Shown piece after piece: positions 1-64,000 of a DNA stretch of 64,000 nucleotides (position 1 is the first letter of the stretch; the number at the start of each line of letters is the position of its first letter). The position numbers and the translations under genes were made by a program. A model generated the notes under the pieces. That model worked only from the letters and a program-made list of their open reading frames with translations, was not told the DNA's origin and did not search any database. The stretch spans positions 1-64,000 of the forward strand of contig CANLBJ010000009.1 in NCBI GenBank assembly GCA_947488905.1, read 5' to 3'. Source of the DNA: Ulvibacter algarum (GTDB taxonomy: Bacteria; Bacteroidota; Bacteroidia; Flavobacteriales; Flavobacteriaceae).

Positions 1-73
1 GGGTGTAGCGTAGCCCGGTTATCGCGCCACGTTTGGGACGTGGAGGCCGCAGGTTCGAATCCTGCCACCCCGA
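1..73 (+). tRNA. tRNA-Pro (anticodon TGG), 5' end cut by window edge
   Basis: Cloverleaf read by eye. The anticodon stem CCACG/CGTGG encloses the loop TTTGGGA, giving anticodon TGG (proline). The T arm GCAGG/CCTGC carries the usual TTCGAAT loop. The 3' acceptor strand CACCCCG at 66-72 is followed by discriminator A73. Its partner should read CGGGGTG, but the window opens at GGGTG, so the first two bases lie outside. No CCA is encoded. tRNA-Arg follows about 40 bases downstream and the two are probably co-transcribed. Confidence 0.95.
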
Positions 74-114
74 CTATATTTATTACAAAATTTTAATGTT
101 TTCCTAAAAGCTAC

Positions 115-188
115 GGGCTCGTAGCTCAGCTGGATAGAGCACCTCCCTTCTAAGGAGGCGGTCACAGGTTCGAATCCTGTCGGGCTCA
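115..188 (+). tRNA. tRNA-Arg (anticodon TCT)
   Basis: A complete 74-base cloverleaf. The acceptor stem GGGCTCG pairs with CGGGCTC through two G-U wobbles. The anticodon stem CCTCC/GGAGG encloses CTTCTAA, giving anticodon TCT, which reads AGA/AGG arginine codons. The T arm is ACAGG-TTCGAAT-CCTGT and the discriminator is A188. CCA is not encoded. A strong hairpin with a T run follows immediately, so this is the last gene of the tRNA-Pro/tRNA-Arg unit. Confidence 0.96.
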
Positions 189-190
189 CG

Positions 191-217
191 AAAAATCTCC
201 TTTATGGGGATTTTTTT
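191..217 (+). terminator. rho-independent terminator after tRNA-Arg
   Basis: The inverted repeat AAAAATCTCC / GGGGATTTTT has one G-U pair and a 5-base loop TTTAT. It is followed by a T run and begins 2 bases after the tRNA. It ends the tRNA transcript. Confidence 0.85.
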
Positions 218-297
218 GTTTTATATCTTTTCCTAATTTATTAAGTTAAAATAAAACTACAATCTTTGTCAAATTTTAGACAACGAGCGGTTTATGT

Positions 298-972
298 TTA
301 AAATAAAGTACGCTTCACTATATCATAATAGCTATCACTTACAGGAATCTTTTTTTCTGAAAGCAATAAATCTCTTCCTTTAAGTCCGGTAACTTTTTGT
401 TGATTTATAATATAAGAGCGGTGCACCCTTAAAAAATGATCTGGCAAGGTTGTTATTAATTTACTCAATGACTGGTTGGCCATTATTTTACGCCCACTTT
501 CTAAATAATAATTTACATACTCACTATCACTCTCAATGTAAATAATATCTTTTGCTAGTACTTTGTGAAGATCATAACCAGACTTAATAATAACAGTGCT
601 CTCGGTATTGTTTTCATTCTTAGGAAATTTTTCTACAGCGCTTAAAAACCGTTTAAAAGTGATGGGTTTTACTAGATAGTCTAACGCGTTTAACTCAAAT
701 CCTTTCAAGGCGTATTCAGAATAGGCAGTTGTAAAAACAATACGGGTAGCAGTATTGCTTATTAGTTCTGCAAACTCAGTACCTTTTATATCTGGCATTT
801 GTATATCTAAAAATAATAGATCTATTTCTGTTGTTTTTAAGGTAGCAAGCGCCTCTAACGGGCTTTCATATATGGCAACGCATTCTAAGAAGTCTAGCTT
901 GCTTATATATGACCTAATAAGCTCTCTAGCTAACTCTTCATCATCTACTACTATACACTTGAGTTTATTCAT
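298..972 (-). CDS. LytTR-family response regulator
   Basis: A 224-residue DNA-binding response regulator. The N-terminal receiver domain (about residues 3-115) has the acidic pair D10/D11, the phospho-acceptor D56 in LFLDIQMP, a conserved Thr near residue 82 and K102 in the LVKP motif. The C-terminal half (about 125-224) is a LytTR domain with the typical FLRVHRSYIIN signature. It overlaps the upstream kinase gene by 8 bases, so the pair is translationally coupled. The two genes diverge from the EF-hand/YHYH secreted-protein cluster that starts at 2188, which makes that cluster a plausible target. Family assignment is firm; the signal and regulon are not visible. Confidence 0.93.
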   Translation of the reverse strand: MNKLKCIVVDDEELARELIRSYISKLDFLECVAIYESPLEALATLKTTEIDLLFLDIQMPDIKGTEFAELISNTATRIVFTTAYSEYALKGFELNALDYLVKPITFKRFLSAVEKFPKNENNTESTVIIKSGYDLHKVLAKDIIYIESDSEYVNYYLESGRKIMANQSLSKLITTLPDHFLRVHRSYIINQQKVTGLKGRDLLLSEKKIPVSDSYYDIVKRTLF

Positions 973-1996
973 TTATGTTTAATGTTAAATTAACGCTATA
1001 AGTACCGTTTGCAGCAATCTCAAGATTGTGTTTATTAGGATAGTATATTTCTAAGCGTTTTTTTGCGTTAACGAGACCAATACCGCTGTTTTTATCTTTA
1101 TTAATTTTCTCTTTTGGTAAGCTGTTTTCTACTAAGAAATATATGTGATTATCTGATGATGTGAGTGTAATTGTGACAAATGAATCACCACCTTTTTCTA
1201 TACCACTATGTTTAAAAGCATTTTCAATAAAGATAATAAAAAGCATGGGAGCTACTTCAATAGCCGTGTTTTCTAGTAAATTATTAAAACTGATATTAAA
1301 TTTCTTACTACTCCTTAGTTTAAAGAGTTCTATAAAGTTTTCTATATAGTGGATCTCTTTTTCAATAGGCACTTTTGGTCTTTCGCAGTCATAAATTACA
1401 TATCGTAACATTTCAGAAAGAGAATGAATACTCTCAGGCGTTTTTTCTGAATTTGTCATTGATAGTGCATAAATGTTATTTAAAGAATTAAATAGAAAAT
1501 GAGGATTGATTTGCATCTTCAAAAATTTTAATTCACTCTCAGCTAGTGCAGCCGTTTGTTTAGCCATTGCTTCTTCTTTCTTTTGGGCAAATAAGAAAGT
1601 TTCTACTAGAATACTTAAAAAATAACTTACAGTAATAAGTAATAAGTGTATTAAAAAACTTGAAGGAGGGTGTGGCCCGCCGCGTAAAAATGGTGGTGGA
1701 CCGTCAGGCATATCTGGTCTTATTCTTACAGGAGGATCAATTGACATACCTGTAGAAAGAAAAGCAAACAGTGCTATTGTGCCTATTGATACTACTATAA
1801 AGATGATATGTTTTTTCTGAAATAATAACTTAGGAGCTATGTAATAAGAAGCTAAAATAATAGCCAATATTTGAAAACCAAATGCGATACTGTTTCTAGT
1901 TGCGAATTGAGTTAAATCTTCTTGTTTCAAGCTTAATATTAGCCACACTAAGGCCCATAGTATTATTTGTATAAGTAGGTGTATTCTAAATTTCAT
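965..1996 (-). CDS. LytS/YehU-type membrane sensor histidine kinase
   Basis: Sensor kinase partner of the LytTR regulator. Four membrane segments fill the first 140 residues. Between the third and fourth is a short Pro/Gly/Arg-rich exposed loop (DPPVRIRPDMPDGPPPFLRG). A His_kinase domain follows with the phospho-acceptor motif INPHFLFNSLNN, then an HATPase region with IENAFKHSG and SGIGLVNAKKRL. A reading frame opens 6 codons earlier at 2014 (MCFLCY), but the start at 1996 gives a normal membrane N-terminus (MKFRIHLL). The loop composition resembles the Gly/Pro/Arg tails of secreted proteins encoded by the divergent cluster, which is curious and unexplained. Confidence 0.9.
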   Translation of the reverse strand: MKFRIHLLIQIILWALVWLILSLKQEDLTQFATRNSIAFGFQILAIILASYYIAPKLLFQKKHIIFIVVSIGTIALFAFLSTGMSIDPPVRIRPDMPDGPPPFLRGGPHPPSSFLIHLLLITVSYFLSILVETFLFAQKKEEAMAKQTAALAESELKFLKMQINPHFLFNSLNNIYALSMTNSEKTPESIHSLSEMLRYVIYDCERPKVPIEKEIHYIENFIELFKLRSSKKFNISFNNLLENTAIEVAPMLFIIFIENAFKHSGIEKGGDSFVTITLTSSDNHIYFLVENSLPKEKINKDKNSGIGLVNAKKRLEIYYPNKHNLEIAANGTYSVNLTLNINE

Positions 1997-2075
1997 ATAA
2001 CAAAGAAAGCACATTTTTTTCTCTTTGTTACTTGATATGCACCTTTTGAAAAGGAGATAATCAAACTCTCACAGG

Positions 2076-2164
2076 CTATAAGACGCTATTCACTTAAAGT
2101 AAAGCTCCATTGGCTGAATACGGGGTTTTTAGCGAATTTTTTTAAAAAAGCTGTCGTCTTATAG
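2076..2164. promoter_or_regulatory. 10-bp inverted repeat in the divergent regulatory region
   Basis: CTATAAGACG at 2076-2085 and its exact reverse complement CGTCTTATAG at 2155-2164 flank about 69 bases between the kinase/regulator pair (minus strand) and the EF-hand gene (plus strand). The right arm ends 23 bases before the EF-hand start codon. The arms could be a pair of operator sites or close a long-range hairpin in the leader. The interior also contains A/T-run hairpin material (TTTTTTTAAAAAA). The function is inferred only from position. Confidence 0.4.
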
Positions 2165-2187
2165 ATGTAACATTAAATGTAAAAATT

Positions 2188-2490
2188 ATGAAAACGAGTA
2201 AAAAATTAAATTTTAGAACAGCAGTAATCGCATTTGCATTTATTTGCTTCGGTATCACATTTTCTAATGCACAACAAAGAGGGGAACGCGAACAAAAAGA
2301 AAGACCTACCTATGCTAAGCTTTTAAAAGAGATGGATGAGAATGAAGATGGGAAACTTGCTAAAACAGAAGTAAAAGGACCTTTAAAAGATAAGTTTGCT
2401 AAAATAGATACAGATGAAGATGGGTTTATCTCTGAAGAGGAGTTTAAAAATGCTCCTAAACCAGAAAGAAGAGAAAGACCTTCAAATTAA
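2188..2490 (+). CDS. small secreted EF-hand protein
   Basis: A 100-residue protein with a signal peptide ending near SNAQQ and two tandem EF-hand calcium-binding loops, DENEDGKLAKTE and DTDEDGFISEEE. Both keep the D-x-D/N-x-D/E-G pattern and the acidic residue at loop position 12. The C-terminus is short and rich in Arg/Glu/Pro. It is the first gene of the secreted-protein run that diverges from the LytTR/LytS pair. A second EF-hand protein lies at 6219. Role unknown; calcium binding is the family expectation. Confidence 0.85.
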   Translation: MKTSKKLNFRTAVIAFAFICFGITFSNAQQRGEREQKERPTYAKLLKEMDENEDGKLAKTEVKGPLKDKFAKIDTDEDGFISEEEFKNAPKPERRERPSN

Positions 2491-2578
2491 AGACTTGTTA
2501 ACAGTGGTTTGTTGATTGTAAGTTGAGGTCCTATAAGCAATTATGGGGCTTCAATTTTCTTAAAAAATAAAATTCAAG

Positions 2579-3565
2579 ATGAAAAATAAAAATATTAAAT
2601 ATGCTGCAGTGTTAGCCATCGGCCTATCTGTTATTGGTTGTAAAAACCAAACAGCTTCAGGATCACATACTCACGGAGAGGATTCTCATACGCATGATAC
2701 TGCACATGAACATGCAGCAGTTGATTATTTTGGAGCTTATGTTTTAGAAAATGAGACATACGGCACAAAAACAACGGTTACAATAAAAGATGGTAAACGT
2801 ATTATTGAAACAAACGCAATACCCAACCATAAAACAGGAACCTTCCCTAATGAGGGAAACCCAAACACAATTAAAGCGCAAAAAAGCGCCTACAGCTTAC
2901 CATTAAACCCTAAATATACAGGGGAGGCCAAATGGGTTAGAGAACCAGGTGTAGCTCTTAACGGAATTAAATTTGAACCAGAAACAGCAGAAGTTGTTTT
3001 TTGTGAAAGCGGTGAAAACTATCGTGTAGAAGCTAAGCAAGATTTAATTGATTTGGGATTAGATTTTAATAACGCGCACGTGCAACCTACAGGTGCTTAC
3101 CATTATCATGGTACGCCTACCTCAATGATATCAGAATTTGATACAGGTGAAGATTTAGTACATATTGGTTTTGCTAAAGATGGTTTTCCTATTTACTATT
3201 CAAAAAGCAATGCCTATAAACCCAGCTTTAGACTTTATGATGAAAACCGTGAAGGTGAAGATTGCTCTTATAGCAATCCACACCAGCAAATGGATATAAC
3301 TGTAGAAGAGACAGCACCAGACGGGACATTTAAGTCTGATTGGGAATATGTAGCAGGACTGGGCGATCTGGATGAATGTAACGGTATTAACCTTGACGGT
3401 AAGTATATGTATTTAGTAACAGATGTCTATCCCTATGTGTCTCGTTGTTTAATGGGCGAGTTTGAAGAAGAGCGCCATGGACCACCGCCAGGTGGAGGTA
3501 GAGAAGGAGGAGGCCCGCCACCTGGAGGAGGACCACCTAGAGGAAAAAGATCACCTCGCACTTAA
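2579..3565 (+). CDS. YHYH-domain lipoprotein (first of three)
   Basis: A 328-residue exported protein with a lipobox (SVIGC) at about residues 17-21. A His-rich stretch (SHTHGEDSHTHDTAHEHA) follows just after the lipid anchor. The central YHYH domain contains GVALNGIKF, then AYHYHGTP and an IGFAKDGFPIYY segment. The C-terminus is a low-complexity Gly/Pro/Arg tail. YHYH domains have no established enzymatic role. The repeated Tyr-His motifs plus the His-rich N-terminus suggest metal binding, and a SCO1-type copper protein lies in the same run at 9880. Function is inference. Confidence 0.85.
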   Translation: MKNKNIKYAAVLAIGLSVIGCKNQTASGSHTHGEDSHTHDTAHEHAAVDYFGAYVLENETYGTKTTVTIKDGKRIIETNAIPNHKTGTFPNEGNPNTIKAQKSAYSLPLNPKYTGEAKWVREPGVALNGIKFEPETAEVVFCESGENYRVEAKQDLIDLGLDFNNAHVQPTGAYHYHGTPTSMISEFDTGEDLVHIGFAKDGFPIYYSKSNAYKPSFRLYDENREGEDCSYSNPHQQMDITVEETAPDGTFKSDWEYVAGLGDLDECNGINLDGKYMYLVTDVYPYVSRCLMGEFEEERHGPPPGGGREGGGPPPGGGPPRGKRSPRT

Positions 3566-3758
3566 TATTTTCTGAAATTTTCAGAAGAAAAAAAATAGTT
3601 GCAAAATTGAAATTACGGCGATTGTCGCGATAGTTTCACTACTCTCACAGTTTGAATTAGCCTTCCCACTAGATGAGTATTTACCTTAGAATGGGGCTTT
3701 TAATAATAAAATAAAAGTCCCTTTTAGGGTTTACTATTAAAGTCAAAAATTAGAACTG

Positions 3759-4505
3759 ATGAGTTTTTTTGGAAAATTTAGAAGGAAATTAGTTCTAAAC
3801 GGAAAGTTTAGGAACTATCTAATTTATGCTTTTGGCGAAATACTATTAATTGTTATAGGTATTCTAATTGCTTGGAAAATTAATAACCTTAACGAAATAA
3901 GAAAAAATAAGATTGTAGAAGTTAAGATTTATGAAACCTTATATGATGAGCTTCGTACAAATTTGAATGTTATAGATAGTGCAATTGTAAGATACAACAC
4001 AAGTAGGTTATCACTTAAAAACACGCTTCATTATGTGGGTCTTGAAATAAGAGAAGTGAAACAAGAGACCAAAAATGTAATTATAGGAGTGAGGTTTAAA
4101 GAGACTAGCTTAAGAAATGATGCATTAAACTCTATTAATAATACAAACAAGTTTGAGTTTTTAGAAAATGATGCTCTAAAGGGATTAATCGCAGCGTACC
4201 CAAATGAGATAAAAATTTTTAAAAGTCAAGAAAATAAAATTGAAAATATAGTAGAAAATAGATTGAAGCCTATTATTGAAAAACATATATCACTTGCAGA
4301 TATGTTACCAGAAAATGAAGAAAGCTACATTCAAATTAAAACATTTGGAGCACAATCAAATTATACTTCTTTACTTAATAGTAGAGATTATCAAAATAGT
4401 ATTATAGACAGATTATTGCAAACAGATATACAACTTAAATACGCTAAAAGTCTACGTTTTAAAACAGAAAAACTCGCGATTAAATTGAAGCAGGAATTAG
4501 AATAA
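3759..4505 (+). CDS. DUF6090 family membrane-anchored protein
   Basis: A 248-residue protein. The basic N-terminus MSFFGKFRRKLVLNGKF leads into one membrane helix (about residues 22-42, YAFGEILLIVIGILIAWKIN). A long, mainly helical soluble domain follows. This N-terminal layout is characteristic of the Bacteroidota DUF6090 family, whose function is unknown. Here it sits between two YHYH lipoprotein genes. A hairpin-prone AT-rich leader of about 190 bases precedes it. I see no catalytic motif. Confidence 0.8.
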   Translation: MSFFGKFRRKLVLNGKFRNYLIYAFGEILLIVIGILIAWKINNLNEIRKNKIVEVKIYETLYDELRTNLNVIDSAIVRYNTSRLSLKNTLHYVGLEIREVKQETKNVIIGVRFKETSLRNDALNSINNTNKFEFLENDALKGLIAAYPNEIKIFKSQENKIENIVENRLKPIIEKHISLADMLPENEESYIQIKTFGAQSNYTSLLNSRDYQNSIIDRLLQTDIQLKYAKSLRFKTEKLAIKLKQELE

Positions 4506-4554
4506 TAAACAAAAAAATAAATTAAAAATAATAATTAACCTAAAACCAAAAATC

Positions 4555-5541
4555 ATGAAAACTTACTTTTTAAAATTTCCTGTTTTGATGACAGCATCTA
4601 TTTTATTGGGATTTCTAAGTCTTAATTCTTGTTCAAATGATGATGAAAATACAGAAACTGAAACCGATGACACTACTGTAGTGGTAGATGTAGCCTTGGC
4701 TAATTTTACAAACTCAGTAACAATCACAACCGTACCTTGTACATTATCAGATGGTACAGTAACAGAATGTTATCAAATAGTGACTACAAGCACACCAGAA
4801 GATCATCAAATGGGGCCTTGGTGTCCTACAAATATTTCTGACAATGCAGAAGCTGGAGGAATATGGTTAGAGGGAGGCGAAGTATATGATGTAGATGGTG
4901 CTTTTATAGAAAATATGGCAACATTTTATAATGATGAAACTTGGTTAATGTATGATGCTAACGGAGACATCTTTGTGACAGAAACAGAAGACGATTGTGC
5001 AAATGCTGCAAACCCTAATGTGGGAGAGGAGTATGAAAATTTTTGTGTAGAATGTTTGCCGTCATATGTCGCAGATTTAACGCAAACTTATTTAATACCT
5101 ATCACACCTGTAAAAGTATCAAGTTCAATCAGTTTTGGAGGTGGTGGTCCAGGTGGTGGTAATGGTCCTTCTCAAAGAGGAATAGCCTTTAACGGAATTG
5201 TCTTTGACGCACCTGCTCCTACAGATGCTATTTTAGGAGCTTATACACTAGCACCTTTTGATGATGCAGGAGGTCACATTAATTTAAATGCAGGATATCA
5301 TTATCACGCAGCAACAGGTGTATCTACTCAAATAATACAAGAAGATGGACACGCCTCAATGATAGGGTATGCGTTAGATGGTCACGGTTTATATGCACAG
5401 TTAGATGCTAATGGAGATGAGCCAACAGATCTTGATTCTTGTAGAGGTCACGAAGATGACACAAGAGGATATCATTATCATGTGGATGCTGCTGGTGCTA
5501 ATAATTTTATCAATTGTCTAAACGGCGCTTACGCTAACTAA
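4555..5541 (+). CDS. YHYH-domain lipoprotein (second of three)
   Basis: A 328-residue lipoprotein with a lipobox at LNSC (near residue 26), followed by an acidic linker of Asp/Glu/Thr. A Cys-containing middle region precedes a Gly-rich stretch (GGGGPGGGNGP). The YHYH domain then shows RGIAFNGIVFDAP, GYHYHAATG and a second copy, GYHYHVDAAG. Unlike the first YHYH protein it has two Tyr-His-Tyr-His motifs. Cysteines near the end (DSCRGH and INCLNG) may form a disulfide. The next gene starts 10 bases downstream, so the two are probably co-transcribed. Confidence 0.85.
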   Translation: MKTYFLKFPVLMTASILLGFLSLNSCSNDDENTETETDDTTVVVDVALANFTNSVTITTVPCTLSDGTVTECYQIVTTSTPEDHQMGPWCPTNISDNAEAGGIWLEGGEVYDVDGAFIENMATFYNDETWLMYDANGDIFVTETEDDCANAANPNVGEEYENFCVECLPSYVADLTQTYLIPITPVKVSSSISFGGGGPGGGNGPSQRGIAFNGIVFDAPAPTDAILGAYTLAPFDDAGGHINLNAGYHYHAATGVSTQIIQEDGHASMIGYALDGHGLYAQLDANGDEPTDLDSCRGHEDDTRGYHYHVDAAGANNFINCLNGAYAN

Positions 5542-5551
5542 AACATTAAAG

Positions 5552-6169
5552 ATGAAAAGATATATCACAACTATAATAGCTGGGTTATTCTCGATAGCGA
5601 GTTTTGCTCATAGTCCTGATACCTCTACAACAGTATTAGTAGAGAAAGAGAACAATGTTTGGGTATTACAGATTAGTGCATCGTTAACTGCTTTTCAGCA
5701 AGAAATAAGAACGCACTTTTCTGAAACACCATATAAGACTCCTGAAGAATTTAAGGAGATGGTATTAGCGCATATTAAGAATAATATTGAAATACTTTTT
5801 AATGATAATGAAAGCATAAGCTTAAACAATGGAAAAGTGAAATTGGGACACGAGACAAATGTTGTTTTTGAAGTTGAAGGTGTTCCTTTAGATATGAATA
5901 CAATCACAATTACAAATAAAGTCTTTAAGGACATTTATAAAAGTAAAAGTGCCCTGATTATTTTAAAAGAAAATTTCAGCAAAAATAAATTTATATTGAA
6001 TGAGGCTAATGACCACGGTTTATCTCTATCTGTTGTTGATAATGAGTTTGTAGAAGTAGTACCACAGAAAGCAAGCTTCTTTTCTCCAACAATACTTTTA
6101 CTCCTCGTTGGTGTTTTGGGGATTGGGTTTGCTTTCAATTTTAAATCTAGAAAAACTGAGTTGGAATAG
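5552..6169 (+). CDS. exported single-pass membrane protein of unknown function
   Basis: A 205-residue protein with a signal peptide cleaved near SFA-HSPD. A soluble beta-rich domain of about 150 residues lies outside the cytoplasm. One C-terminal membrane helix (about 175-195, PTILLLLVGVLGIGFAFNF) ends in a basic tail. The mature protein would begin with His, which recalls copper-binding exported proteins that use an N-terminal His, but this is only a resemblance. It follows the second YHYH gene by 10 bases. I do not recognise the family. Confidence 0.75.
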   Translation: MKRYITTIIAGLFSIASFAHSPDTSTTVLVEKENNVWVLQISASLTAFQQEIRTHFSETPYKTPEEFKEMVLAHIKNNIEILFNDNESISLNNGKVKLGHETNVVFEVEGVPLDMNTITITNKVFKDIYKSKSALIILKENFSKNKFILNEANDHGLSLSVVDNEFVEVVPQKASFFSPTILLLLVGVLGIGFAFNFKSRKTELE

Positions 6170-6218
6170 TCAACACTGTAATAAATTAAAAATATTAATA
6201 ATTTAAAAAATAAATTTC

Positions 6219-6515
6219 ATGAAAAAAATAGCCTTATTAGTTGTAGTAGTTGCAATGTCAAGCTGTAGCAGTTTAAAAAGTACAGACACTTCAACATTAT
6301 CTAATGCAGCTACATTATTAAGTTCTATGTCATCAAACTCTACAGTGCAACAAATCGCATCACTTTTTACTTTATTAGACACTAATGGTGACGAAGCGAT
6401 TAGTTCTACAGAGGCTGTTGGTACTGTAGCAGATAACTTTAATGTTTTAGATGCTGATAATAATTCAAGTTTAAACCTTACAGAGTTAACGGGTTTATTA
6501 GGTTTATTAAAGTAA
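6219..6515 (+). CDS. small EF-hand lipoprotein
   Basis: A 98-residue protein with a lipobox (AMSSC, residues 12-16), a Ser/Thr-rich spacer and two EF-hand loops, DTNGDEAISSTE and DADNNSSLNLTE. Both keep the calcium-ligand spacing. It resembles the secreted EF-hand protein at 2188 in architecture but is lipid-anchored. It lies about 50 bases after the preceding membrane protein gene and 50 bases before the next, in the same orientation. The function beyond probable calcium binding is unknown. Confidence 0.82.
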   Translation: MKKIALLVVVVAMSSCSSLKSTDTSTLSNAATLLSSMSSNSTVQQIASLFTLLDTNGDEAISSTEAVGTVADNFNVLDADNNSSLNLTELTGLLGLLK

Positions 6516-6565
6516 TTAACACAAGAATATACTAGGTGATAAAAGTAATTGAGAACAAAGAGATT

Positions 6566-7342
6566 ATGAAAAAAACAGTTGGATTATTGTTATTACTATG
6601 CACAGTATACTCTGCAAAAGCAAAAGATTTTATCACTACGGTTGTACAGGACACAACTGTAGTAGTTAATGAAAATGTAGTTTATAAAGTGTCACGGGAC
6701 AGCCAAAATTTTAATGTTAGTATTAGTACAAAAGATAATGATGTTATTATGTCTATGCTGCGCTTAGGAGTATCAGTTTATTTTGATGTAAAAGGGAAAG
6801 AAAAAGAAGATGTTTTTGTAAAATATCCTCTTGAGCCAGTTAGGCCAAGTTTTAACAGGGGAGAAGAATCTTCTCAAGGCTTACCTTCTTTAGAAGACGA
6901 ACAAAAAATAAAAGAACATATTGCTAAGTTGGTTGATGAAGACCTCCCACTAGAGGCTATGTACCATTATTTTGATAATGAAGAACAATTTCATGTCCTT
7001 TTAAACTCATTAGATGCTTCTGTTTCTTATACGTATGATAAGGGAAAAGGATTGTTAAAATACCAATTAAAAATACCAAAGTATAAAATTAGCCCAAACT
7101 CAAAAGAGGACTTCTCAAAATTAATAATTGGTGTTAAGTCTAATAAGATGCCAGAGAAAAGGCAAAAAGTCAATAATGGATCTCAGTCTAATGGTAGAGG
7201 AGGAGGACCACCATCTGGAGGTCGAGGTGGCGGTGGTCGAGGTGGTAAAGGCGGTGGTGAAAGACCAGGAGGTCAAAACTCACAACAAGCTATGAAGACA
7301 TTAGACTTTTGGTTTAAAGCTAGTGAAGTGAAAAAAGGTTAA
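6566..7342 (+). CDS. secreted protein with Gly/Arg-rich tail, unknown function
   Basis: About 258 residues. The frame opens at 6536, but the start at 6566 (MKKTVGLLLLL) begins a normal signal peptide ending near AKA-KDF and is preferred. The mature domain is mixed alpha/beta without a motif I recognise. Near the C-terminus is a run of Gly and Arg (GRGGGPPSGGRGGGGRGG), then a short ordered end (MKTLDFWFKASEVKK). The same kind of Gly/Pro/Arg tract occurs in the YHYH proteins at 2579 and 4555. It is the last gene of the dense secreted-protein run. Confidence 0.75.
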   Translation: MKKTVGLLLLLCTVYSAKAKDFITTVVQDTTVVVNENVVYKVSRDSQNFNVSISTKDNDVIMSMLRLGVSVYFDVKGKEKEDVFVKYPLEPVRPSFNRGEESSQGLPSLEDEQKIKEHIAKLVDEDLPLEAMYHYFDNEEQFHVLLNSLDASVSYTYDKGKGLLKYQLKIPKYKISPNSKEDFSKLIIGVKSNKMPEKRQKVNNGSQSNGRGGGPPSGGRGGGGRGGKGGGERPGGQNSQQAMKTLDFWFKASEVKKG

Positions 7343-7509
7343 TTGATATTCATCAATAGTTTGTAAAAATTGTAAAGAAGTAAACTTACTTCAGTTTTGT
7401 ATAATTCTAAAAATAAGATATTTAAAGTAGTCTTATATGTAAATACATATAGTGAATACCTCTATTGGCTTTTTTAAAAAAAAAGTTTCATCTAAAAAAA
7501 AATAAAATT

Positions 7510-8133
7510 ATGAAAAAGCATATTAAAATATATCTAGCAACAGCAGTACTTTTAGTAGGGTTTACAGTTCAAGGTACCGCACAATCTAAACGTAATACAA
7601 AAGATAAAACTGTAACAACTACAGTAGCTAAAAGAACGACAACAAGTAAAAACACTGCAGCATCTAATACTGCAAATAACAAAAGGATTTCAAGCTCTAA
7701 GGTGACCTATAAAACACCTAAGAAAAAAGTGGTTGCTGTACGTAATGTACCAAGAAGAACTGTTGTAAATCATAACGGACAACAATATTATTACGCTAAT
7801 AATAAATATTACACGCAGTCTAGAGGGAGTTATATAGTGATTGCACCAAAGGTTGGTTTTAGAGTGAAAACGTTACCAATAAACTATAAAAGAGTAAGAC
7901 ATCAGAACCACGACTATTATAATGCACAAGGAGTGTTTTATGTGTATTTAAATGGTGAATATGAAGTAGTTGATCCAGAGATAGGAACAGTTGTATATGA
8001 GTTACCAGACGATTATGAAAAAGTAGTTCTTGATGGGCAGACCTATTATGAGTATTCAAATATTTTATATGAAAAAGTACAGATTGATGGTACTAGAGCC
8101 TATGAGGTAGTTGGTGTTATTGAAATGGAATAA
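7510..8133 (+). CDS. DUF6515 family exported protein
   Basis: About 207 residues. The true start is taken at 7510 (MKKHIKIYLATAVLLVG), giving a clean signal peptide. The frame extends upstream to 7465 only through a Lys/Phe-rich leader that looks non-coding. After a Thr/Lys/Asn-rich linker come several short repeats in which paired tyrosines follow a Gly (GQQYYYANNKYY, NHDYYNAQGVFY, GQTYYEYSNILY). This pattern fits DUF6515, exported Bacteroidota proteins of unknown function. A terminator follows. Confidence 0.8.
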   Translation: MKKHIKIYLATAVLLVGFTVQGTAQSKRNTKDKTVTTTVAKRTTTSKNTAASNTANNKRISSSKVTYKTPKKKVVAVRNVPRRTVVNHNGQQYYYANNKYYTQSRGSYIVIAPKVGFRVKTLPINYKRVRHQNHDYYNAQGVFYVYLNGEYEVVDPEIGTVVYELPDDYEKVVLDGQTYYEYSNILYEKVQIDGTRAYEVVGVIEME

Positions 8134-8154
8134 GTATTGGTTTGTTGGTTGAAG

Positions 8155-8186
8155 GGTTCCGTGAGAGATTGCGGAGCCTTTTTTTA
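8155..8186 (+). terminator. rho-independent terminator after the DUF6515 gene
   Basis: GGTTCCG at 8155-8161 and CGGAGCC at 8172-8178 form a 7-bp stem with one G-U pair around a 10-base loop, followed directly by a run of seven T. It separates the first secreted-protein run from the 8413-10572 group. Confidence 0.8.
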
Positions 8187-8412
8187 TTTACGTATTTTAA
8201 TGAATTAATAATCAATGTGTTTTATGGTTAGTTTGCTTATTATCAAGTATTAATCATTTTAAAATTGACTAATAAATTTGCTTTACTGAACAGAAACCAC
8301 CATTCACAGAAATTAGAAAGGCGCTCATTGATTGTATGATTTTGGTCTCTCTTGCTTCATTATATTTGAAATAGGTTTAAGCAAAAACGAGTATTTATTT
8401 AATTATTAATAT

Positions 8413-8535
8413 ATGGAATCATTAAAAAAGGAGGAGCTTAACTTTCATCTAGTTTCGGCAGGAACAGATTTTAATAAGTCAGAAAAAGTGAGTTTAAAAA
8501 ACTCAAAATCAGTAACAATTAATAAAACAAACTAA
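8413..8535 (+). CDS. possible 40-residue peptide gene just upstream of the third YHYH gene
   Basis: An uninterrupted ATG-to-TAA frame of 40 codons. The peptide starts MESLKKEELNFHLVSAG and ends with a Ser/Lys/Asn-rich half (KVSLKNSKSVTINKTN). A GGAGGAG-like run falls within the frame, not before it. Its stop codon lies 2 bases before the ATG of the YHYH lipoprotein, so translation would be coupled. The helical, charged first half followed by a Ser/Thr/Lys/Asn-rich end could be a leader-peptide/core layout, a translational leader or a chance frame. I recognise no family. Confidence 0.35.
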   Translation: MESLKKEELNFHLVSAGTDFNKSEKVSLKNSKSVTINKTN

Positions 8536-8537
8536 TT

Positions 8538-9287
8538 ATGAAAAATATATTTAAAATTTCCGGAGTACTTTTTGTTGCAATAGTGACGATGTTTGCTTGT
8601 GAGACAGATGACACTACCACTGAAGAACAGGAGCAAGAAGAAACAGTTTTAACAGAACTACACGCTGCGTTTTCTGCATTTAATACAGAGGCTACTACTA
8701 TTTATCTAGATGGATCAAATGTTGTTATAGAAACCACAGGATTACCTAATCACGAAACGGTGTATTGGGGAGAAGATCATCCTCTTTATATGGAAGAACC
8801 AGGTGTTGAGTTAACTCCTTCTATTATGTCAAGCAATAATAACGCAGTGACTATTACTGTAGATGGTACACCAAACTTGACAGGGAGTACAGTGTCTACA
8901 CAATTAAATACTATAGGTATTGCTGTAAGTGGTGCTTCTATATTTAATGATCAAGAAGGTGGTGGGACTTTAGATCAAGCTGCAGGTAGTTTAGACTGGA
9001 CGGGAGCACATATAGGGCCAGGTGTGTATCACTATCATTTAGAGCCAAAAGCTTTTACAAATGATGATGATAACCTAGCAGGAATTTTACTTGATGGTGT
9101 TTTTCTCTACGGAAGAAAATGCAATAGTACGGGTACATACCCTACAGATCTTGATGCTTCTGGTGGGCATACAACTACTACTCAATATACGGTAGGTGAA
9201 GAAGAATATCACTATCATATAATAAACGAATTATATTCTAACACAGGTTCATATATTGCTTTTGCGGGACCTTACCAAGGTTATTAA
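8538..9287 (+). CDS. YHYH-domain lipoprotein (third of three)
   Basis: A 249-residue lipoprotein with a lipobox near residue 21 (TMFAC) and an acidic Thr/Glu linker. The YHYH domain includes a GIAVSG segment, GVYHYHLEP, an LAGILLDGVFLYGRKC segment and a second motif, EEYHYHIIN. It has two Tyr-His motifs, like the protein at 4555, and lacks the Gly-rich tail. It is followed within 10 bases by the MORN-repeat lipoprotein and then the SCO1-like gene, making a compact three-gene unit. A metal-related role is inferred from these neighbours. Confidence 0.85.
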   Translation: MKNIFKISGVLFVAIVTMFACETDDTTTEEQEQEETVLTELHAAFSAFNTEATTIYLDGSNVVIETTGLPNHETVYWGEDHPLYMEEPGVELTPSIMSSNNNAVTITVDGTPNLTGSTVSTQLNTIGIAVSGASIFNDQEGGGTLDQAAGSLDWTGAHIGPGVYHYHLEPKAFTNDDDNLAGILLDGVFLYGRKCNSTGTYPTDLDASGGHTTTTQYTVGEEEYHYHIINELYSNTGSYIAFAGPYQGY

Positions 9288-9296
9288 TTGATTACT

Positions 9297-9911
9297 ATGA
9301 AATTTTATCTTCTTTTAATTCTTCAGGTTTTTTTATTGGCTAGCTGCAATGACGGCTCTGTTGATGAAATGGCTATTATTGATAATCAGGCATTGGTTAT
9401 TGATGAGGTTGAGGTGTTAAAAGGAGATTTAACTCTTAATCAAATAGAAGGAAAATGGTATTATAATAATGTGCCTTATTCTGGGTACTCGCTTCGTTAT
9501 TATCCTAATGACACCTTAGCAGAAAGGTTAGGGTATGTAAATGGTAAACGAGAAGGTATTGCCAGAAAATGGTCAGAAAATGGCGTATTGCGTATTGAGT
9601 CTTATTATAAAAAAAACCGATTAGACAGTGTTTATAAAAGTTGGTGGGAAAACGGAATGTTATCTGCAGAAGCTAATTATGTAAATGGTATAAAACAAGG
9701 AGAAGAAAGAGAGTGGTATGCAACGGGACAACTTGCAAAACAAAGACAACTTGTTGATGGTGCTGAGAACGGGATGCAAAAAGCCTGGTTGCAAAATGGA
9801 AAATTATACATTAACTACGAAGCTAAAAATGGAAGAATTTTTGGTATGCTAAGAGCAAATTCGTGTACACAATTAAAAGATGAAGTTATTATTAGAGATA
9901 AAAAGATATAA
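9297..9911 (+). CDS. MORN-repeat (YwqK-like) lipoprotein
   Basis: About 204 residues. The ATG at 9297 starts a lipoprotein signal (MKFYLLLILQ, lipobox LLASC); a TTG three codons earlier is less likely. The body carries three to four MORN_2-type repeats of the form NGxxxGxxxxWxxNGxL, e.g. NGKREGIARKWSENGVL and NGMLSAEANYVNG. Such proteins are often labelled YwqK-family antitoxins, but in Bacteroidota they are usually exported repeat proteins of unknown role. Its 3' end overlaps the SCO1-like gene by 32 bases, so the two are tightly coupled. Confidence 0.82.
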   Translation: MKFYLLLILQVFLLASCNDGSVDEMAIIDNQALVIDEVEVLKGDLTLNQIEGKWYYNNVPYSGYSLRYYPNDTLAERLGYVNGKREGIARKWSENGVLRIESYYKKNRLDSVYKSWWENGMLSAEANYVNGIKQGEEREWYATGQLAKQRQLVDGAENGMQKAWLQNGKLYINYEAKNGRIFGMLRANSCTQLKDEVIIRDKKI

Positions 9912-10572
9912 GCTGTTATTGCTATTTTTACTTACTGTAGTAATAGGCTGTAATGATGCGATTAAAAAAGAAAACATTATAGTTTCTGAAACGAGCAGAA
10001 CTGAATACTTGCCCTACTATAATGAAGAATCTTTTACACCAAACTGGTTAACGCCAGGTTCTAAAGAAGAGCAGGGTTTTCACAAAATACCAGACTTTAA
10101 TTTAGTGAATCAACTAGGTGAACCTGTAACGCTACAAACATTTGATGACAAAATTTATGTAACAGATTTTTTCTTTACTATCTGTCCAGGTATTTGCCCA
10201 CAGATGACAGATAATATGTACAAGCTACAAGAAGAGTTTAAAGATGATACAGATGTTTTATTGCTATCACATTCTGTGATGCCGTCTACAGATACTGTTT
10301 CTGCATTAAAAGAATATGCAGAAATACACGATGTTATTGATAATAAATGGCATTTAGTTACTGGAGATAAAAATGAAATATACGAACTTGGAAGAGATCA
10401 TTATTTTGTAGAAAATGACCTAGGAGTTCCAAAAAACATTGATGATTTTTTACATACCGAAAACTTTTTGCTTATTGACAAAAACAAACATATTAGAGGT
10501 ATATACAATGGTTTAAACAGAGCATCCATTGCACAATTGATAACAGATATAAATGCGCTACAAATAGAATAA
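9880..10572 (+). CDS. SCO1/SenC family copper-binding thioredoxin-fold lipoprotein
   Basis: A 230-residue exported protein with a lipobox (VVIGC, Cys24). The thioredoxin-like domain contains the metal-binding motif CPGIC (Cys102 and Cys106) and the distal histidine (about residue 192, FLHTENF), the three ligands used by SCO proteins to bind copper. SCO proteins deliver copper to the CuA site of cytochrome oxidase or act as thiol reductases. No oxidase genes are adjacent. It is coupled to the MORN-repeat and YHYH lipoprotein genes, which hints that those proteins act in copper or redox handling at the cell surface. Confidence 0.9.
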   Translation: MKLLLEIKRYKLLLLFLLTVVIGCNDAIKKENIIVSETSRTEYLPYYNEESFTPNWLTPGSKEEQGFHKIPDFNLVNQLGEPVTLQTFDDKIYVTDFFFTICPGICPQMTDNMYKLQEEFKDDTDVLLLSHSVMPSTDTVSALKEYAEIHDVIDNKWHLVTGDKNEIYELGRDHYFVENDLGVPKNIDDFLHTENFLLIDKNKHIRGIYNGLNRASIAQLITDINALQIE

Positions 10573-10584
10573 TAACAATTTTTT

Positions 10585-11196
10585 TTATCTGTCTCTAAAA
10601 AGTTTTTTAATAGCAACCAAGAGTTCGGCTTCTAGTTTGTTTAAAGATTTTGGATCTGTAGCTTTTAAAGTAGTAGCAGCAATAGGTTTATCTTCAGATG
10701 ACACTGCAATGTCATAAACTGCAGCTTCTATGGTATAAGTCGTTAATTTCTCAGTTTTATACTCTAGTTCATCATCACTTTTTCCATTTAATTTTAATGG
10801 TTCTAGAGTATTAAAATAATTGTGTAATGATTTTGCATACACCGTATCTATACTCAACGATTTTTGTGAAGCTATCAATACTTTATCAATGTTTTGCTTT
10901 TTGCATTCTAAAATAAACTGCTTAATTTCTTCTTGAGAGCGACTTTCTTTATGCTCAATTTCAGGAAATAACTCGTGCATTTTTAATGTAGAAATACCTT
11001 CTGAAATAAGAACCATTGACACTTTGTCTTCAAAATCTTCCTGCAGTGCTCTATCTTTTGTACTTGCAAAGACTAAAATACGATCAATTTTTTGTGTTTT
11101 AAAGGCTTCAGATTGCCATTGTGACGGGACTGTTTTTGAAGTTGAACAACTAGTACAAATAATAAAAGCAAGTAAGAGAAGCGTAGTAGTTTTCAT
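10585..11196 (-). CDS. lipoprotein of unknown function
   Basis: About 203 residues from the ATG at 11196 (MKTTTLLLLAFIICTSC), which gives a lipoprotein signal. The frame runs upstream to 11277 but those residues do not resemble coding sequence. The mature part alternates predicted helices and strands (DRILVFAST, DKVLIASQ), suggesting a Rossmann-like fold that may bind a small ligand. I cannot name a family. It is convergent with the SCO1-like gene, with only 12 bases between the stop codons. Confidence 0.7.
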   Translation of the reverse strand: MKTTTLLLLAFIICTSCSTSKTVPSQWQSEAFKTQKIDRILVFASTKDRALQEDFEDKVSMVLISEGISTLKMHELFPEIEHKESRSQEEIKQFILECKKQNIDKVLIASQKSLSIDTVYAKSLHNYFNTLEPLKLNGKSDDELEYKTEKLTTYTIEAAVYDIAVSSEDKPIAATTLKATDPKSLNKLEAELLVAIKKLFRDR

Positions 11197-11420
11197 AAGA
11201 AAATGTTTTGAGCAAGATACAAAAAAACGAATTTTAAAAAGTAGAAAATGATTCGCTGAATAAAACAAGCCATTCACTTAATATTGAATGTAAATTGTTG
11301 ATAAGTTGGATTATACCTTTAAATTGTAATTAACTTTGACACTATAATTAAGAATGTTTTGCCTAATCTAGATAAATTTAGATTGTCATTACAGTATAAA
11401 TAATTAATCAACCTAATAAA

Positions 11421-13736
11421 ATGAAAAAACAAATTACCAAGCTATTCAGTTTTCTTCTATTAATTGTAGGATTTGCAACTGCAAACGCTCAAGATTTTTA
11501 TGATATTAATACCATCCAGACCATAGAGATTGTTTTTGCTCAGGATAACTGGGACGCACTACTAGATGCAGAAAAGGCTGGAGACAATAATTACACAGAA
11601 GCAGAGTCTGTTACTATCAATGGAGAGCTTTTTGAACAAGTAGGGGTTAAGTATAAGGGTAATAGCTCATACAATGCAAATTCTAATAAAAATCCATTTC
11701 ATATAGAGCTAGATACGTATGTAGATCAAGATTATGAAGGGTATAAAGATATTAAACTAGCAAACGTTTATTTTGATCCATCATTTGTAAGAGAAACAGT
11801 TTCTTATAATATAGCAAGACAGTATATGGATGCTCCAGAGGCAAATTATGCTAACGTGTATGTAAATGGCAATTTAATGGGTTTATATACAAACACAGAG
11901 GCTATTACAAAAACATTTGTAGATGATAGATTTGGCTCAAAAGATAATGCGTTTTTTAGTTGTAGCCCACCAGATGGTGCAGGGCCACAAAGTCAAAACT
12001 TACCTAATTTAGAATATTTAGGGACAAGTATTTCTAGTTATGATGATGCTTATGAGATTAAATCTGACGATGATGATGATCCAACAGTTGCAGTTGCAGA
12101 CTGGAATGACTTAATAGAGCTTACAGACATATTAGACAGTGACATTGATAATATAGAGTCTGTTCTTGATGTAGATAGAGCATTATGGATGCTAGCTTTT
12201 GATAATGTACTTGTAAATCTTGATAGTTATATTGGTCAGTTTAAGCAAAATTATTACTTGTATCAAACAGATTATAACGTTTTTAATCCTGTAGTTTGGG
12301 ATTTAAATATGTCTTTTGGAACATTCTCACAAACTGGTGAAGGTGGCCCTCAGGGAGGATTAAATTCTACTACTGCTAAGGCTCAAATGGATCACCTGTT
12401 ACATGATACAAGTTCAGATTTCCCATTAGTATCTAAACTACTTGCAGTGCCTCGTTACAAAAAAATGTACCTAGCGCATTTTAAAACAATACTTACAGAA
12501 AATATTACAAACTCTGCATACCTAACTATGGCAAATGATTATCAAGCTATTGTAGATGCAGCAGTACAAGCAGACACAAATAAGTTTTATACTTACACTC
12601 AGTTTTTAGGCAATATAACAACAGATTATTCTTTAGGGATGAACACAGCTGCAGGACTTCAAAATTTAATGGATGCACGTGGTACTTATTTATCTGGATT
12701 GTCAGATTTTACAGTTACACAACCTTCTATATCAAATCTAGCAGTATCTAGTTCAGATATCACAGTAGGTGATGCCATAACATTTACTGCAACAGTTACA
12801 AACAACAATTCAGACGCTGTTTTATTTGGGTACAGAACAAACCAGCACGCACCTTTTACAAGCGTAGAAATGTTTGATGATGGTGCACATAATGATGGTG
12901 CCGCAGGTGATAATGTATATGGAGCTATCTATACCGTAACTAATGATTACACACAATACTATTTTTATGCAGAGAATAACAACATAGGAGTATTCTCACC
13001 TGCAAGAGCGCAACACGAGTTTTATACAATCAATGCTTTTTACACACCATTACCAGTAGGAGATCTTGTGATTAATGAAATAATGGCTTCAAACGAAACT
13101 ATCGTTGCAGATCAAGATGGCGAGTTTGATGACTGGATAGAACTATATAATAATAGCAATGAAACCTTAAACCTTGACGGCTTATATTTATCTGATGATC
13201 CAGATGATTTATTAGTATGGGAGTTTCCTGACGGTCTTACATTAGCCCCAGATAGTTATTTAATTATTTGGTGTGATAAGGATGAAGATCAAGACGGTCT
13301 ACACGCAGATTTAAAATTTTCTTCTGGTGGTGAAAGTGCGATTCTATCTTATGCAGATGGTACTGTAATAGAAAATATTGAGTTTGGTGAGCAAGAAGAT
13401 GATATGGGATATGCAAGAATACCTAACGGGACGGGAGATTTTGTTATCAAGCAAGCAACCTTTGGTATCAACAATGAGATTGTATTAGGTGTAGATAGTA
13501 GTTTATTAACTTCTGAAATAGTCTATTACCCAAACCCAGTTAACAACATTTTAAACATAGAAAATAAAGATGGAAACATCACATCTATAAAAGCACACTC
13601 ACTTTTAGGACAGCTGTTATTTTCTGAAACTTACAATCCAGCATCATTGATAACGATAGATGTATCTAGCTTTTCTAAAGGAACTTATTTCTTTACAATA
13701 AATGATAGTAAAGTAATTAAAGTGCTTAAAAACTAA
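11421..13736 (+). CDS. CotH-kinase/lamin-tail domain protein exported by T9SS
   Basis: A 771-residue secreted protein with a signal peptide ending near ANAQ. A CotH-like atypical kinase domain (about residues 30-430) shows VKYKGNSSYN, KLANVYFDPSFVRE and a central DLNMSFGTF. A beta-sandwich segment follows (about 430-560), then a lamin-tail domain (about 560-690, VINEIMASNE, DDWIELYNNSNETLNLDGLYLSDD). The end is a type IX secretion type A sorting domain (YYPNPVNNILNIE, GTYFFTIND). CotH proteins can phosphorylate secreted proteins; activity here is untested. The gene stands alone, with a strong terminator downstream. Confidence 0.9.
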   Translation: MKKQITKLFSFLLLIVGFATANAQDFYDINTIQTIEIVFAQDNWDALLDAEKAGDNNYTEAESVTINGELFEQVGVKYKGNSSYNANSNKNPFHIELDTYVDQDYEGYKDIKLANVYFDPSFVRETVSYNIARQYMDAPEANYANVYVNGNLMGLYTNTEAITKTFVDDRFGSKDNAFFSCSPPDGAGPQSQNLPNLEYLGTSISSYDDAYEIKSDDDDDPTVAVADWNDLIELTDILDSDIDNIESVLDVDRALWMLAFDNVLVNLDSYIGQFKQNYYLYQTDYNVFNPVVWDLNMSFGTFSQTGEGGPQGGLNSTTAKAQMDHLLHDTSSDFPLVSKLLAVPRYKKMYLAHFKTILTENITNSAYLTMANDYQAIVDAAVQADTNKFYTYTQFLGNITTDYSLGMNTAAGLQNLMDARGTYLSGLSDFTVTQPSISNLAVSSSDITVGDAITFTATVTNNNSDAVLFGYRTNQHAPFTSVEMFDDGAHNDGAAGDNVYGAIYTVTNDYTQYYFYAENNNIGVFSPARAQHEFYTINAFYTPLPVGDLVINEIMASNETIVADQDGEFDDWIELYNNSNETLNLDGLYLSDDPDDLLVWEFPDGLTLAPDSYLIIWCDKDEDQDGLHADLKFSSGGESAILSYADGTVIENIEFGEQEDDMGYARIPNGTGDFVIKQATFGINNEIVLGVDSSLLTSEIVYYPNPVNNILNIENKDGNITSIKAHSLLGQLLFSETYNPASLITIDVSSFSKGTYFFTINDSKVIKVLKN

Positions 13737-13755
13737 AAGCATAAATACTATTCAT

Positions 13756-13790
13756 AAAAAAAGCTTCGCAAATCTGCGAAGCTTTTTTTG
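13756..13790. terminator. bidirectional rho-independent terminator
   Basis: The perfect 10-bp stem AAGCTTCGCA/TGCGAAGCTT has a 4-base loop and is flanked by an A run on the left and a T run on the right. It lies between the CotH gene (plus) and the sensor kinase gene (minus), so it can end both transcripts. Confidence 0.9.
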
Positions 13791-13837
13791 TTTATTATTG
13801 ATTAGTTAGTGCTTAATGTTCATTAAGATTTATACTG

Positions 13838-15049
13838 TTAATGAATTTTTTTCACAGAAAATTCAAAAGTAGTACCTGTACCAAGTTCAGATTTTACGTG
13901 AATGGTACCACCTAGACTATTCACTATTTTTTTTACAGTAGAGAGACCTATTCCATTACCTTTTTGACCATTTCTATCTACATTATCTAGTGTGGTAAAA
14001 AGATCAAACACACTATCTAACTTTTCTTGGGGTATGCCTACACCATTGTCTGTAATAGTAAAGAGATAATAATCTTCTTTTTTGGTGCACTCTATGTTTA
14101 TTACAATTCGGTCTTTGTCGTTATATTTAATACTGTTTCCTATAAGGTTTAAAAAAATCTGTTCTAGAGCCGCTCTATTACAAATAATGTCAATGTTCTT
14201 ATCAGGAAAATGAATCTCACAATCAAGATTAATGTTTAATAGATCTACTATTTCTTCAAGTAAATGGTGTATATCAAATATTTCAGATATCTCATTAGAG
14301 TGTTTATCACTCTCATAATGTTCAAGAAGACCAGTAATGTATTCACTAAGAGTAAAAGAAGATTGTTTTAAATACTGTAAATATTCTAGGGCAGTAACAT
14401 CTAATAGCTTACCATATTTCGCCTTTAAAATATCTGTAGTAAGTATAATATTTGCAAGTGGCATCTTCATATCATGAGAGACGATACCAGCAAAGTTTTT
14501 TAATTCTTTATTTTTTAATTCTAATAGTTTTTGACTTTCTAATAATTTTTCATTTGCTGCATGAAGCTCAATAAGTTTTATTACCTGCTTTGCTAAAATT
14601 TGTAAACTATTTAACTGTTTTTGGTTTAAGTTATTAGCTTTATGGTCAATAACGCATAGGGTTCCTAGGCGGTATCCATTAGAGTCTATTAAACAAACAC
14701 CAGCATAAAATATTATTGGCTTCTCAGAAACATTAGCATAAGGGTGATCTATAAAGCGGTCATCAGCCTTTGTGTTTTTAATTATAAAGACAGGTTGCTC
14801 ATTGCTAACTGCAAAACTACAAAAGGAAAGATTTTTATCGCTAGAGCAAATATTTAAACCATTAGCAGATTTAAACCAGACTTCTTTTTCATCAACAAAT
14901 GATATTAAAGAAACAGGAAGACCGGTTATACTTCGTGCAATATCTGTTATTTGATCAAAGTCTTCATGCTGTGTTGTGTTTAAAATACCATAACTATGTA
15001 AGGCTTCTAATCTTTTATTTTCATTAAGAGGGATTACCGGTTCTATCAT
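13838..15049 (-). CDS. cytoplasmic GAF-domain sensor histidine kinase
   Basis: A 403-residue kinase with no membrane segment. A GAF domain (about residues 25-160) contains several cysteines (GLNICSSDK, SFCSF, GVCLID, LGTLCVID). A short coiled-coil follows, then a HisKA domain with phospho-acceptor H192 in SHDMKMPL. The HATPase domain shows NLIGNSIKYND, DNGVGIP and GNGIGLSTVKK. No response regulator is adjacent, so it is an orphan kinase. The Cys-rich GAF domain may sense redox state or a small ligand, but this is inference. Confidence 0.92.
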   Translation of the reverse strand: MIEPVIPLNENKRLEALHSYGILNTTQHEDFDQITDIARSITGLPVSLISFVDEKEVWFKSANGLNICSSDKNLSFCSFAVSNEQPVFIIKNTKADDRFIDHPYANVSEKPIIFYAGVCLIDSNGYRLGTLCVIDHKANNLNQKQLNSLQILAKQVIKLIELHAANEKLLESQKLLELKNKELKNFAGIVSHDMKMPLANIILTTDILKAKYGKLLDVTALEYLQYLKQSSFTLSEYITGLLEHYESDKHSNEISEIFDIHHLLEEIVDLLNINLDCEIHFPDKNIDIICNRAALEQIFLNLIGNSIKYNDKDRIVINIECTKKEDYYLFTITDNGVGIPQEKLDSVFDLFTTLDNVDRNGQKGNGIGLSTVKKIVNSLGGTIHVKSELGTGTTFEFSVKKIH

Positions 15050-15155
15050 AATAAAATGAACAAGCTTATTCTAATATTAATAGGCTAGTTTAATACAAAT
15101 GTAGCTTATTTTAAGATAAGTTTAACATAACCAGTTAATATGCTATCATATGGGG

Positions 15156-15938
15156 TTAAAAAGTTTCAAAAGCACCAAGTCCAAATAAGGCAAAGTCATA
15201 TTTAACGGGGTCTAGAGGATCTAGTTTTCTTAAGGCTGTATCTAGCTCTAATAATGCTTTACCGTCATTTTGTTTTCTCTTTAATAATTTCAATTCTCGT
15301 GCTATTCTTCCGCTATGTACATCCAGTGGGCAAGATAGGGTAGCGGGTTGTATAGAATTCCATAACCCAAAATCTACCCCATTATTATCTTTACGTACCA
15401 TCCATCTTAAGTACATATTAATTCTTTTTGCTGCAGAGTTTTTTAAAGGATCACTCACGTGTTTTTCAGTTCTATCTTGATGTGATAAAGAGAAAAATAT
15501 TTTTTTAAATGCAGAGATTGCTGGTTGTGTTGATAGCTTGCCTTCCGTAGTGAAAGTTTCCGAAGTATGTTTTGTAAACACACCCTCTAAGCCTTCATGA
15601 TTTTTATAAATATGTTGCAAGCCGATAAAAAAATAATGTAAATCTCCAGCGTTAAATGTGCGATGCACAAAGTTGAGGTGTGATGCATCTTTCTTGTCAT
15701 ATTCCATCACAAAATCAAAGGGAGAGTTTCCCATAATCTCGCAAAGCCTGTGACCGTTTTTAATAATGCTTTTACGATTTCCCCAAGCTATTGTGGCCAT
15801 TAAAAACCCAATAATCTCAATATCTTCTTTACCGGTAAATAGGTGGGGTATTTGAATAGGATCTGTATCTATAAATTTTGGACTATTATAGATTTCTACT
15901 TTTTGGTCTAGATATTCTTTTAATAATTCACGTTTCAT
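15156..15938 (-). CDS. TIGR02757 (DUF2400) family protein
   Basis: A 260-residue protein typical of the TIGR02757 family, widespread in Bacteroidota. Its helical fold is related to DNA glycosylases. The conserved end has DVHSGRIARELKLL, RKLDPLDPVKYDFALFGLG and, earlier, FLMATIAWGNRKSI. It begins on the base after the ABC-ATPase stop codon, so the two are co-translated. The function is unknown; the relation to base-excision glycosylases is family knowledge. Confidence 0.88.
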   Translation of the reverse strand: MKRELLKEYLDQKVEIYNSPKFIDTDPIQIPHLFTGKEDIEIIGFLMATIAWGNRKSIIKNGHRLCEIMGNSPFDFVMEYDKKDASHLNFVHRTFNAGDLHYFFIGLQHIYKNHEGLEGVFTKHTSETFTTEGKLSTQPAISAFKKIFFSLSHQDRTEKHVSDPLKNSAAKRINMYLRWMVRKDNNGVDFGLWNSIQPATLSCPLDVHSGRIARELKLLKRKQNDGKALLELDTALRKLDPLDPVKYDFALFGLGAFETF

Positions 15939-16592
15939 TTAGCCTACAATCTTCCCGTCTTGCATTACTAGTTTACGGTCTGCCATATTTGCTAAATCTT
16001 CATTATGAGTAACAATAACAAAGGTTTGCCCAAACTCATCTCTCAATTTAAAAAACAAATTATGGAGATTTTCAGCGCTTTCGCTATCTAGATTTCCGCT
16101 AGGTTCATCTGCTAGAATTATCGCAGGATTATTAATAAGTGCTCGAGCGACAGCAACACGTTGTTGCTCTCCTCCAGAAAGCTCACTAGGCTTATGGCCC
16201 TCTCTGTGAGATACCCCTAAAAATGCGAGTAATTCTTTGGCTCTTTTTTCTGCTTCTGCTTTAGGTGTTTTTTTTATAAATGCAGGGATACAAACGTTTT
16301 CTAAAGCCGTAAACTCTGGTAGCAGTTGATGAAATTGAAAAATAAAGCCTAGATTTTCATTTCTGAAACGTGCCAACTCTTTACTATTTAGGTCTTTTAA
16401 TGAAGTGTTGTTAATAGTTAACTTCCCTTCTGGAAAAGTATCTAAAGTTCCTAAAATTTGTAGTAACGTTGTTTTTCCTGCTCCAGAAGCACCAACAATA
16501 GAGACAATCTCGCCTTTTTTAATGTGAAGATTTACACCTTTTAATACGTGAAGGTCTCCGTAATATTTATGAATATTTTCTCCTAGAATCAT
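15939..16592 (-). CDS. LolD-like ABC transporter ATP-binding protein
   Basis: A 217-residue ABC ATPase with Walker A (GASGAGKTT), Q-loop ([12 protein letters not shown]), signature [15 protein letters not shown], Walker B ([14 protein letters not shown]) and the switch His (VTHNE). Sequence and length match the MacB/LolD subgroup, which powers lipoprotein release or peptide export. No permease gene is next to it, as is common for Bacteroidota lolD-like genes, so the partner must be elsewhere. It directly precedes the TIGR02757 gene with no intergenic base. Confidence 0.9.
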
Positions 16593-16651
16593 ACGTTATC
16601 TTAAAAAACGAAAGTAACAATTAAAGATTGTAAAGCAAAATGTGAGTATGA

Positions 16652-19069
16652 TTAAGAATTTTTATTAAATAAATATTTCACATTATTATAATCAACAAAA
16701 TACGTAACTCGCAATGACAAGGTATGTTGTACCGGTTGCGAAAATAAATCACCTAAACTTTCTGTATAACCAATGTCAGATAAGTCATTAGAGTTAAATA
16801 TCTGGTTGCGGTATAAAAGTGAAGCTTCACTACCTGGAGCAAAACGCCAGCGATAGCTAAGGTCTAAGTTCCAGATATTAAAGTTTGTGTTTGGGTCATT
16901 TTCTGAAATATCATAATCTGTTACATCTCTAGACCCATCATCATTTAGTCTAAAAAAGATATCATCTTCATAATTTACCGTTGTCCAAAAATTTCTGAAA
17001 CGAAGACTAAGTGCTTTGTAAGGGTCAAAATTATAACTCGCACTTATACTGTTTTCGACACTTGTAATATCTCGCTGACCAAAAAACACATCTGTATCTG
17101 TATTGTCAATATACCCAAACTGATTATTGCGTAAAGAATAATTAGTAGCATAAATCACTAATAGTTTTTCAGAAAAACGATAACGTGGTGATACGTTACA
17201 ACTATAATTGTATTGAGGCCCACCATTAGATTGACCGTGATTTAAACTTATATCATATGCAAATTTTTTACGATAGTCTGAAGATACAAATGCACTACCA
17301 CCTTGACTACTTTCAAAAGTTACAAACTTGCCCGCAACTCTTGGTTCAAAATAATCATCCTGCTCTGTACTATACCATAGACCACCCCCAAAGGCTAGTC
17401 GTGATTTAGTAAAGAAAAAATAATTAAAATCATATTGATCACCTGTACTTACATTAGGGTCATACTGTCTATTATGACGGTATGTTAACCCAAAATCATA
17501 ACTATTAAAAGTCTTAGTGGGCTCAAAAATTCTATAGGTTAATCCAGCTACAAAGTTGTTAAAGTTGTTTGTGTAATTAATACCAAGGTCATTAATATCA
17601 AAAGTTTTATTTGCAAAGTCATGTCCTACTCTCCACCTTAGTTTACCCTTAGTGCTTGCTAAATCAAATTCTGTTTGTAATCCTTGTTCAAAACCACTAT
17701 CCTTATGTACATTACTTACTATTGCGCGACCAGATGTGTTAAAAGTATTTTCTTTGTCAGATACATCAAAGACAAAAGCAGTGGTGTTTGCATCTCTAAA
17801 ACCACCTTCTCTTGTAACATTTGTGTTGATTAGTGATATACTAGAGTTGCCGTTAAATTGTTGATCAAGTACAAATACATTATAATTAGTTAATGGCTCT
17901 ACAAGTACATCTCTAGTAATGCCGGTTATGGTGTCTTGCACTTCTGCATACGTTTTTTCTGTGATGGCATTAAAAAAACCAACACCTAGTTGATCTTTTG
18001 TTCTTCCAGAAATTTTAACAGCATTTAAAAGGTTTACTCGATTAGGGTTTAGTGTTATTTCTTCATTTTCTTCTAGATTATTTACACTACCAGAAGGACG
18101 ATTACCAACACGTCTTGAAAAGAAAATACCTCCTTTATTAAAAAGCTCTGTTCCTTCTTTAAAAAATTGTCTTTGTTCAGAAAAAGTTTGCTCAAACGGA
18201 CCTAGATTTAAAGTAACATTATCAAAAGCGGCTTGCCCAAAATCTGGTATTAGAGTAGCATCTAGTGTAAAACTATCTGTTAAACCATATTTTACATCCA
18301 TCCCAGCAGAAAAATTTGAGCTTGTCTCACCATCAAGAGTACTCACAACACCTTGAGCAAAAGGAAACAAAGTTAACCTCACAGGAGGATTAATACCTTT
18401 CACACCTGTTATAGTAGCATTATACAGGGTTCTGCTCCCTACTTGATTATTGATAGGGTTAAAAGAATGAGTCTCATTGATACGTCTTATAGTCCTGTAA
18501 AAATTAATGCTCCAGTCTTGTACCTCCACCTCAGGAAAACGTAACGCATTATAGGGTATTCTAAACTCAACATACCACCCATTAGCATCACGAGAAGTTC
18601 TACCATCCCAGACTACGTTATAGCCAGTATCTTCACTGTTTTGAGATAATTTTGTGTCAATGATTGTGCCTGCACTTGTGATTGCAAAACGTGTCTCATT
18701 AATACCATCATTATATGTGTTGAGCCCAAAAAAGAATAAATCTGCTTGACCACCTGCATCATCTCTTTGTCTAAATTCATTGCTCATAGCAGAAGGCTCT
18801 GGATCATAAAGATAACCTGTTACATAAATAGCTTTATCATCATAAGCAAACTGTATTTCAGTTTCAAAGCCTTTAGGTATTTCACCTTCAATACCTGGGT
18901 CTAGCATATTAAAGTTACCATATTTGGGTATTGTAGCCCAAACGTCATCATCTAATACTCCATCTATTTTGGGAGCATTTGATATGCGAGTGGCATTTAT
19001 AGTTTTACTTTCTTGTGCTATTAATGGAATAGATAGCATAAAAATCAAGCAGAAAAAGTAAAACTTCAT
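16652..19069 (-). CDS. DUF5916 outer-membrane beta-barrel protein with CBM9-like N-terminal domain
   Basis: About 805 residues. The start at 19069 (MKFYFFCLIFMLSIPLIAQ) gives a signal peptide; the frame continues upstream to 19108 without one. The N-terminal domain (about residues 25-210) looks like a family-9 carbohydrate-binding module (KIDGVLDDDVWATIP, IQFAYDDKAIYVTGYLYD). The rest is a DUF5916 region of alternating aromatic strands ending in VTYFVDYNNV, typical of an outer-membrane barrel. The substrate is unknown. It is transcribed alone, divergent from msrA. Confidence 0.88.
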   Translation of the reverse strand: MKFYFFCLIFMLSIPLIAQESKTINATRISNAPKIDGVLDDDVWATIPKYGNFNMLDPGIEGEIPKGFETEIQFAYDDKAIYVTGYLYDPEPSAMSNEFRQRDDAGGQADLFFFGLNTYNDGINETRFAITSAGTIIDTKLSQNSEDTGYNVVWDGRTSRDANGWYVEFRIPYNALRFPEVEVQDWSINFYRTIRRINETHSFNPINNQVGSRTLYNATITGVKGINPPVRLTLFPFAQGVVSTLDGETSSNFSAGMDVKYGLTDSFTLDATLIPDFGQAAFDNVTLNLGPFEQTFSEQRQFFKEGTELFNKGGIFFSRRVGNRPSGSVNNLEENEEITLNPNRVNLLNAVKISGRTKDQLGVGFFNAITEKTYAEVQDTITGITRDVLVEPLTNYNVFVLDQQFNGNSSISLINTNVTREGGFRDANTTAFVFDVSDKENTFNTSGRAIVSNVHKDSGFEQGLQTEFDLASTKGKLRWRVGHDFANKTFDINDLGINYTNNFNNFVAGLTYRIFEPTKTFNSYDFGLTYRHNRQYDPNVSTGDQYDFNYFFFTKSRLAFGGGLWYSTEQDDYFEPRVAGKFVTFESSQGGSAFVSSDYRKKFAYDISLNHGQSNGGPQYNYSCNVSPRYRFSEKLLVIYATNYSLRNNQFGYIDNTDTDVFFGQRDITSVENSISASYNFDPYKALSLRFRNFWTTVNYEDDIFFRLNDDGSRDVTDYDISENDPNTNFNIWNLDLSYRWRFAPGSEASLLYRNQIFNSNDLSDIGYTESLGDLFSQPVQHTLSLRVTYFVDYNNVKYLFNKNS

Positions 19070-19206
19070 AGGTGTGTTGTGGTTAGTTTTTTTTGAGAAA
19101 TAGCTCAATGAACAAAACTAACATTAACCTCAAGTCTTAAATATTAACAAAAAGTTAAAAGGCGGCACATTTCCGAAGCAATTAGATAATAACGTATTTT
19201 TACAAT

Positions 19207-19752
19207 ATGGAGAATAATAAAGAGATTGCAATATTTGCAGCGGGCTGTTTCTGGTGTACAGAGGCAGTTTTTCAGAGGTTTGAAGGTGTTATTAATGTGG
19301 TGTCTGGGTACACGGGCGGTACAATAAAAAACCCAGCATATCGAGAAATCTGTACAGGTAGAACGGGGCACGCAGAAGGTATAGAAGTTACATTTGATCC
19401 AAATATTATATCTTACACTACTTTACTAGAGGTTTTTTTTGCGACACACGATCCCACGACATTAAACCAGCAGGCAAATGATAAGGGAACACAATATAGA
19501 AGTGCTATTTTCTATACTTCGGAAATGCAAAAGAATCAAGCCACTAATTTTATAAAGCAATTAAATGATGCAAACGTTTTTGAAAATAGCATAGTTACAG
19601 AAGTGACACCTCTAGATGTATTCTATTATGCAGATGAAGATCACCACGATTATTATAATCAAAATAAAAGTGCTCCCTATTGCCAATTTTTAATTGCGCC
19701 AAAGATTGAAAAAATAAAGAAATTCTATTCAGATAAATTAATACAGATATAA
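19207..19752 (+). CDS. msrA: peptide-methionine (S)-S-oxide reductase MsrA
   Basis: A 181-residue enzyme that repairs oxidised methionine in proteins. The catalytic motif GCFWC (Cys14, Cys17) is followed by [18 protein letters not shown], and later motifs [25 protein letters not shown] and [10 protein letters not shown] match the family. No MsrB domain is fused. Its stop codon overlaps the folE start (TAATG), so the two genes are translationally coupled. Pairing a methionine repair enzyme with GTP cyclohydrolase is not an obvious pathway link. Confidence 0.96.
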
Positions 19753-20351
19753 TGGGTTCTTATAATAATTACGAAGAGTATAACGAAAAAGTAACAGATG
19801 AGCTTAAAGATAATTTTAGCAATATCTTAAAAGGAATAGGAGAGGACGTTGATAGAGAAGGAATAGTAAAAACCCCAGAACGTGCTGCAAAAGCAATGCA
19901 GTTTTTAACATCTGGTCACTGTCAAGACCCTGCAGAGATTTTACGTAGCGCTATGTTTGCAGAAGATTACAATGATATGGTGATTATAAAAGATATCGAG
20001 TTGTATTCTTTATGTGAGCACCATATTTTACCATTTTTTGGAAAAGCACATATAGCCTACATTCCTAATGGTCACATAGTGGGTTTAAGTAAAATACCTC
20101 GTGTGGTAGATATTTTTTCAAGAAGATTGCAGGTACAAGAACGTTTAACTCACGATATTTTAGAATGTATTAATAACACCTTAAAACCGCAAGGGGTAGC
20201 TGTTGTGATAGAAGCTTCTCATATGTGTATGATGATGCGTGGTGTGCAAAAACAAAATAGTGTAACAACAACTTCTGGTTTTAGAGGTCAGTTTGAAAAA
20301 ATAGAAACTCGTAACGAGTTTTTAAAGTTAATTAGTAGCGATTTATCTTAA
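19752..20351 (+). CDS. folE: GTP cyclohydrolase I
   Basis: A 199-residue enzyme converting GTP to 7,8-dihydroneopterin triphosphate for folate and other pterins. It shows the Zn ligands Cys88 and Cys159, the catalytic pair His90-His91 in [11 protein letters not shown], and family signatures [23 protein letters not shown] and [10 protein letters not shown]. The length is normal. It overlaps the msrA stop codon by one base. Confidence 0.97.
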
Positions 20352-20373
20352 TAGTTTTTGGTATACTTCTTGC

Positions 20374-20410
20374 GTTATAGATAGTGTAACAAACTATAAC
20401 ACAACACTAT
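20374..20410 (+). promoter_or_regulatory. two interleaved 7-bp inverted repeats at a start codon
   Basis: GTTATAG (20374-20380) pairs with CTATAAC (20394-20400), and ATAGTGT (20381-20387) pairs with ACACTAT (20404-20410). The second pairing covers the first bases of the ATG at 20409. The two stems interleave, so they could be mutually exclusive hairpins or a pseudoknot-like fold in the leader of the 102-residue gene. With no base between the two left arms, full co-existence of both stems is sterically doubtful. Both matches are perfect, but chance is possible in AT-rich DNA. Confidence 0.4.
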
Positions 20411-20717
20411 GATTACCAATAAATATGATATATTAAAAAAAGGATTACTCTATGATGCTGTAGGAATGATAACTATGGCTATACCAGGAGTAGGCCCTTT
20501 TTTAGACATACTATGGGCTCCATTTGCCGCAAAAAAAATGGGAGATATGTATAAAGGTGAAGCTGGTAAAATAGCTTCTGTGATTGTATTTGTAGAAGAG
20601 ATTCTGCCTATGACAGACTTTATACCAACATTTACATTAATGTGGTTATACACCTTTGTATGGAAAGGCGAGAAGGTACAGCAGCCGCAAACTATAGAAG
20701 TAGAGGTAAACGATTAA
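20409..20717 (+). CDS. small membrane-associated protein of unknown function
   Basis: A 102-residue protein. Two or three hydrophobic segments (MITMAIPGVGPFLDILWAPF, IASVIVFVEEILP, IPTFTLMWLYTFVW) suggest membrane insertion. It ends in a polar acidic tail. I do not recognise a family. It lies about 57 bases after folE, separated by the interleaved-repeat leader, and is followed by a strong terminator, so it may be the last gene of the msrA-folE transcript or have its own promoter. Confidence 0.7.
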   Translation: MITNKYDILKKGLLYDAVGMITMAIPGVGPFLDILWAPFAAKKMGDMYKGEAGKIASVIVFVEEILPMTDFIPTFTLMWLYTFVWKGEKVQQPQTIEVEVND

Positions 20718-20723
20718 ATAAAA

Positions 20724-20754
20724 AAAATCCCGATGTTTCCATCGGGATTTTTTA
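20724..20754. terminator. bidirectional rho-independent terminator
   Basis: AAAATCCCGATG (20724-20735) pairs with CATCGGGATTTT (20740-20751) around a 4-base loop, with A and T runs on the two sides. It lies between converging genes and serves both strands. Confidence 0.9.
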
Positions 20755-20772
20755 TTGTTATAAATAAAAGTT

Positions 20773-21327
20773 TTACTCCTCTACAGTTACTGCAAAGTTT
20801 ACAGAAACATCTGTCTCTCCGCCTGCATTAGCAAGCGTTCCGTCATTTGGCTTAGTAGGTTCGTGACGTAAAGTAACATTAAGTGTTCCTGTACCAGCAG
20901 TAGTAGTGTCTAGAGAAAAGATAGTTCCTAAAGGATTTCCGTTGCTATCAAAATTTCCGTAGGTAACTGCTACATCAAGACCTCCACTAGGTATGTAAAA
21001 AACTTGGTGCTCATCTGCTTCTTCTTCAACTTCTTCTGTAATATTTTCTGCAGGAGACTCTGTAGCATTTAAAAACTCAATAGAACCCACATACGTAGTT
21101 CCAGTTTTTAAGTTTCCAGAAACTTCTATAACAGGTGCATTAGGCCCATCACCATCAAGATCTGTTGATATAAGTGTAATATTACCAGTGTCACTAACTA
21201 GATTTACCGTTACTGTAGTGATAATCTCTTCTTCATTTACAGCTTCTGGTGTATCGTCATCATCGCTACAGCTAGCCATAAATACAGTTAATAATAAAGT
21301 TGGGATAATGTATTTTAAATTTTTCAT
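20773..21327 (-). CDS. lipoprotein paired with a TonB receptor
   Basis: A 184-residue lipoprotein with a lipobox at MASC followed by an Asp-rich linker. The conserved core has DLDGDGPNAPVIEVSGNLK, FLNATESPAENITEEVEEEADEHQ, TLRHEPTKPNDGT and GGETDVSVNF. This matches a Bacteroidota lipoprotein family, sometimes labelled 'type 1 periplasmic binding fold', found next to TonB receptors. Its start lies 18 bases downstream of the receptor's stop, in one operon. It is probably a surface or periplasmic accessory to the receptor. Conserved His and acidic clusters would suit metal binding, but this is inference. Confidence 0.82.
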   Translation of the reverse strand: MKNLKYIIPTLLLTVFMASCSDDDDTPEAVNEEEIITTVTVNLVSDTGNITLISTDLDGDGPNAPVIEVSGNLKTGTTYVGSIEFLNATESPAENITEEVEEEADEHQVFYIPSGGLDVAVTYGNFDSNGNPLGTIFSLDTTTAGTGTLNVTLRHEPTKPNDGTLANAGGETDVSVNFAVTVEE

Positions 21328-21345
21328 CGTTTTAAATTTTATGTT

Positions 21346-23745
21346 TTAATAATTAATTTTAAGTTGTAATAACACGTTTCTACCAAGGTCATCTGCATAG
21401 TATCTTAATCTATTTAGATATTCACGGTAAGAGGTGTTTAATACGTTTGTAATTTTTAAGTTTAAATTCAGTTTAGATGTACTTCCTAGGTTAAACTGAG
21501 TGCCAGCATTAAAGTTAAATAAATGATAAGCAGCTGGCGGCGTGCTTATATCTACGGTTTCAAAAGTGTCTGTTTCTGCAAGAAAAACTTCAAAGTTATT
21601 TTCGGGAAATTCATTCTGTTCAAAAACATAATTACTTTCTAGTCCAATATTAATTGTTTGCTTAAATGGTAATTTATAGTCAATTTGATTACTCAAATTA
21701 GCGGCAGGCATATTTATTAATGCATCATCTTTAGTAGTGTCAAAACCTTTTACTAAAGAAAACTTATTAGTAAAGTTTAAAGCATCAGTTATTTTATAAC
21801 TAGCATCTGTATCAATACCTAATAATCGAGCATTAGTTTGTCTATACTCCCACACCTGAAAATTACCACGTACGGTTTGTCTAATTCCTGTAGGCTCAAT
21901 TACAATAAAATCATTCATAAATGAAGCGTATGGATTAACGGCAAATGAAAATCGCTTACTTTTTTTCTGAAATGTGACAGTAATTTTTTGAGCCTTTTCA
22001 CTTTTAAAACTAAGGTCACCTTGCTCTATTCTTGAAGCACTATGATGCAAACCTTCACTAAACAATTCTGAAGCATTAGGGGCTCTAGAGGCTAATGAAT
22101 AATTAGCAAATAAAGCATAATCGTCAGAAAATTTATAAGAAAACCCTGCAGTTGCAGAAAAATTATTAAATGTAAGCTCTGGGTTAGTTAAGACTTGTGT
22201 GCCTAGATCATCTATTACCAGATCTGGAAATGTCAAATCATAACCTCGTTCTTCCCAGAAAGAGCTGCGATAAAATTTAAAAACATCCATATAAGTATAG
22301 TCAAACCGTGCTCCAAACTCTGCAATCCATTTGTCAGTAAGTATAATATCTGCAATACCATAAACACCAAACTTATATTGATCATAATCAGGTATAAGTC
22401 TACGAACACCAGTAGAAGGGTCAGCAAAGTTTTTTTGATAATTACCTACTAATCCAGTTTTTAAACTAACAACTTCACTCACATCGCTCTCTAATGATAA
22501 CGTAAGGTTATGAGTTGTTAGCTCTAAATCTACAGAGGGAGTATCATCTTCACTATCACGACGCACGTCATATTCAAACCTATTGTTTCTTTGTAGGTCA
22601 TAAGTAAATTTAAATTTACCTATGTTGTCCCAGTTATAAAACCCAGATAATTTTCCTAAATGATGTGTCACATCTTGTCTTGGAGCGTCTATATCATATG
22701 TAAAGTCATTAATAACAAGAGGTATCTCGCTATTTATTGCACTTACTTGATCTTCAGCACCACCTAGATGGGAGGCACGTAGTATGCCAACCTCATTCTT
22801 GAAATAAGAATAATACACGTCAATACCGTACTTAATTTTATTGATCCCTACATTGATAGAAAAATCTCTTTCTGATAACCCAGTGTTACTCAAAATGTAA
22901 TCTGGAGCTTCAAAGTCGCCGTATCTTTTTGCCGTACCTTGAACACGTCCAAACCAGCCGTTTTCATAACTTTTAGTCAATGAGCTCGTTATAGAACCAC
23001 CTCTACCATTAGTTTGACCACTTAGTATTGTTTTACCAAAAATGGTGTCTTTTAATGTTACTGGCGCAGGTTCTGCAACCACAACTCCTCCTAGTGCATC
23101 ACCACTGTATTGTAAAGCAGAGGCTCCTTTTACCACAGTAATATTTCCTGCAGTATTAAGATCAATATTAGGTGCGTGTTCTGCTCCCCATTCTTGATCT
23201 TGTTGCCTTACTCCGTTATTAATTAAAGTGATGCGACTACTGTGTAACCCATTAATAACTGGTTTTACAACGGTATTACCAGTGTTAAGAGATGTTACGC
23301 CACTAATGTTTTTTAAGACATCACCTAATGAGGCACTACTGTTATTATCTAAGGTTTCTTGAGAGATTCTGTTTTCTAAAACACTCTCTGCCTTAGTATA
23401 ATATGTGTTACCTTTAATTAAGATTTCATTCAACTCTTCTAAATGATGTTCTAATTTAAAGGTTTCAGTAATGTCACCATCAAGATCTACTGTAAAGACT
23501 TTTGTAGTACAAGCGGGATGTGATATTTGTAAATTATAAGTACCCGCGCAAAGGTTTGAAAATTTAAAATTTCCATCAAAATCTGATAATACAGCATTGT
23601 CAGTTCCTGCTAAGATTATCGTAGCACCGTCTAAAAAAGAATCATCGTGTAAATCAACGATTATTCCCTGCAAAGTAAAATCACAAGTTTGCGCAAAAGA
23701 GTGTGCCATGACAAATGCCATTGCAACACTTAAAAATATTTTCAT
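21346..23745 (-). CDS. TonB-dependent outer-membrane receptor
   Basis: A 799-residue receptor. After the signal peptide (AHSFAQ) comes a carboxypeptidase-like regulatory domain (about 20-105, GIIVDLHDDSFLDGATI, GNFKFSNLCAGTYNLQISHPAC). A plug domain follows (about 110-235, SLGDVLKNISGVTS, NGLHSSRITLINNGVRQQDQ, EWGAEHAPNIDL, GALGG-like VVVAEP). The 22-strand barrel ends in VLLQLKINY, with a terminal aromatic residue. The plug resembles ZnuD-like zinc receptors in general form. Together with the His-rich small protein upstream, this suggests metal or metal-chelate uptake, but the substrate is unproven. Confidence 0.9.
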   Translation of the reverse strand: MKIFLSVAMAFVMAHSFAQTCDFTLQGIIVDLHDDSFLDGATIILAGTDNAVLSDFDGNFKFSNLCAGTYNLQISHPACTTKVFTVDLDGDITETFKLEHHLEELNEILIKGNTYYTKAESVLENRISQETLDNNSSASLGDVLKNISGVTSLNTGNTVVKPVINGLHSSRITLINNGVRQQDQEWGAEHAPNIDLNTAGNITVVKGASALQYSGDALGGVVVAEPAPVTLKDTIFGKTILSGQTNGRGGSITSSLTKSYENGWFGRVQGTAKRYGDFEAPDYILSNTGLSERDFSINVGINKIKYGIDVYYSYFKNEVGILRASHLGGAEDQVSAINSEIPLVINDFTYDIDAPRQDVTHHLGKLSGFYNWDNIGKFKFTYDLQRNNRFEYDVRRDSEDDTPSVDLELTTHNLTLSLESDVSEVVSLKTGLVGNYQKNFADPSTGVRRLIPDYDQYKFGVYGIADIILTDKWIAEFGARFDYTYMDVFKFYRSSFWEERGYDLTFPDLVIDDLGTQVLTNPELTFNNFSATAGFSYKFSDDYALFANYSLASRAPNASELFSEGLHHSASRIEQGDLSFKSEKAQKITVTFQKKSKRFSFAVNPYASFMNDFIVIEPTGIRQTVRGNFQVWEYRQTNARLLGIDTDASYKITDALNFTNKFSLVKGFDTTKDDALINMPAANLSNQIDYKLPFKQTINIGLESNYVFEQNEFPENNFEVFLAETDTFETVDISTPPAAYHLFNFNAGTQFNLGSTSKLNLNLKITNVLNTSYREYLNRLRYYADDLGRNVLLQLKINY

Positions 23746-23772
23746 AAATAGAAGTATTCAACAATTAATATT

Positions 23773-24108
23773 TTAAATAAACTGCTGAAAACCTGGAGGA
23801 CCTCTAAGAAGATAATTATAGGAAGTCTCTAATACTGTTAATGGTTTATAATGTGATATAGGGTGGTTAAACTCTATTACCTCATAAGGAGTAGCATAAT
23901 TAAATATGCTAAAGTTAAATGCTGTAAAATGAAAGTCTGATATAGAACAATCTTTTTCTAGCTTGTGTATGTGTGTTGTTGTGTCTGTACAAACTGGGTG
24001 CTCGTGATGGCTAAAGGCGTGTGATAATTGAGTGAAAATAGGGAGCATAAAGAGAAGCAACAGTAGCACTGCTGAAATTCTAATCTTTATTTTACTCACT
24101 TGATTCAT
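23773..24108 (-). CDS. small exported His/Cys-rich protein upstream of the TonB receptor
   Basis: A 111-residue protein with an N-terminal membrane or signal segment (ISAVLLLLLFMLPIFTQLSHAF). A short cluster of potential metal ligands follows (SHHEHPVCTDTTTHIHKLEKDC). The rest is a mixed hydrophobic and polar region ending in NYLLRGPPGFQQF. It overlaps the preceding DUF6787 gene by one base and precedes the TonB receptor by 27 bases, so it belongs to the receptor operon. The His/Cys spacing suggests it binds a transition metal, but no family function is known to me. Confidence 0.75.
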   Translation of the reverse strand: MNQVSKIKIRISAVLLLLLFMLPIFTQLSHAFSHHEHPVCTDTTTHIHKLEKDCSISDFHFTAFNFSIFNYATPYEVIEFNHPISHYKPLTVLETSYNYLLRGPPGFQQFI

Positions 24109-24410
24109 TATTCTTTTATCAAAAATCCTAGTCCTGTTCTACGTAACATTTTCTTTTCAAAATTCCAAAAGAATTCAAATTCTCCAAATAGCCAACCCAT
24201 AAAAACAAGTAGAACTTGGTAAATGGGAAAAATAATAAGAATACGAATAGGCCAATAAATGAACCATCCCATATCTTGATTAATACCTACTAATTTTGTT
24301 AATGGTCCTGCAAATTTTGCTGCCGAACTTCCCGTTAGAGAAAATACTATAAAAATAACAGTAAGTTGCCAGTTGCTGGTTACATTCCAACGTTCTTTAA
24401 GTTTTTTCAC
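24108..24410 (-). CDS. DUF6787 family membrane protein
   Basis: A 100-residue protein opening with MKKLKERWNVTSNWQLTVIF, typical of the Bacteroidota DUF6787 family. It has two membrane helices (about 14-36 and 50-76) and a basic tail (FEKKMLRRTGLGFLIKE). Its stop codon overlaps the start of the His/Cys-rich protein gene by one base, and it lies 3 bases from the DUF6146 gene upstream. The function is unknown. Confidence 0.8.
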   Translation of the reverse strand: MKKLKERWNVTSNWQLTVIFIVFSLTGSSAAKFAGPLTKLVGINQDMGWFIYWPIRILIIFPIYQVLLVFMGWLFGEFEFFWNFEKKMLRRTGLGFLIKE

Positions 24411-24413
24411 AAT

Positions 24414-24836
24414 CTAGTTTCTTCCGCCTGGAAATTTTTGGTTATAGCGTTGCATAAAAAATTTAAAGTAATTGTACAGCATATAATTTACTTCATATCC
24501 ATAATCTATACCGTAGTTATAATCTATATTTTGGGTATATAATGTATAGTCATATTGTTGTGGGTTGTTAACTCTGTTATTATAGGTGTTAACAAACATT
24601 CTATTTTTATTCTCAAGAAATGTTAAACCGTAATGACCTCTTTGAGGTTGCATTAATATAAAAGAATTAAAACCAGGTTCTATAATAATGATTTCATATT
24701 CTAGTTCATCATTTGCAATACGAATTGTATCATTTGCGACATCAGTATTTATGTCCTTTTCTTTTGTAATAGATTTATTTGCATCACAACTAGCAATAAG
24801 CAAAGCAAACATAAAAAGGGTTAATAAATATTTCAT
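24414..24836 (-). CDS. DUF6146 family lipoprotein
   Basis: About 140 residues from the ATG at 24836 (MKYLLTLFMFALLIASC), which gives a lipobox. The frame extends five codons further upstream to 24851. The mature part contains DELEYEIIIIEPGFNSFI, then a region of Tyr/Asn pairs (NNRVNNPQQYDYTLY, YGYEVNYMLYNYFKFFMQRYN), characteristic of DUF6146. The function is unknown. It heads a run of three closely spaced genes leading into the TonB receptor operon. Confidence 0.82.
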   Translation of the reverse strand: MKYLLTLFMFALLIASCDANKSITKEKDINTDVANDTIRIANDELEYEIIIIEPGFNSFILMQPQRGHYGLTFLENKNRMFVNTYNNRVNNPQQYDYTLYTQNIDYNYGIDYGYEVNYMLYNYFKFFMQRYNQKFPGGRN

Positions 24837-24898
24837 GAATATTTTTTTCAAAAATAAGGTTTTCCTTTTTCTTAGTAGATAAAGTAAGATTTCTTTAA

Positions 24899-24953
24899 CA
24901 AAAAAAAAGTCTTCAATATTGTAGTAATAAATTACTCACAATACTAAAGACTT
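24899..24953 (-). terminator. rho-independent terminator after the DUF937 gene
   Basis: AAGTCTT...AGTAA (from 24907) pairs with TTACT...AAGACTT (to 24953) in a stem of about 20 bp with one mismatch and one bulge. On the minus strand it is followed by a run of T (A run at 24899-24906). It sits about 25 bases after the DUF937 stop codon. Confidence 0.8.
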
Positions 24954-24977
24954 AATTTAATTTTTTGTGTTTGGTTT

Positions 24978-25622
24978 TTATTTTCCAAAAAGTCCACCAA
25001 GAAGACCGCCTAGTCCGCCGCCGCCTTTGTTTCCTCCAAGTACCATTCCTGCGATATCATCTATCACACTACCATCATTGTCACCATCTAGAATAGACTC
25101 GATTAAGCTTTGTTCTTTTCCAGCTCCACCTTGATTGCCTCCGCCTAAAAGACCACCTAGAAGACCGGTGATTCCATTTTGATCAGATACGTTTTGTTCA
25201 TTTTTTTGTTTACCTAAATAACCTAAAACTAATGGTGCTGCAACTTGTAAAATTTGCATTACTCCATTTGTGTCTACTCCAGATTTTTTAGAGATAGCAC
25301 CTACAACATTGTCTTGAGATCCTCCAAGAACGTGACCTAAAATACCTAGACCATCAACTTTTACTTCTTCATTTACTCCACCTTCAAATAAACCACCTAA
25401 GTTGTCTAATATGCTACCATTATGTTTACCACTAAGTGCTCCCATAAGTCCTGCTGCTCCTTCTGGAGTACTTGCATTACGTTTCATGGCACCCATTAAT
25501 AAAGGCATTGCCATAGATAAAACAGATGCTGTCTTATCTGTTGGTTGATGAGATTCTTGACTAAGACCACCAATCATTTGGCGTCCCATATCACTATTTA
25601 ATAAGTCTAATATTCCTGACAT
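24978..25622 (-). CDS. DUF937 domain protein
   Basis: A 214-residue protein of the DUF937 family (MSGILDLLNSDMGRQMIGGLS, KTASVLSMAMPLLMGAM). Gly-rich repeated helical segments follow (GILGHVLGGS, GLLGGLLGGGN, GGLGGLLGGLFGK). No signal peptide is evident. DUF937 proteins are common in Bacteroidota and some proteobacteria, and their role is not established. It stands alone, with its own terminator. Confidence 0.88.
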   Translation of the reverse strand: MSGILDLLNSDMGRQMIGGLSQESHQPTDKTASVLSMAMPLLMGAMKRNASTPEGAAGLMGALSGKHNGSILDNLGGLFEGGVNEEVKVDGLGILGHVLGGSQDNVVGAISKKSGVDTNGVMQILQVAAPLVLGYLGKQKNEQNVSDQNGITGLLGGLLGGGNQGGAGKEQSLIESILDGDNDGSVIDDIAGMVLGGNKGGGGLGGLLGGLFGK

Positions 25623-25796
25623 TTTGTTGTTTGTTTAAATTAATACTGTAATATACTTAAATTGAATCAAATACTGTGCAATTATTTTGACTTGACATAA
25701 TTTTAGTTTCGTTTTCGTTAAATATAAAATTTAGTCGTCAAACTTCTTTAACTAAGTATTTTTTTAGTGCTTTATCAAATTCTTTTATAATTATGA

Positions 25797-25824
25797 AGCC
25801 CACTCAAAAATCTTTGAGTGGGCT
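25797..25824 (-). terminator. strong hairpin downstream of serA, possible terminator
   Basis: The perfect 12-bp stem AGCCCACTCAAA/TTTGAGTGGGCT with a 4-base loop lies 26 bases beyond the serA stop codon. No clear T run follows on the minus strand, so it may act with other factors or protect the mRNA end. Confidence 0.5.
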
Positions 25825-25849
25825 ATATAATAACTGTAATAAGTTTTTT

Positions 25850-26806
25850 TTAACCTAATACTTCTATAATTTGAGTTGCTAGTTCTGTACCTATTCTGTC
25901 TTGCGCTTCTAGTGTAGCAGCACCTATATGAGGGCTTAAAGATACTCTCTCATTCATTAAGACCTTTACTGCTGGTGTAGGTTCTTCTTCAAAAGTATCT
26001 AGAGCTGCAAATGATAATTTACCACTATCTAATGCTTCAATTAAGGCTACTTCATCAATTACTCCACCACGAGCAGCATTAATTATTGCTGCACCATCTT
26101 TCATTTTAGCGATTTCTGCTTTACCAATAACATACTGTTTTTGAGCAGGTACGTGTAGTGTTATAAAATCACTGTGTTGTATTAGTTCTGCGACAGGCTC
26201 TGTTTTTATTTTTAGCGTCACTTTTTGACCATCATAAAAATCTAGAGTAATATCTGCTTCGCCTACAAAGCTATCACTTGCTATCACCTTCATACCGCAA
26301 CCTAATGCTATTTTTGCTACTTCACGACCTATACGACCAAAACCTATTATACCTATTGTTTTACCACGTAGCTCACTACCTTTTGCATAATTCTTTTTAA
26401 GATCTTTAAATTTAGAATCTCCATCAAGTGGCATATTTCTGTTTGCGTCATAAAGATAACGAACTCCACCAAAAAGGTGTGCAAACACTAACTCTGCTAC
26501 AGAAGAAGAAGAGGCTGCAGGTGTATTGATAACCGTAAGACCTTTTTCTCTTGCATACTCAACATCAATGTTATCCATACCAACACCACCACGACCTATA
26601 ATTTTTAGGGATGGACAAGCATCAATTAGGGCTTTACGTGCAGTAGTAGCACTACGTACTAATAAAACCGATATTTGATTTTCATTAATAAAATTTTCTA
26701 ATTGTTCTTGAGCAACCTTTGTTGTGATTACTTCATATCCTGCTTTTTCTAGTGCGTCAATCCCAGTTTGAGAAACGCCATCATTTGCTAGTACTTTCAT
26801 ATTCAT
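25850..26806 (-). CDS. serA: D-3-phosphoglycerate dehydrogenase
   Basis: A 318-residue 2-hydroxyacid dehydrogenase. It has the NAD-binding glycine motif (GIIGFGRIGREVAK), preceded by GRGGVGMDNIDVEYAREKGL and NTPAASSSSVAELVF, then NAARGGVIDE and the catalytic His region (LSPHIGAAT). It lacks the C-terminal ACT domain of the long SerA form, as in many Bacteroidota. Placement just downstream of serC in the same direction supports the first step of serine synthesis. A second possible start lies two codons downstream at 26800. Confidence 0.93.
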   Translation of the reverse strand: MNMKVLANDGVSQTGIDALEKAGYEVITTKVAQEQLENFINENQISVLLVRSATTARKALIDACPSLKIIGRGGVGMDNIDVEYAREKGLTVINTPAASSSSVAELVFAHLFGGVRYLYDANRNMPLDGDSKFKDLKKNYAKGSELRGKTIGIIGFGRIGREVAKIALGCGMKVIASDSFVGEADITLDFYDGQKVTLKIKTEPVAELIQHSDFITLHVPAQKQYVIGKAEIAKMKDGAAIINAARGGVIDEVALIEALDSGKLSFAALDTFEEEPTPAVKVLMNERVSLSPHIGAATLEAQDRIGTELATQIIEVLG

Positions 26807-26921
26807 TGTCCGAAAAGTCGGATAACTTTTTTCATTTCCTTTAAAACGGAAATAGTTCTTATTTTAATTAGCAAGCTTCACGCAATTAACATTTTCGCGT
26901 AAGCTAAAAACTCAATTTTAT

Positions 26922-27989
26922 TTATGCTTTTTTTTCTAATTCTTGCATCACATCTACAAGTACTTGCACGCTCTCTAGTGGCATAGCATTATAAATAGAA
27001 GCACGATAACCACCTACACTTCTATGACCATTAAGGCCATTGATGCCAGCTTCTGCACACATAGCGTCAAAAGTTTCTTTAAGTGTTTCGTTTTCTAAAG
27101 TGAATGTTGCATTCATTTTTGATCTATCTTCTTTATTAGCAACAAACCCTTTAAAAAGAGGGTTTCTATCTATCTCGCTATAAAGTAAATCTGCTTTTTT
27201 ATTATTTATTTTTTCTATCGCAGCGACTCCGCCTTGCTCTTTTAACCACTCTAGAGTTAACATAGATACATACACAGGGAAAACTGCTGGCGTGTTAAAC
27301 ATACTATCTTTGCTTATATGTACTTTATAGTCTAACATAGAAGGGATGACTCTAGATACTTTACCTAAAATTTCTTCTTTAATTATTATAAGTGTTGTTC
27401 CTGCTGGACCCATATTTTTTTGAGCTCCAGCATAGATTAAATCAAATTTTGTAAAATCTAATACACGCGAAAAAATGTCACTACTCATATCGCAAATTAA
27501 AGGACAATCTACTTCTGGAAAATCATTCATTTGTGTCCCAAAAATAGTGTTGTTGCTTGTGCAATGCAGGTAGTCTAGACCTGACGGAATTGTATATCCT
27601 TTTGGTATTTGGTTATAGTTACTATCTTTACTAGAAGCTATCACATCTATCTCACCAAAAAGTTTTGCTTCTTTTATTGACTTAGCAGACCAAGTACCTG
27701 TATCAAGATATCCTGCTTTTTTTTCTAATAAATTATAAGCAACCATCAAGAACTCCATACTCGCGCCACCTTGCAAAAACAATGCTTTATAACCTTTATT
27801 TTGTAGTCCTAAATGCTCTAGTGCTAACTCTTGTGCACGCTCCATTACTGCCACAAATTGTTTACTTCTATGAGAAATTTCAATAAGGGAGAGGTCTAGA
27901 CCATCAAAATTAAGTACTGCCTCTGCTGCTTTTTTCAATACAGATTGAGGTAAAATACAAGGGCCTGCGCTAAAGTTGTGCTTTTTCAT
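26922..27989 (-). CDS. serC: phosphoserine aminotransferase
   Basis: A 355-residue PLP-dependent transaminase converting 3-phosphohydroxypyruvate to phosphoserine. It begins MKKHNFSAGPCILPQSVL and shows FLQGGASMEF, the PLP-lysine region YAGAQKNMGPAGTTL, and the C-terminal GLNGHRSVGGYRASIYNA. Full length. It lies upstream of serA in the same orientation with about 115 bases between, and is followed (minus strand order) by serA. Confidence 0.96.
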   Translation of the reverse strand: MKKHNFSAGPCILPQSVLKKAAEAVLNFDGLDLSLIEISHRSKQFVAVMERAQELALEHLGLQNKGYKALFLQGGASMEFLMVAYNLLEKKAGYLDTGTWSAKSIKEAKLFGEIDVIASSKDSNYNQIPKGYTIPSGLDYLHCTSNNTIFGTQMNDFPEVDCPLICDMSSDIFSRVLDFTKFDLIYAGAQKNMGPAGTTLIIIKEEILGKVSRVIPSMLDYKVHISKDSMFNTPAVFPVYVSMLTLEWLKEQGGVAAIEKINNKKADLLYSEIDRNPLFKGFVANKEDRSKMNATFTLENETLKETFDAMCAEAGINGLNGHRSVGGYRASIYNAMPLESVQVLVDVMQELEKKA

Positions 27990-28190
27990 TATTCTAAAAT
28001 TTGGGTTTATACTTCGGAAATACTATCTCCTTTTAATATGCTACAAAGATGCGATTTACCTAAGAAAATAAGTAAAAATCATCTTATAAGTTATCCAAAT
28101 AAATGAACAATTAGTATTTAATAATTATGATATTGTTTTCTTCAGAAATATTATGAGTTTGATAAAAATTAAGATAAAATAATAATAATC

Positions 28191-29213
28191 TTATAATTCA
28201 TTAATAAAAGCTAGCGTGTCTACTCCATCTGCATAATCCCAAAGTGCGGGAGTTTGAGCAACGCCAAAAGGAACTTCATTATCTATCCCACAATCTGCGA
28301 CAATAGCTTGAATGTGCTCTGCTTGATTGCTTAGTTTTGTTTTAACCTCGTCAAGTGTTTTGTATCGCTCATGCATTACTACAGAAATAGGAGAGGAGAA
28401 GCCTTCATCTTCTTTAAGTAACATAAACTCATTGTCTAATAATTTTACATTACTCATTAAATGTACTGCTTTATTATAATCATAGTTATTCATGTACTTG
28501 TGATTATTAATAACCTCTTTCCAAGAAAACATAGCGTTAAAAAAATGATCTAGGTCGTACTCTTCTGGTAAGTAGATTTTAGAGACATTGCGACAACCTA
28601 AACCAAAATATCTAAAAATATCATCTGCTAGAGCTTCCATTTGCTCCTTGGTCTCATTACCTGTAATGACAGCAACACTGTTTCTGTTTTTACGTATTAT
28701 GTTTGGGTACTTGTTAAAATAATGGTCAAAGTATTTTGCTGTATTGTTACTTCCGGTTGCAATTACTGCGTCAAATTTTTCTAACTTTTCTTTTGTGAAT
28801 GTGATTGCTTGTTTAAATTTTGGTTCTATTTCTGTTAATAATTTTGTGACAAAAGTTAATAGAATAGAATCACTAGAAGACATTTTTGCCTGCACATGGT
28901 TACCAGATATTAGCACCGAAAGAAAATCATGAAAACCAACTAAAGGTATATTACCCGCCATGACTATAGCAATAGTTTTGGGTGTTTCTACTTTAAAAGT
29001 GTAATTACTTGTCCATTTTTTTAGATTTTCTTTTGTTAATGCTGTAGACCAGCTTTCTAATGCAAAAACGATATTCTCTTCTGTAAACCAGCCATTGTGG
29101 GCATTTGCTTGTCTAATGAGTGTGTGATAATCCTCAGATTTTTCAGAAATAAGGCTGCCAAGTTGCGTGCCTAGAGTAGTAAAAGCGTTAATTCTTTGTT
29201 GTAATGGCATCAT
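28191..29213 (-). CDS. acyl-CoA reductase (LuxC-like)
   Basis: A 340-residue protein of the LuxC/acyl-CoA reductase family, an aldehyde-dehydrogenase-like fold that reduces fatty acyl-CoA to aldehyde. Features: IAIVMAGNIPLVGFHDFLSVL, FDAVIATGSNNTAKYF, IIRKNRNSVAVITGNE and the putative catalytic Cys in FGLGCRNVSK. In Flavobacteriaceae this gene is often next to serC and a ferredoxin, as here, so its physiological role may differ from bioluminescence or wax synthesis. It is divergent from the ferredoxin gene. Confidence 0.88.
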   Translation of the reverse strand: MMPLQQRINAFTTLGTQLGSLISEKSEDYHTLIRQANAHNGWFTEENIVFALESWSTALTKENLKKWTSNYTFKVETPKTIAIVMAGNIPLVGFHDFLSVLISGNHVQAKMSSSDSILLTFVTKLLTEIEPKFKQAITFTKEKLEKFDAVIATGSNNTAKYFDHYFNKYPNIIRKNRNSVAVITGNETKEQMEALADDIFRYFGLGCRNVSKIYLPEEYDLDHFFNAMFSWKEVINNHKYMNNYDYNKAVHLMSNVKLLDNEFMLLKEDEGFSSPISVVMHERYKTLDEVKTKLSNQAEHIQAIVADCGIDNEVPFGVAQTPALWDYADGVDTLAFINEL

Positions 29214-29215
29214 AG

Positions 29216-29247
29216 TTTGGAGTTGCGAGATTTAGGTCTTAAATTTG
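29216..29247 (+). promoter_or_regulatory. Bacteroidota-type promoter for the ferredoxin gene
   Basis: TTTG at 29216-29219 is followed, after exactly 20 bases, by TAAATTTG at 29240-29247. This matches the Bacteroidota -33/-7 consensus (TTTG and TAnnTTTG). The -7 box ends 24 bases before the ATG at 29272. It is one of the cleanest promoter matches in the window. Confidence 0.7.
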
Positions 29248-29271
29248 CACAAAAATAGAAAAAGAAAACCG

Positions 29272-29625
29272 ATGGCAATTATAATAACAGACGAATGTAT
29301 TAACTGCGGAGCTTGTGAACCAGAATGTCCTAATACGGCTATTTATGAAGGTGCAGATGACTGGCGTTATGCAGATGGTACAGATCTAGAAGGAAATCTC
29401 GTTTTACCTAATGGGAAAGCTGTAGATGCAATGGAGACACAAGAGCCTGTAAGTGATGAGATTTACTATATAGTTGCAGATAAATGTACAGAGTGCAAAG
29501 GTTTTCACGATGAGCCACAATGTGCGGCAGTATGCCCGGTAGATTGCTGTGTGCCAGATGAAGATAATGTAGAAACAGAAGAAACCTTATTAGCTAAACA
29601 GTCGTTTATGCACTTTAAGGAATAG
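29272..29625 (+). CDS. 2[4Fe-4S] ferredoxin
   Basis: About 118 residues. The ATG at 29272 ([20 protein letters not shown]) is the family-standard start; the longer frame from 29245 would place the -7 promoter box inside the gene. The first cluster is [11 protein letters not shown]. The second is [21 protein letters not shown], with an insertion between the second and third Cys as in YfhL-like ferredoxins. It is a soluble electron carrier; its partner may be the divergent acyl-CoA reductase, but that is only proximity. Confidence 0.93.
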
Positions 29626-29640
29626 ATTTTAAATAAACAT

Positions 29641-29687
29641 AAAGCATAAAAAAAGACAATCTTAACGATTGTCTTTTTTTATGCTTT
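29641..29687. terminator. long bidirectional terminator hairpin
   Basis: A 21-bp perfect inverted repeat (29641-29661 and 29667-29687) with a 5-base loop. The core is GACAATC/GATTGTC, flanked by A7/T7 and then AAAGCAT/ATGCTTT. It lies between the converging ferredoxin and endonuclease genes. Longer than the other terminators here because the pairing extends past the A/T tracts. Confidence 0.9.
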
Positions 29688-29704
29688 ATACTTAATAAGT
29701 TGCT

Positions 29705-30742
29705 TTACTCAATAACAATCTTTTTAGTCACAACTCCAGCTTCATTTTCTATTGTTAAGAAATACATCCCAGTAGTAAAATCACTTAAGTTTATTCCTTG
29801 GTCAGTTTTATAAGTTGAAGAAAGTACTTGTCTTCCTTGAGCATCAATTAAACTAACACTGTCTATTGTTTGTGTTGTGCTTTCAATCCATAAAATTTCA
29901 GAAGAAGGGTTAGGGAAAATAGAAAAATCATTCACAGAAATATCATTTACACCAGCAGTAGCCCAAATATCTTCTGCTTCTGGTCCTCCCCATATTATTG
30001 TAGCAAGTTGAGGCTGATCAATAAATGGGTTTCTGTTTCCGTATACTTGTTCTAGGTGTGGGTTGCGTTGCATTTCTAGATCGCTTACAGGGTCTTCTGC
30101 GTTCCATTGTAATAATATTTGTTTCATATCTGTACTACCCTCGTTAGCACCAACAACTTGTAGTGAAGGTAAACATCTGTCACCATAACGAGTGTACATA
30201 TACATAATGATACGTGCAACATCGCCTCGCCACTCGTCACCTGGGTACCAGTTACCACTATTTACATCACCAGCATTACCAGAACCTGCGTCAAACTTTT
30301 TATTTCCTTTACTGTTATTTGCTTGTTGGTCGCTAGGTCTCAAGTTTTGTGGGTCTGCACCTATACCTGTAGTACTATTACTAACGTCACCCATAGATGG
30401 GTTTGTAAGAGAACGAGCAAAAGTATGCTCTCTATTATACTCACAAATACTACCGCCAAAATCGTCTTTATCACGACTTCTATCTGTAGTACAGCTACCA
30501 TCATTATCATTGTAACCGTAAATAAGTAACACATCATTACTATTCTCTGGATTATTATCCGTTGAAAAAAATGCTGTTTTTACATCACCATAATTAAAAG
30601 AACTGCTTGCTTGACTAATTTTAGCTTGTAATTCAAAATATAAATCTTGACCTGTTAAAGTAAGATCTACATCATCATAGTAAGATTGTTGACCAAAAAC
30701 CATTTGTAATGGTAACAATAATAAGAGTAGCGTTTTTTTCAT
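29705..30742 (-). CDS. exported endonuclease I with T9SS sorting domain
   Basis: A 345-residue secreted nuclease. The signal peptide ends near FGQQ. The endonuclease I (His-Me finger) domain (about 20-255) has CEYNREHTFARS, with the catalytic His, then GADPQNLRPSDQQANNSKGN and WYPGDEWRGDVARIIMYM. The C-terminal 75 residues form a type IX secretion type A sorting domain (FSIFPNPSSEILWIE, GMYFLTIENEAG). It likely degrades extracellular DNA for nutrients. It is convergent with the ferredoxin gene. Confidence 0.93.
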   Translation of the reverse strand: MKKTLLLLLLPLQMVFGQQSYYDDVDLTLTGQDLYFELQAKISQASSSFNYGDVKTAFFSTDNNPENSNDVLLIYGYNDNDGSCTTDRSRDKDDFGGSICEYNREHTFARSLTNPSMGDVSNSTTGIGADPQNLRPSDQQANNSKGNKKFDAGSGNAGDVNSGNWYPGDEWRGDVARIIMYMYTRYGDRCLPSLQVVGANEGSTDMKQILLQWNAEDPVSDLEMQRNPHLEQVYGNRNPFIDQPQLATIIWGGPEAEDIWATAGVNDISVNDFSIFPNPSSEILWIESTTQTIDSVSLIDAQGRQVLSSTYKTDQGINLSDFTTGMYFLTIENEAGVVTKKIVIE

Positions 30743-30763
30743 AATGATTGGTTTAAATAAGTT

Positions 30764-31978
30764 TTACTTTTTTTTTCTTTTCATTAGTGCCATATAAAAT
30801 CCGTCAAAACCGGTTGCACTTGGTGATACTTTGTTTTCTTTTTTAATTTCAAAAGAAGCGCCTTCTTCTGTTTTTAAAAATGCTTTAACCTGCAGCTCGT
30901 TTTCTGAAGGTAAAATAGAACATGTTGCATATAATAGCTCCCCATCTTCTTTTACCATCTTAGAATAATCACGCAATAGTTGTTGTTGTAAAGTACGTAT
31001 ACGGTCTAAGAAGTCTGGTTGCATTTTCCACTTAGTATCTGGGTTTCTTTTAAGAACACCTAGACCAGAGCAAGGAGCATCAATTAATACTTTATCTGCA
31101 GAGCCGTGTAGTTTTTTAATCACTTTTGTAGAGTCTATAACGCGGGTTTCAATATTATGAGCCCCATTACGTTTTGCTCGTCTTTTAAGTTCTTTTAGCT
31201 TACTCTCATAAATATCCATAGATATCAATTGCCCTTTGTTTTCCATCATTTCGGCAATGTGAAGACTTTTACCTCCAGCACCCGCACAAGCATCAATTAC
31301 TCGCTGTCCTGGTTTTGGGTCTAGCATAATTGCTACTTTCTGGCTATTAGCATCTTGTACTTCAAACCATCCGTTTTTAAAGGCGTCTGTAGTAAAAACA
31401 TTTGCACGTTCTTTTAAAACAAGGGCGTTAGGTACACCTTTTGCAGATAATGTCTCAATATCAAGATCTGCTAGTTGGTTTTTAACATCAAGCACTTTTG
31501 CTTTTAGTGTGTTTACACGAAGAACAACCGGAGCTAACTGGTTTAAAGCAGCTAATTCTTTGTCCCATTTCTTCCCTAATTCTTTAGACCCTACTTCATC
31601 TAACCAATCTGGAATAGACTCACGTATTTTTCTAATTTTAGAAAATTCATCAAATCTACCTTTAATACGGCGTGTAGGGGTATCTTCAAATTGTGGCCAA
31701 TCTGGAATTTTAATTCCGCGTAGGGTTGCCCACACGGCAAACATTCTAAAAAGATTACCACGGTCAAAGGGTTCATTTACTTCTGCAATTTCTGCATATA
31801 AACGTTTCCATCTTACTATATCATAAGTGGTTTCTGCAATAAAACCTCTATCTCTAGATCCCCATCGTTTATCACGTTTTAGGGTGTTTTTTAAAACCTT
31901 ATCGGCTTGCTTTCCTTCATTAAAAATAAGGACAAGTGAATCAATTGTAGCAAATACTAAATTGCGGTGTAATCTCAT
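30764..31978 (-). CDS. RsmB/NOP-family RNA (cytosine-5) methyltransferase
   Basis: About 404 residues from the ATG at 31978 (MRLHRNLVFATIDSL). The frame runs further upstream to 32011. The N-terminal half is a NusB-like/PUA-like region. The class I SAM methyltransferase domain has VIDACAGAGGKSLHIAEMM and VLIDAPCSGLGVLKRNPDTKW, which contains one conserved Cys, and a second Cys motif YATCSILPSENE. The target is probably an rRNA cytosine but cannot be read from sequence. It stops 21 bases before the start of the endonuclease gene. Confidence 0.92.
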   Translation of the reverse strand: MRLHRNLVFATIDSLVLIFNEGKQADKVLKNTLKRDKRWGSRDRGFIAETTYDIVRWKRLYAEIAEVNEPFDRGNLFRMFAVWATLRGIKIPDWPQFEDTPTRRIKGRFDEFSKIRKIRESIPDWLDEVGSKELGKKWDKELAALNQLAPVVLRVNTLKAKVLDVKNQLADLDIETLSAKGVPNALVLKERANVFTTDAFKNGWFEVQDANSQKVAIMLDPKPGQRVIDACAGAGGKSLHIAEMMENKGQLISMDIYESKLKELKRRAKRNGAHNIETRVIDSTKVIKKLHGSADKVLIDAPCSGLGVLKRNPDTKWKMQPDFLDRIRTLQQQLLRDYSKMVKEDGELLYATCSILPSENELQVKAFLKTEEGASFEIKKENKVSPSATGFDGFYMALMKRKKK

Positions 31979-32210
31979 AGTGTAAATTAAGCCGCAAAGG
32001 TACACAATCACTACATTCTTTTATCAAAGTCATTTGCACTTTTTCCATTTGTTAAAAAAATAATTTTTTCAGCCTACTTCTTAAGCTTTTGTTGCGTCTG
32101 CCTAGGCGTATACATCTCAAAAAACGCTTCAAATGAACTAAAAATCTTTAATTTTAGCTTAAATGTAAAATGTCAAGATCACTTCGTTATTTTTGTGTAA
32201 AATTATAAAG

Positions 32211-33251
32211 ATGCGATACATACTTATTTTATTGTTTATTGGGGTTGCAGTTTCCTGCGAAAATGCCAAAGAATTTAAATTTTCAGAAGTAAAAATAACA
32301 CCCGTTTTTACTGATAGTTTGAGTGTGCGGGCTATCTCTCCTATGGACGAAAATGCAGTTTGGTTTGCCGCAAACAAAGGGATTGTTGGGCTAATTGATG
32401 GCGTTAATAAAAAGGCTGCAACAATTAAATACGGAGATGAAATTCTTAATTTTAGGTCGATTGCAAAAACATCTAAAGCAGTATTTATTTTAAGTATTGA
32501 AAACCCTGCTGTGCTTTATAAAATGGATTACAGTAATAGAGAAGCCACAAACATAAACGAAGTTTATGTAGAGGAAAATCCTAAAGTGTTTTATGATGCG
32601 ATGACCTTCTTTGATGAAATGGAAGGAATTGCTATGGGTGACCCTACAGATGGTTGTCTCTCTATTATTAAAACAATAGACGGTGGTAAGTCTTGGTTTA
32701 AGTTATCTTGTGATATGCTGCCACCAGTTGTAGAAGGAGAAGCTGCCTTTGCGGCAAGTAACAGCAATATTTCTATTTATAAAGATAATGTGTGGATTGT
32801 AAGTGGTGGTAAAAAAGCGAGAGTCTTTCATAGTCCAGACAGAGGAGCTTCTTGGGAAGTTTATAACACGCCTATAATACAAGGAGAGACGATGACAGGT
32901 ATTTATAGTGTAGATTTTTATAATGAAAAAATAGGTGTGATTTTTGGCGGCAACTGGGAAAAGAAAGAATTTAATGAAGGCAACAAAGCTATTACTACAG
33001 ATGGAGGTAAAACTTGGCGTTTATTAAGCAATGGTAAAGGACCTGGCTATCGTTCTTCTGTAAGATTTATACCAGGTACAAACGGAAATGGTCTTGTAGC
33101 AGTGGGCAGTCCAGGTGTTTCTTACTCTTCAGATAGTGGCGAAAATTGGGAAGAGCTAAGTAATCAAGGTTTTTATGCCATTGAGTTTGTGAACGACTCT
33201 GTTGCATTTGCAAGTGGTAATAATATTATTGCAAAGCTGGTTTTTAGATAA
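32211..33251 (+). CDS. BNR/YCF48-like beta-propeller lipoprotein
   Basis: About 346 residues. The ATG at 32211 (MRYILILLFIGVAVSC) gives a lipobox. The rest shows repeated propeller blades with BNR/Asp-box-like motifs (TIDGGKSWFKL, SPDRGASWEVY, TTDGGKTWRLL, SSDSGENWEEL). It resembles photosystem II stability factor HCF136/YCF48-like proteins, which in heterotrophs have no photosynthetic role. It is sometimes labelled oxidoreductase without evidence. A TATTTTTG box about 16 bases upstream fits a -7 element. It is probably a periplasmic or surface protein. Confidence 0.85.
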   Translation: MRYILILLFIGVAVSCENAKEFKFSEVKITPVFTDSLSVRAISPMDENAVWFAANKGIVGLIDGVNKKAATIKYGDEILNFRSIAKTSKAVFILSIENPAVLYKMDYSNREATNINEVYVEENPKVFYDAMTFFDEMEGIAMGDPTDGCLSIIKTIDGGKSWFKLSCDMLPPVVEGEAAFAASNSNISIYKDNVWIVSGGKKARVFHSPDRGASWEVYNTPIIQGETMTGIYSVDFYNEKIGVIFGGNWEKKEFNEGNKAITTDGGKTWRLLSNGKGPGYRSSVRFIPGTNGNGLVAVGSPGVSYSSDSGENWEELSNQGFYAIEFVNDSVAFASGNNIIAKLVFR

Positions 33252-33307
33252 ACCTGTAGTTGTGTTTTAAGAGTCTCAGCAAGATAATTTATTTTGTTAT
33301 TGTAAGC

Positions 33308-33333
33308 TGTCACCCTGAGCTTGTCTTAGGGAA
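33308..33333. repeat. REP-like palindromic element
   Basis: TGTCACCCTGAGCTTGTC followed by TTAGGG. This closely matches the dispersed CACCCTGAGCTTGTCGAAGGG-type intergenic element seen across many bacterial genomes. It forms an imperfect hairpin (CCCTGAG/CTTAGGG). Only one copy is present in the window. Confidence 0.5.
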
Positions 33334-33421
33334 GCCATTGACTACATAAGCAAAAACAAAACTTCACTTTTATAATTTTGCAAAAAATCTAATGTATATT
33401 TAGGAACAAATAAAATTGATT

Positions 33422-34072
33422 ATGACTAAAAAAGCAGCACAAACAGCATCTTTTATGGTGCGCTTTAGCCAGAAAATTTACGAAGAAAAAGGAGAGTCTA
33501 AAGTACAATGGCGAGGTAATGTAAGCCATGTACAGGGTGGTGAAGAATTACGTTTTTCAGATTTTAATGATGCCGTCAACTTTATTCAAGAACGCCTTGC
33601 AGAGTTGACTATTGAGGCAACTAAGCATAAAAGTAACGAAGAACAAGAAGGTATTTTGCATAAAAGTTTTTCTTTATTTAAATCTGTAGCCGCTAGTGGT
33701 AATAAGGTTTTAATGGATACCATTAAAGATCCTAAAAAGCAAGTAGCACAATTGCAAGATCAATTAACAGGTTTAGGAGAAGAGATGTGGGAGAAAGTAC
33801 CACTAGATCAATGGCGTCATGCTTCAAAATCTGATTTTCAGGACATTAAAGAAGCTATTAGTGCTTTGTCAAAATCTGTAGCGACTCTTAATAAAAAAGT
33901 AGATTTGCTAGCTACAGAAGTTGCCACGACAAAAACTGCTGCTAAAACGATGGTTGTTAAAAAAGCGCCAGCTAAAAAAACTACAGCAAAGAAGCCTGCT
34001 GCTAAAAAACCTGCCACAGGCGTTAAGAAATCGACAACAAAAGCAAAGGCTACAAAATCAGCTAAAAAATAA
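33422..34072 (+). CDS. coiled-coil protein with Lys/Ala-rich tail, likely granule or nucleoid associated
   Basis: About 216 residues from the ATG at 33422; a TTG two codons earlier is also in frame. Residues 8-60 form a small domain (MVRFSQKIYEEKGESKVQWRG, VSHVQGGEELRFSDFNDAVNFI) that I have seen in uncharacterised bacterial proteins. A helical, probably coiled-coil middle follows (about 75-175), then a basic tail of KKAPAKK/AKKPAAKK repeats like histone H1 or PhaF. It lies 7 bases upstream of the SARP regulator gene and just before the phasin-like genes, suggesting a role with lipid granules or DNA. The function is inferred. Confidence 0.72.
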   Translation: MTKKAAQTASFMVRFSQKIYEEKGESKVQWRGNVSHVQGGEELRFSDFNDAVNFIQERLAELTIEATKHKSNEEQEGILHKSFSLFKSVAASGNKVLMDTIKDPKKQVAQLQDQLTGLGEEMWEKVPLDQWRHASKSDFQDIKEAISALSKSVATLNKKVDLLATEVATTKTAAKTMVVKKAPAKKTTAKKPAAKKPATGVKKSTTKAKATKSAKK

Positions 34073-34079
34073 TTAGTTG

Positions 34080-34880
34080 ATGACTGAGCTCTCAGAAAAA
34101 TTTATAGCATTACAATCTTTCCAGAAAGAGGCGCCTATTAGGTTTCAGACTTTGGGGAGTTTTACCTTGTGGCGTGATGGAGTAAAGGTGAGCTCAAAAG
34201 AATGGGGGAGAGATAAAACGCTTCAACTAATACAGTACTTTATTTCTTATAGACAAAGGCACGCATTACATAAAGAACGTGTGATGGAACATTTATGGGA
34301 AGAAGGTGATGATCGTGATTTTAAAGTGGCACTCCACGGTGTTAATAAAGCATTAGAGCCAGATAGGCCTTCTCGCACAGAGCCAGTTTATGTACAGAGA
34401 CAAGGCATTACTTATAATTTAGATCTAGAGCAAGTTTGGGTTGATGTAGAAGCTGTGGAGCAATATATCGCACTAGGCAATGAAGCGCTCAGTGAAGAAG
34501 AGTCTCTAGCTAAAAAAGCATATAAAGCTGCTATAGACTTATATCAGGGTATGTATTTACCCACCCGCATCTTTGAAGATTGGTCATCTGAAGAACGCGA
34601 GAAAATACAAATCTTAATCTTAGGTGCATACGTGACCTTAGCTGAGCTCATACTATTAGAAAACCCAATGGAAAGCGTCCGTCTTGCACAACACGCCATC
34701 GCTATAGATGCCACATGGGAAGACGCATATCGCATACAAATGAAAGCGTACATAGCAAAAGGCAACCGTCCACACGCTATTAAAGCATACCAGAAATGCG
34801 CTGATGTACTGGAAGAAGAATATGGTATTGATCCTTTGCCAGAGACAAAGGCATTATTAAAGGAGATAGAGGGGAGGTAA
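34080..34880 (+). CDS. AfsR/SARP-type (BTAD-domain) transcriptional regulator
   Basis: About 266 residues from the ATG at 34080 (a TTG one codon upstream is also possible). An OmpR-type winged-helix domain (about residues 20-105) contains LGSFTLWRDGVKVSSKEWGRDKTLQLIQYF, RVMEHLWEE and YVQRQGITYNLDLEQVWVDVE. A bacterial transcriptional activation (BTAD) helical-repeat domain follows (about 110-265, YQGMYLPTRIFEDWSSEERE, WEDAYRIQMKAYIAKGNRPHAIKAYQ, EYGIDPLPETKALL). This is the SARP layout best known from Actinobacteria, where it binds 11-bp-spaced heptamer direct repeats close to the -10 box. Exactly such repeats occur three times just downstream. Confidence 0.88.
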   Translation: MTELSEKFIALQSFQKEAPIRFQTLGSFTLWRDGVKVSSKEWGRDKTLQLIQYFISYRQRHALHKERVMEHLWEEGDDRDFKVALHGVNKALEPDRPSRTEPVYVQRQGITYNLDLEQVWVDVEAVEQYIALGNEALSEEESLAKKAYKAAIDLYQGMYLPTRIFEDWSSEEREKIQILILGAYVTLAELILLENPMESVRLAQHAIAIDATWEDAYRIQMKAYIAKGNRPHAIKAYQKCADVLEEEYGIDPLPETKALLKEIEGR

Positions 34881-34936
34881 TTAGTAAAAAGTGATTAGTT
34901 ACAATTGGTTTTAGTCTTGTTACATTTTTTAAATTT

Positions 34937-35013
34937 CCATATTCCATATTCCATATTCCATATTCCATATTCCATATTCCATATTCCATATTCCATATTC
35001 CATATTCCATATT
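34937..35013. repeat. heptanucleotide microsatellite, 11 perfect copies of CCATATT
   Basis: Eleven uninterrupted copies of the 7-base unit CCATATT occupy 77 bases between the SARP gene stop (34880) and the first phasin promoter (35119). On the minus strand the same DNA reads as a Met-Glu-Tyr-Gly-Ile-Trp-Asn repeat frame, which is an artefact of the repeat. Perfect tracts of this kind can change copy number by replication slippage. Confidence 0.95.
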
Positions 35014-35118
35014 CTACTTCAAAACATCGTCCCAATTAAAAATATTTATAAATTTTTCGCGTAGCTAAGCCCTAGTCTACACTCACTTCTTTAAAATTTA
35101 GTTATATACATTAATTTA

Positions 35119-35154
35119 TTGCAACTCGGCTGTAACTCGTTGACTATATGTTTG
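35119..35154 (+). promoter_or_regulatory. SARP-type promoter P1 (heptamer direct repeat plus TATGTTTG)
   Basis: TGCAACT (35120-35126) and TGTAACT (35131-35137) form a heptamer direct repeat with an 11-bp period. A 9-base gap follows, then TATGTTTG (35147-35154), a perfect Bacteroidota -7 box. P1 lies 77 bases upstream of the near-identical P2 and could give an alternative, longer leader for the same phasin-like gene. Confidence 0.75.
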
Positions 35155-35195
35155 CAGTGTAAATAATTAGAGAACCGTTTAATGGTGATTGTTAT

Positions 35196-35231
35196 TTGCA
35201 ACTGAGCTGTAACTAGACCAACGTATGTTTG
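35196..35231 (+). promoter_or_regulatory. SARP-type promoter P2
   Basis: TGCAACT (35197-35203) and TGTAACT (35208-35214), 11-bp period. TATGTTTG (35224-35231) follows 9 bases later, the same geometry as P1 and P3. Transcription would start near 35238, about 33 bases before the ATG at 35271. The sequence between repeat and -7 box is not conserved, which argues that the repeat and -7 box are the functional parts. Confidence 0.8.
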
Positions 35232-35270
35232 CAGTATCAAATTAAAACAACAGTTAATAACATATATAAT

Positions 35271-35531
35271 ATGGCAACTAAGAAGACAAAAAAAGTAAAA
35301 GCAACTATCATAGAAACTACTGCTAATAAAGCATTAGGATTTGCAACAATGGCAAATGAGTTTGCCTTAGCTAAAGCAGAAAAAGCTGCAATGACCTCTT
35401 TTGATTTGACGGGCAAGTGTGTAGATTTTTCTGGTAAAGTAATTAAGAAAGGTTTAAAGATATCTGCATCACAACAAGATATGGTGTTTGGTGTATTAGG
35501 TAGTTTAAAAAAGAAAGTAGTAAAAAAATAA
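35271..35531 (+). CDS. phasin-like small protein 1
   Basis: An 86-residue protein from the ATG at 35271 (MATKKTKKVKATIIETTANK); the frame upstream to 35229 lies inside promoter P2 and is not coding. It has a basic N-terminus and two predicted amphipathic helices (about 18-40 and 45-78), with SFDLTGKCVDFSGKVIKKG and SASQQDMVFGVLGSLKKK. It shares the Q-Q-D-(L/M)-V-F motif and helical layout with the protein at 36545. Such small amphipathic proteins are typical granule-coating phasins. The family name is inference, strongly supported by the neighbouring lipid genes. Confidence 0.68.
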   Translation: MATKKTKKVKATIIETTANKALGFATMANEFALAKAEKAAMTSFDLTGKCVDFSGKVIKKGLKISASQQDMVFGVLGSLKKKVVKK

Positions 35532-35553
35532 GGTAATCAATTGATTAATAGGG

Positions 35554-35589
35554 TTGCAACTCATCTGTAACTAACAGGTAGTATGTTTG
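35554..35589 (+). promoter_or_regulatory. SARP-type promoter P3
   Basis: TGCAACT (35555-35561) and TGTAACT (35566-35572), 11-bp period, then TATGTTTG (35582-35589) after 9 bases. Identical geometry to P1 and P2. Predicted transcription start is about 36 bases before the ATG at 35632. It lies in the 100-base gap between phasin-like genes 1 and 2. Confidence 0.8.
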
Positions 35590-35631
35590 TACCATATTAA
35601 AACAATAACACAACATTTAAAATATATAGCG

Positions 35632-36504
35632 ATGACAACTAAAGTAAAAAATACAGTAACTAAAGTAAATAAAGGATTGGTAAATGCATCTATAGCAGCA
35701 ATCAATACAACAGTAGCAAATGGAGAGAAGTGGCAAAAGCTTTCTAAAAAATTAATTAAGAAATCTGAGCCAGTACGTACTAAGCAAATGAATATGGTTC
35801 TAGAAACTGCAACAGCAGTAAAAGAACAAGCTACAACTGGAGCAGAAAGAATGATGGATCTAGTAGGTTATGACGCTTCTGTTGTAGATAAGGCAATGAG
35901 CTTTGTGACTAAAAATCCAGTAAGCAAGAAAGTAATGGAAGTTGCTAGTGATGTTTCTGAAATGGTGACTAAAAACCCAGTGGTAAAGAAAGTTGAAAAA
36001 ACTACTGACGGAATCAAAAAAATGAGCATCGCAAAATATAACGATGTTAAAGAAGACGTACTTGAGCAAGCAACTAAGATTCTTAAAAAAGGAGAAGAGT
36101 TTGTAGAAGAAGCAAAAGAGCCTAAAAAAGTAGCCAAAAAAACTACAAAAAAGACAGCAAAGAAAACTGCTAAAAAAACTGTAGCAAAAAAGACAACAGC
36201 TAAAAAAGTTACAGCAAAAAAAGCCGCTCCTAAAAAAGCAGCAGTAAAAAAAGTAGCAACAAAGACAACGGCTAAAAAAACTACAGCAAAAAAAGCAGCT
36301 CCAAAGAAAACTACAGCTAAGAAAACAACAACAACGGCAAAAAAAGCAGTTAAAGTTGTTAAGACTGAAGCAGCAGAAAAAGTAGCAGCAGCAAAAAAAG
36401 TAGCTACTAAAAAAGTTGCAACAGTAGAAAAAGCAGTAAATGATCTTAAAGCAGATGTGTCTAATCAAGTTGCAGACGTTAAAAAAGAAGTTGCTAAGGC
36501 ATAA
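35632..36504 (+). CDS. phasin-like protein with histone-H1-like Lys/Ala tail (PhaF-like architecture)
   Basis: A 290-residue protein from the ATG at 35632 (MTTKVKNTVTKVNKG); upstream codons to 35587 fall in the leader. The N-terminal 150 residues are amphipathic helices (NGEKWQKLSKKLIKKSEPVRTKQMN, VLETATAVKEQATTGAERMMDLVG), with a duplicated FVTKNPVSKKVMEV/MVTKNPVVKKVEKT segment. About 110 residues of AKKTTAKK-type repeats follow, then a short helical end. Pseudomonas PhaF has this phasin-plus-H1-tail layout and ties storage granules to the nucleoid. I infer a similar role here. Confidence 0.75.
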   Translation: MTTKVKNTVTKVNKGLVNASIAAINTTVANGEKWQKLSKKLIKKSEPVRTKQMNMVLETATAVKEQATTGAERMMDLVGYDASVVDKAMSFVTKNPVSKKVMEVASDVSEMVTKNPVVKKVEKTTDGIKKMSIAKYNDVKEDVLEQATKILKKGEEFVEEAKEPKKVAKKTTKKTAKKTAKKTVAKKTTAKKVTAKKAAPKKAAVKKVATKTTAKKTTAKKAAPKKTTAKKTTTTAKKAVKVVKTEAAEKVAAAKKVATKKVATVEKAVNDLKADVSNQVADVKKEVAKA

Positions 36505-36544
36505 TTAAAAATCGCATTTTTAGAAAAGCAATAAACATATTAAA

Positions 36545-36832
36545 ATGAAAAAGAACACAAAAACAACAGCGCCAAAAGGAATGGTAACAAAAGCAGTGAA
36601 GGCTACTAAAAAAGTTGTAGCAAACGCAAATGATTATGCTTTAAATACTACAGAAACAGTTGTGACAGAAGGAATTGAAATCACAGCTCAATGGCAAACA
36701 GTAACAGAAAAAGCAATTAAAGGAGGTCTTAAACTAGCCTCAGCACAACAAGATTTAGTGTTTGATTTGCTAACATCTGTTAAAAAACAATACAAAGATG
36801 GTAAGAAGAAATTTGCCAAGCTTGTAGCATAG
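36545..36832 (+). CDS. phasin-like small protein 3
   Basis: A 95-residue protein with a basic N-terminus (MKKNTKTTAPKGMVTKAVKATKK) and an amphipathic helical core (NDYALNTTETVVTEGIEIT, WQTVTEKAIKGGLKLASAQQDLVFDLLTSVKKQ). The SAQQDLVFDLL motif is shared with SASQQDMVFGVL in the protein at 35271. It follows the PhaF-like gene by 40 bases without its own SARP-type promoter, so it is probably co-transcribed from P3. A strong terminator follows. Confidence 0.7.
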   Translation: MKKNTKTTAPKGMVTKAVKATKKVVANANDYALNTTETVVTEGIEITAQWQTVTEKAIKGGLKLASAQQDLVFDLLTSVKKQYKDGKKKFAKLVA

Positions 36833-36858
36833 TAAGTTTAGGTTTTAGATTAAGTTTA

Positions 36859-36895
36859 ACCGGGTTGTATCATAAGATACAGCTCGGTTTTTTTT
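36859..36895 (+). terminator. rho-independent terminator closing the phasin transcripts
   Basis: ACCGGGTTGTATC (36859-36871) pairs with GATACAGCTCGGT (36876-36888), 13 bp with two wobble pairs and a 4-base loop, followed by a run of eight T. It separates the phasin genes from the lipid-synthesis operon. Confidence 0.92.
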
Positions 36896-37090
36896 GTGCT
36901 AATGTTTTACTTGAGATTACTAAGTTAAATGCTTAGATTTACGTATCAATGCTACACACTAGTTGTGTGATAATTATAAGTGTCTCTACTTTTTTCTGAA
37001 ATGTTAAACATTCATTAATTGTCACGTTTGCAGGGTCTCATTACTAAGTTAATAGCAAATAAATTTCGTATTTTTACTTAAGACAAAATA

Positions 37091-37744
37091 ATGGCAAAAA
37101 AGAAAAAAATTACCGATACAAGTCTCATTGATATTTATATGGATGAGGTAGTGCTATTGGGTGGCAAACCTACAGATATTATCACTTTTGCAAATAAATT
37201 TAAGTTTACAGAAGATGATTTTTATGAGCATTATGAGAGTTTTGCAGCATTAGACCAAGCTATATTTAAGATTCTTTTTGACACCTCTGTAGCAACATTA
37301 GCAGAGAGTCCAGACTTTATTTCTTTCACTAAGAAAGACAAACTCTTGAGCTTGTTTTATACTTTTTTTGAAAACTTAACGCTTAACCGCGATTTTGTGC
37401 TAATCACAATAGAAAGTTATGGTAATCAATTAAAAGCACTGTCTTTATTCTCAGATATGAAAAATAGCTTCTCAGGCTTTATGGGGATGCTTAATTTTGA
37501 GACCATCCACCTTAATATTGAAACTGTAGAGAATATTCAGAAAATGTCTATTACAGAAGGTGCTTGGGTACAGCTGTTACTTACTATAAAATTCTGGATG
37601 ACAGATGACTCTGTAGAGATGCAAAAAACAGATATTTTTATAGAAAAATCTATAAATACAAGTTTAGAATTACTCAACACACAATCGTTCCAAAACATTC
37701 TGGACTTGGGTAAATTTTTATATAATGAAAAATTTAAATCTTAA
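37091..37744 (+). CDS. TetR-type transcriptional regulator
   Basis: A 217-residue protein. Residues 10-60 fit a diverged TetR helix-turn-helix (SLIDIYMDEVVLLGGKPTDIITFANKFKFTEDDFYEHYESFAALDQ). The C-terminal domain is all-helical and probably binds a ligand such as acyl-CoA. It heads the seven-gene lipid operon, with 9 bases to the next gene. The DNA-binding part is atypical, so regulation of this operon is an inference from position. Confidence 0.78.
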   Translation: MAKKKKITDTSLIDIYMDEVVLLGGKPTDIITFANKFKFTEDDFYEHYESFAALDQAIFKILFDTSVATLAESPDFISFTKKDKLLSLFYTFFENLTLNRDFVLITIESYGNQLKALSLFSDMKNSFSGFMGMLNFETIHLNIETVENIQKMSITEGAWVQLLLTIKFWMTDDSVEMQKTDIFIEKSINTSLELLNTQSFQNILDLGKFLYNEKFKS

Positions 37745-37753
37745 TAAATCATA

Positions 37754-39070
37754 TTGAAAACAACAAAAAATATCCCCTTATCTAAGTTAAGTCGTGCTTC
37801 AAAGCTTGTAACTACAGGCGCTAAAGTGGGGGTGAATTATTTAAAATATTATGGCGATAAAATAGTAAACTCTGAGGAGGAAGCTAAAGAGAGATTAAAT
37901 GAAAATAACGCCACAGATATCTATGACAGTTTAAAAACTCTTAAAGGTAGTGCGCTTAAAATGGCGCAAATGATGAGTATGGAGAAGAATATAATGCCTA
38001 AGGCATTTGTAGAAAAATTTTCTTTATCACAATTTTCAGTTCCTCCATTGTCAGCCCCTTTAGTTTTAAAAACATTTAAAAAATCCTTCGGAAAATTTCC
38101 AGATCAATTATTTGATGCTTTTAATACAGAAGCCGTTAATGCGGCAAGTATAGGGCAAGTGCACCGTGCAGAAAAAGAAGGTAAGACACTTGCGGTAAAA
38201 ATACAATACCCTGGCGTAGCAGATAGTGTGCAGAGTGATCTTGCTATGGTAAAACCTATTGCAATGAAGATGTTCAACATAAAAGGAGAACACTCAGAGC
38301 AGTTTTTTAAAGAAATAGAAAGTAAACTGTTAGAAGAAACTGACTACGTTTTAGAGTTGGCTCAAAGTCAAGCAGTGGTAAAAGGATGTGCACATATTCC
38401 AAATTTAATATTTCCGAAGTACTACCCAGAATATTCATCAAAACAAATTTTAACAATGGACTGGATGACGGGAATACACCTGTCAGAGTTTACACAAATA
38501 AACACAGATCAAGTAGCTTCAGATAAGTTAGGACAGGCCTTGTGGGATTTTTATATGTACCAGATGCATGTTTTACGAAAGGTACATGCAGATCCACATC
38601 CGGGCAATTTTCTTGTTTCTGAAGAGAGAGAATTAATAGCTTTAGATTTTGGATGTATGAAAGAAATTCCGAAAGAATTTTATGATCCATATTTTGAGCT
38701 GTTTAAGCAATCAACAATTAAAGATGAGGTAGCCTTTGAGGCAAACTTATTAGCTCTAGAGGTCTTACGTGATGATGATAGTGATGATGAATTAGTATTC
38801 TTTAAAAATATGTTTAAGGAGGTGTTAGATTTGTTTACAACACCTTTTCAACACAAGACTTTTAATTTTAGTGACGCTACTTTTTTTGACGAAATATCAA
38901 AACTTGGAGAACGCTACCTGAAAAACACCAATATTAGAAAATTGAATGGAAATAGAGGCTCGAGACACATAGTGTATATGAATCGTACTTTTTTTGGACT
39001 TTTTAGTTTAATGTTTGATTTAAAGGCAGATAATGTGGTGATTGATAATTACAAGAAGTATATAAAATAG
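37754..39070 (+). CDS. UbiB/ABC1 (AarF) family atypical kinase
   Basis: A 438-residue protein with a TTG start codon (no ATG fits better). Motifs: KGSALKMAQMM in place of the usual KxGQ; NAASIGQVHRA; AVKIQYPGV with the ATP-site Lys; EETDY; the catalytic HADPHPGNF; and metal-binding ALDFG. UbiB/ADCK-type proteins support quinone synthesis or lipid handling through ATPase activity. Here it lies in the lipid operon between the TetR gene and the wax ester synthase, so a lipid-related role is plausible. It lacks a C-terminal membrane pair. Confidence 0.88.
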   Translation: MKTTKNIPLSKLSRASKLVTTGAKVGVNYLKYYGDKIVNSEEEAKERLNENNATDIYDSLKTLKGSALKMAQMMSMEKNIMPKAFVEKFSLSQFSVPPLSAPLVLKTFKKSFGKFPDQLFDAFNTEAVNAASIGQVHRAEKEGKTLAVKIQYPGVADSVQSDLAMVKPIAMKMFNIKGEHSEQFFKEIESKLLEETDYVLELAQSQAVVKGCAHIPNLIFPKYYPEYSSKQILTMDWMTGIHLSEFTQINTDQVASDKLGQALWDFYMYQMHVLRKVHADPHPGNFLVSEERELIALDFGCMKEIPKEFYDPYFELFKQSTIKDEVAFEANLLALEVLRDDDSDDELVFFKNMFKEVLDLFTTPFQHKTFNFSDATFFDEISKLGERYLKNTNIRKLNGNRGSRHIVYMNRTFFGLFSLMFDLKADNVVIDNYKKYIK

Positions 39071-39147
39071 CTAACCATTTATGAGATTCCCGCGATAATT
39101 TATTCTTAGAGAGGTTTAAAGGAGGGAGTGGACAAATAAATTTATTC

Positions 39148-40986
39148 ATGGCAAAAAAAATAGATTTAAAAGATATCGTTCAAGATGCTTTTGACGGAAA
39201 TATACAACAGGTTTCAGGCTCTGATGCAGGTTTTTTATATGCAGAGTCGCCTACTAGCCCAATGCATATAGCAACTTTAAACATAGTTGAAGGATCTTTA
39301 AAGTTTGAAGATTTCCGAAGTATTGTACAATCAAAGATGCATTTGATGCCTAAGTTTAGACAACGTTTAATGAACGTGCCTATGAATTTAGATTTTCCTT
39401 ATTGGGTTAACGATCCCAACTTTGATATTGATTTGCATCTTAACCGTGTCAAGTTGCCAGATCCCGCAAACTGGAAGACGCTTCGTAAAATGACATCTAC
39501 TATTTTTAGTGCGCCGTTAGATTTAAGGCGTTCTTTATGGTCTATACATTTTATTGAAGGACTAGATGAGATAGCACAAGTGCCTAAGGGGTCTGTAGCT
39601 ATATTAAGTAAAGTACATCATGTGATGATTGATGGTAGTTCTGGTGTTGGGTTAATGGGTGTTTTGTTTGATAAAGACAAAAATGTTAATTCTAAAGATA
39701 TGCCAAAACCAACCAAGTTTGAACCAGATCCTCTACCAGATGATTTGAGTTTATTACTTAAAAGTGGTTATGGTTTTATAAAAAACCCTTTTAAATTGCC
39801 TGTAACTATAGCAGAAACTGCTTATGCGTTTTTAAAAAGTAAAGCTTCAAAGACCTTAAGTATTCAAAAAGAATTTGCTAATGCTAGATATCCTGTACCT
39901 ATTACCATATTTAATGGCTCTATCTCTGCAAGACGAACTTGGGGGACGGCAATATTATCTTTTGATAGAGTAAACTCTTTACGTGCAAAAAGTGGAGGGA
40001 GTGTCAATGATATAATTGTTGCTATTTGCGCCGGTGCCATTAGAAAATATTTGTTAGAAAAAGAGAAGTTACCTCTACAACCTCTTGTGGCAAATGTTCC
40101 TATTTCTATTAGAACCGAAAATGATAATACTACAGGTAATAAGATTGCAAATATGATGATCCAACTGGCAACTCATATTGAAAACCCTTTAGACCGTCTA
40201 GAATATATTATGGAGCAAACAATGCTTGGTAAATCTAGACATAAGACAATGGGGGCAAAGACACTTGGTAAAATGGCAGATGCTGTACCTTTTGGTCTAG
40301 CAAATCTTGCTGCGGGCTTATACAGTAAATACAATATAAAAGACTTGCATAGACCTCCTTTTAATGTAACTATTACTAATGTACCAGGACCTAGGAGCTT
40401 GTTATACCTTAATGGGCACAAAGTAGTTTCTATGTTTGGTTTAACACCAGTAGTTGATGGTTTTGGGCTAATTATTGCTGCTTTTAGTTATAATGGGCAA
40501 CTTACTATTACAGCCACTAGTGATGCTAAAACGATGCCAGATGCAGATAAGTTTGCTCGATATATAAGAGACGCAGCAAACGAGTTAGAGCTTTTAGTAA
40601 AGAAAAGTAAAAAAACAAAAGGGGCCGTTTCTGCTCAAAAGGAGAAAAGCAAAAGTACCGTCTTTTTTAACACACTAAAGCGTTATCTTAAAAAAGAGCC
40701 TACGGTAGTAGTTAAATATAAAGGGAAGTACCATATAGAGGTTGATTTGGGTAATACTGCAGAGTGTTGGTTAATAGACTTAACTGGTAAAGAAGCTGTT
40801 GTTAAAAAGACAAAAGATCTTGATCCAGACACTATGATGACAATAGAAGATGCAAACCTATATGCGATGTATAAAGGAAATTTATTGTTTGAAGAATTAA
40901 AAGTGCAACGTCGTATTAAAATAAAAGGTACAGCTGCAAATAAAAATAAATTTACCAATTTGATCAAAGAATTTTTAGATAGATAA
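39148..40986 (+). CDS. wax ester synthase/diacylglycerol acyltransferase fused to SCP2 sterol-carrier domain
   Basis: A 612-residue protein. Residues 1-480 are a WS/DGAT domain: family opening AESPTSPMHIATL, catalytic HHVMIDG (His157-His158-Asp162), and the later conserved NVPGPRSLLYLNG region. WS/DGATs use acyl-CoA to esterify diacylglycerol or fatty alcohol. After a Lys/Ser-rich linker, residues about 500-612 fit an SCP2 lipid-carrier fold (KYHIEVDLGNTAECWLIDL, MTIEDANLYAMYKGNLLFEE, RRIKIKGTAANKNKFTNL). Fusion of SCP2 to this enzyme could bring lipid substrate to the active site. Its stop codon overlaps the next start. Confidence 0.9.
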   Translation: MAKKIDLKDIVQDAFDGNIQQVSGSDAGFLYAESPTSPMHIATLNIVEGSLKFEDFRSIVQSKMHLMPKFRQRLMNVPMNLDFPYWVNDPNFDIDLHLNRVKLPDPANWKTLRKMTSTIFSAPLDLRRSLWSIHFIEGLDEIAQVPKGSVAILSKVHHVMIDGSSGVGLMGVLFDKDKNVNSKDMPKPTKFEPDPLPDDLSLLLKSGYGFIKNPFKLPVTIAETAYAFLKSKASKTLSIQKEFANARYPVPITIFNGSISARRTWGTAILSFDRVNSLRAKSGGSVNDIIVAICAGAIRKYLLEKEKLPLQPLVANVPISIRTENDNTTGNKIANMMIQLATHIENPLDRLEYIMEQTMLGKSRHKTMGAKTLGKMADAVPFGLANLAAGLYSKYNIKDLHRPPFNVTITNVPGPRSLLYLNGHKVVSMFGLTPVVDGFGLIIAAFSYNGQLTITATSDAKTMPDADKFARYIRDAANELELLVKKSKKTKGAVSAQKEKSKSTVFFNTLKRYLKKEPTVVVKYKGKYHIEVDLGNTAECWLIDLTGKEAVVKKTKDLDPDTMMTIEDANLYAMYKGNLLFEELKVQRRIKIKGTAANKNKFTNLIKEFLDR

Positions 40987-41921
40987 TGCAGTATAAAACA
41001 CATACGTTTACGGCAAGTGATGGGGAGCAAATCTGTTATTATAAATGGAATATAAATAAAGATGTACCTTTAAGGGGTGTTGTGCAAATAGCTCACGGTA
41101 TAGGCGAACACGCGGCTAGATATGATCATATTGCGCAACGATTAGTCAAAGCTGGTTTTGAGGTATATGCTAATGATCACAGGGCACACGGAAAGACAGC
41201 AGAAATTAAAAGATTATACGGCCATTATGATGGCGATGATTATTTTGAAGATGCTGTAGATGATATGCACACTTTGCGAGAATTGATGCAAAAAGAAAAC
41301 CCGGGTAGTAAGTTTGTTCTTTTTGGTCACAGTATGGGGTCACTATTAAGTAGAAAGTATGCAACTATGTATGGCCAAGACGTAGATGCGCTCATCCTTT
41401 CTGGAACGGCAAGTTTTATTAAAGGTTTAGGGCATTTTGGGCTAGCAGCAACAAAACTAGTAACAGCAGTAAAAGGTAGAGTAAAAGGTAATGAAACATT
41501 AAGAGCGATGTTTTTTGATGAGTTTAATAAAAAATTTAAACCCAACCGTACAAAGCTTGACTGGTTAAGTAGAGATGAAAAAGCAGTAGATCTTTTTGAG
41601 GCAGATCCTTATAGAATTGAAAATTTTTCTTTGGGTGTTTTTGCAGATATTATTGCAAACTCTAAAACCATTAATCAAGATAATGCTTTTAAAAATGTAC
41701 CTAATAGAATACCTATTCTCATTTTTTCTGGAGATAAAGATCCGGTAGGAGAAATGGGTAAAGGAGTTAAAAAAGTAGCAAAAAAATTTAAAAAATACGG
41801 CAATAAAGATTTGACTTTTCATCTGTATAAAGATGGGCGTCATGAAATGCTGAACGAAATAAATAGCCAAGAAGTAGAACAAGATATAATAGACTGGCTA
41901 GACGCACACATCCCCGAATGA
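40986..41921 (+). CDS. alpha/beta hydrolase, monoacylglycerol-lipase type
   Basis: A 311-residue hydrolase of the Hydrolase_4/monoglyceride lipase group: oxyanion region VQIAHGIGEHAARYD, nucleophile elbow GHSMGS (serine), FSGDKDPVGEMG with the acidic residue, and a C-terminal His (DGRHEMLNE). It starts in the WS/DGAT stop codon (TAATG) and overlaps the next gene by 4 bases, so all three are made together. Likely substrate is a mono- or diacylglycerol, giving turnover or remodelling of stored lipid. Confidence 0.9.
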   Translation: MQYKTHTFTASDGEQICYYKWNINKDVPLRGVVQIAHGIGEHAARYDHIAQRLVKAGFEVYANDHRAHGKTAEIKRLYGHYDGDDYFEDAVDDMHTLRELMQKENPGSKFVLFGHSMGSLLSRKYATMYGQDVDALILSGTASFIKGLGHFGLAATKLVTAVKGRVKGNETLRAMFFDEFNKKFKPNRTKLDWLSRDEKAVDLFEADPYRIENFSLGVFADIIANSKTINQDNAFKNVPNRIPILIFSGDKDPVGEMGKGVKKVAKKFKKYGNKDLTFHLYKDGRHEMLNEINSQEVEQDIIDWLDAHIPE

Positions 41922-43087
41922 TAATGAACGAGAAATTATATTTATATAAAACATTTGCACAATTTGCAACCACTTTAGGCCTTCTTAATGGGCTTAAAGT
42001 AAAGGATGCAAAAGAGTTGTTGATAGAAAATTTTAAAATACATCCAGAAGGTGATTTGATAATCCCATTTATCAAAAAGATGAAAATCACTAAAAATGAA
42101 GATATCAAGTTTCTTTTTAATGAGACGATACGTATCTGTGATGAGCTTGGGCCAAGTCGTGAATATATCACGTTATTAATGATAATACAGAGTATAGGTG
42201 ATGTGGTGACACAGCCAGATAGGCTAGAAGAAAGTGATATAACACAATCTGTTATTGATGCATTTAAATTTGAGATTGCAAGTATAAACCAACAAATACC
42301 AAAACCACCTTTATTTAATATGCTTTTAGAAACTCGTTCTCTTGTAGAGTGGGCTTCTATTTACGCATTGTATCCTTTTATCCCAAAAAGAATTAAAGGA
42401 GAGGGAAGACCTGTTTTATTAATTCCGCCTTATTTAGGAGATGATTACTCTACATCTTTTGTACGGAAATATCTAAAATCATTAGGCTTTAAAACTTATA
42501 AGTGGGATATGGGCTTTAATATGGTAAAGTCACATTATATACCTAGACTAGAAGAAAAGTTAGATGATATTTATCAAAAACACGGTGAGAAAGTAAGTAT
42601 TGTAGGATGGAGTGGAGGAGGTATTTTTGCAAAAATTATGGCAAATCGTCATCCTAATCAAGTAGAGCAAATAGTTACTATTGCATCACCAGTATGGGGT
42701 GTGATGGAGATGAAAACTCCTGTGTATGGTATTCTAGAATTTTTCCGTGGAAAATCTTTAAAAGAAAGAAACAAAAGATTCTTGGCAGAATTAGAGCCTA
42801 TTCCAGATGTACCAGTAACTTGTATATACACAAAAACAGACGGCTTAGTACCCTGGAAACACTGTATGGAGGCAGAAAGCTATAGAGATAATATTAAAAA
42901 CATAGAAGTTTTTGGCAGTCACTCTGGTCTTGGCGCAAACGCAAGCGTTCTTATGGTCACCGCAAATGCACTTAGGGCAAACATAAAAGGGCAATCAATT
43001 AATAATACTACTTCAAATATTGAACGTATTTTGTATCCTAATTACTGGAGAAATAAGAAGTTAAAGTTATTTACTAAAAGCTGCTAA
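41918..43087 (+). CDS. alpha/beta hydrolase (lipase-like) of the neutral-lipid operon
   Basis: A 389-residue protein. The first 150 residues are helical. The hydrolase domain (about 160-370) has PVLLIPPYLGDDYST, the nucleophile elbow GWSGGG (serine), SPVWGVMEM and a late GSHSGLGANASV that may hold the catalytic His. The layout recalls the hydrolases beside WS/DGAT genes in mycobacteria. It resembles PHA synthase distantly but has Ser instead of the Cys needed for polymerisation, so a lipase or esterase is more likely. It overlaps the previous gene by 4 bases (ATGA). Confidence 0.8.
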   Translation: MIMNEKLYLYKTFAQFATTLGLLNGLKVKDAKELLIENFKIHPEGDLIIPFIKKMKITKNEDIKFLFNETIRICDELGPSREYITLLMIIQSIGDVVTQPDRLEESDITQSVIDAFKFEIASINQQIPKPPLFNMLLETRSLVEWASIYALYPFIPKRIKGEGRPVLLIPPYLGDDYSTSFVRKYLKSLGFKTYKWDMGFNMVKSHYIPRLEEKLDDIYQKHGEKVSIVGWSGGGIFAKIMANRHPNQVEQIVTIASPVWGVMEMKTPVYGILEFFRGKSLKERNKRFLAELEPIPDVPVTCIYTKTDGLVPWKHCMEAESYRDNIKNIEVFGSHSGLGANASVLMVTANALRANIKGQSINNTTSNIERILYPNYWRNKKLKLFTKSC

Positions 43088-43102
43088 TCTAGAGGTTAAA
43101 CT

Positions 43103-46100
43103 ATGGAAGAAATAATCAACCACATAAAATTTCAGAAGACACTTAAGCGCATTGCTAAGGAGCAGAAAATGGACCTAGCAAAAGTTAAGAAAACGGCAGC
43201 AGCTTGTATAAAAGAACTGTATGCAGAACAGCGTCCTATTGCAAAAATATTAAGTGTTAAAGGTTTTGATTATATTTTATCAAGAGCTTATAGTGATAAA
43301 ATAGATGTAGATCCAGATGGCTTAAAAAAGTTAATGCGTTTAATGCGACAACATTCTGTGGCATTTATAATGACACATAAAACCTATCTAGACACCCTAG
43401 TATTGATTTCAACTCTAGCTAGATACGGGATGCCTATTCCTTATTCTTTTGGGGGTGATAATCTTGCTTTTCCAGGGCTAAAACAGCTAGGCAACAATGC
43501 TGGGATTATATTTATAAGACGCAGTTTTAAAGATGATGTTATTTATAAAGCAGCACTACGTCATTATATTTCTACAATAATAGACAAAGGGGATCATCTC
43601 ACCTGGAATATAGAGGGAACCCGCTCTAGAACCGGAAAAATATTACACCCTCAATTAGGTATTTTAAAATACATACACGAAGCAGAAAAACAGAGTACAA
43701 AACAAATCAAGTATGTGCCGGTTTCTATTGCCTATGATCTTATTCCAGATGTAAAACAAATGACAGAAGAAGGTAAGGGACTTTCTAAAAAATCTGAAAA
43801 CGTAAAAGAAGGTATTGATTATATACGTAAGTTGGGTAACGATTTTGGTCGTGCAGCAATACGTTTTGGAGATCCTGTTGCCTTTGACGATAGTCACCAT
43901 GTGACTATCCCGCACATGGAAGATGATCAATATAAAAATGAGAATAGCTTGCCACGTTTTGCTTTTGAGCTTTTAAATAGAGCTACTGCCATTACACCCG
44001 TATCTACGGTTTCTTTAATATGTAATGTTTTGCTTAATGATTTTGCACTCACCAAAAAAGAAATAGAATTTAAAGTGAGTAAATTGATGAATCACATAAG
44101 TGCAAAACGTGCAGATGTGCTTATAGATCGTGGTGTTCCTATTGCAAATACCATTCAAAAATCACTTAATTTATTAAAGAGTGCTGGTATTGTTCAAAAA
44201 AGTAGAGCAGGGCAAAAGGCACAATACAGTTTAGTATCTACAGAATACTTGCCAGCCAACTATTATGCAAATATGGCAGCAGGACATTTATACCATTCTG
44301 CATTTATTGAGATGGCTTTAGTAAAAATTAAAGATGACACATCAAAAAATAGAATTGTACATTTCTGGGAAGAGGTTATGCGTTTGCGTGACCTTTTTAA
44401 ATTTGAATTTTTCTACACAAATAAACCTCAGTTTAGTGCAGAGATAGAGGTCGAGTTAGCTAGATTTCATAAAAATTGGCGCGCTATACTAACAAACCCA
44501 AGTAAAGATGTTTCTGAAATATTAAAGAACCAAAACCTATTCGTTTCAAGATCATTATTGCTTACCTATCTAGAAGCAGACAAAGTGGTTTGCCACACAC
44601 TCAACAACTGGGACGAAGAAGACATCTTTAATGAAAAATCATTTCTTGATTTATGTATGTTTAAAGGCAAAGAACTACACTGGCAAACACGTATCACCAG
44701 ATTAGATAGTGTGTCAATACCTTTTTTAAGTAATGCTCTTAGATTTGCCGAAAATGCAAAACTCACTCCTGTAAAAAGAAGAATAAATTATAAAGGCCTA
44801 GAAAAATGGATGACGCAGCTTGATGACTTGTCTGAAAGATTAGCGTATTTAAAAGAAATAGAAGTTGATCCAAGTCTTAAAATTTTGGAACAGCAAAAAA
44901 CGACAGATTTAGTTCCAGAATCACGACAAAAAATTACGCCAGAAAAAGTGGAAGATGCAGAAGAAGGTGATCATATTACTGCTTATTTTGATATGGACAA
45001 AACCTTAATTAATGACTTTTCTGCAAAGAAGTTTATGTCTACTCGCCTTTTTAGCGGGAAGACTTCAATTAAAGAATACCTCACGCAGTTTATGACAGCA
45101 ATGGTATTTGCGCTAGGAAATCGCGACTTTGAGATATTAACAAAAATCGCAGCTCTAGGTGTAAAAGGTATTGCAGAAAAAGCTTTTACAGACCTAGGGC
45201 AAGAAGTGTTTGATGATTTTCTTACACATACTATTTACCCAGAATCACGTGAGTTAATCGCTGCACATAGAGCAAAGGGCCATCGTGTAGTAATAATCTC
45301 TGCAGCGACGTCATATCAAATTTTACCTATAGCAAAGGAGTTGGGTATTAATGATGTGTATAGCACAAATATGGAGTTACGCAACGGTAAGTTTACAGGG
45401 CGTGTTGCCGAAATGTGCTGGGGTGAAGGTAAGGCGAGAGCTGCCAGAAAATTTGCTAAAAAACACGACATAGATTTAACAAAAAGTTATTTCTACTCTG
45501 ATAGCTTTGATGATTATCCACTATTTAAATTAGTAGGTAAACCAGTAGCTACAAATCCAGATTCTAGATTATCTCAAGTAGCTTTTGAGAATAATTGGCC
45601 AATACTAAGGTTTAAAACACCTACTACAAAACCAGTTTTTAATGGTCTTCGTACAGGGTTAGCTGTAGCAAGTATATATCCTTCCGCGGCAAAAGGAGCA
45701 TTGACAGGATTAATGACTATGTCTAGACAGAAAGCTGCAAACACAACTTTTGCTAGCGTAGGTGATTTAGGAACAAGACTTGCTGGTTTAAATATTTCAG
45801 TAAAAGGGAAACACAATCTAGAAGAGTTTAGGCCTGCTGTTTTTTGTTTTAATCATCAGAGCGCAGCAGACTTTTTTATTATTATGAAAATACTCCGTAA
45901 TGATATTACAGGTGTAGCAAAAAAAGAATTAGAGCGTAGCCCAATAGGCCCTATCTTTAAAGCACTAGGAGCAATCTATGTAGACCGTAGCAATAAAGAA
46001 AAAGCAATAGAAGCTATGGAACCAGCAGTAGAGGCTTTACGCAATGGTATTTCTGTAGTAATAGCACCAGAAGGTACAAGAAGTGGTAGTATAGAGTTAG

Positions 46101-46333
46101 GGAGATTTAAAAAAGGAGCTTTCCATCTAGCTATGCAAGCAGGAGTACCTATTATACCTATTGTGATTAAGAATGCTTACCAAGCGATGCCTAAGGGAAC
46201 AAAAGTACTGCGACCTACACATATTGAGGTAGTAGTGCTAGATCCTGTAGACACGGCTTTATGGAAGATTAAGAGCATAGATAAGCATGTAGATGATGTG
46301 CGTAATATGTACTTAGCAGAATTAACTAGTTAA
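43103..46333 (+). CDS. trifunctional fusion: PlsB-like acyltransferase, HAD-IB phosphatase, PlsC acyltransferase
   Basis: A 1076-residue protein with three domains. Residues about 50-400: a PlsB-type glycerol-3-phosphate acyltransferase (HKTYLD at 92-97, then GIIFIRRSF, and EGTRSRTG). Residues about 620-830: a HAD-IB hydrolase (DMDKT near 630, IISAAT, YSDSFDDYPLF). Residues about 860-1076: a PlsC-type lysophosphatidate acyltransferase (HQSAAD near 918, IYVDRSNKEKA, APEGTRSGS near 990). This chain could turn glycerol-3-phosphate into phosphatidate and, if the HAD domain is a lipid phosphatase, on to diacylglycerol. Mycobacteria carry HAD-PlsC fusions beside a separate plsB. Phosphatase specificity is unproven. 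Confidence 0.88.
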   Translation: MEEIINHIKFQKTLKRIAKEQKMDLAKVKKTAAACIKELYAEQRPIAKILSVKGFDYILSRAYSDKIDVDPDGLKKLMRLMRQHSVAFIMTHKTYLDTLVLISTLARYGMPIPYSFGGDNLAFPGLKQLGNNAGIIFIRRSFKDDVIYKAALRHYISTIIDKGDHLTWNIEGTRSRTGKILHPQLGILKYIHEAEKQSTKQIKYVPVSIAYDLIPDVKQMTEEGKGLSKKSENVKEGIDYIRKLGNDFGRAAIRFGDPVAFDDSHHVTIPHMEDDQYKNENSLPRFAFELLNRATAITPVSTVSLICNVLLNDFALTKKEIEFKVSKLMNHISAKRADVLIDRGVPIANTIQKSLNLLKSAGIVQKSRAGQKAQYSLVSTEYLPANYYANMAAGHLYHSAFIEMALVKIKDDTSKNRIVHFWEEVMRLRDLFKFEFFYTNKPQFSAEIEVELARFHKNWRAILTNPSKDVSEILKNQNLFVSRSLLLTYLEADKVVCHTLNNWDEEDIFNEKSFLDLCMFKGKELHWQTRITRLDSVSIPFLSNALRFAENAKLTPVKRRINYKGLEKWMTQLDDLSERLAYLKEIEVDPSLKILEQQKTTDLVPESRQKITPEKVEDAEEGDHITAYFDMDKTLINDFSAKKFMSTRLFSGKTSIKEYLTQFMTAMVFALGNRDFEILTKIAALGVKGIAEKAFTDLGQEVFDDFLTHTIYPESRELIAAHRAKGHRVVIISAATSYQILPIAKELGINDVYSTNMELRNGKFTGRVAEMCWGEGKARAARKFAKKHDIDLTKSYFYSDSFDDYPLFKLVGKPVATNPDSRLSQVAFENNWPILRFKTPTTKPVFNGLRTGLAVASIYPSAAKGALTGLMTMSRQKAANTTFASVGDLGTRLAGLNISVKGKHNLEEFRPAVFCFNHQSAADFFIIMKILRNDITGVAKKELERSPIGPIFKALGAIYVDRSNKEKAIEAMEPAVEALRNGISVVIAPEGTRSGSIELGRFKKGAFHLAMQAGVPIIPIVIKNAYQAMPKGTKVLRPTHIEVVVLDPVDTALWKIKSIDKHVDDVRNMYLAELTS

Positions 46334-46362
46334 TTCTAGAATAACAAACTAAACCCAGTACT

Positions 46363-47364
46363 ATGAAAATACAAGTTGGACTTTTAGGAGGAGGATCTTG
46401 GGGAACCACAGTCGCCTCTCTTACAGCAAAAAATACGGACACAATGTTGTGGGCGCGTAATGATGAAACTGTTAAAGAGATAAACGAGTTTCATACAAAT
46501 ACTAAATATTTGCCAGGTGCTCTGCTTTGTAAAAATTTAAAAGCCTCTACTTCAATTCAAGAAGTAGTTGAAAATGCAGATGTTCTTGTGATGGGAGTGC
46601 CATCGCAACATTTTAGACAAGTGTTAATAGAAGCAAAACCTTTTATTAGACCGTGGATACCAATTATAAGCCTCGCTAAGGGTCTAGAATTAGGAACCAA
46701 AATGCGAATGAGCCAGATTATTGAAGAAGAGCTACCAGGACATCCGGCAGGAGTTTTAACAGGACCTAATTTAGCCAAAGAAATTCATAACGGGCAGGCA
46801 GCAGCGGCTGTTATTGCAATGGTAGATAAAACTATTGGTAAAAAACTACAAGGCGTTTTTAACTCAGGACTTTTTAGAGTGTACACAAACACAGATGTGA
46901 TAGGTTGTGAATTAGGAGGAGCACTTAAAAATATTATGGCAATAGCTACAGGTATGGGCGATGGTGCAAATGCTGGAGATAATACTAGAGCAGCTTTAAT
47001 TACTAGAGGTCTTTCTGAGCTTACTAGATTAGGTACAGCAATGGGTGGTAAACGACGTACGTTTGCGGGTCTTGCAGGTATGGGAGATCTAGTGGCTACT
47101 TGTTCTAGTGATAAGTCTAGAAATCATCATGTAGGCTTCCAGATTGGTAGAGGTAAGAGTCTTGATCAGATAATAGAAGAGATGAATGAGGTTGCAGAAG
47201 GGGTGAAAACAGCAAAAGCTGTAATGGAACTAGCAGCAGATTATAAAGTAGATATGCCCATCTCTCGTGAAGTCTATAAAGTCTTGTATGAAGGAAATAC
47301 GGTAATAGATGCCTTTAAAAGCTTAGTTAAGATGGAGAGTGGTAGTGAACAAGAGCCTGGTTAA
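46363..47364 (+). CDS. gpsA: NAD(P)H-dependent glycerol-3-phosphate dehydrogenase
   Basis: A 333-residue enzyme reducing DHAP to glycerol-3-phosphate. It has the N-terminal Rossmann motif GLLGGGSWGTTVASL, VLVMGVPSQHFR, the catalytic Lys region ISLAKGLE, GPNLAKEI, GCELGGALKNIMAIATGMGDG and GLAGMGDLVATCSSDKSRN. It is the last gene of the operon, 29 bases after the PlsB-HAD-PlsC gene. It supplies the glycerol backbone for the preceding acyltransferases. Confidence 0.96.
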   Translation: MKIQVGLLGGGSWGTTVASLTAKNTDTMLWARNDETVKEINEFHTNTKYLPGALLCKNLKASTSIQEVVENADVLVMGVPSQHFRQVLIEAKPFIRPWIPIISLAKGLELGTKMRMSQIIEEELPGHPAGVLTGPNLAKEIHNGQAAAAVIAMVDKTIGKKLQGVFNSGLFRVYTNTDVIGCELGGALKNIMAIATGMGDGANAGDNTRAALITRGLSELTRLGTAMGGKRRTFAGLAGMGDLVATCSSDKSRNHHVGFQIGRGKSLDQIIEEMNEVAEGVKTAKAVMELAADYKVDMPISREVYKVLYEGNTVIDAFKSLVKMESGSEQEPG

Positions 47365-47424
47365 TGCTTTAAAATTAAAGGGTTAAGAAATAAGTTAAAA
47401 ATTAAATAAATTATTTTGTCAAAA

Positions 47425-47458
47425 TTGTTTCATACTTTAAAAAGACTAATTATATTTG
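47425..47458 (+). promoter_or_regulatory. promoter of tRNA-Ser
   Basis: TTG at 47425-47427 and TATATTTG at 47451-47458 (perfect TAnnTTTG) are 23 bases apart. The -7 box is 37 bases upstream of the mature tRNA 5' end, consistent with a short 5' leader removed by RNase P. Confidence 0.65.
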
Positions 47459-47495
47459 CAGCCGCATTCAGGCATACAGCTTGGATAGACACTTT

Positions 47496-47580
47496 GGAGA
47501 GTTGGCAGAGTGGTCGAATGCGGCAGTCTTGAAAACTGTTGAGGGTCACACCTCCAGGGGTTCGAATCCCTTACTCTCCG
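47496..47580 (+). tRNA. tRNA-Ser (anticodon TGA)
   Basis: An 85-base class II tRNA. The acceptor stem GGAGAGT/ACTCTCC is perfect, with discriminator G47580. The anticodon arm CAGTC-TTGAAAACTG gives TGA. A long variable arm (GAGGGTCACACCTCC) is present, as expected for tRNA-Ser. The T arm is AGGGG-TTCGAAT-CCCTT. No CCA is encoded. It stands alone, with its own promoter and terminator. Confidence 0.96.
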
Positions 47581-47588
47581 CAAAATTT

Positions 47589-47626
47589 AATCCTCACATA
47601 TCTCTTATAGATATTGAGGATTTTTT
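47589..47626 (+). terminator. rho-independent terminator after tRNA-Ser
   Basis: AATCCTCA pairs with TGAGGATT, extended by inner TATCT/AGATA pairing, followed by a T run. It starts 9 bases after the tRNA. Confidence 0.85.
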
Positions 47627-47647
47627 GTTTTAATAAAACGAGTCACA

Positions 47648-47672
47648 CTTAGTATAATATTTTTATACTAAG
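47648..47672 (+). promoter_or_regulatory. 9-bp inverted repeat upstream of gldJ
   Basis: CTTAGTATA (47648-47656) and TATACTAAG (47664-47672) are perfect inverted repeats with a 7-base spacer, about 40 bases before the gldJ start. No T run follows, so it is more likely an operator or leader hairpin than a terminator. Confidence 0.4.
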
Positions 47673-47712
47673 CTTTATTTTAAGGAGTTATTACTTACTG
47701 TATTAAGAATTG

Positions 47713-49440
47713 ATGAAAAAAAATAGTATCACTAAATTGTTATTAAGCACAAGCACTAGATTATTGTTTGTGTTAACTATGTCAGTTATTTTAATTAATT
47801 GTTCTAATAAAAACGATTATAGAAATTCCTCTAGGGCAACTGGATGGAAAATGCTAGCTCGTACTGGTGGTTATGCTAATGATTATAATGTAAAGGCTAG
47901 AAATCAAGTTATTGGTCCGGGATTAGTTTTTATAGAAGGAGGAACTTTTACTATGGGTAGAGTTAAAGATGATCCAATTAAAGATTTTAATAACACTCCT
48001 ACACAGCAACATGTAATGTCTTTTTATATGGATGAGGCTGAGGTAACAAATTTAATGTACTTAGAGTATCTTGATTGGTTAAAGCGTGTTTTTCCACCTA
48101 GTAATCCTAATTATAAAAATATTTATCAAAATGCGATACCAGATACTCTTGTGTGGCGTAGTGAGTTAGGTTTTAACGAAGCTATGGTGAATAATTACCT
48201 TAGACACCCTGCTTTTTCTAATTATCCTGTAGTAGGTGTTAGTTGGGTTCAAGCTGTAGAGTTTTGTAATTGGCGTACAGACAGAGTAAATGAAATTATG
48301 TTGGCAGAAGAAAATTTTTCTTCAAAAGATGCAAGATATAAAGCAACCGCTTCATCTAATTTTTCTACTAGAACATATTTACAAGCTCCTACTACTATTT
48401 ATGGTGGTAATGACACATTACTTAACGGAGGTAAACGTTCTAAAAAATTGGTAAAACTTCGTAATGATTCTACAAAACTAACTAATCGTTCTATAGAACT
48501 TTATGTGCGTAAAAAAGACGGTTTCTTTTTACCTTCATATCGCTTGCCTACAGAAGCAGAATGGGAGTTTGCTGCATTAGGCCTTCAAGGAATAAGAAAG
48601 AACAACAATGAACGTGGAAGAAAAAAATACCCTTGGAATGGAAGCTATTCTAGATCTGGAGATCGTAAAACTAAAGGCGATCAACTCGCTAATTTTAAGC
48701 AAGGTAATGGGGATTATGGTGGTATAGCTGGATGGAGTGATGATAACGCAGATGTTACAGCTAGAGTAAAATCTTATGCACCTAATGATTATGGCTTATA
48801 TGATATGGGAGGAAACGTATCTGAATGGGTTGCAGATACATACCGTAAAGAATTTGATGATCAATATAATGACTTCAATTATTTTAGAGGAAACGAATTT
48901 ACTAGAGATAGTTTAGATTTAAAAGGAAGGGTAGTTATTGCTACAGAAAACGACATAGTATACGATACATTACCAGACGGAAAACTTTTTGCAAGAATAC
49001 TACCTGGTGAGATTTTACAAGTACCTGTAGATAAGAATGATGTTTACTTAAGAATAAATTATGAAAGAAGTGATCTTCGTAATTTTAATAACGGTGATCT
49101 TATGTCTAGCCGCGGTTATGCTGAAGATAAAGATGTTTTAAATCTTGCAGAGTCTAGTACAAGAATGTACAATAGTCCTAAACACAAAGTATCTATAGAT
49201 GATCAAGGTAATGTAGAAAGAAGTAGTGATGCTAGCTCAAAAAGAACATCTTTGATTAATGATGAAGCAAGAGTGTATAAAGGTGGTTCTTGGAGAGATA
49301 GAGAGTTCTGGCTAGACCCTGCACAGAGACGTTATTACAATCAATATATGGCAACAAGTTATATAGGTTTTAGATGTGCAATGTCTAGAGTAGGAGGTAA
49401 AAGTATAGTTAAGAAAAGTAGAAAAATGCAAAAGCAATAA
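47713..49440 (+). CDS. gldJ: gliding motility lipoprotein GldJ
   Basis: A 575-residue lipoprotein from the ATG at 47713 (a TTG one codon upstream also fits). The lipobox is LINC. The body is a formylglycine-generating-enzyme-like (SUMF1) fold: GLVFIEGGTFTMGRV, QQHVMSFYMDEAEVTN, YLEYLDWLKRVFPP, VVGVSWVQAVEFCNWRTDRVNE, RLPTEAEWEFAAL, YDMGGNVSEWVADTYR, and YIGFRCAMS at the end. GldJ is needed for gliding and type IX secretion. In other flavobacteria gldJ usually lies near porU/porV and murF; none are here, so this may be a paralogue. Confidence 0.88.
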   Translation: MKKNSITKLLLSTSTRLLFVLTMSVILINCSNKNDYRNSSRATGWKMLARTGGYANDYNVKARNQVIGPGLVFIEGGTFTMGRVKDDPIKDFNNTPTQQHVMSFYMDEAEVTNLMYLEYLDWLKRVFPPSNPNYKNIYQNAIPDTLVWRSELGFNEAMVNNYLRHPAFSNYPVVGVSWVQAVEFCNWRTDRVNEIMLAEENFSSKDARYKATASSNFSTRTYLQAPTTIYGGNDTLLNGGKRSKKLVKLRNDSTKLTNRSIELYVRKKDGFFLPSYRLPTEAEWEFAALGLQGIRKNNNERGRKKYPWNGSYSRSGDRKTKGDQLANFKQGNGDYGGIAGWSDDNADVTARVKSYAPNDYGLYDMGGNVSEWVADTYRKEFDDQYNDFNYFRGNEFTRDSLDLKGRVVIATENDIVYDTLPDGKLFARILPGEILQVPVDKNDVYLRINYERSDLRNFNNGDLMSSRGYAEDKDVLNLAESSTRMYNSPKHKVSIDDQGNVERSSDASSKRTSLINDEARVYKGGSWRDREFWLDPAQRRYYNQYMATSYIGFRCAMSRVGGKSIVKKSRKMQKQ

Positions 49441-49459
49441 TCCTCCTTTTTCATAAAAT

Positions 49460-49497
49460 AAAAGCGTCCACTATTTTTAAATAGTGGACGCTTTTTT
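49460..49497. terminator. bidirectional rho-independent terminator
   Basis: AAAAGCGTCCACTAT (49460-49474) and ATAGTGGACGCTTTT (49481-49495) form a perfect 15-bp stem with a 6-base loop, flanked by A and T runs. It lies between the converging gldJ and LpxL-like genes. Confidence 0.93.
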
Positions 49498-49513
49498 ATT
49501 GAAACAAGAACTG

Positions 49514-50401
49514 TTAACTATCAAGAGGTTTCATAAACTTAAATCGTTTATGAGTCCAGAAATAATACTCAGGAGCTATATCAATTTGGTTTTGCAATAG
49601 CTCAGCATATTTATCTGTTAACTCATAGTTACTATGTTCTTTTGGGTTTTCTGCTATTACTGTAAATGTTGATTCATAATAGCCTCTTTTTAGTTTCTTT
49701 GTACCTAAAAAGACAAGGGGTGTATTATATTTTTTAGCTAAAACTTCAACACCAGTAAAAAAGGGAGTCTTAACATTAAAGAACTTTGTGTAGTGTTTAT
49801 TCTTATCATTTGAAGGCGACTGGTCCATAACAAAACCAAAAATAACAGCAAGGTTATTTTTTTCATTCATTACTTCATCCATTTTTGCTCTCGCTTCTTT
49901 ATTAACTACAAGTGTAGTTTTCCATTTTCCGCGTATGTCGCGAATCATTTTATCAAAATACTTGTTTTTAATTTTCTTATAAATACCGTATCCTTTATTC
50001 TCTATATGCGTATGCATAGACAATACCCACTCATAACTTGCATAGTGGCCTAAACACAAAATCATATCTCTATTATTGTTTAGGTATTTCTCTGCCACCT
50101 CCATATTTGTAAAGGTGTATCTTTTTTGCATTTCAGATTCTGTAATAGACATTGTTTTTATCATTTCAATAAAAATGTCACAAAAATGATGGTAAAATTT
50201 ACGAGTGATACCCTTTAATTTCTCTTCGGAAATATCTGGATAAGCAATCTTGATATTACTTTTAACCACCTCTTTTCTATACCCAATAATGTGAAATACT
50301 AGAATATAAACTAGATCTGATATAAAGTATAAAACTCTAAATGGTAACTTAGATAGTGCCCATATAAGAGGGTAAACTAGTATGAAAATTAATAACTGCA
50401 T
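49514..50401 (-). CDS. LpxL/HtrB-like lipid A acyltransferase
   Basis: A 295-residue membrane-associated acyltransferase. It has an N-terminal membrane segment (LLIFILVYPLIWALSKLPFRVLYF), YRKEVVKSNIKIAYPDISEEK (family signature), the catalytic-type motif GHYASYEW (H-x4-E), VIFGFVMDQSPS, and YFWTHKRFK near the C-terminus. It likely adds a secondary acyl chain to lipid A. It stands alone on the minus strand and shares a terminator with gldJ. Confidence 0.9.
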   Translation of the reverse strand: MQLLIFILVYPLIWALSKLPFRVLYFISDLVYILVFHIIGYRKEVVKSNIKIAYPDISEEKLKGITRKFYHHFCDIFIEMIKTMSITESEMQKRYTFTNMEVAEKYLNNNRDMILCLGHYASYEWVLSMHTHIENKGYGIYKKIKNKYFDKMIRDIRGKWKTTLVVNKEARAKMDEVMNEKNNLAVIFGFVMDQSPSNDKNKHYTKFFNVKTPFFTGVEVLAKKYNTPLVFLGTKKLKRGYYESTFTVIAENPKEHSNYELTDKYAELLQNQIDIAPEYYFWTHKRFKFMKPLDS

Positions 50402-50534
50402 AAAACTTAATAATCTAATTTACAAAGATAGAAAACTCCTTACTAGAATCTGTTTATTAATAGACTCGTTATTCTTATTATTAGCTTAAGTTTAATAAAT
50501 AGTTGCTATTTGCAAAAGGAACATTTCCTAATAC

Positions 50535-50564
50535 TTGGAATTAATCCAAAACTTTATATCTTTA
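50535..50564 (+). promoter_or_regulatory. promoter placing transcription start at the GTG codon
   Basis: TTG at 50535-50537 and TATCTTTA at 50557-50564 (TAnnTTTG with a final A) are 19 bases apart, the preferred spacing. The expected start site, about 5 bases after the -7 box, falls on or beside the GTG start codon at 50569. This suggests a leaderless or nearly leaderless transcript. Confidence 0.55.
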
Positions 50565-50568
50565 CCAA

Positions 50569-51981
50569 GTGGATTATAAAACAGAGAAATATACCGTAAT
50601 AGATGTAGAGACTACCGGTGGTGTAGGTAATGGTCGTATGACAGAAATATGTATCATAACCATCGAGAATATGCAAATAACAGACGTTTGGTCTTCTTTA
50701 ATAAACCCAGAGTCTTATATACCTCGTAACATTGTCGCACTTACTGGTATTACAGATGATATGGTTGCAGATGCACCAAGGTTTTGTGATATAGCTGCAA
50801 TTATAGAACAGAAAACTAGAGACGCCATATTTGTAGCTCACAACGTTAATTTTGATTTCGGTTTCTTAAAAAAAGAATTTGGATTAATAGGTGCCTCTTT
50901 TTCACGAAAGAAGCTTTGTACCGTAAGATTGTCACGTAAACTAATACCTGGTTTGCCTTCATACAGTTTAAGTAAACTATGTAGATCTGTAGGCATATCT
51001 CTTTTAGGAGCTCACCGTGCAGAAGCAGATACAAGAGCTACAAGCACCTTATTTTTAAGTTTGCTAGAGAAAGATGCAGTAACAGACTTTAATGTAATCT
51101 CAAACTTCTTAAATAAAACTTCAAGAGAAGCTACTTTACCGCCTCACATAAACTCTGACGACTTTAATAAACTACCAACTACGGCCGGGATGTATTTGTT
51201 TAAAGACAAAAAAGGGAAAATGCTTTATGTAGGTAAAGCAAAAAATATAAAAAAAAGGGTACTGTCTCATATCTATGCAAAAGCACAAAAGTCAAAAGAT
51301 ATGTGTGCAGAGACACATCATTTAGACTTTGTAGAAACAGGTAATGAGTTATGTGCTTTATTATTAGAAGCAGATTATATTCAGCAATTTTATCCTAAAT
51401 ATAACAGAGCGCAAAAGCGCCCTATTAAGACATTTCAAATTATATCTTACACAAATAGGCTAGGAGTAGAGCAGATTGCTTTGGGCGAGAGTCGCAGTAG
51501 TACAAACTCTGTGTATACTTTATACAATAAAATAGCAGGTATAGAACTTTTAATATCTCTATGTAAAAAATATAATTTATGCCCTAAGTATTGTGCCTTG
51601 CAAACCACAAATGACCCTTGTTCTCATTATAAAATCACAGACTGTAATGGCGTGTGCTCTGGCGATGAAGAGCCAGCAGATTACAACAAGCGTGTTTTTG
51701 AGGCTTTAGACGCATTACAAAACACGAGAGATACTTTTATCATTAAGCAAGAAGGAAGAACAGAAGAAGAAAACGCAATCATTCTTGTTAATAATGGCGA
51801 GTATCAAGGTTATGGTTTTATTGATAAGACAGAGACAATTACAGATTTTAATGACTTCGGAAATGTTATAACTCGCTATAAAAACTCTTATCACACTACA
51901 AAGATTATAAACGTGTTTATGAAAAAAGAAGCTTCCGAAAGATCTATAATAAGACCTGTAACAGAAGCTACAATTAATTAA
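50569..51981 (+). CDS. DnaQ-like 3'-5' exonuclease fused to GIY-YIG (UvrC/Cho-like) nuclease
   Basis: A 470-residue protein with a GTG start codon. The N-terminal DEDD exonuclease domain (about 5-175) has TVIDVETTGG, VAHNVNFDFGFLKKEF and GAHRAEADTRAT. The GIY-YIG domain (about 200-290) has TTAGMYLFKDKKGKMLYVGKAKNIKKRVLSH and LLLEADYIQQFYPKYN. A C-terminal region with Cys pairs (LCPKYCALQ, DPCSHYKITDCNGVCSG) may bind metal. The architecture is known in Bacteroidota and Actinobacteria and resembles a polymerase-epsilon-like/Cho DNA-repair nuclease. Confidence 0.9.
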   Translation: MDYKTEKYTVIDVETTGGVGNGRMTEICIITIENMQITDVWSSLINPESYIPRNIVALTGITDDMVADAPRFCDIAAIIEQKTRDAIFVAHNVNFDFGFLKKEFGLIGASFSRKKLCTVRLSRKLIPGLPSYSLSKLCRSVGISLLGAHRAEADTRATSTLFLSLLEKDAVTDFNVISNFLNKTSREATLPPHINSDDFNKLPTTAGMYLFKDKKGKMLYVGKAKNIKKRVLSHIYAKAQKSKDMCAETHHLDFVETGNELCALLLEADYIQQFYPKYNRAQKRPIKTFQIISYTNRLGVEQIALGESRSSTNSVYTLYNKIAGIELLISLCKKYNLCPKYCALQTTNDPCSHYKITDCNGVCSGDEEPADYNKRVFEALDALQNTRDTFIIKQEGRTEEENAIILVNNGEYQGYGFIDKTETITDFNDFGNVITRYKNSYHTTKIINVFMKKEASERSIIRPVTEATIN

Positions 51982-52257
51982 GCATATTCTATGCTCGAGG
52001 CAATTGTTTATTAAAATATGGAATACCTACTATGAATGATATATTGTTATACTTGCCTTTATAATATGCATAACTCTCAAATACCTCTCTTAATGTAAAT
52101 TAAATGTTTATTATAACCTCTGGATTATCAGTTTTATAAAAGTTTGTCTCTCTTATAATTTGGCAACTTTTTAACAAGAGGGTTTATTAAAAATTAAAAT
52201 TATGGCACAGTGATTGAATTATAATTTTCAAGAATTATTAATTTAAATAAAATTACT

Positions 52258-52746
52258 ATGAAAAACATAATAAAAAAAGCAGTTCTATTTAGCTTCGTTG
52301 CAGTATTAGGATTAGGAGTTTCTACAGCACAAGAAAAAGAAACAAAAGAATTACGTAAAAAAGCGCATACAGAGTTTATAGAAAGTCTAACGCCAGAGCA
52401 AAAAACGCTATTTGACAATCAAAAAACGTTACAGAAAAAGCATAAAGCTGCACTAGAAGCAACTTATACAAAAGAGCAGTTAGCGCTTTCAACTAGCAAA
52501 GGTCATTCTCGTAGAGGTATTAGTAAAGAATTAAGAGCAACTTATTCAGATTCGCAAAAGAAGATGATTCAAAATCATCGTGAGATAGCTAAAAATGAAA
52601 GAGAAGTTTTTAAAGCATCATTAACAGATGAGCAAAAAGAAAAATTTGCTAAAGAAGGAAAAGGCAAGAAAAGAAAAATGATGAAAGGGAAGAAAAAAGG
52701 TAAAAAGAAAAAATTAGATTCTTCAATAAAGCCTAGCAATAAATAA
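52258..52746 (+). CDS. secreted LTxxQ-motif (Spy/CpxP-like) basic protein
   Basis: A 162-residue protein with a signal peptide ending near VSTAQ. The helical mature part carries two LTxEQ motifs (SLTPEQKTLFDNQ, SLTDEQKEKFAKE), as in Spy/CpxP-like periplasmic chaperones. The last 35 residues are Lys-rich (GKKRKMMKGKKKGKKKK). It is common in Bacteroidota as a hypothetical protein. About 270 bases upstream hold no gene and presumably its promoter. A terminator follows. Confidence 0.75.
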   Translation: MKNIIKKAVLFSFVAVLGLGVSTAQEKETKELRKKAHTEFIESLTPEQKTLFDNQKTLQKKHKAALEATYTKEQLALSTSKGHSRRGISKELRATYSDSQKKMIQNHREIAKNEREVFKASLTDEQKEKFAKEGKGKKRKMMKGKKKGKKKKLDSSIKPSNK

Positions 52747-52764
52747 AAGCTTACCAGTATCAAT

Positions 52765-52799
52765 AAAAAAAGTAAAGTCATTTGGCTTTACTTTTTTTT
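52765..52799 (+). terminator. rho-independent terminator
   Basis: AAAAAAAGTAAAG pairs with CTTTACTTTTTT around an 8-base loop, ending in a T run, about 20 bases after the LTxxQ gene. Confidence 0.82.
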
Positions 52800-52950
52800 G
52801 TTTTAACCACAACCACAAGAGAAAACAATCTGTTACTGTTTCCCTATCATCAAAACTTCACACAACTAGTGAAGCCTTTTGCTTTTTTACTACTGAAATG
52901 TACTTTATATATTTACCTTGAGTGATACCTGAAATGAGCATGTTATTTTA

Positions 52951-53577
52951 CTAAACCAAATCACCAAACATAACGTGACAACCTATAAATGCAATTACAG
53001 ATAAAATAATACCGACTAAAAAGATATTAAACGATTTACGAAGTAGCTTAAATTTACTGTCAATGGTTTTTCCTAAGTAGTATGTGTCTTTTGCAATAGT
53101 CTTATAAAGTTCGTCACCTTCATTCATTAAATTAGTAATATTTTCTACATATTCACTTTCTTCCATATCTTGAAAATTTCCGTAGAACATTAAGTTATTA
53201 GTTTCACTTTTTCCGTGTACTAATTCTGGTCGAGTTGCAAAAATGGCAAAAGCAATAGAAGCCAAATTTGTAGCCAAAATCATAATAACAGGATAAATAA
53301 GATGCGGGTCTGCGCTTAATTGACTCATTACTGTACCTAGTATTATCGATAAAATTAAGGCGTTAATTGATATTAGAATATTTGATTTTGTATCAATCAT
53401 TGTATTTAAGGTGTATTGGTTTTTAGACAATAACCTGAATAATGTTTCTACACCTCTTTCTGATCTTGGCGCTACTTTTGCAAGTTTCTTTTTTAGCTGT
53501 TTTAGAGCATCTTTATCAATATTTAATTCGTCCATTAAATATTTGTCTTCTGCCTTTTCTTTAGATTTATTACTCAT
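52951..53577 (-). CDS. Pycsar-type transmembrane effector (DUF5706-like), orphan
   Basis: A 208-residue protein. After a charged N-terminus, helix 1 has the family-typical YTLNTMIDTKSNILISINALILSII. A second membrane helix (YPVIMILATNLASIAFAIFATRPE) follows closely, then a soluble part, then a last helix (FNIFLVGIILSVIAFIGCHVMF). This is the layout of the Pycsar effector family PycTM, membrane proteins that in defence systems respond to cyclic CMP/UMP. No nucleotide cyclase or HD-domain gene is adjacent. It may have another role, or its cyclase may lie elsewhere. Confidence 0.8.
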   Translation of the reverse strand: MSNKSKEKAEDKYLMDELNIDKDALKQLKKKLAKVAPRSERGVETLFRLLSKNQYTLNTMIDTKSNILISINALILSIILGTVMSQLSADPHLIYPVIMILATNLASIAFAIFATRPELVHGKSETNNLMFYGNFQDMEESEYVENITNLMNEGDELYKTIAKDTYYLGKTIDSKFKLLRKSFNIFLVGIILSVIAFIGCHVMFGDLV

Positions 53578-53780
53578 AATTAAGTCTCTTTATTTATGTT
53601 GTATCTTGATAATTAACTTGTGTTAAGTTTTGATTAACAGTGAGATATAGTGTAGTGATGTTACATTAATCATGAGAGTGGTTTCTGTTGTTTTAAGTAT
53701 TGTTACTCTATAAAAAATCAAGTTGTAACTTCTATTAACTAATACTAATTTTACATTAGTATAGAACTTTAATTATATAG

Positions 53781-54524
53781 TTAAGAATTTTTAAAGGCAT
53801 CTACCACCTCTTTAAAAAAGCCAGTTGCCGCTGTCACATCTACATTTTTTGCTGGAAGAATAGCGCCAGTAAAACCGTCACTTTTCCATGTTCCATTTTT
53901 AAGCGCTGCAAAATTAGAAGGGTTAATGCCTTTATTATTTTTATATCCTGAGGCATATAAGTAAAAATCATTACACAATGTATCTGGTATTGCAAGGCCT
54001 AGTCCTACAGTAACCTCTGTAGAGGGTAACAGATCATAAATACCCGTATCAAAATGATGTGGCCATATTCTTATTGATGCGTCTAATTTATTTTCTTCTA
54101 CAAATAGCTCTAATGTAGTTTGAGCTAGCTTTCTTAAATTTAATAGTTCATTTAATTGAACAGTGTCAGAAAGTTTAAAAACATAACTAGATGTTATAGG
54201 GTAGGTACCCTCATAGTGAAAAGAATAGATATACTCTTTATTGAGATATAACATTGCTTTTTCATTTAACCAGGTCAGTACTTCTTCGTGACTTTTTCCA
54301 TCTAAGGCTAGGGTAGTGGTTTCATTTTTAGATTTCCATTCTAGCGAGAATGAATTATAATTAAACCTAAGTTCATCTCCATTTTCTGAAAGAGGATGGG
54401 TTATTAAACAACCTGAGTTCTTGTCAAACCCTACATTGGTATGACTGTCATCTTCTTTTTTTTCAACAAACTGGATTCCTGCTGCAGCTAAATATTGGGC
54501 TGCTAAATATGTTTTTTCTATCAT
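53781..54524 (-). CDS. conserved protein coupled to the Rieske-glutamate synthase
   Basis: A 247-residue soluble protein with no signal peptide. The N-terminus is helical (MIEKTYLAAQYLAAAGIQFVE). The middle shows beta strands, and IRIWPHHFDTGIYDLL is the most distinctive segment. The end contains SDGFTGAILPAKNV. I do not recognise a family with certainty. It overlaps the upstream FMN-binding glutamate-synthase-like gene by 4 bases (ATGA), so the two products likely act together. Confidence 0.72.
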   Translation of the reverse strand: MIEKTYLAAQYLAAAGIQFVEKKEDDSHTNVGFDKNSGCLITHPLSENGDELRFNYNSFSLEWKSKNETTTLALDGKSHEEVLTWLNEKAMLYLNKEYIYSFHYEGTYPITSSYVFKLSDTVQLNELLNLRKLAQTTLELFVEENKLDASIRIWPHHFDTGIYDLLPSTEVTVGLGLAIPDTLCNDFYLYASGYKNNKGINPSNFAALKNGTWKSDGFTGAILPAKNVDVTAATGFFKEVVDAFKNS

Positions 54525-56131
54525 TTTATTCCTGCATAATTAATACCTGTTAATTCACTCATTTCTTTATTATAAGTAGATAAGTCTTGATGGTTAAATT
54601 TTGTAACATCATCATAACCACAAGCTCTTGCTACTACTTTTATTAGATTATTAGTTGCATCAAAAAAGTTGTGCAATTGCTTTGCAGAAGAATCTATAAT
54701 TAATCTACTACGCAAAGATTCTTTTTGGGTGGCAATACCTACGGGACAGTTATTACTACCGCAAGCACGCATACCTAAACAACCAATAGCTTGTAATGCT
54801 GAGTTTGATACTGCAATAGCATCTGCTCCTAACATCATTGCTTTTGCAAAGTCTTCTGCTACACGTAAACCTCCTGTAATAACAAGTGTAACGTCTGTTG
54901 CGCCTACTTGGTCCATATATTTTCTGGCTCTAGCTAGGGCCGGTATGGTAGGTACATTTATATGATCTCTTAAAATAGTAGGAGCAGAGCCTGTACCGCC
55001 ACCACGACCATCAAGAATGATGTAATCTACACCTACATCAAGTGCAAATTGTATATCTTTTTCTATGTGGCTGGCAGCTATTTTAAACCCAATAGGAATA
55101 CCACCTGTACGCTCTCTTACTTTATCAGCAAATACTTTAAAGTCTTCTACGGAATGAAAATTGGGGTTTGCCGCTGGCGATATGGCTGTTTCTCCTTCTT
55201 TTAACCCTCTAACTTCTGCAATCTCTTTACTTACTTTACTACCTGGTAAATGACCACCAGTTCCTGTTTTTGCACCTTGCCCTCCTTTAAAATGAAATGC
55301 TTGCACATTATCTAATTTGTCCCAAGAAAAACCAAATTGCGCAGAGGCTAATTCATAAAAATATCTTGAATTACTGGCTTGTTCTTCTGGTAGCATTCCA
55401 CCTTCACCAGAGCAAATACCTGTTCCTGCTAGCTCTGCTCCTTTAGATAATGCAATCTTTGCCTCACGAGATAGTGCACCAAAACTCATATCACTCACAA
55501 ATAAAGGCATGTCTAATTCTAATGGTTTTTTTGCTTTTGGTCCAATAACCACTTTACTGGCTACAGATTCTTCATCTAATAAAGGTCGTGTAGCTAATTG
55601 TGCTGGTAAAAACTGAATATCATTCCATTTAGGTAACGTGTTTCTATCTACACCCATAGAAGCAGAAAAACCGTGATGCCCTATGTTTTTTAAACCATTT
55701 TGTGCTAACTCTTTAATATAACCGGTATAAGGTTCTGTCTCTTCTGGGTGCGTATCTGCATAGGCTCCTAGATATTCATCACGATTAAATGGCTGTGGAC
55801 TATTAACTAAATAGGCGTCAATTTCAAATTCGTCCACTAATAAGTTATCACCTTCTATCTTTGTAGAAAATTTATGAAGGACCTCTTTGTTGTTGTATTC
55901 AGAAACACCAGAGTCTACACGATAATCCCAACCGTGAACCCCGCAAATTAAGTTGTGTCCATCTACGTGACCGTCAGACATTAGAGCACCTCTGTGTAAA
56001 CACCTTCCGTAGAGAACAGATATGTCTTCATCAAATTTTACAATCACTAAATCTAATCCGTTTACAAGTGCGTGAACAGGTTCTTTGTTAACTAACTCGC
56101 TTACTTTTGCTATTACTACTGCTTTTTTCAT
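54521..56131 (-). CDS. Rieske [2Fe-2S] domain fused to FMN-binding glutamate-synthase-like domain
   Basis: A 536-residue protein. Residues 1-105 are a Rieske domain: the first Cys-x-His at Cys44/His46 (RCLHRGAL) and the second at Cys63/His66 (ICGVHGWDY). Residues about 130-536 are the FMN- and Fe-S-binding part of glutamate synthase (PLFVSDMSFGALSREAK, GGQGAKTGTGGHLPG, DGRGGGTGSAPT, VITGGLRVAEDFAKAM, ACGSNNCPVGIATQ). It lacks the glutaminase domain, so it is not a complete glutamate synthase. The N-terminal Rieske domain implies a dedicated electron input. The substrate is unknown. Confidence 0.9.
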   Translation of the reverse strand: MKKAVVIAKVSELVNKEPVHALVNGLDLVIVKFDEDISVLYGRCLHRGALMSDGHVDGHNLICGVHGWDYRVDSGVSEYNNKEVLHKFSTKIEGDNLLVDEFEIDAYLVNSPQPFNRDEYLGAYADTHPEETEPYTGYIKELAQNGLKNIGHHGFSASMGVDRNTLPKWNDIQFLPAQLATRPLLDEESVASKVVIGPKAKKPLELDMPLFVSDMSFGALSREAKIALSKGAELAGTGICSGEGGMLPEEQASNSRYFYELASAQFGFSWDKLDNVQAFHFKGGQGAKTGTGGHLPGSKVSKEIAEVRGLKEGETAISPAANPNFHSVEDFKVFADKVRERTGGIPIGFKIAASHIEKDIQFALDVGVDYIILDGRGGGTGSAPTILRDHINVPTIPALARARKYMDQVGATDVTLVITGGLRVAEDFAKAMMLGADAIAVSNSALQAIGCLGMRACGSNNCPVGIATQKESLRSRLIIDSSAKQLHNFFDATNNLIKVVARACGYDDVTKFNHQDLSTYNKEMSELTGINYAGIK

Positions 56132-56596
56132 ATATACTTATGTTTTAATATCTTTTAATAGGCAAAGCCCATTACAAATGCGATTCTTCCTCCATCGGTA
56201 CTATTATAGTACCCTAAATTTAATGTAAATGTTTCTATGATGCTAATAAATAGGTGGTTAGAAGCTTTTGTGTGCCGTTTTGCTGTTGTAGTATCGTAAT
56301 AATACAAAGTTTTCTAATTCTTGTGTGATAGCATAACAGCAGACTAATAATAGTAAGCTTGCTAAATAATACTTTATGATAAAAAAATATGTATTTATCT
56401 TGGTCGTTAAGTTGTATTACAAAGTAGTTGTCGTAGAGCTAATTGCCTCCTTACATTATTAATGCTTGTGGGCTATTCATTCTATACATATTAAAATAAC
56501 CCCATTTGTTTTATATGGTCTTTAATTAATACAACTGCAAAGACACAGATCTAAATAGATTAGTCTGTTTGAAGGAAAGAAAACTTAATTAAAAAA
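56132..56596. other. gene-free interval of about 465 bases
   Basis: I see no coding frame of convincing composition, no tRNA and no hairpin with a T run here. It is AT-rich and lies between the Rieske-glutamate-synthase gene and the thioesterase gene, both on the minus strand. It presumably holds the promoter of the Rieske gene. Confidence 0.5.
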
Positions 56597-56986
56597 TTAA
56601 TCTACAATGGCAATAGGTTTTTTGTCATCACCAATAGCTACAAAAGTAAAGTAACCAGTTACAGCTTTACTACGCTCGTAACTATACATATCTTCCATAA
56701 AAATATCTACTTGCACTACACAACTAGTACGACCTACTTTACTCACTTGAGCAACGAGTTCTATAATAGTACCTTGAGGTATGGGACAGGTAAAGTCAAT
56801 TTTATCTGTAGACACTGTAACTACTTTTTTTCTACTGAAACGTGTAGCACAAATAAAACTAGCCTCATCCATCATATGTAGTGCCGTCCCTCCAAAAAGG
56901 GTATCATAATGATTTGTAGTATTAGGAAACACTGCTTTAAAAATTCTAGTTTCGCTGCGTTTTTTGAGTAATTCTAATTTTTCCAT
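56597..56986 (-). CDS. acyl-CoA thioesterase (hotdog fold, YciA-like)
   Basis: A 129-residue single-hotdog acyl-CoA thioesterase. Features: RIFKAVFPNTTNHYDTLFGG, TALHMMDEASFICATRFSRK with the conserved Asp, VVTVSTDKIDFTCPIPQG and the C-terminal YFTFVAIGDDKKP. It hydrolyses acyl-CoA to free acid and CoA. It is divergent from the nitroreductase gene. The length is normal for a one-domain YciA-type enzyme. Confidence 0.9.
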   Translation of the reverse strand: MEKLELLKKRSETRIFKAVFPNTTNHYDTLFGGTALHMMDEASFICATRFSRKKVVTVSTDKIDFTCPIPQGTIIELVAQVSKVGRTSCVVQVDIFMEDMYSYERSKAVTGYFTFVAIGDDKKPIAIVD

Positions 56987-57075
56987 TATAATTTATCGTG
57001 GCATCAAGACTAACGATGGTACTTGTTAGAAAGTCGATGATTAAGTATTATTTTTGCGTTTCAAAGATACAGAAT

Positions 57076-57711
57076 ATGGCTTCGGAAATTATACAAAAAT
57101 TACAATGGCGTTATGCTACAAAAAAGTTTGATGCTAGTAAAAAACTTTCGCTAGAAAAACTAACTGTTTTAAAAGAAGCTTTTAATCTCACCGCAACTTC
57201 TTATGGCCTCCAACCCTTAAAAATGGTGATCATTTCCGAAGACAAAATGAAAGAAGACCTTGTGCCATTAACAATGGGTCAAGCACAAGTAAATGACTGC
57301 TCGCACGTTTTAGTACTTTGTATAGAAGCAGCAATGACGGGAGATTACATAAAAAAATATTTTAATAAAGTAGAAGATCTTCGTAAAACACCAAGAGAGA
57401 TTTTAGCACCCTTTGAGTCTTTTTTGACCACTTCTTTTTCAGAAAAAACTGAAGCTGAAGTTAGTGCATGGATGTCTAAGCAGGCATATCTTGCGCTAGG
57501 CAATTTACTAACGGTCTGTGCACTAGAGCATATAGACGCTTGTCCTATTGAAGGTTTTGAGCCTGCAAAATATGATGACTACCTTGGTTTAGAAAAATTA
57601 GGATTAAGATCTGTATTAGTATTAACAGTGGGTCATCGTGCAGAAGATGATATGTTTGCTGCAATGAAAAAGGTGAGACGTGGTGTAGATCGTGTTGTGA
57701 TTGAGCTATAA
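57076..57711 (+). CDS. NAD(P)H nitroreductase family flavoprotein
   Basis: About 211 residues from the ATG at 57076 (MASEIIQKLQWRYATKKFD), the family-standard start; the frame extends upstream to 56998 without support. FMN-binding features of the NfsB group: WRYATKKFDASKKL, TATSYGLQPLKMVII, LALGNLLTVCALEHIDACPIEGFEPAKYDD, and LTVGHRAEDD. It reduces nitro compounds or quinones, or acts as a dihydropteridine reductase; the specific substrate is not visible. Confidence 0.9.
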   Translation: MASEIIQKLQWRYATKKFDASKKLSLEKLTVLKEAFNLTATSYGLQPLKMVIISEDKMKEDLVPLTMGQAQVNDCSHVLVLCIEAAMTGDYIKKYFNKVEDLRKTPREILAPFESFLTTSFSEKTEAEVSAWMSKQAYLALGNLLTVCALEHIDACPIEGFEPAKYDDYLGLEKLGLRSVLVLTVGHRAEDDMFAAMKKVRRGVDRVVIEL

Positions 57712-57923
57712 CTCTTGCAAAGTGTTATATATAATAAGTCTTAGTATCTTTGGCAAATGAATAAAAATAGAGAATCATAATTCCCTATGGAAAATTAATG
57801 GTACAGAGTCAAAAAATAATATTTCTTCTAGAGTTAGTTCTAAAGGAAGAACAGGGAATTTAGAAACTCAAAATATGTTAATTGATAATTAACTGTTATT
57901 CTCTTCAGTAAAAAAAAAATTAT

Positions 57924-58457
57924 ATGTCTATCTATAGAAAACTTGCAAAAGTGGGGCCTACGCTTTTTAAGATGCAAACCCTTTTTAAATATGGATATAA
58001 TTTTTCGCCTATGTACAGACGTACTACAGCTAGAGTTCTAGAGGTATCTGAAGATATAAGGCTTGTAAAAATTAAACTCCCCATAAGTTATAAAAACAAA
58101 AACTATCTAAATTCAATTTTTGGCGGGAGTATGTTTTCTGCGGTAGATCCTATCCCTATGGTGCAATTAATACAGCAACTAGATGATAACTATGTAGTGT
58201 GGGACAAATCTGCTGAGATATTATTTAAAAGACCTGCTAAAGAAGACTTGTATGCTACGTTTATCTTTACAGAAAATGAAATTAATGAAATTATAGATCA
58301 GGTCGCAGCTAATGATGAAACAGAAATGGTAAAAACAACTGAGCTCACTAATAAAGATGGGACTATTGTTTATTGCATAATTAAAAAGACTATTTACATA
58401 GCAGAAAAAGAGTTTTTTAAACAAAAACAAAAAGAGAAGTCCTTAGTAAATAAATAA
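57924..58457 (+). CDS. DUF4442 hotdog-fold protein
   Basis: A 177-residue protein with the DUF4442 signature (YKNKNYLNSIFGGSMFSAVDPIPMVQLIQQL). DUF4442 proteins are thioesterase-like hotdog proteins of unknown substrate. The C-terminus is Lys-rich. A gap of about 210 bases precedes it without visible features. Confidence 0.82.
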   Translation: MSIYRKLAKVGPTLFKMQTLFKYGYNFSPMYRRTTARVLEVSEDIRLVKIKLPISYKNKNYLNSIFGGSMFSAVDPIPMVQLIQQLDDNYVVWDKSAEILFKRPAKEDLYATFIFTENEINEIIDQVAANDETEMVKTTELTNKDGTIVYCIIKKTIYIAEKEFFKQKQKEKSLVNK

Positions 58458-58528
58458 AACTACCTGCTCTAGATTATACAGCATGCTTTTGTGAGATCTA
58501 TTTTAGAAAAGTGAAATTTTTCTTTAGT

Positions 58529-58729
58529 TTATTGATCTTCATCTTTTTTTACTTTTCCGGCATTAAACATTACAAAAACACCATATGCAGCTAATACTAC
58601 ACCAATAATTGTACAAGAAAGAGAGTATATAGAAGGATAATCTAATGTTAAAAAAGTTAATCCAATTATTGTAAATAGGCCTCCAATACTTGAAATAAGA
58701 CTTCCTTTATTTTCTTTTTTTTTGTCCAT
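58529..58729 (-). CDS. small two-helix membrane protein
   Basis: A 66-residue protein with a charged N-terminus (MDKKKENKGS), two hydrophobic helices (about 12-29 and 36-56) and a charged tail (GKVKKDEDQ). The positive and negative ends and clean hydrophobic spans support a real gene. No family is recognised. It is transcribed on the minus strand, upstream of no obvious partner. Confidence 0.6.
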   Translation of the reverse strand: MDKKKENKGSLISSIGGLFTIIGLTFLTLDYPSIYSLSCTIIGVVLAAYGVFVMFNAGKVKKDEDQ

Positions 58730-58835
58730 AATTATCTTTTGTTTTTTGAGTGTCAGACTCTATTGTTTGGTGCAAGCTAAAGTTTTTTTTCTTCACCTGT
58801 ACATAGTTTTTATAACTAACCCTTGTTTAAGCTGG

Positions 58836-59546
58836 CTAACTCATAGGTACTTCAATTAAGAGTATCTGTGATTTTTCTAGAGCCTTAACATTAAATGACA
58901 TTGTTTCTGAAATGCCAAAACCGTCACGTTTATCTAATATTTGATTATTTATTACTGCTTTTCCTTCTATTACAAATACATAAACACCATTTGTGTTTTT
59001 GTGTACTTTATATTCTTTAGTAGTGTCTTTGTCAAAATTTGCAATATTGAGCCAAGCATCTTGATTAATCCAAGTTCCTGCATCTTCTTTATTAGGTGAA
59101 ACTATCTGTTGAAAATCGTTTGGTTTAGCGCCATCATTCATATTAATTTGCCCATAACGAGGTTCTAATCCCATCTGTCTAGGCATAATCCAAATTTGCA
59201 AAAACGCTACAGAATCATTTTGACTTGCATTTTTTTCGCTATGAGTTACACCTGTACCAGCACTCATAACTTGAACATCACCTTTTTTTATGATACTCTC
59301 GGTTCCCATACTATCATTATGTTTAAGGGTTCCTGATAGGGGTATGCTAATAATTTCCATATCATTATGTGGGTGTTTCCCAAAACCCATTCCTCCAGAT
59401 ACGCTGTCGTCATTTAGAACTCTTAAAACCCCAAAATTCATACGTTTAATATTGCGATAATTTGCAAAACTAAATGTATGATAACTTTCTAGCCAGCCGT
59501 GATTTGCGTGACCTCGACTATCTGCTTTGTGATACGTTGTTTTCAT
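58836..59546 (-). CDS. pirin family protein
   Basis: A 236-residue bicupin protein of the YhhW-like pirin group: HANHGWLESYHTFSFANY, the metal-binding HPHNDMEIISIPLSG, then VMSAGTGVTHSE. His58-His60-type ligands and the later His/Glu are intact. Pirins are iron-binding; some have quercetinase activity, others regulate transcription. The function here is open. Confidence 0.92.
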   Translation of the reverse strand: MKTTYHKADSRGHANHGWLESYHTFSFANYRNIKRMNFGVLRVLNDDSVSGGMGFGKHPHNDMEIISIPLSGTLKHNDSMGTESIIKKGDVQVMSAGTGVTHSEKNASQNDSVAFLQIWIMPRQMGLEPRYGQINMNDGAKPNDFQQIVSPNKEDAGTWINQDAWLNIANFDKDTTKEYKVHKNTNGVYVFVIEGKAVINNQILDKRDGFGISETMSFNVKALEKSQILLIEVPMS

Positions 59547-59687
59547 AATTTTGTAATATTAAAGATTGGGATAAATGTCTTAATTATCTTGTTTAAACAA
59601 ATAATAAAATCTAAATCTTTACAAAGATACACGAGTCATTAATTAAGGCTATACTAGCCATGTTTTTTATCCTTTTTTTGTAGTGTT

Positions 59688-60533
59688 TTACTCTGTAATC
59701 CATTTTAAAACAAGGGGATACAATTCTCTTTTTGCATTCTGTGAAAGTATGACCCTACTATGATTATAATCTTCTAAGCTTCCTGTATCTGTAGAGCAAA
59801 AATATAATCTATTTTCATTATTTTTAAATGCATTTAAGTACTGCTCACAACCTTTTTTTGGTGCAAGAAGTTTATCTCCCCTGCAACAAATTGAGTAAAT
59901 AGGTATTTTAATTGTTTGCATTTTTTCTAAATAATTAATATCATTTTCACCTATAAAATTATTATTTAAATTCCAGTTAAACCATTGTTTTATAGTGTAG
60001 TAACTTTCGCTATTCTCAACAGAACCTGCAATCTTAGCGGGTATTCTTCCTAGCATTGCTGCAAGGTATTTACCCAATCTTAATTTTGCTTTATTCTCAA
60101 ATTTTGTTCCAGCTCCAAAAGCCTGAACTGCAAATAAAGAAATAGTGTTTATTTTAGATTTATACGTTGGGTTATGAATTAAGAACATTGTTAACGCTAT
60201 GCCACCGCCACTATGAGCTATACAGTCAATTCTATCAAGTTTTATAGTTTTAAATAAATATTGAAAAGTTGATTGCATATCATAATTTGCAACAGTTTCA
60301 AGATTAAATTTTTTTGTGCTTTTTGAACTTTCTCCGTGATTTCGCCATTCCATAATCCAGCAAGTATAACCTCTCTCGCATAAAAAGGTAGTAATGCCAG
60401 TGAAGGTTTTTCTGTTTGAGAAGGCTCCGTGAGTTAAGAAAATATGTTTTTTTAAATCATTGATAGGACTTAATTTCCAGAGTGCAATATTTTCATTATC
60501 ACTAGTCTTTATATGATGTAGTTGTTCTTTCAA
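59688..60533 (-). CDS. alpha/beta hydrolase
   Basis: A 281-residue hydrolase: IFLTHGAFSNRKTF (oxyanion region), WIMEWRNHGESS, the nucleophile elbow AHSGGG (serine), and CRGDKLLAPKKG near the acidic residue. The His is probably in DYNHSRVI. No signal peptide. The substrate is unknown. It stands alone, with about 377 bases before the divergent response regulator gene. Confidence 0.85.
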   Translation of the reverse strand: MKEQLHHIKTSDNENIALWKLSPINDLKKHIFLTHGAFSNRKTFTGITTFLCERGYTCWIMEWRNHGESSKSTKKFNLETVANYDMQSTFQYLFKTIKLDRIDCIAHSGGGIALTMFLIHNPTYKSKINTISLFAVQAFGAGTKFENKAKLRLGKYLAAMLGRIPAKIAGSVENSESYYTIKQWFNWNLNNNFIGENDINYLEKMQTIKIPIYSICCRGDKLLAPKKGCEQYLNAFKNNENRLYFCSTDTGSLEDYNHSRVILSQNAKRELYPLVLKWITE

Positions 60534-60876
60534 GATTCTATTTTCAATTTATTGCTAGCAATTTTATCAATAAATTGTTGCGTTTTTTTAGACAACTAAT
60601 TTAGTAATATAAAACGAATAGTATATGTACAAGTATGTTGATAATTAGAATATAGGCAACTAACTAATTATAGTAGAAGTAGCTTGTAAATAGCCTTCAT
60701 AAAAAGTAAAGAGTTTTTTATATTTTTTTAAAATTTTTGAGAGAATAAGTCTATGTATAGTAGATGTAGATTTTATTAAAAGTTGTTGTTATGGGTTTTT
60801 ATTAATTTGAATATATAGAAATTTAAAAGGCCTTATTTTTTTTGTAAAAAATTGTCTTTTAACAAGTCATTAAAAC

Positions 60877-60932
60877 TCTAATGCAATTCTAATTTGGTTC
60901 TTAAAATCAAATGCGCTATTGGTTTATCTTTG
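60877..60932 (+). promoter_or_regulatory. phased TCTAAT repeats and -7 box upstream of the OmpR-type regulator
   Basis: TCTAAT (60877-60882), TCTAAT (60888-60893) and TCTTAA (60899-60904) recur with an exact 11-bp period. A perfect -7 box, TATCTTTG (60925-60932), lies 20 bases further. OmpR-family regulators bind such phased direct repeats, so this may be an autoregulatory site. The rest of the interval from 60534 shows no gene. Confidence 0.6.
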
Positions 60933-61654
60933 TGATATTTCAGAAATTAAAAATTACAACTATCGCAAAACAAATATTAGTTATAGAAGATGAGCCTAAT
61001 GTTGCGGCTTTTATAAGCCAAGGGTTACAAGAATCTGGCTACACTGTGTTTGTAGCCTATAATGGCTTAAATGGTCTAGAATTATTAAAAGAAAAAGAAA
61101 TAGATCTTGTAGTGCTAGACGTCATTTTACCAGGAATGGATGGTAGAGAAGTGGCAAAAACAATACGACAATTAGGCTACGGTACATTGCCTATTATTAT
61201 GCTAACGGCACTAGGAGCAACAGAAAATATTGTAAAAGGGCTAGATGCTGGTGCAGATGACTACTTAGTAAAACCTTTTAAATTTAAAGAACTCTTGGCT
61301 AGAATACGTGCTCGCACTAGACAAAAGGGTGACAATGGTATTAATTGTGTACAACTTACTATAGAAGACCTTGAGCTAGATATGGACTCAAAAATAGTGA
61401 AGAGAGCCGGCAAAGAAATTAATTTAACATCTACAGAGTTTAGATTACTTGAGTATTTATTAAAAAATAAAAACAAGGTTTTAAACCGTATTGATATTCT
61501 AGAAAGCGTTTGGGACATTAACTTTAATATGGGAACTAATGTGGTAGATGTTTATGTCAATTATTTGAGAAATAAAATTGATAAAAAGCACGAAACCAAA
61601 CTTATACATACCGTTATTGGTATGGGGTATGTCTTAAAAAGCGAAGAGCGATAG
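60911..61654 (+). CDS. OmpR-family response regulator
   Basis: Up to 247 residues. The receiver domain has IEDEPN (acidic pair), phospho-acceptor D70 in LVVLDVILPGMDG, IIMLTALG and DYLVKPFKFKELLAR. The C-terminal winged helix has LTSTEFRLLEYLLKNKNKVL and TNVVDVYVNYLRNKID. The start is uncertain: the ATG at 60911 precedes the likely -7 box (60925-60932), and homologues begin near AKQILVIEDE, where only an ATC codon is available. Either the upstream promoter differs or a non-standard start is used. The kinase gene follows after one base. Confidence 0.92.
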   Translation: MRYWFIFVIFQKLKITTIAKQILVIEDEPNVAAFISQGLQESGYTVFVAYNGLNGLELLKEKEIDLVVLDVILPGMDGREVAKTIRQLGYGTLPIIMLTALGATENIVKGLDAGADDYLVKPFKFKELLARIRARTRQKGDNGINCVQLTIEDLELDMDSKIVKRAGKEINLTSTEFRLLEYLLKNKNKVLNRIDILESVWDINFNMGTNVVDVYVNYLRNKIDKKHETKLIHTVIGMGYVLKSEER

Positions 61655-61655
61655 T

Positions 61656-63035
61656 ATGCAGTTAAGAACTAAGATAACATCTATATTTGTTTTTTTAACG
61701 AGTTTATTTTTAATAGGGATTTTCATCTTTATTTATTACACTTCAAAAAAATATACAGAGAGTGAGTTTTATCTCCGCCTAAGCCAGAGAGCCACCATTG
61801 CCGCACAAGCACACCTTGAAGCAGATGAGTTTAACATTGATATCTATGATGATATCAGGATTCGTCACCTTATGACGCTCCCTAACGAGAAAGAAGTTAT
61901 CTATAAGGTAAATACACAAGAAAGAAAGTCATTAACTGCTTTTGATCCATCTCTACCAGACAAGTTTTACCAAGATATATTTAGCTCAGAATACGCAGAA
62001 ATAAAGAAAGACGATTATTATTACACGGGCTTGTTGTTTAATGATAAAGAAGGAGATTTTATTGTAGTATTATCGGCAACAGATTTATATGGCTTCGGAA
62101 AACTTGATAACTTGAGAAATACGCTTATTGTTGCTTTTTTCTTGAGTATTGTTTTTATTATAATTTTAGGGGGTTATTATGCGAGACAGGCATTAAGTCC
62201 TATTTCAAAAATAATTAAAGAAGTAAATACTATTCGTGCAGAAAAATTATCACTAAGATTACACACTACTGGCGGTAAAGATGAATTAGGGCAACTTGCA
62301 ACAACCTTTAATAATATGCTAGACAGATTACAACTTTCATTTGATCTGCAAAATAACTTTATTAATAATGCCTCTCACGAACTTAGAAACCCATTAACTG
62401 CGATTTTAGGCCAGACAGAAATAGCATTAAATAAAGAACGAACTAATGAAGAGTATAGCACTATTTTAAAAAGCATAGATCGAGAAGCATCTCGACTTGA
62501 TTTTCTTGTAAATGGACTGCTTAAACTCGCCCAAACAGATTTTGAAGCTAAAGGGTTTTTAATAGAACCCATTCGTCTAGATGAGATGATTTTAAACATT
62601 AAAAACAATATTGATGTTTCTAACCCAGACAATAAAATAGCTATAGATTTTGAAGAGTTACCAGAGAGCGAAGACGCCATTACTCATATGGGGAGTGAAT
62701 CTCTCTTAAATGTTGCCTTCGGAAATATTCTAGAAAACGCCTGTAAGTTTTCTGATAATAAAAAGGTAGTTGTAAAAATACTATCTGACGGTGATTCTGT
62801 ACTAGTGACAATTCAAGATCTAGGTATTGGTATCCCAGAAGATGAACTTAAAAGCATCTACGAGCCTTTTTTTAGAGCTTCTAATGTAAGAAACATTAAC
62901 GGCTTTGGTTTTGGACTTCCGTTAGCTTATCGCATCATTAAAATGCACTCAGGAGAAATTAGAGTGGTTTCTCAAATAAATAAAGGAACCCTTGTAAAAA
63001 TTAAACTTCCCAATAAAAATATAGCAACAATTTAA
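61656..63035 (+). CDS. membrane sensor histidine kinase with HAMP domain
   Basis: A 459-residue kinase. Membrane helix 1 (about 8-29), a periplasmic domain (about 30-150) and helix 2 (about 155-175) are followed by HAMP (ARQALSPISKIIKEVN). The dimerisation domain has phospho-acceptor His241 in SHELRNPL. The ATPase domain shows NILENACKFSDNK, DLGIGIPEDE and GFGFGLPLAYRI. It is coupled to the OmpR-type regulator (one base apart) and followed by phased repeats leading to the UspA-like and SulP genes, suggesting that it controls anion transport. Confidence 0.94.
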   Translation: MQLRTKITSIFVFLTSLFLIGIFIFIYYTSKKYTESEFYLRLSQRATIAAQAHLEADEFNIDIYDDIRIRHLMTLPNEKEVIYKVNTQERKSLTAFDPSLPDKFYQDIFSSEYAEIKKDDYYYTGLLFNDKEGDFIVVLSATDLYGFGKLDNLRNTLIVAFFLSIVFIIILGGYYARQALSPISKIIKEVNTIRAEKLSLRLHTTGGKDELGQLATTFNNMLDRLQLSFDLQNNFINNASHELRNPLTAILGQTEIALNKERTNEEYSTILKSIDREASRLDFLVNGLLKLAQTDFEAKGFLIEPIRLDEMILNIKNNIDVSNPDNKIAIDFEELPESEDAITHMGSESLLNVAFGNILENACKFSDNKKVVVKILSDGDSVLVTIQDLGIGIPEDELKSIYEPFFRASNVRNINGFGFGLPLAYRIIKMHSGEIRVVSQINKGTLVKIKLPNKNIATI

Positions 63036-63050
63036 AAGAGATTATAAAAC

Positions 63051-63107
63051 TCTAATCTCATTCTAATCTCGCTCTTATATGACTCTAACAACAGGCTACT
63101 ATGTTTG
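63051..63107 (+). promoter_or_regulatory. four phased TCTAAT repeats plus perfect -7 box
   Basis: TCTAAT (63051), TCTAAT (63062), TCTTAT (63073) and TCTAAC (63084) each start exactly 11 bp after the previous one. TATGTTTG (63100-63107) begins 10 bases after the last repeat. The same repeats occur before the adjacent OmpR-type regulator, so this is a strong candidate for its activator site, driving the UspA-like and SulP genes. Confidence 0.72.
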
Positions 63108-63124
63108 TGTAAAAGTTAGAAATT

Positions 63125-63604
63125 ATGAGAAAAATAATAATACCCACAGATTTTACAGTTGCATCATTACAGCTTATTGAATTTGCTGTTTTAAATTTCC
63201 CAAATGACAAACTGGACATTAGATTAATTGCCGGTTACAGGCTACCAGACTCGCGATGGGCAATTACTCATTTTAGTGAGCGAGAACAACTACACAAAGA
63301 GTTTAGCGAAGATTTTATAGATTTTAAACGCCGTCTTGAGAAAGAACATAAGGATACAATAGGATCCATTTCTTTTGAAGTTTTTACGGGTGTCAACTCT
63401 TTTGCATTTCAAAATTTTATAGAACAAATAGAAGCAGAAGATGCTATTGTACCTACCATAAAGGCACTTAAATGCACAGGTAAAAAATGGTTTGATGCTA
63501 CTAATTTTATAAAGAAAAACTTAAAAAACGTAATTGAAGTTCCCATAGAATATGAAGAAGAGGTAAAAGAAAAGAAATTTTCACTCATCAATATTTTCGG
63601 GTAA
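63125..63604 (+). CDS. UspA-like small protein upstream of a SulP transporter
   Basis: A 159-residue protein opening MRKIIIPTDFTVASLQLIEFAV, which resembles the first strand-helix of universal stress proteins (IIIPTDFS...). The rest diverges and lacks the G-2x-G-9x-G nucleotide-binding motif of ATP-binding Usp proteins. It ends in a charged tail (EEEVKEKKFSLINIFG). It begins 17 bases after a perfect -7 box and precedes the SulP gene by 39 bases. A regulatory role for the transporter is plausible but unproven. Confidence 0.7.
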   Translation: MRKIIIPTDFTVASLQLIEFAVLNFPNDKLDIRLIAGYRLPDSRWAITHFSEREQLHKEFSEDFIDFKRRLEKEHKDTIGSISFEVFTGVNSFAFQNFIEQIEAEDAIVPTIKALKCTGKKWFDATNFIKKNLKNVIEVPIEYEEEVKEKKFSLINIFG

Positions 63605-63643
63605 TAACATTTCAGAAATAAAAAATAAAATTTAAAAATAGCT

Positions 63644-64000
63644 ATGAAAAATTTTTCAACAAAATATATTAAGTCAGACATAAAAGCTGGATTAGTCGTC
63701 TTTTTAGTCGCATTACCATTGTGTTTAGGGATTGCCCTTGCAAGTGGAGCACCTTTATTTTCAGGGATTATCTCTGGAGTTGTGGCGGGTATCGTGGTAG
63801 GTGCATTAAGTGGATCGCATTTAAGTGTATCTGGTCCTGCAGCAGGATTAACAGCAATTGTACTAGCTGCAATTGCAACATTGGGGTCTTTTGAGGCATT
63901 TTTATTAGCAGGTGTTCTAGCAGGTGTTATCCAGATAATTCTTGGTTTTGTTAAAGCAGGTGTATTGTCTAATTATTTACCCTCTAACGTCATTGAAGGA
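63644..64000 (+). CDS. SulP family anion transporter (3' end outside window)
   Basis: 119 codons read to the window edge with no stop. The opening [20 protein letters not shown], then [41 protein letters not shown] and a [17 protein letters not shown] helix, match the start of SulP transporters (sulfate, bicarbonate or other anions). Signature residues of the SulP core ([16 protein letters not shown]) are present. In many bacteria SulP genes precede a carbonic anhydrase gene; whether that is so here cannot be seen. It shares the TCTAAT-repeat promoter with the UspA-like gene. Confidence 0.9.

Follow-up and report, generated by a model that had tools for sequence, protein, structure and literature searches.

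A twelve-gene cassette predicted to make, coat and regulate triacylglycerol droplets in Flavobacteriaceae

Introduction

Most work on bacterial neutral-lipid droplets has concerned actinobacteria, along with some proteobacteria. Rhodococcus jostii has an atf9-plsB-plsC-like Kennedy-pathway cluster (PMC10351704), and in strain RHA1 the protein MLDS carries a lysine-rich DNA-binding tail and is predicted to share one operon with its regulator MLDSR, which is sequestered by droplets (PMC5504291). Related tasks are performed on polyhydroxyalkanoate (PHA) granules by PhaF of Pseudomonas, in which a granule-binding domain and a histone-like AAKP-type tail tie granules to nucleoid DNA, and by the phasin-like PhaM of Ralstonia, which attaches granules to the nucleoid (PMC5658603).

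Closest to the locus described here are the Flavobacteriia WS/DGAT–SCP2 loci reported from Antarctic and Subantarctic sediments (PMC10351704). As in our locus, their WS/DGAT is a protein of about 613 amino acids with a C-terminal extension (SCP2 in two of four metagenome sequences) and has a 1-acyl-G3P acyltransferase/hydrolase in its genomic context; the proximity of flavobacterial WS/DGAT–SCP2 to an acyltransferase/hydrolase is known already. Unlike the present analysis, the accessible text of that paper names no phasin-like genes, SARP, phm1, operator, rotated orders or all-or-none distribution for Bacteroidota, and its main text uses the word 'phasin' just once, for a scaffold from a betaproteobacterium. 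In the literature, as far as its accessible text goes, we found no published description of a coat, regulator pair or operator for such cassettes.

A twelve-gene cassette in Ulvibacter algarum

The window, a 64,000-nucleotide stretch of an Ulvibacter algarum contig, contains a cassette of twelve genes at positions 33422–47364, all on the forward strand. A first-pass annotation had read this region as a neutral-lipid synthesis and granule locus, and every gene that it named was found where it had been placed. Its inventory of GpsA, a PlsB–HAD–PlsC fusion, a WS/DGAT, two hydrolases, a kinase, a TetR regulator, a phasin-like trio and a SARP was confirmed, and the lysine-rich coiled-coil protein that it had seen beside the SARP is present as phm1.

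We compared the window with 80 loci from named genomes, 50 from Flavobacteriaceae and 30 from other groups. Two rotated gene orders occur in Flavobacteriaceae (24 loci of order I and 22 of order II, with 4 undecided), and the order is rearranged in Saprospiraceae. The single operon that had been proposed is plausible for the run from the TetR gene (37091–37744; TetR_C_23, PF17931, 117.5 bits) through the ABC1/UbiB-type kinase-like gene (37754–39070; PF03109, 194.4 bits) to gpsA, across which the median intergenic gaps are 7, 90, 3, 6, 6 and 42 bp (23 order-I loci). The upstream genes ph2 and ph3 have predicted promoter elements of their own.

A regulator pair, phasin-like proteins and a shared operator

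The cassette begins with phm1 (33422–34072), which encodes a putative droplet-surface protein of 216 amino acids with an N-terminal beta-beta-beta-alpha domain, long helices and a lysine-rich tail. A long lysine tail is found in 25 of 55 phm1 sequences, including that of the window; phm1 of order II and of non-Flavobacteriaceae loci is without it. The phm1 structure model has a mean pLDDT of 65.8, with only the N-terminal domain well modelled, and a Foldseek search with it gave no match at E ≤ 0.001, the weak hints (CorA and others) starting at an E-value of 0.036.

SARP regulators have an N-terminal OmpR-type winged helix, and the family carries a BTAD domain. The gene that follows phm1 (34080–34880) matches the BTAD family with 64.2 bits (PF03704, cut-off 22.1); no Pfam winged-helix match was listed for it, and NCBIfam gave a weak AfsR match over residues 16–262. 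The two genes are consistently paired: phm1 lies on the strand of the SARP gene and less than 200 bp away in 53 of 54 loci, the 54th having a distance of 329 bp, and both are present in all eight further short loci. Tenacibaculum aquimarinum has the phm1–SARP pair, but the stretch retrieved from it contains neither a phasin-like gene nor the operator.

Three phasin-like genes follow, encoding the small proteins ph2 (35271–35531, 86 amino acids) and ph4 (36545–36832, 95 amino acids), relatives of each other by tblastn, and the larger ph3 (35632–36504, 290 amino acids), which ends in a lysine-rich AKKA tail. None of the three from the window has a Pfam match over cut-off, nor any match to PF05597. 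We call them phasin-like because homologues match PF05597 weakly: of the 27 sequences in the ph3 alignment, 15 do so at E ≤ 1 (best 2.8e-5), one of them scoring 20.2 bits, below the gathering cut-off of 28.8. A helix-hairpin-helix motif is found in 35 of 48 large phasin-like (ph3) sequences and suggests that ph3 may act as a tether between droplet and DNA. The structure model of a ph3 homologue (mean pLDDT 60.2) is good only in this C-terminal motif; Foldseek returned no match for it at E ≤ 0.001, its top rows being RAD51/RadA-type proteins at E-values of 1.7 or worse, together with polymerase iota, NusA and others, all weak hints.

Upstream of these genes we identified a candidate SARP-type operator, TGYAACT-N4-TGYAACT, which in most cases is followed after 9 bp by a TAnnTTTG promoter box. 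The window contains three exact copies on the forward strand: at 35120–35137, with the box TATGTTTG at 35147–35154, upstream of ph2; at 35197–35214, with the box at 35224–35231, 74 bp before ph2; and at 35555–35572, with the box at 35582–35589, 77 bp before ph3. Across the window and the 80 loci, the operator accompanied a phasin-like gene wherever there was one (52 of 52 loci) and was found in 0 of the 29 loci lacking such a gene; in the further short loci the counts were 3 of 3 and 0 of 5, respectively. Of 95 sites, 94 lie ahead of a phasin-like gene and one stands at a contig end. The box came to our attention once the repeats were known. It stands exactly 9 bp downstream of the operator at 85 of the 95 sites, and the other 10 have no exact TAnnTTTG; shuffling predicts about 1.2 such boxes anywhere in the same 25 nt.

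Control loci contained no operator site in 213,600 bases, and the three exact copies in the 3.55-Mb genome all lie inside the cassette. The window scan with our position matrix is partly circular, the matrix having been built from sites including the window's own; the genome-wide count is less so, though the pattern was first read off these loci. A relaxed search of the window allowing two mismatches found 7 matches against 3.49 expected, a number reached in 7 of 100 shuffles; as this is not significant, we used only the three exact matches. The plain promoter expression TTG-N16-24-TAnnTTTG was no commoner than expected in any of four intergenic regions (1, 0, 0 and 0 loci). One further genome has a single exact site outside its cassette.

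SARPs generally bind heptameric direct repeats with 4–15-nt spacers that overlap the −35 region, and the sites of Streptomyces SARP activators share with ours the heptameric direct repeats, the 4-nt spacer and the position near a promoter (PMC10972967); the candidate operator has the SARP-like form of heptameric direct repeats near the promoter of its putative target genes. The operator could be real and yet be bound by another regulator, such as the TetR or a genome-wide factor, with the SARP acting elsewhere, as two loci with sites but no SARP in the fetched stretch (L128 and L134) would allow; elsewhere in their genomes we found phm1 and SARP for L128 and phm1 for L134. We regard this as unlikely, because the site geometry, with its 11-bp unit, is that of classical SARP sites (PMC10972967), all nine cassette-free genomes searched are without a site, and the cassette-type TetR was found in none of the 30 non-Flavobacteriaceae loci, ten of which have the operator. 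Binding by the SARP of the cassette is the reading we prefer.

Enzymes for neutral-lipid synthesis and breakdown

The first-pass claim that one locus holds the enzyme families leading from DHAP to triacylglycerol was borne out by domain searches. GpsA (46363–47364), an NAD(P)H glycerol-3-phosphate dehydrogenase (NCBIfam, 495.5 against a cut-off of 436), comes on top of two other PF07479 genes in the genome. The fusion (43103–46333) is a single 1076-amino-acid frame with GPAT_C, HAD-IB and PlsC acyltransferase domains, corresponding to a G3P acyltransferase, a putative phosphatidate phosphatase and a 1-acyl-G3P acyltransferase; across 81 loci the PlsB motif is present in 79, the HAD motif in all 81 and the PlsC motif in 80. 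The WS/DGAT (39148–40986) scores 389.7 bits against TIGR02946, over the curated cut-off of 309.95, and has the motif HHVMIDG; HHxxxDG is found in 60 of 62 loci, with H157, H158, D162 and G163 invariant in 11 sequences. At its C terminus lies an SCP2 domain absent from the first-pass annotation (PF02036, 29.9 versus 21.3 bits). Related solved structures are 7nxg and 6chj for the WS/DGAT and 1c44 for SCP2.

WS/DGAT enzymes are often bifunctional, and a main product of wax ester or another acyl ester would fit that habit of the family; the names of the solved relatives, 'O-acyltransferase WSD' and 'Diacylglycerol O-acyltransferase', do not decide. We nevertheless consider this quite improbable, since the other synthetic genes (GpsA, PlsB and PlsC, and in the rearranged locus L043 an open reading frame next to the WS/DGAT that combines a glycerol kinase domain and a glycerol-3-phosphate dehydrogenase domain) act on glycerol backbones and none of the twelve genes is fatty acyl-CoA reductase-like. 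The reductase profile PF07993 matched six times in the genome but also in 14 of 14 control genomes, and is too broad for any conclusion. From its gene context, the product would be triacylglycerol rather than wax ester.

Very unlikely, in our view, is a cassette that remodels membrane phospholipids under stress, with droplets incidental and the phasin-like proteins acting on membranes or DNA. GpsA, PlsB and PlsC are also phospholipid genes, and matches to the amphipathic-helix Apolipoprotein family, found in 15 of the 27 aligned ph3 sequences, fit a membrane as well as a droplet; against this, WS/DGAT and the phasin-like genes remain clustered through rotated and rearranged orders, and the genome has its two other PF07479 genes.

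The store could be mobilised by two hydrolases, a monoacylglycerol-lipase-like one (40986–41921; Hydrolase_4, PF12146, 173.7 bits; GHSMG), whose GHSxG motif is kept in 51 of 52 loci, and a second with weak alpha/beta-hydrolase matches only (41924–43087; GWSGG), for which 55 of 66 loci show a G-x-S-G/A-G box. That this is a PHA granule locus is a negligible prospect despite the phasin-like coat and remote PhaC-like profile matches of an alpha/beta hydrolase: as the first-pass annotation had argued, PHA is disfavoured, with no PF07167 (PhaC_N) match in the genome and a PhaC-like cysteine lipase box in none of the 66 loci.

Distribution and gene order

Genes encoding WS/DGAT, the fusion (E ≤ 1e-30) and phm1 occur in an identical set of 11 of 397 Flavobacteriaceae genomes. 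Among the first 11 cassette loci compared, nine match the window in gene order across the full set of twelve, one is rearranged and one is truncated at the end of its contig. In the larger sample, all twelve genes are present in 28 of the 50 Flavobacteriaceae loci, and nine (without ph2, TetR and ABC1) in 38; TetR and ABC1 are absent from 13 Flavobacteriaceae loci with SARP, some owing to contig or stretch ends. Ten of the 30 other loci combine the fusion, WS/DGAT and phasin-like genes, and 8 of these also have phm1 and SARP. Sixteen non-Flavobacteriaceae loci have the fusion with no adjoining WS/DGAT, and 4 of these genomes, of unstated completeness, show no WS/DGAT. Nine other Bacteroidota WS/DGAT loci, drawn from 20 other positive genomes, were set aside as they contained no other cassette gene.

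Genes flanking the cassette differ between congeners, as would be expected if unrelated genes merely travelled together, an idea of negligible likelihood, since the gene set survives rotation and inversion in two bacterial families and a single operator goes with a single class of genes. A tRNA-Ser gene adjoins the cassette and was considered as a possible integration site. A GldJ-like flanking gene is a second copy that just one of ten genomes searched, that of the window, possesses, and is unusable as a marker of the empty insertion site.

A relation to the actinobacterial arrangement, also raised in the first pass, stands only at the level of common gene families that lie close together. 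The actinobacterial Kennedy-pathway cluster likewise groups WS/DGAT and PlsB with an HAD–PlsC fusion and an alpha/beta hydrolase, and a Mycobacterium paragordonae plasmid carries WS/DGAT, alpha/beta hydrolase, HAD–PlsC and PlsB within one stretch. There, however, PlsB is unfused, the order differs, identity is 32.5% over 94% of the fusion, and the 15-kb plasmid stretch has no phasin or SARP annotated.

Discussion

Domains, catalytic motifs, all-or-none co-occurrence and conserved clustering support the view of a dedicated neutral-lipid locus. Judging from sequence, we consider it likely that the locus is a cassette which moves horizontally and serves to make, coat and regulate triacylglycerol droplets, with a SARP of its own switching the coat genes. 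GpsA would supply glycerol-3-phosphate, the fusion would add two acyl chains and remove the phosphate, and WS/DGAT–SCP2 would add the third chain, SCP2 probably holding the lipid at the droplet surface. The proteins ph2, ph3 and ph4 would coat the droplet in the fashion of phasins, with the lysine-rich or helix-hairpin-helix tail of ph3 tying it to the chromosome. Encoded beside phm1, the SARP would bind TGYAACT-N4-TGYAACT just upstream of the TAnnTTTG promoter and activate the phasin-like genes, so that coat supply may follow the state of the droplet.

In the window, a lysine-tailed protein that may sit on droplets is encoded beside a regulator, an arrangement reminiscent of MLDS and MLDSR; MLDSR is an XRE-type helix-turn-helix protein where the cassette has a SARP (BTAD). 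PhaF and PhaM serve PHA rather than neutral lipid, and many ph3 homologues end in a helix-hairpin-helix. Streptomyces SARPs, as described, govern antibiotic clusters, whereas the apparent target here is a granule coat, in Bacteroidota. New here is the candidate SARP-type operator with its TAnnTTTG box before the putative coat-protein genes. More tentatively, Bacteroidota may have evolved a droplet organelle of their own, in which droplet-bound phm1 captures or frees the SARP and the SARP, through a phase-locked and nearly cassette-exclusive operator, switches on a coat whose histone-like or helix-hairpin-helix tail anchors droplets to the chromosome; such a system, passed as one unit from genus to genus, would be a convergent counterpart of MLDS–MLDSR and PhaF/PhaM.

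A portable, all-or-none kit that includes a coat, mobilisation and its own regulation makes carbon storage in marine flavobacteria testable by staining and gene deletion, and the operator provides a direct, falsifiable link from the SARP to the coat genes. With the helix-hairpin-helix tails, a storage organelle may have come to be tied to the chromosome independently in this group.

Composition of the proposed storage-lipid cassette

The cassette comprises twelve genes on the forward strand (33422–47364): phm1, which encodes a Lys-tailed coiled-coil protein, a SARP regulator, the phasin-like genes ph2, ph3 and ph4, a TetR regulator, an ABC1 kinase, a WS/DGAT, a monoacylglycerol-lipase-like hydrolase, a second alpha/beta hydrolase, the PlsB-HAD-PlsC fusion and GpsA. 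The designations phm1 and ph2–ph4 are introduced here. The first-pass annotation, which had read this region as a neutral-lipid synthesis and granule locus, was right in substance, with the genes and domains that it named all present. By profile search, the WS/DGAT scored above the TIGR02946 cut-off and carried a C-terminal SCP2 domain that had been overlooked; among solved structures, the acyltransferase part is related to 7nxg and 6chj, and the SCP2 part to 1c44. A published study describes WS/DGATs of the same length in seven flavobacterial genera, with SCP2 in part of them, and an acyltransferase or hydrolase nearby (PMC10351704).

The fusion is a single frame of 1,076 amino acids, and its motifs were found in nearly all of the window and 80 loci from named genomes (PlsB in 79, PlsC in 80 and HAD in 81 of 81). 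The cassette GpsA is additional, because two other PF07479 genes are present in the same genome. Profile search of that genome found no PhaC_N, consistent with the earlier view that PHA was the less likely product. The best reading of the encoded enzymes is that the cassette would make TAG, not PHA; wax ester in place of TAG as the main product seems unlikely.

Distribution and gene order

Among 397 Flavobacteriaceae genomes, PF03007 (WS/DGAT), the fusion (E ≤ 1e-30) and phm1 were each present in 11, and these were the identical eleven genomes; the distribution of these three genes in this family is all-or-none. Within the genus of the window, 4 of 11 genomes encoded WS/DGAT, several of the remainder being incomplete. 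Across a phylum sample, 21 of 395 genomes had some WS/DGAT, and nine loci from the other 20 positive genomes contained no further cassette gene, their WS/DGATs sharing 22–26% identity with the window protein. The locus closest to the window came from a MAG labelled Ulvibacter (87% identity in the fusion).

Nine of the first eleven cassette loci were colinear with the window, one was cut by a contig end (L046) and one was rearranged (L043). Upstream of WS/DGAT, the rearranged locus encodes glycerol kinase and glycerol-3-phosphate dehydrogenase domains in one 1,058-amino-acid ORF (10534–13710). Between its SARP gene and its phasin-like genes, the same locus encodes a 243-amino-acid protein (151–882) for which no Pfam family scored over the cut-off.

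Scanning named genomes with the fusion returned 580 stretches, 391 of them encoding a relative, and we analysed the best 80 of these 391; several share their genome with one of the first eleven loci, and the two sets are not additive. By title, 50 were Flavobacteriaceae and 30 were others, mostly Saprospiraceae. The 50 comprised 24 loci in the window's order (order I), 22 in a rotated order in which WS/DGAT to GpsA lead and phm1 onward follow (order II), and 4 too short to assign. Of the 22 order-II loci, 13 yielded no TetR or ABC1 gene, in some cases because the contig or retrieved stretch ends. All twelve genes were present in 28 of the 50 loci, and the nine core genes (all but ph2, TetR and ABC1) in 38.

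Outside Flavobacteriaceae, the fusion, WS/DGAT and phasin-like genes occurred together in 10 of 30 loci, eight of which also had phm1 and SARP, in differing gene orders and strands. WS/DGAT lay within the retrieved stretch in 14 of the 30; for the remaining 16, it was elsewhere in 12 genomes and not found in 4. We found phm1 in 12 of 21 genomes searched, including one weak fragment. Seven genomes had both WS/DGAT and phm1 in these searches. In five, the two genes shared a contig and were no more than about 7 kb apart; in two, one of them the genome with the weak phm1 fragment, they were on separate contigs.

A candidate operator upstream of the phasin-like genes

Comparing intergenic regions of 23 order-I loci first revealed that ph2 and ph3 are preceded by heptamers of the form TGCAACT or TGTAACT. 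The window contains three exact TGYAACT-N4-TGYAACT sites, at 35120, 35197 and 35555, and these are the only ones in the whole 3.55-Mb genome. Between SARP and these sites lie 11.4 perfect TTCCATA units (34935–35014). In L058, the nearest relative, this run is far shorter, and it may act as a spacer of variable length ahead of the phasin promoters. Twenty genomes chosen by hand, 11 carrying the cassette and 9 lacking it, yielded 25 exact sites, 24 of them inside cassettes and none in the nine cassette-free genomes; a reversed control pattern matched once. The sole exact site outside a cassette was at G364:C1:1604907–1604924, on contig C1 of one of these genomes.

Across the window and the 80 loci we found 95 sites, 94 before ph2, ph3 or ph4 and one at a contig end, and no sites in 19 control loci (213,600 bases). 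A site was present in all 52 loci with a phasin-like gene and in none of the 29 without; eight further short loci gave 3 of 3 and 0 of 5, respectively. TAnnTTTG, the flavobacterial sigma-A −7 box (PMC9723704), followed exactly 9 bp after 85 of the 95 sites and was missing from 10 (about 1.2 boxes expected anywhere in the same 25 nt of shuffled sequence), and TTTG stood at 13 bp after 91 of 95. SARPs in general are described as binding heptameric direct repeats with spacers of 4–15 nt that overlap the −35 region, classical sites having an 11-bp unit (PMC10972967). In these loci, no match with a site-matrix score of 10 or more lay within 300 bp before phm1, SARP, TetR, ABC1, WS/DGAT, either hydrolase, the fusion or GpsA. 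Read parsimoniously, the pattern suggests that the SARP would activate the putative coat genes only.

Putative coat proteins and the phm1–SARP pair

The phasin-like proteins ph2 and ph4 are similar to each other, and some ph3 N termini are weakly similar to ph4. Fifteen of 27 ph3 homologues matched Pfam Phasin weakly and 22 of 27 a helix-hairpin-helix family (both E ≤ 1). A GIGP or GVGP hairpin motif occurred in 35 of 48 ph3 sequences; most of the 13 without it, which include the window's ph3, are Lys-rich. The C-terminal domain of one ph3 homologue was confidently predicted to be helical (block pLDDT 75–95). Precedents for granule–nucleoid tethers, a role that ph3 may share, are PhaF and PhaM (PMC5658603). 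In Ulvibacter antarcticus, SARP and ph2 are separated by an additional small phasin-like gene, the fourth of that locus (L042, 4872–5177).

phm1 and SARP lay on the same strand no more than 200 bp apart in 53 of 54 loci (329 bp in the other), and both were present in all eight further short loci. The long Lys-rich phm1 tail was confined to order I (25 of 55 phm1 by the rule used; a further one, in L070, is truncated at its start). A precedent for such a pairing is MLDS–MLDSR of Rhodococcus (PMC5504291), in which a DNA-binding, Lys-tailed droplet protein is encoded together with its regulator, and the droplets sequester the latter.

Possible movement of the cassette

We sought the six genes flanking the window cassette in the other loci, where the relevant flanks span only about 2–5 kb, and found shared genes in Patiriisocius marinus only (two, on the right side). 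A fusion tree of 79 rows, built by a quick method, grouped Dokdonia sinensis with P. marinistellae, with full support and away from P. marinus; it placed a Maribacter MAG beside two species of Winogradskyella, whereas a MAG of the latter genus fell inside the order-II group. Pairwise distances between cassette genes were correlated (0.47–0.90). Together, the differing flanks, tree placements and correlated distances suggest transfer of the cassette as a unit; MAG labels may be wrong. Two MAG contigs among the non-Flavobacteriaceae loci, labelled Chloroflexi and Anaerolineales (L122 and L130), encode fusions of 48–49% identity that grouped together, through either transfer or wrong binning.

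Directly 3′ of the cassette is a GldJ-like gene (47710–49440), a second copy, the other being on contig C1 of the same genome; each of nine other genomes searched had one (fragmented in G007). A tRNA-Ser (tga) gene lies between GpsA and this copy (47496–47581).

Among the literature matches listed, from a library with few subscription journals or preprints, none described the phasin-like genes, the phm1–SARP pair or the operator. Beyond the first-pass annotation, what is most interesting is the putative coat-specific operator, together with the paired regulator, within a cassette apparently mobile as a unit.
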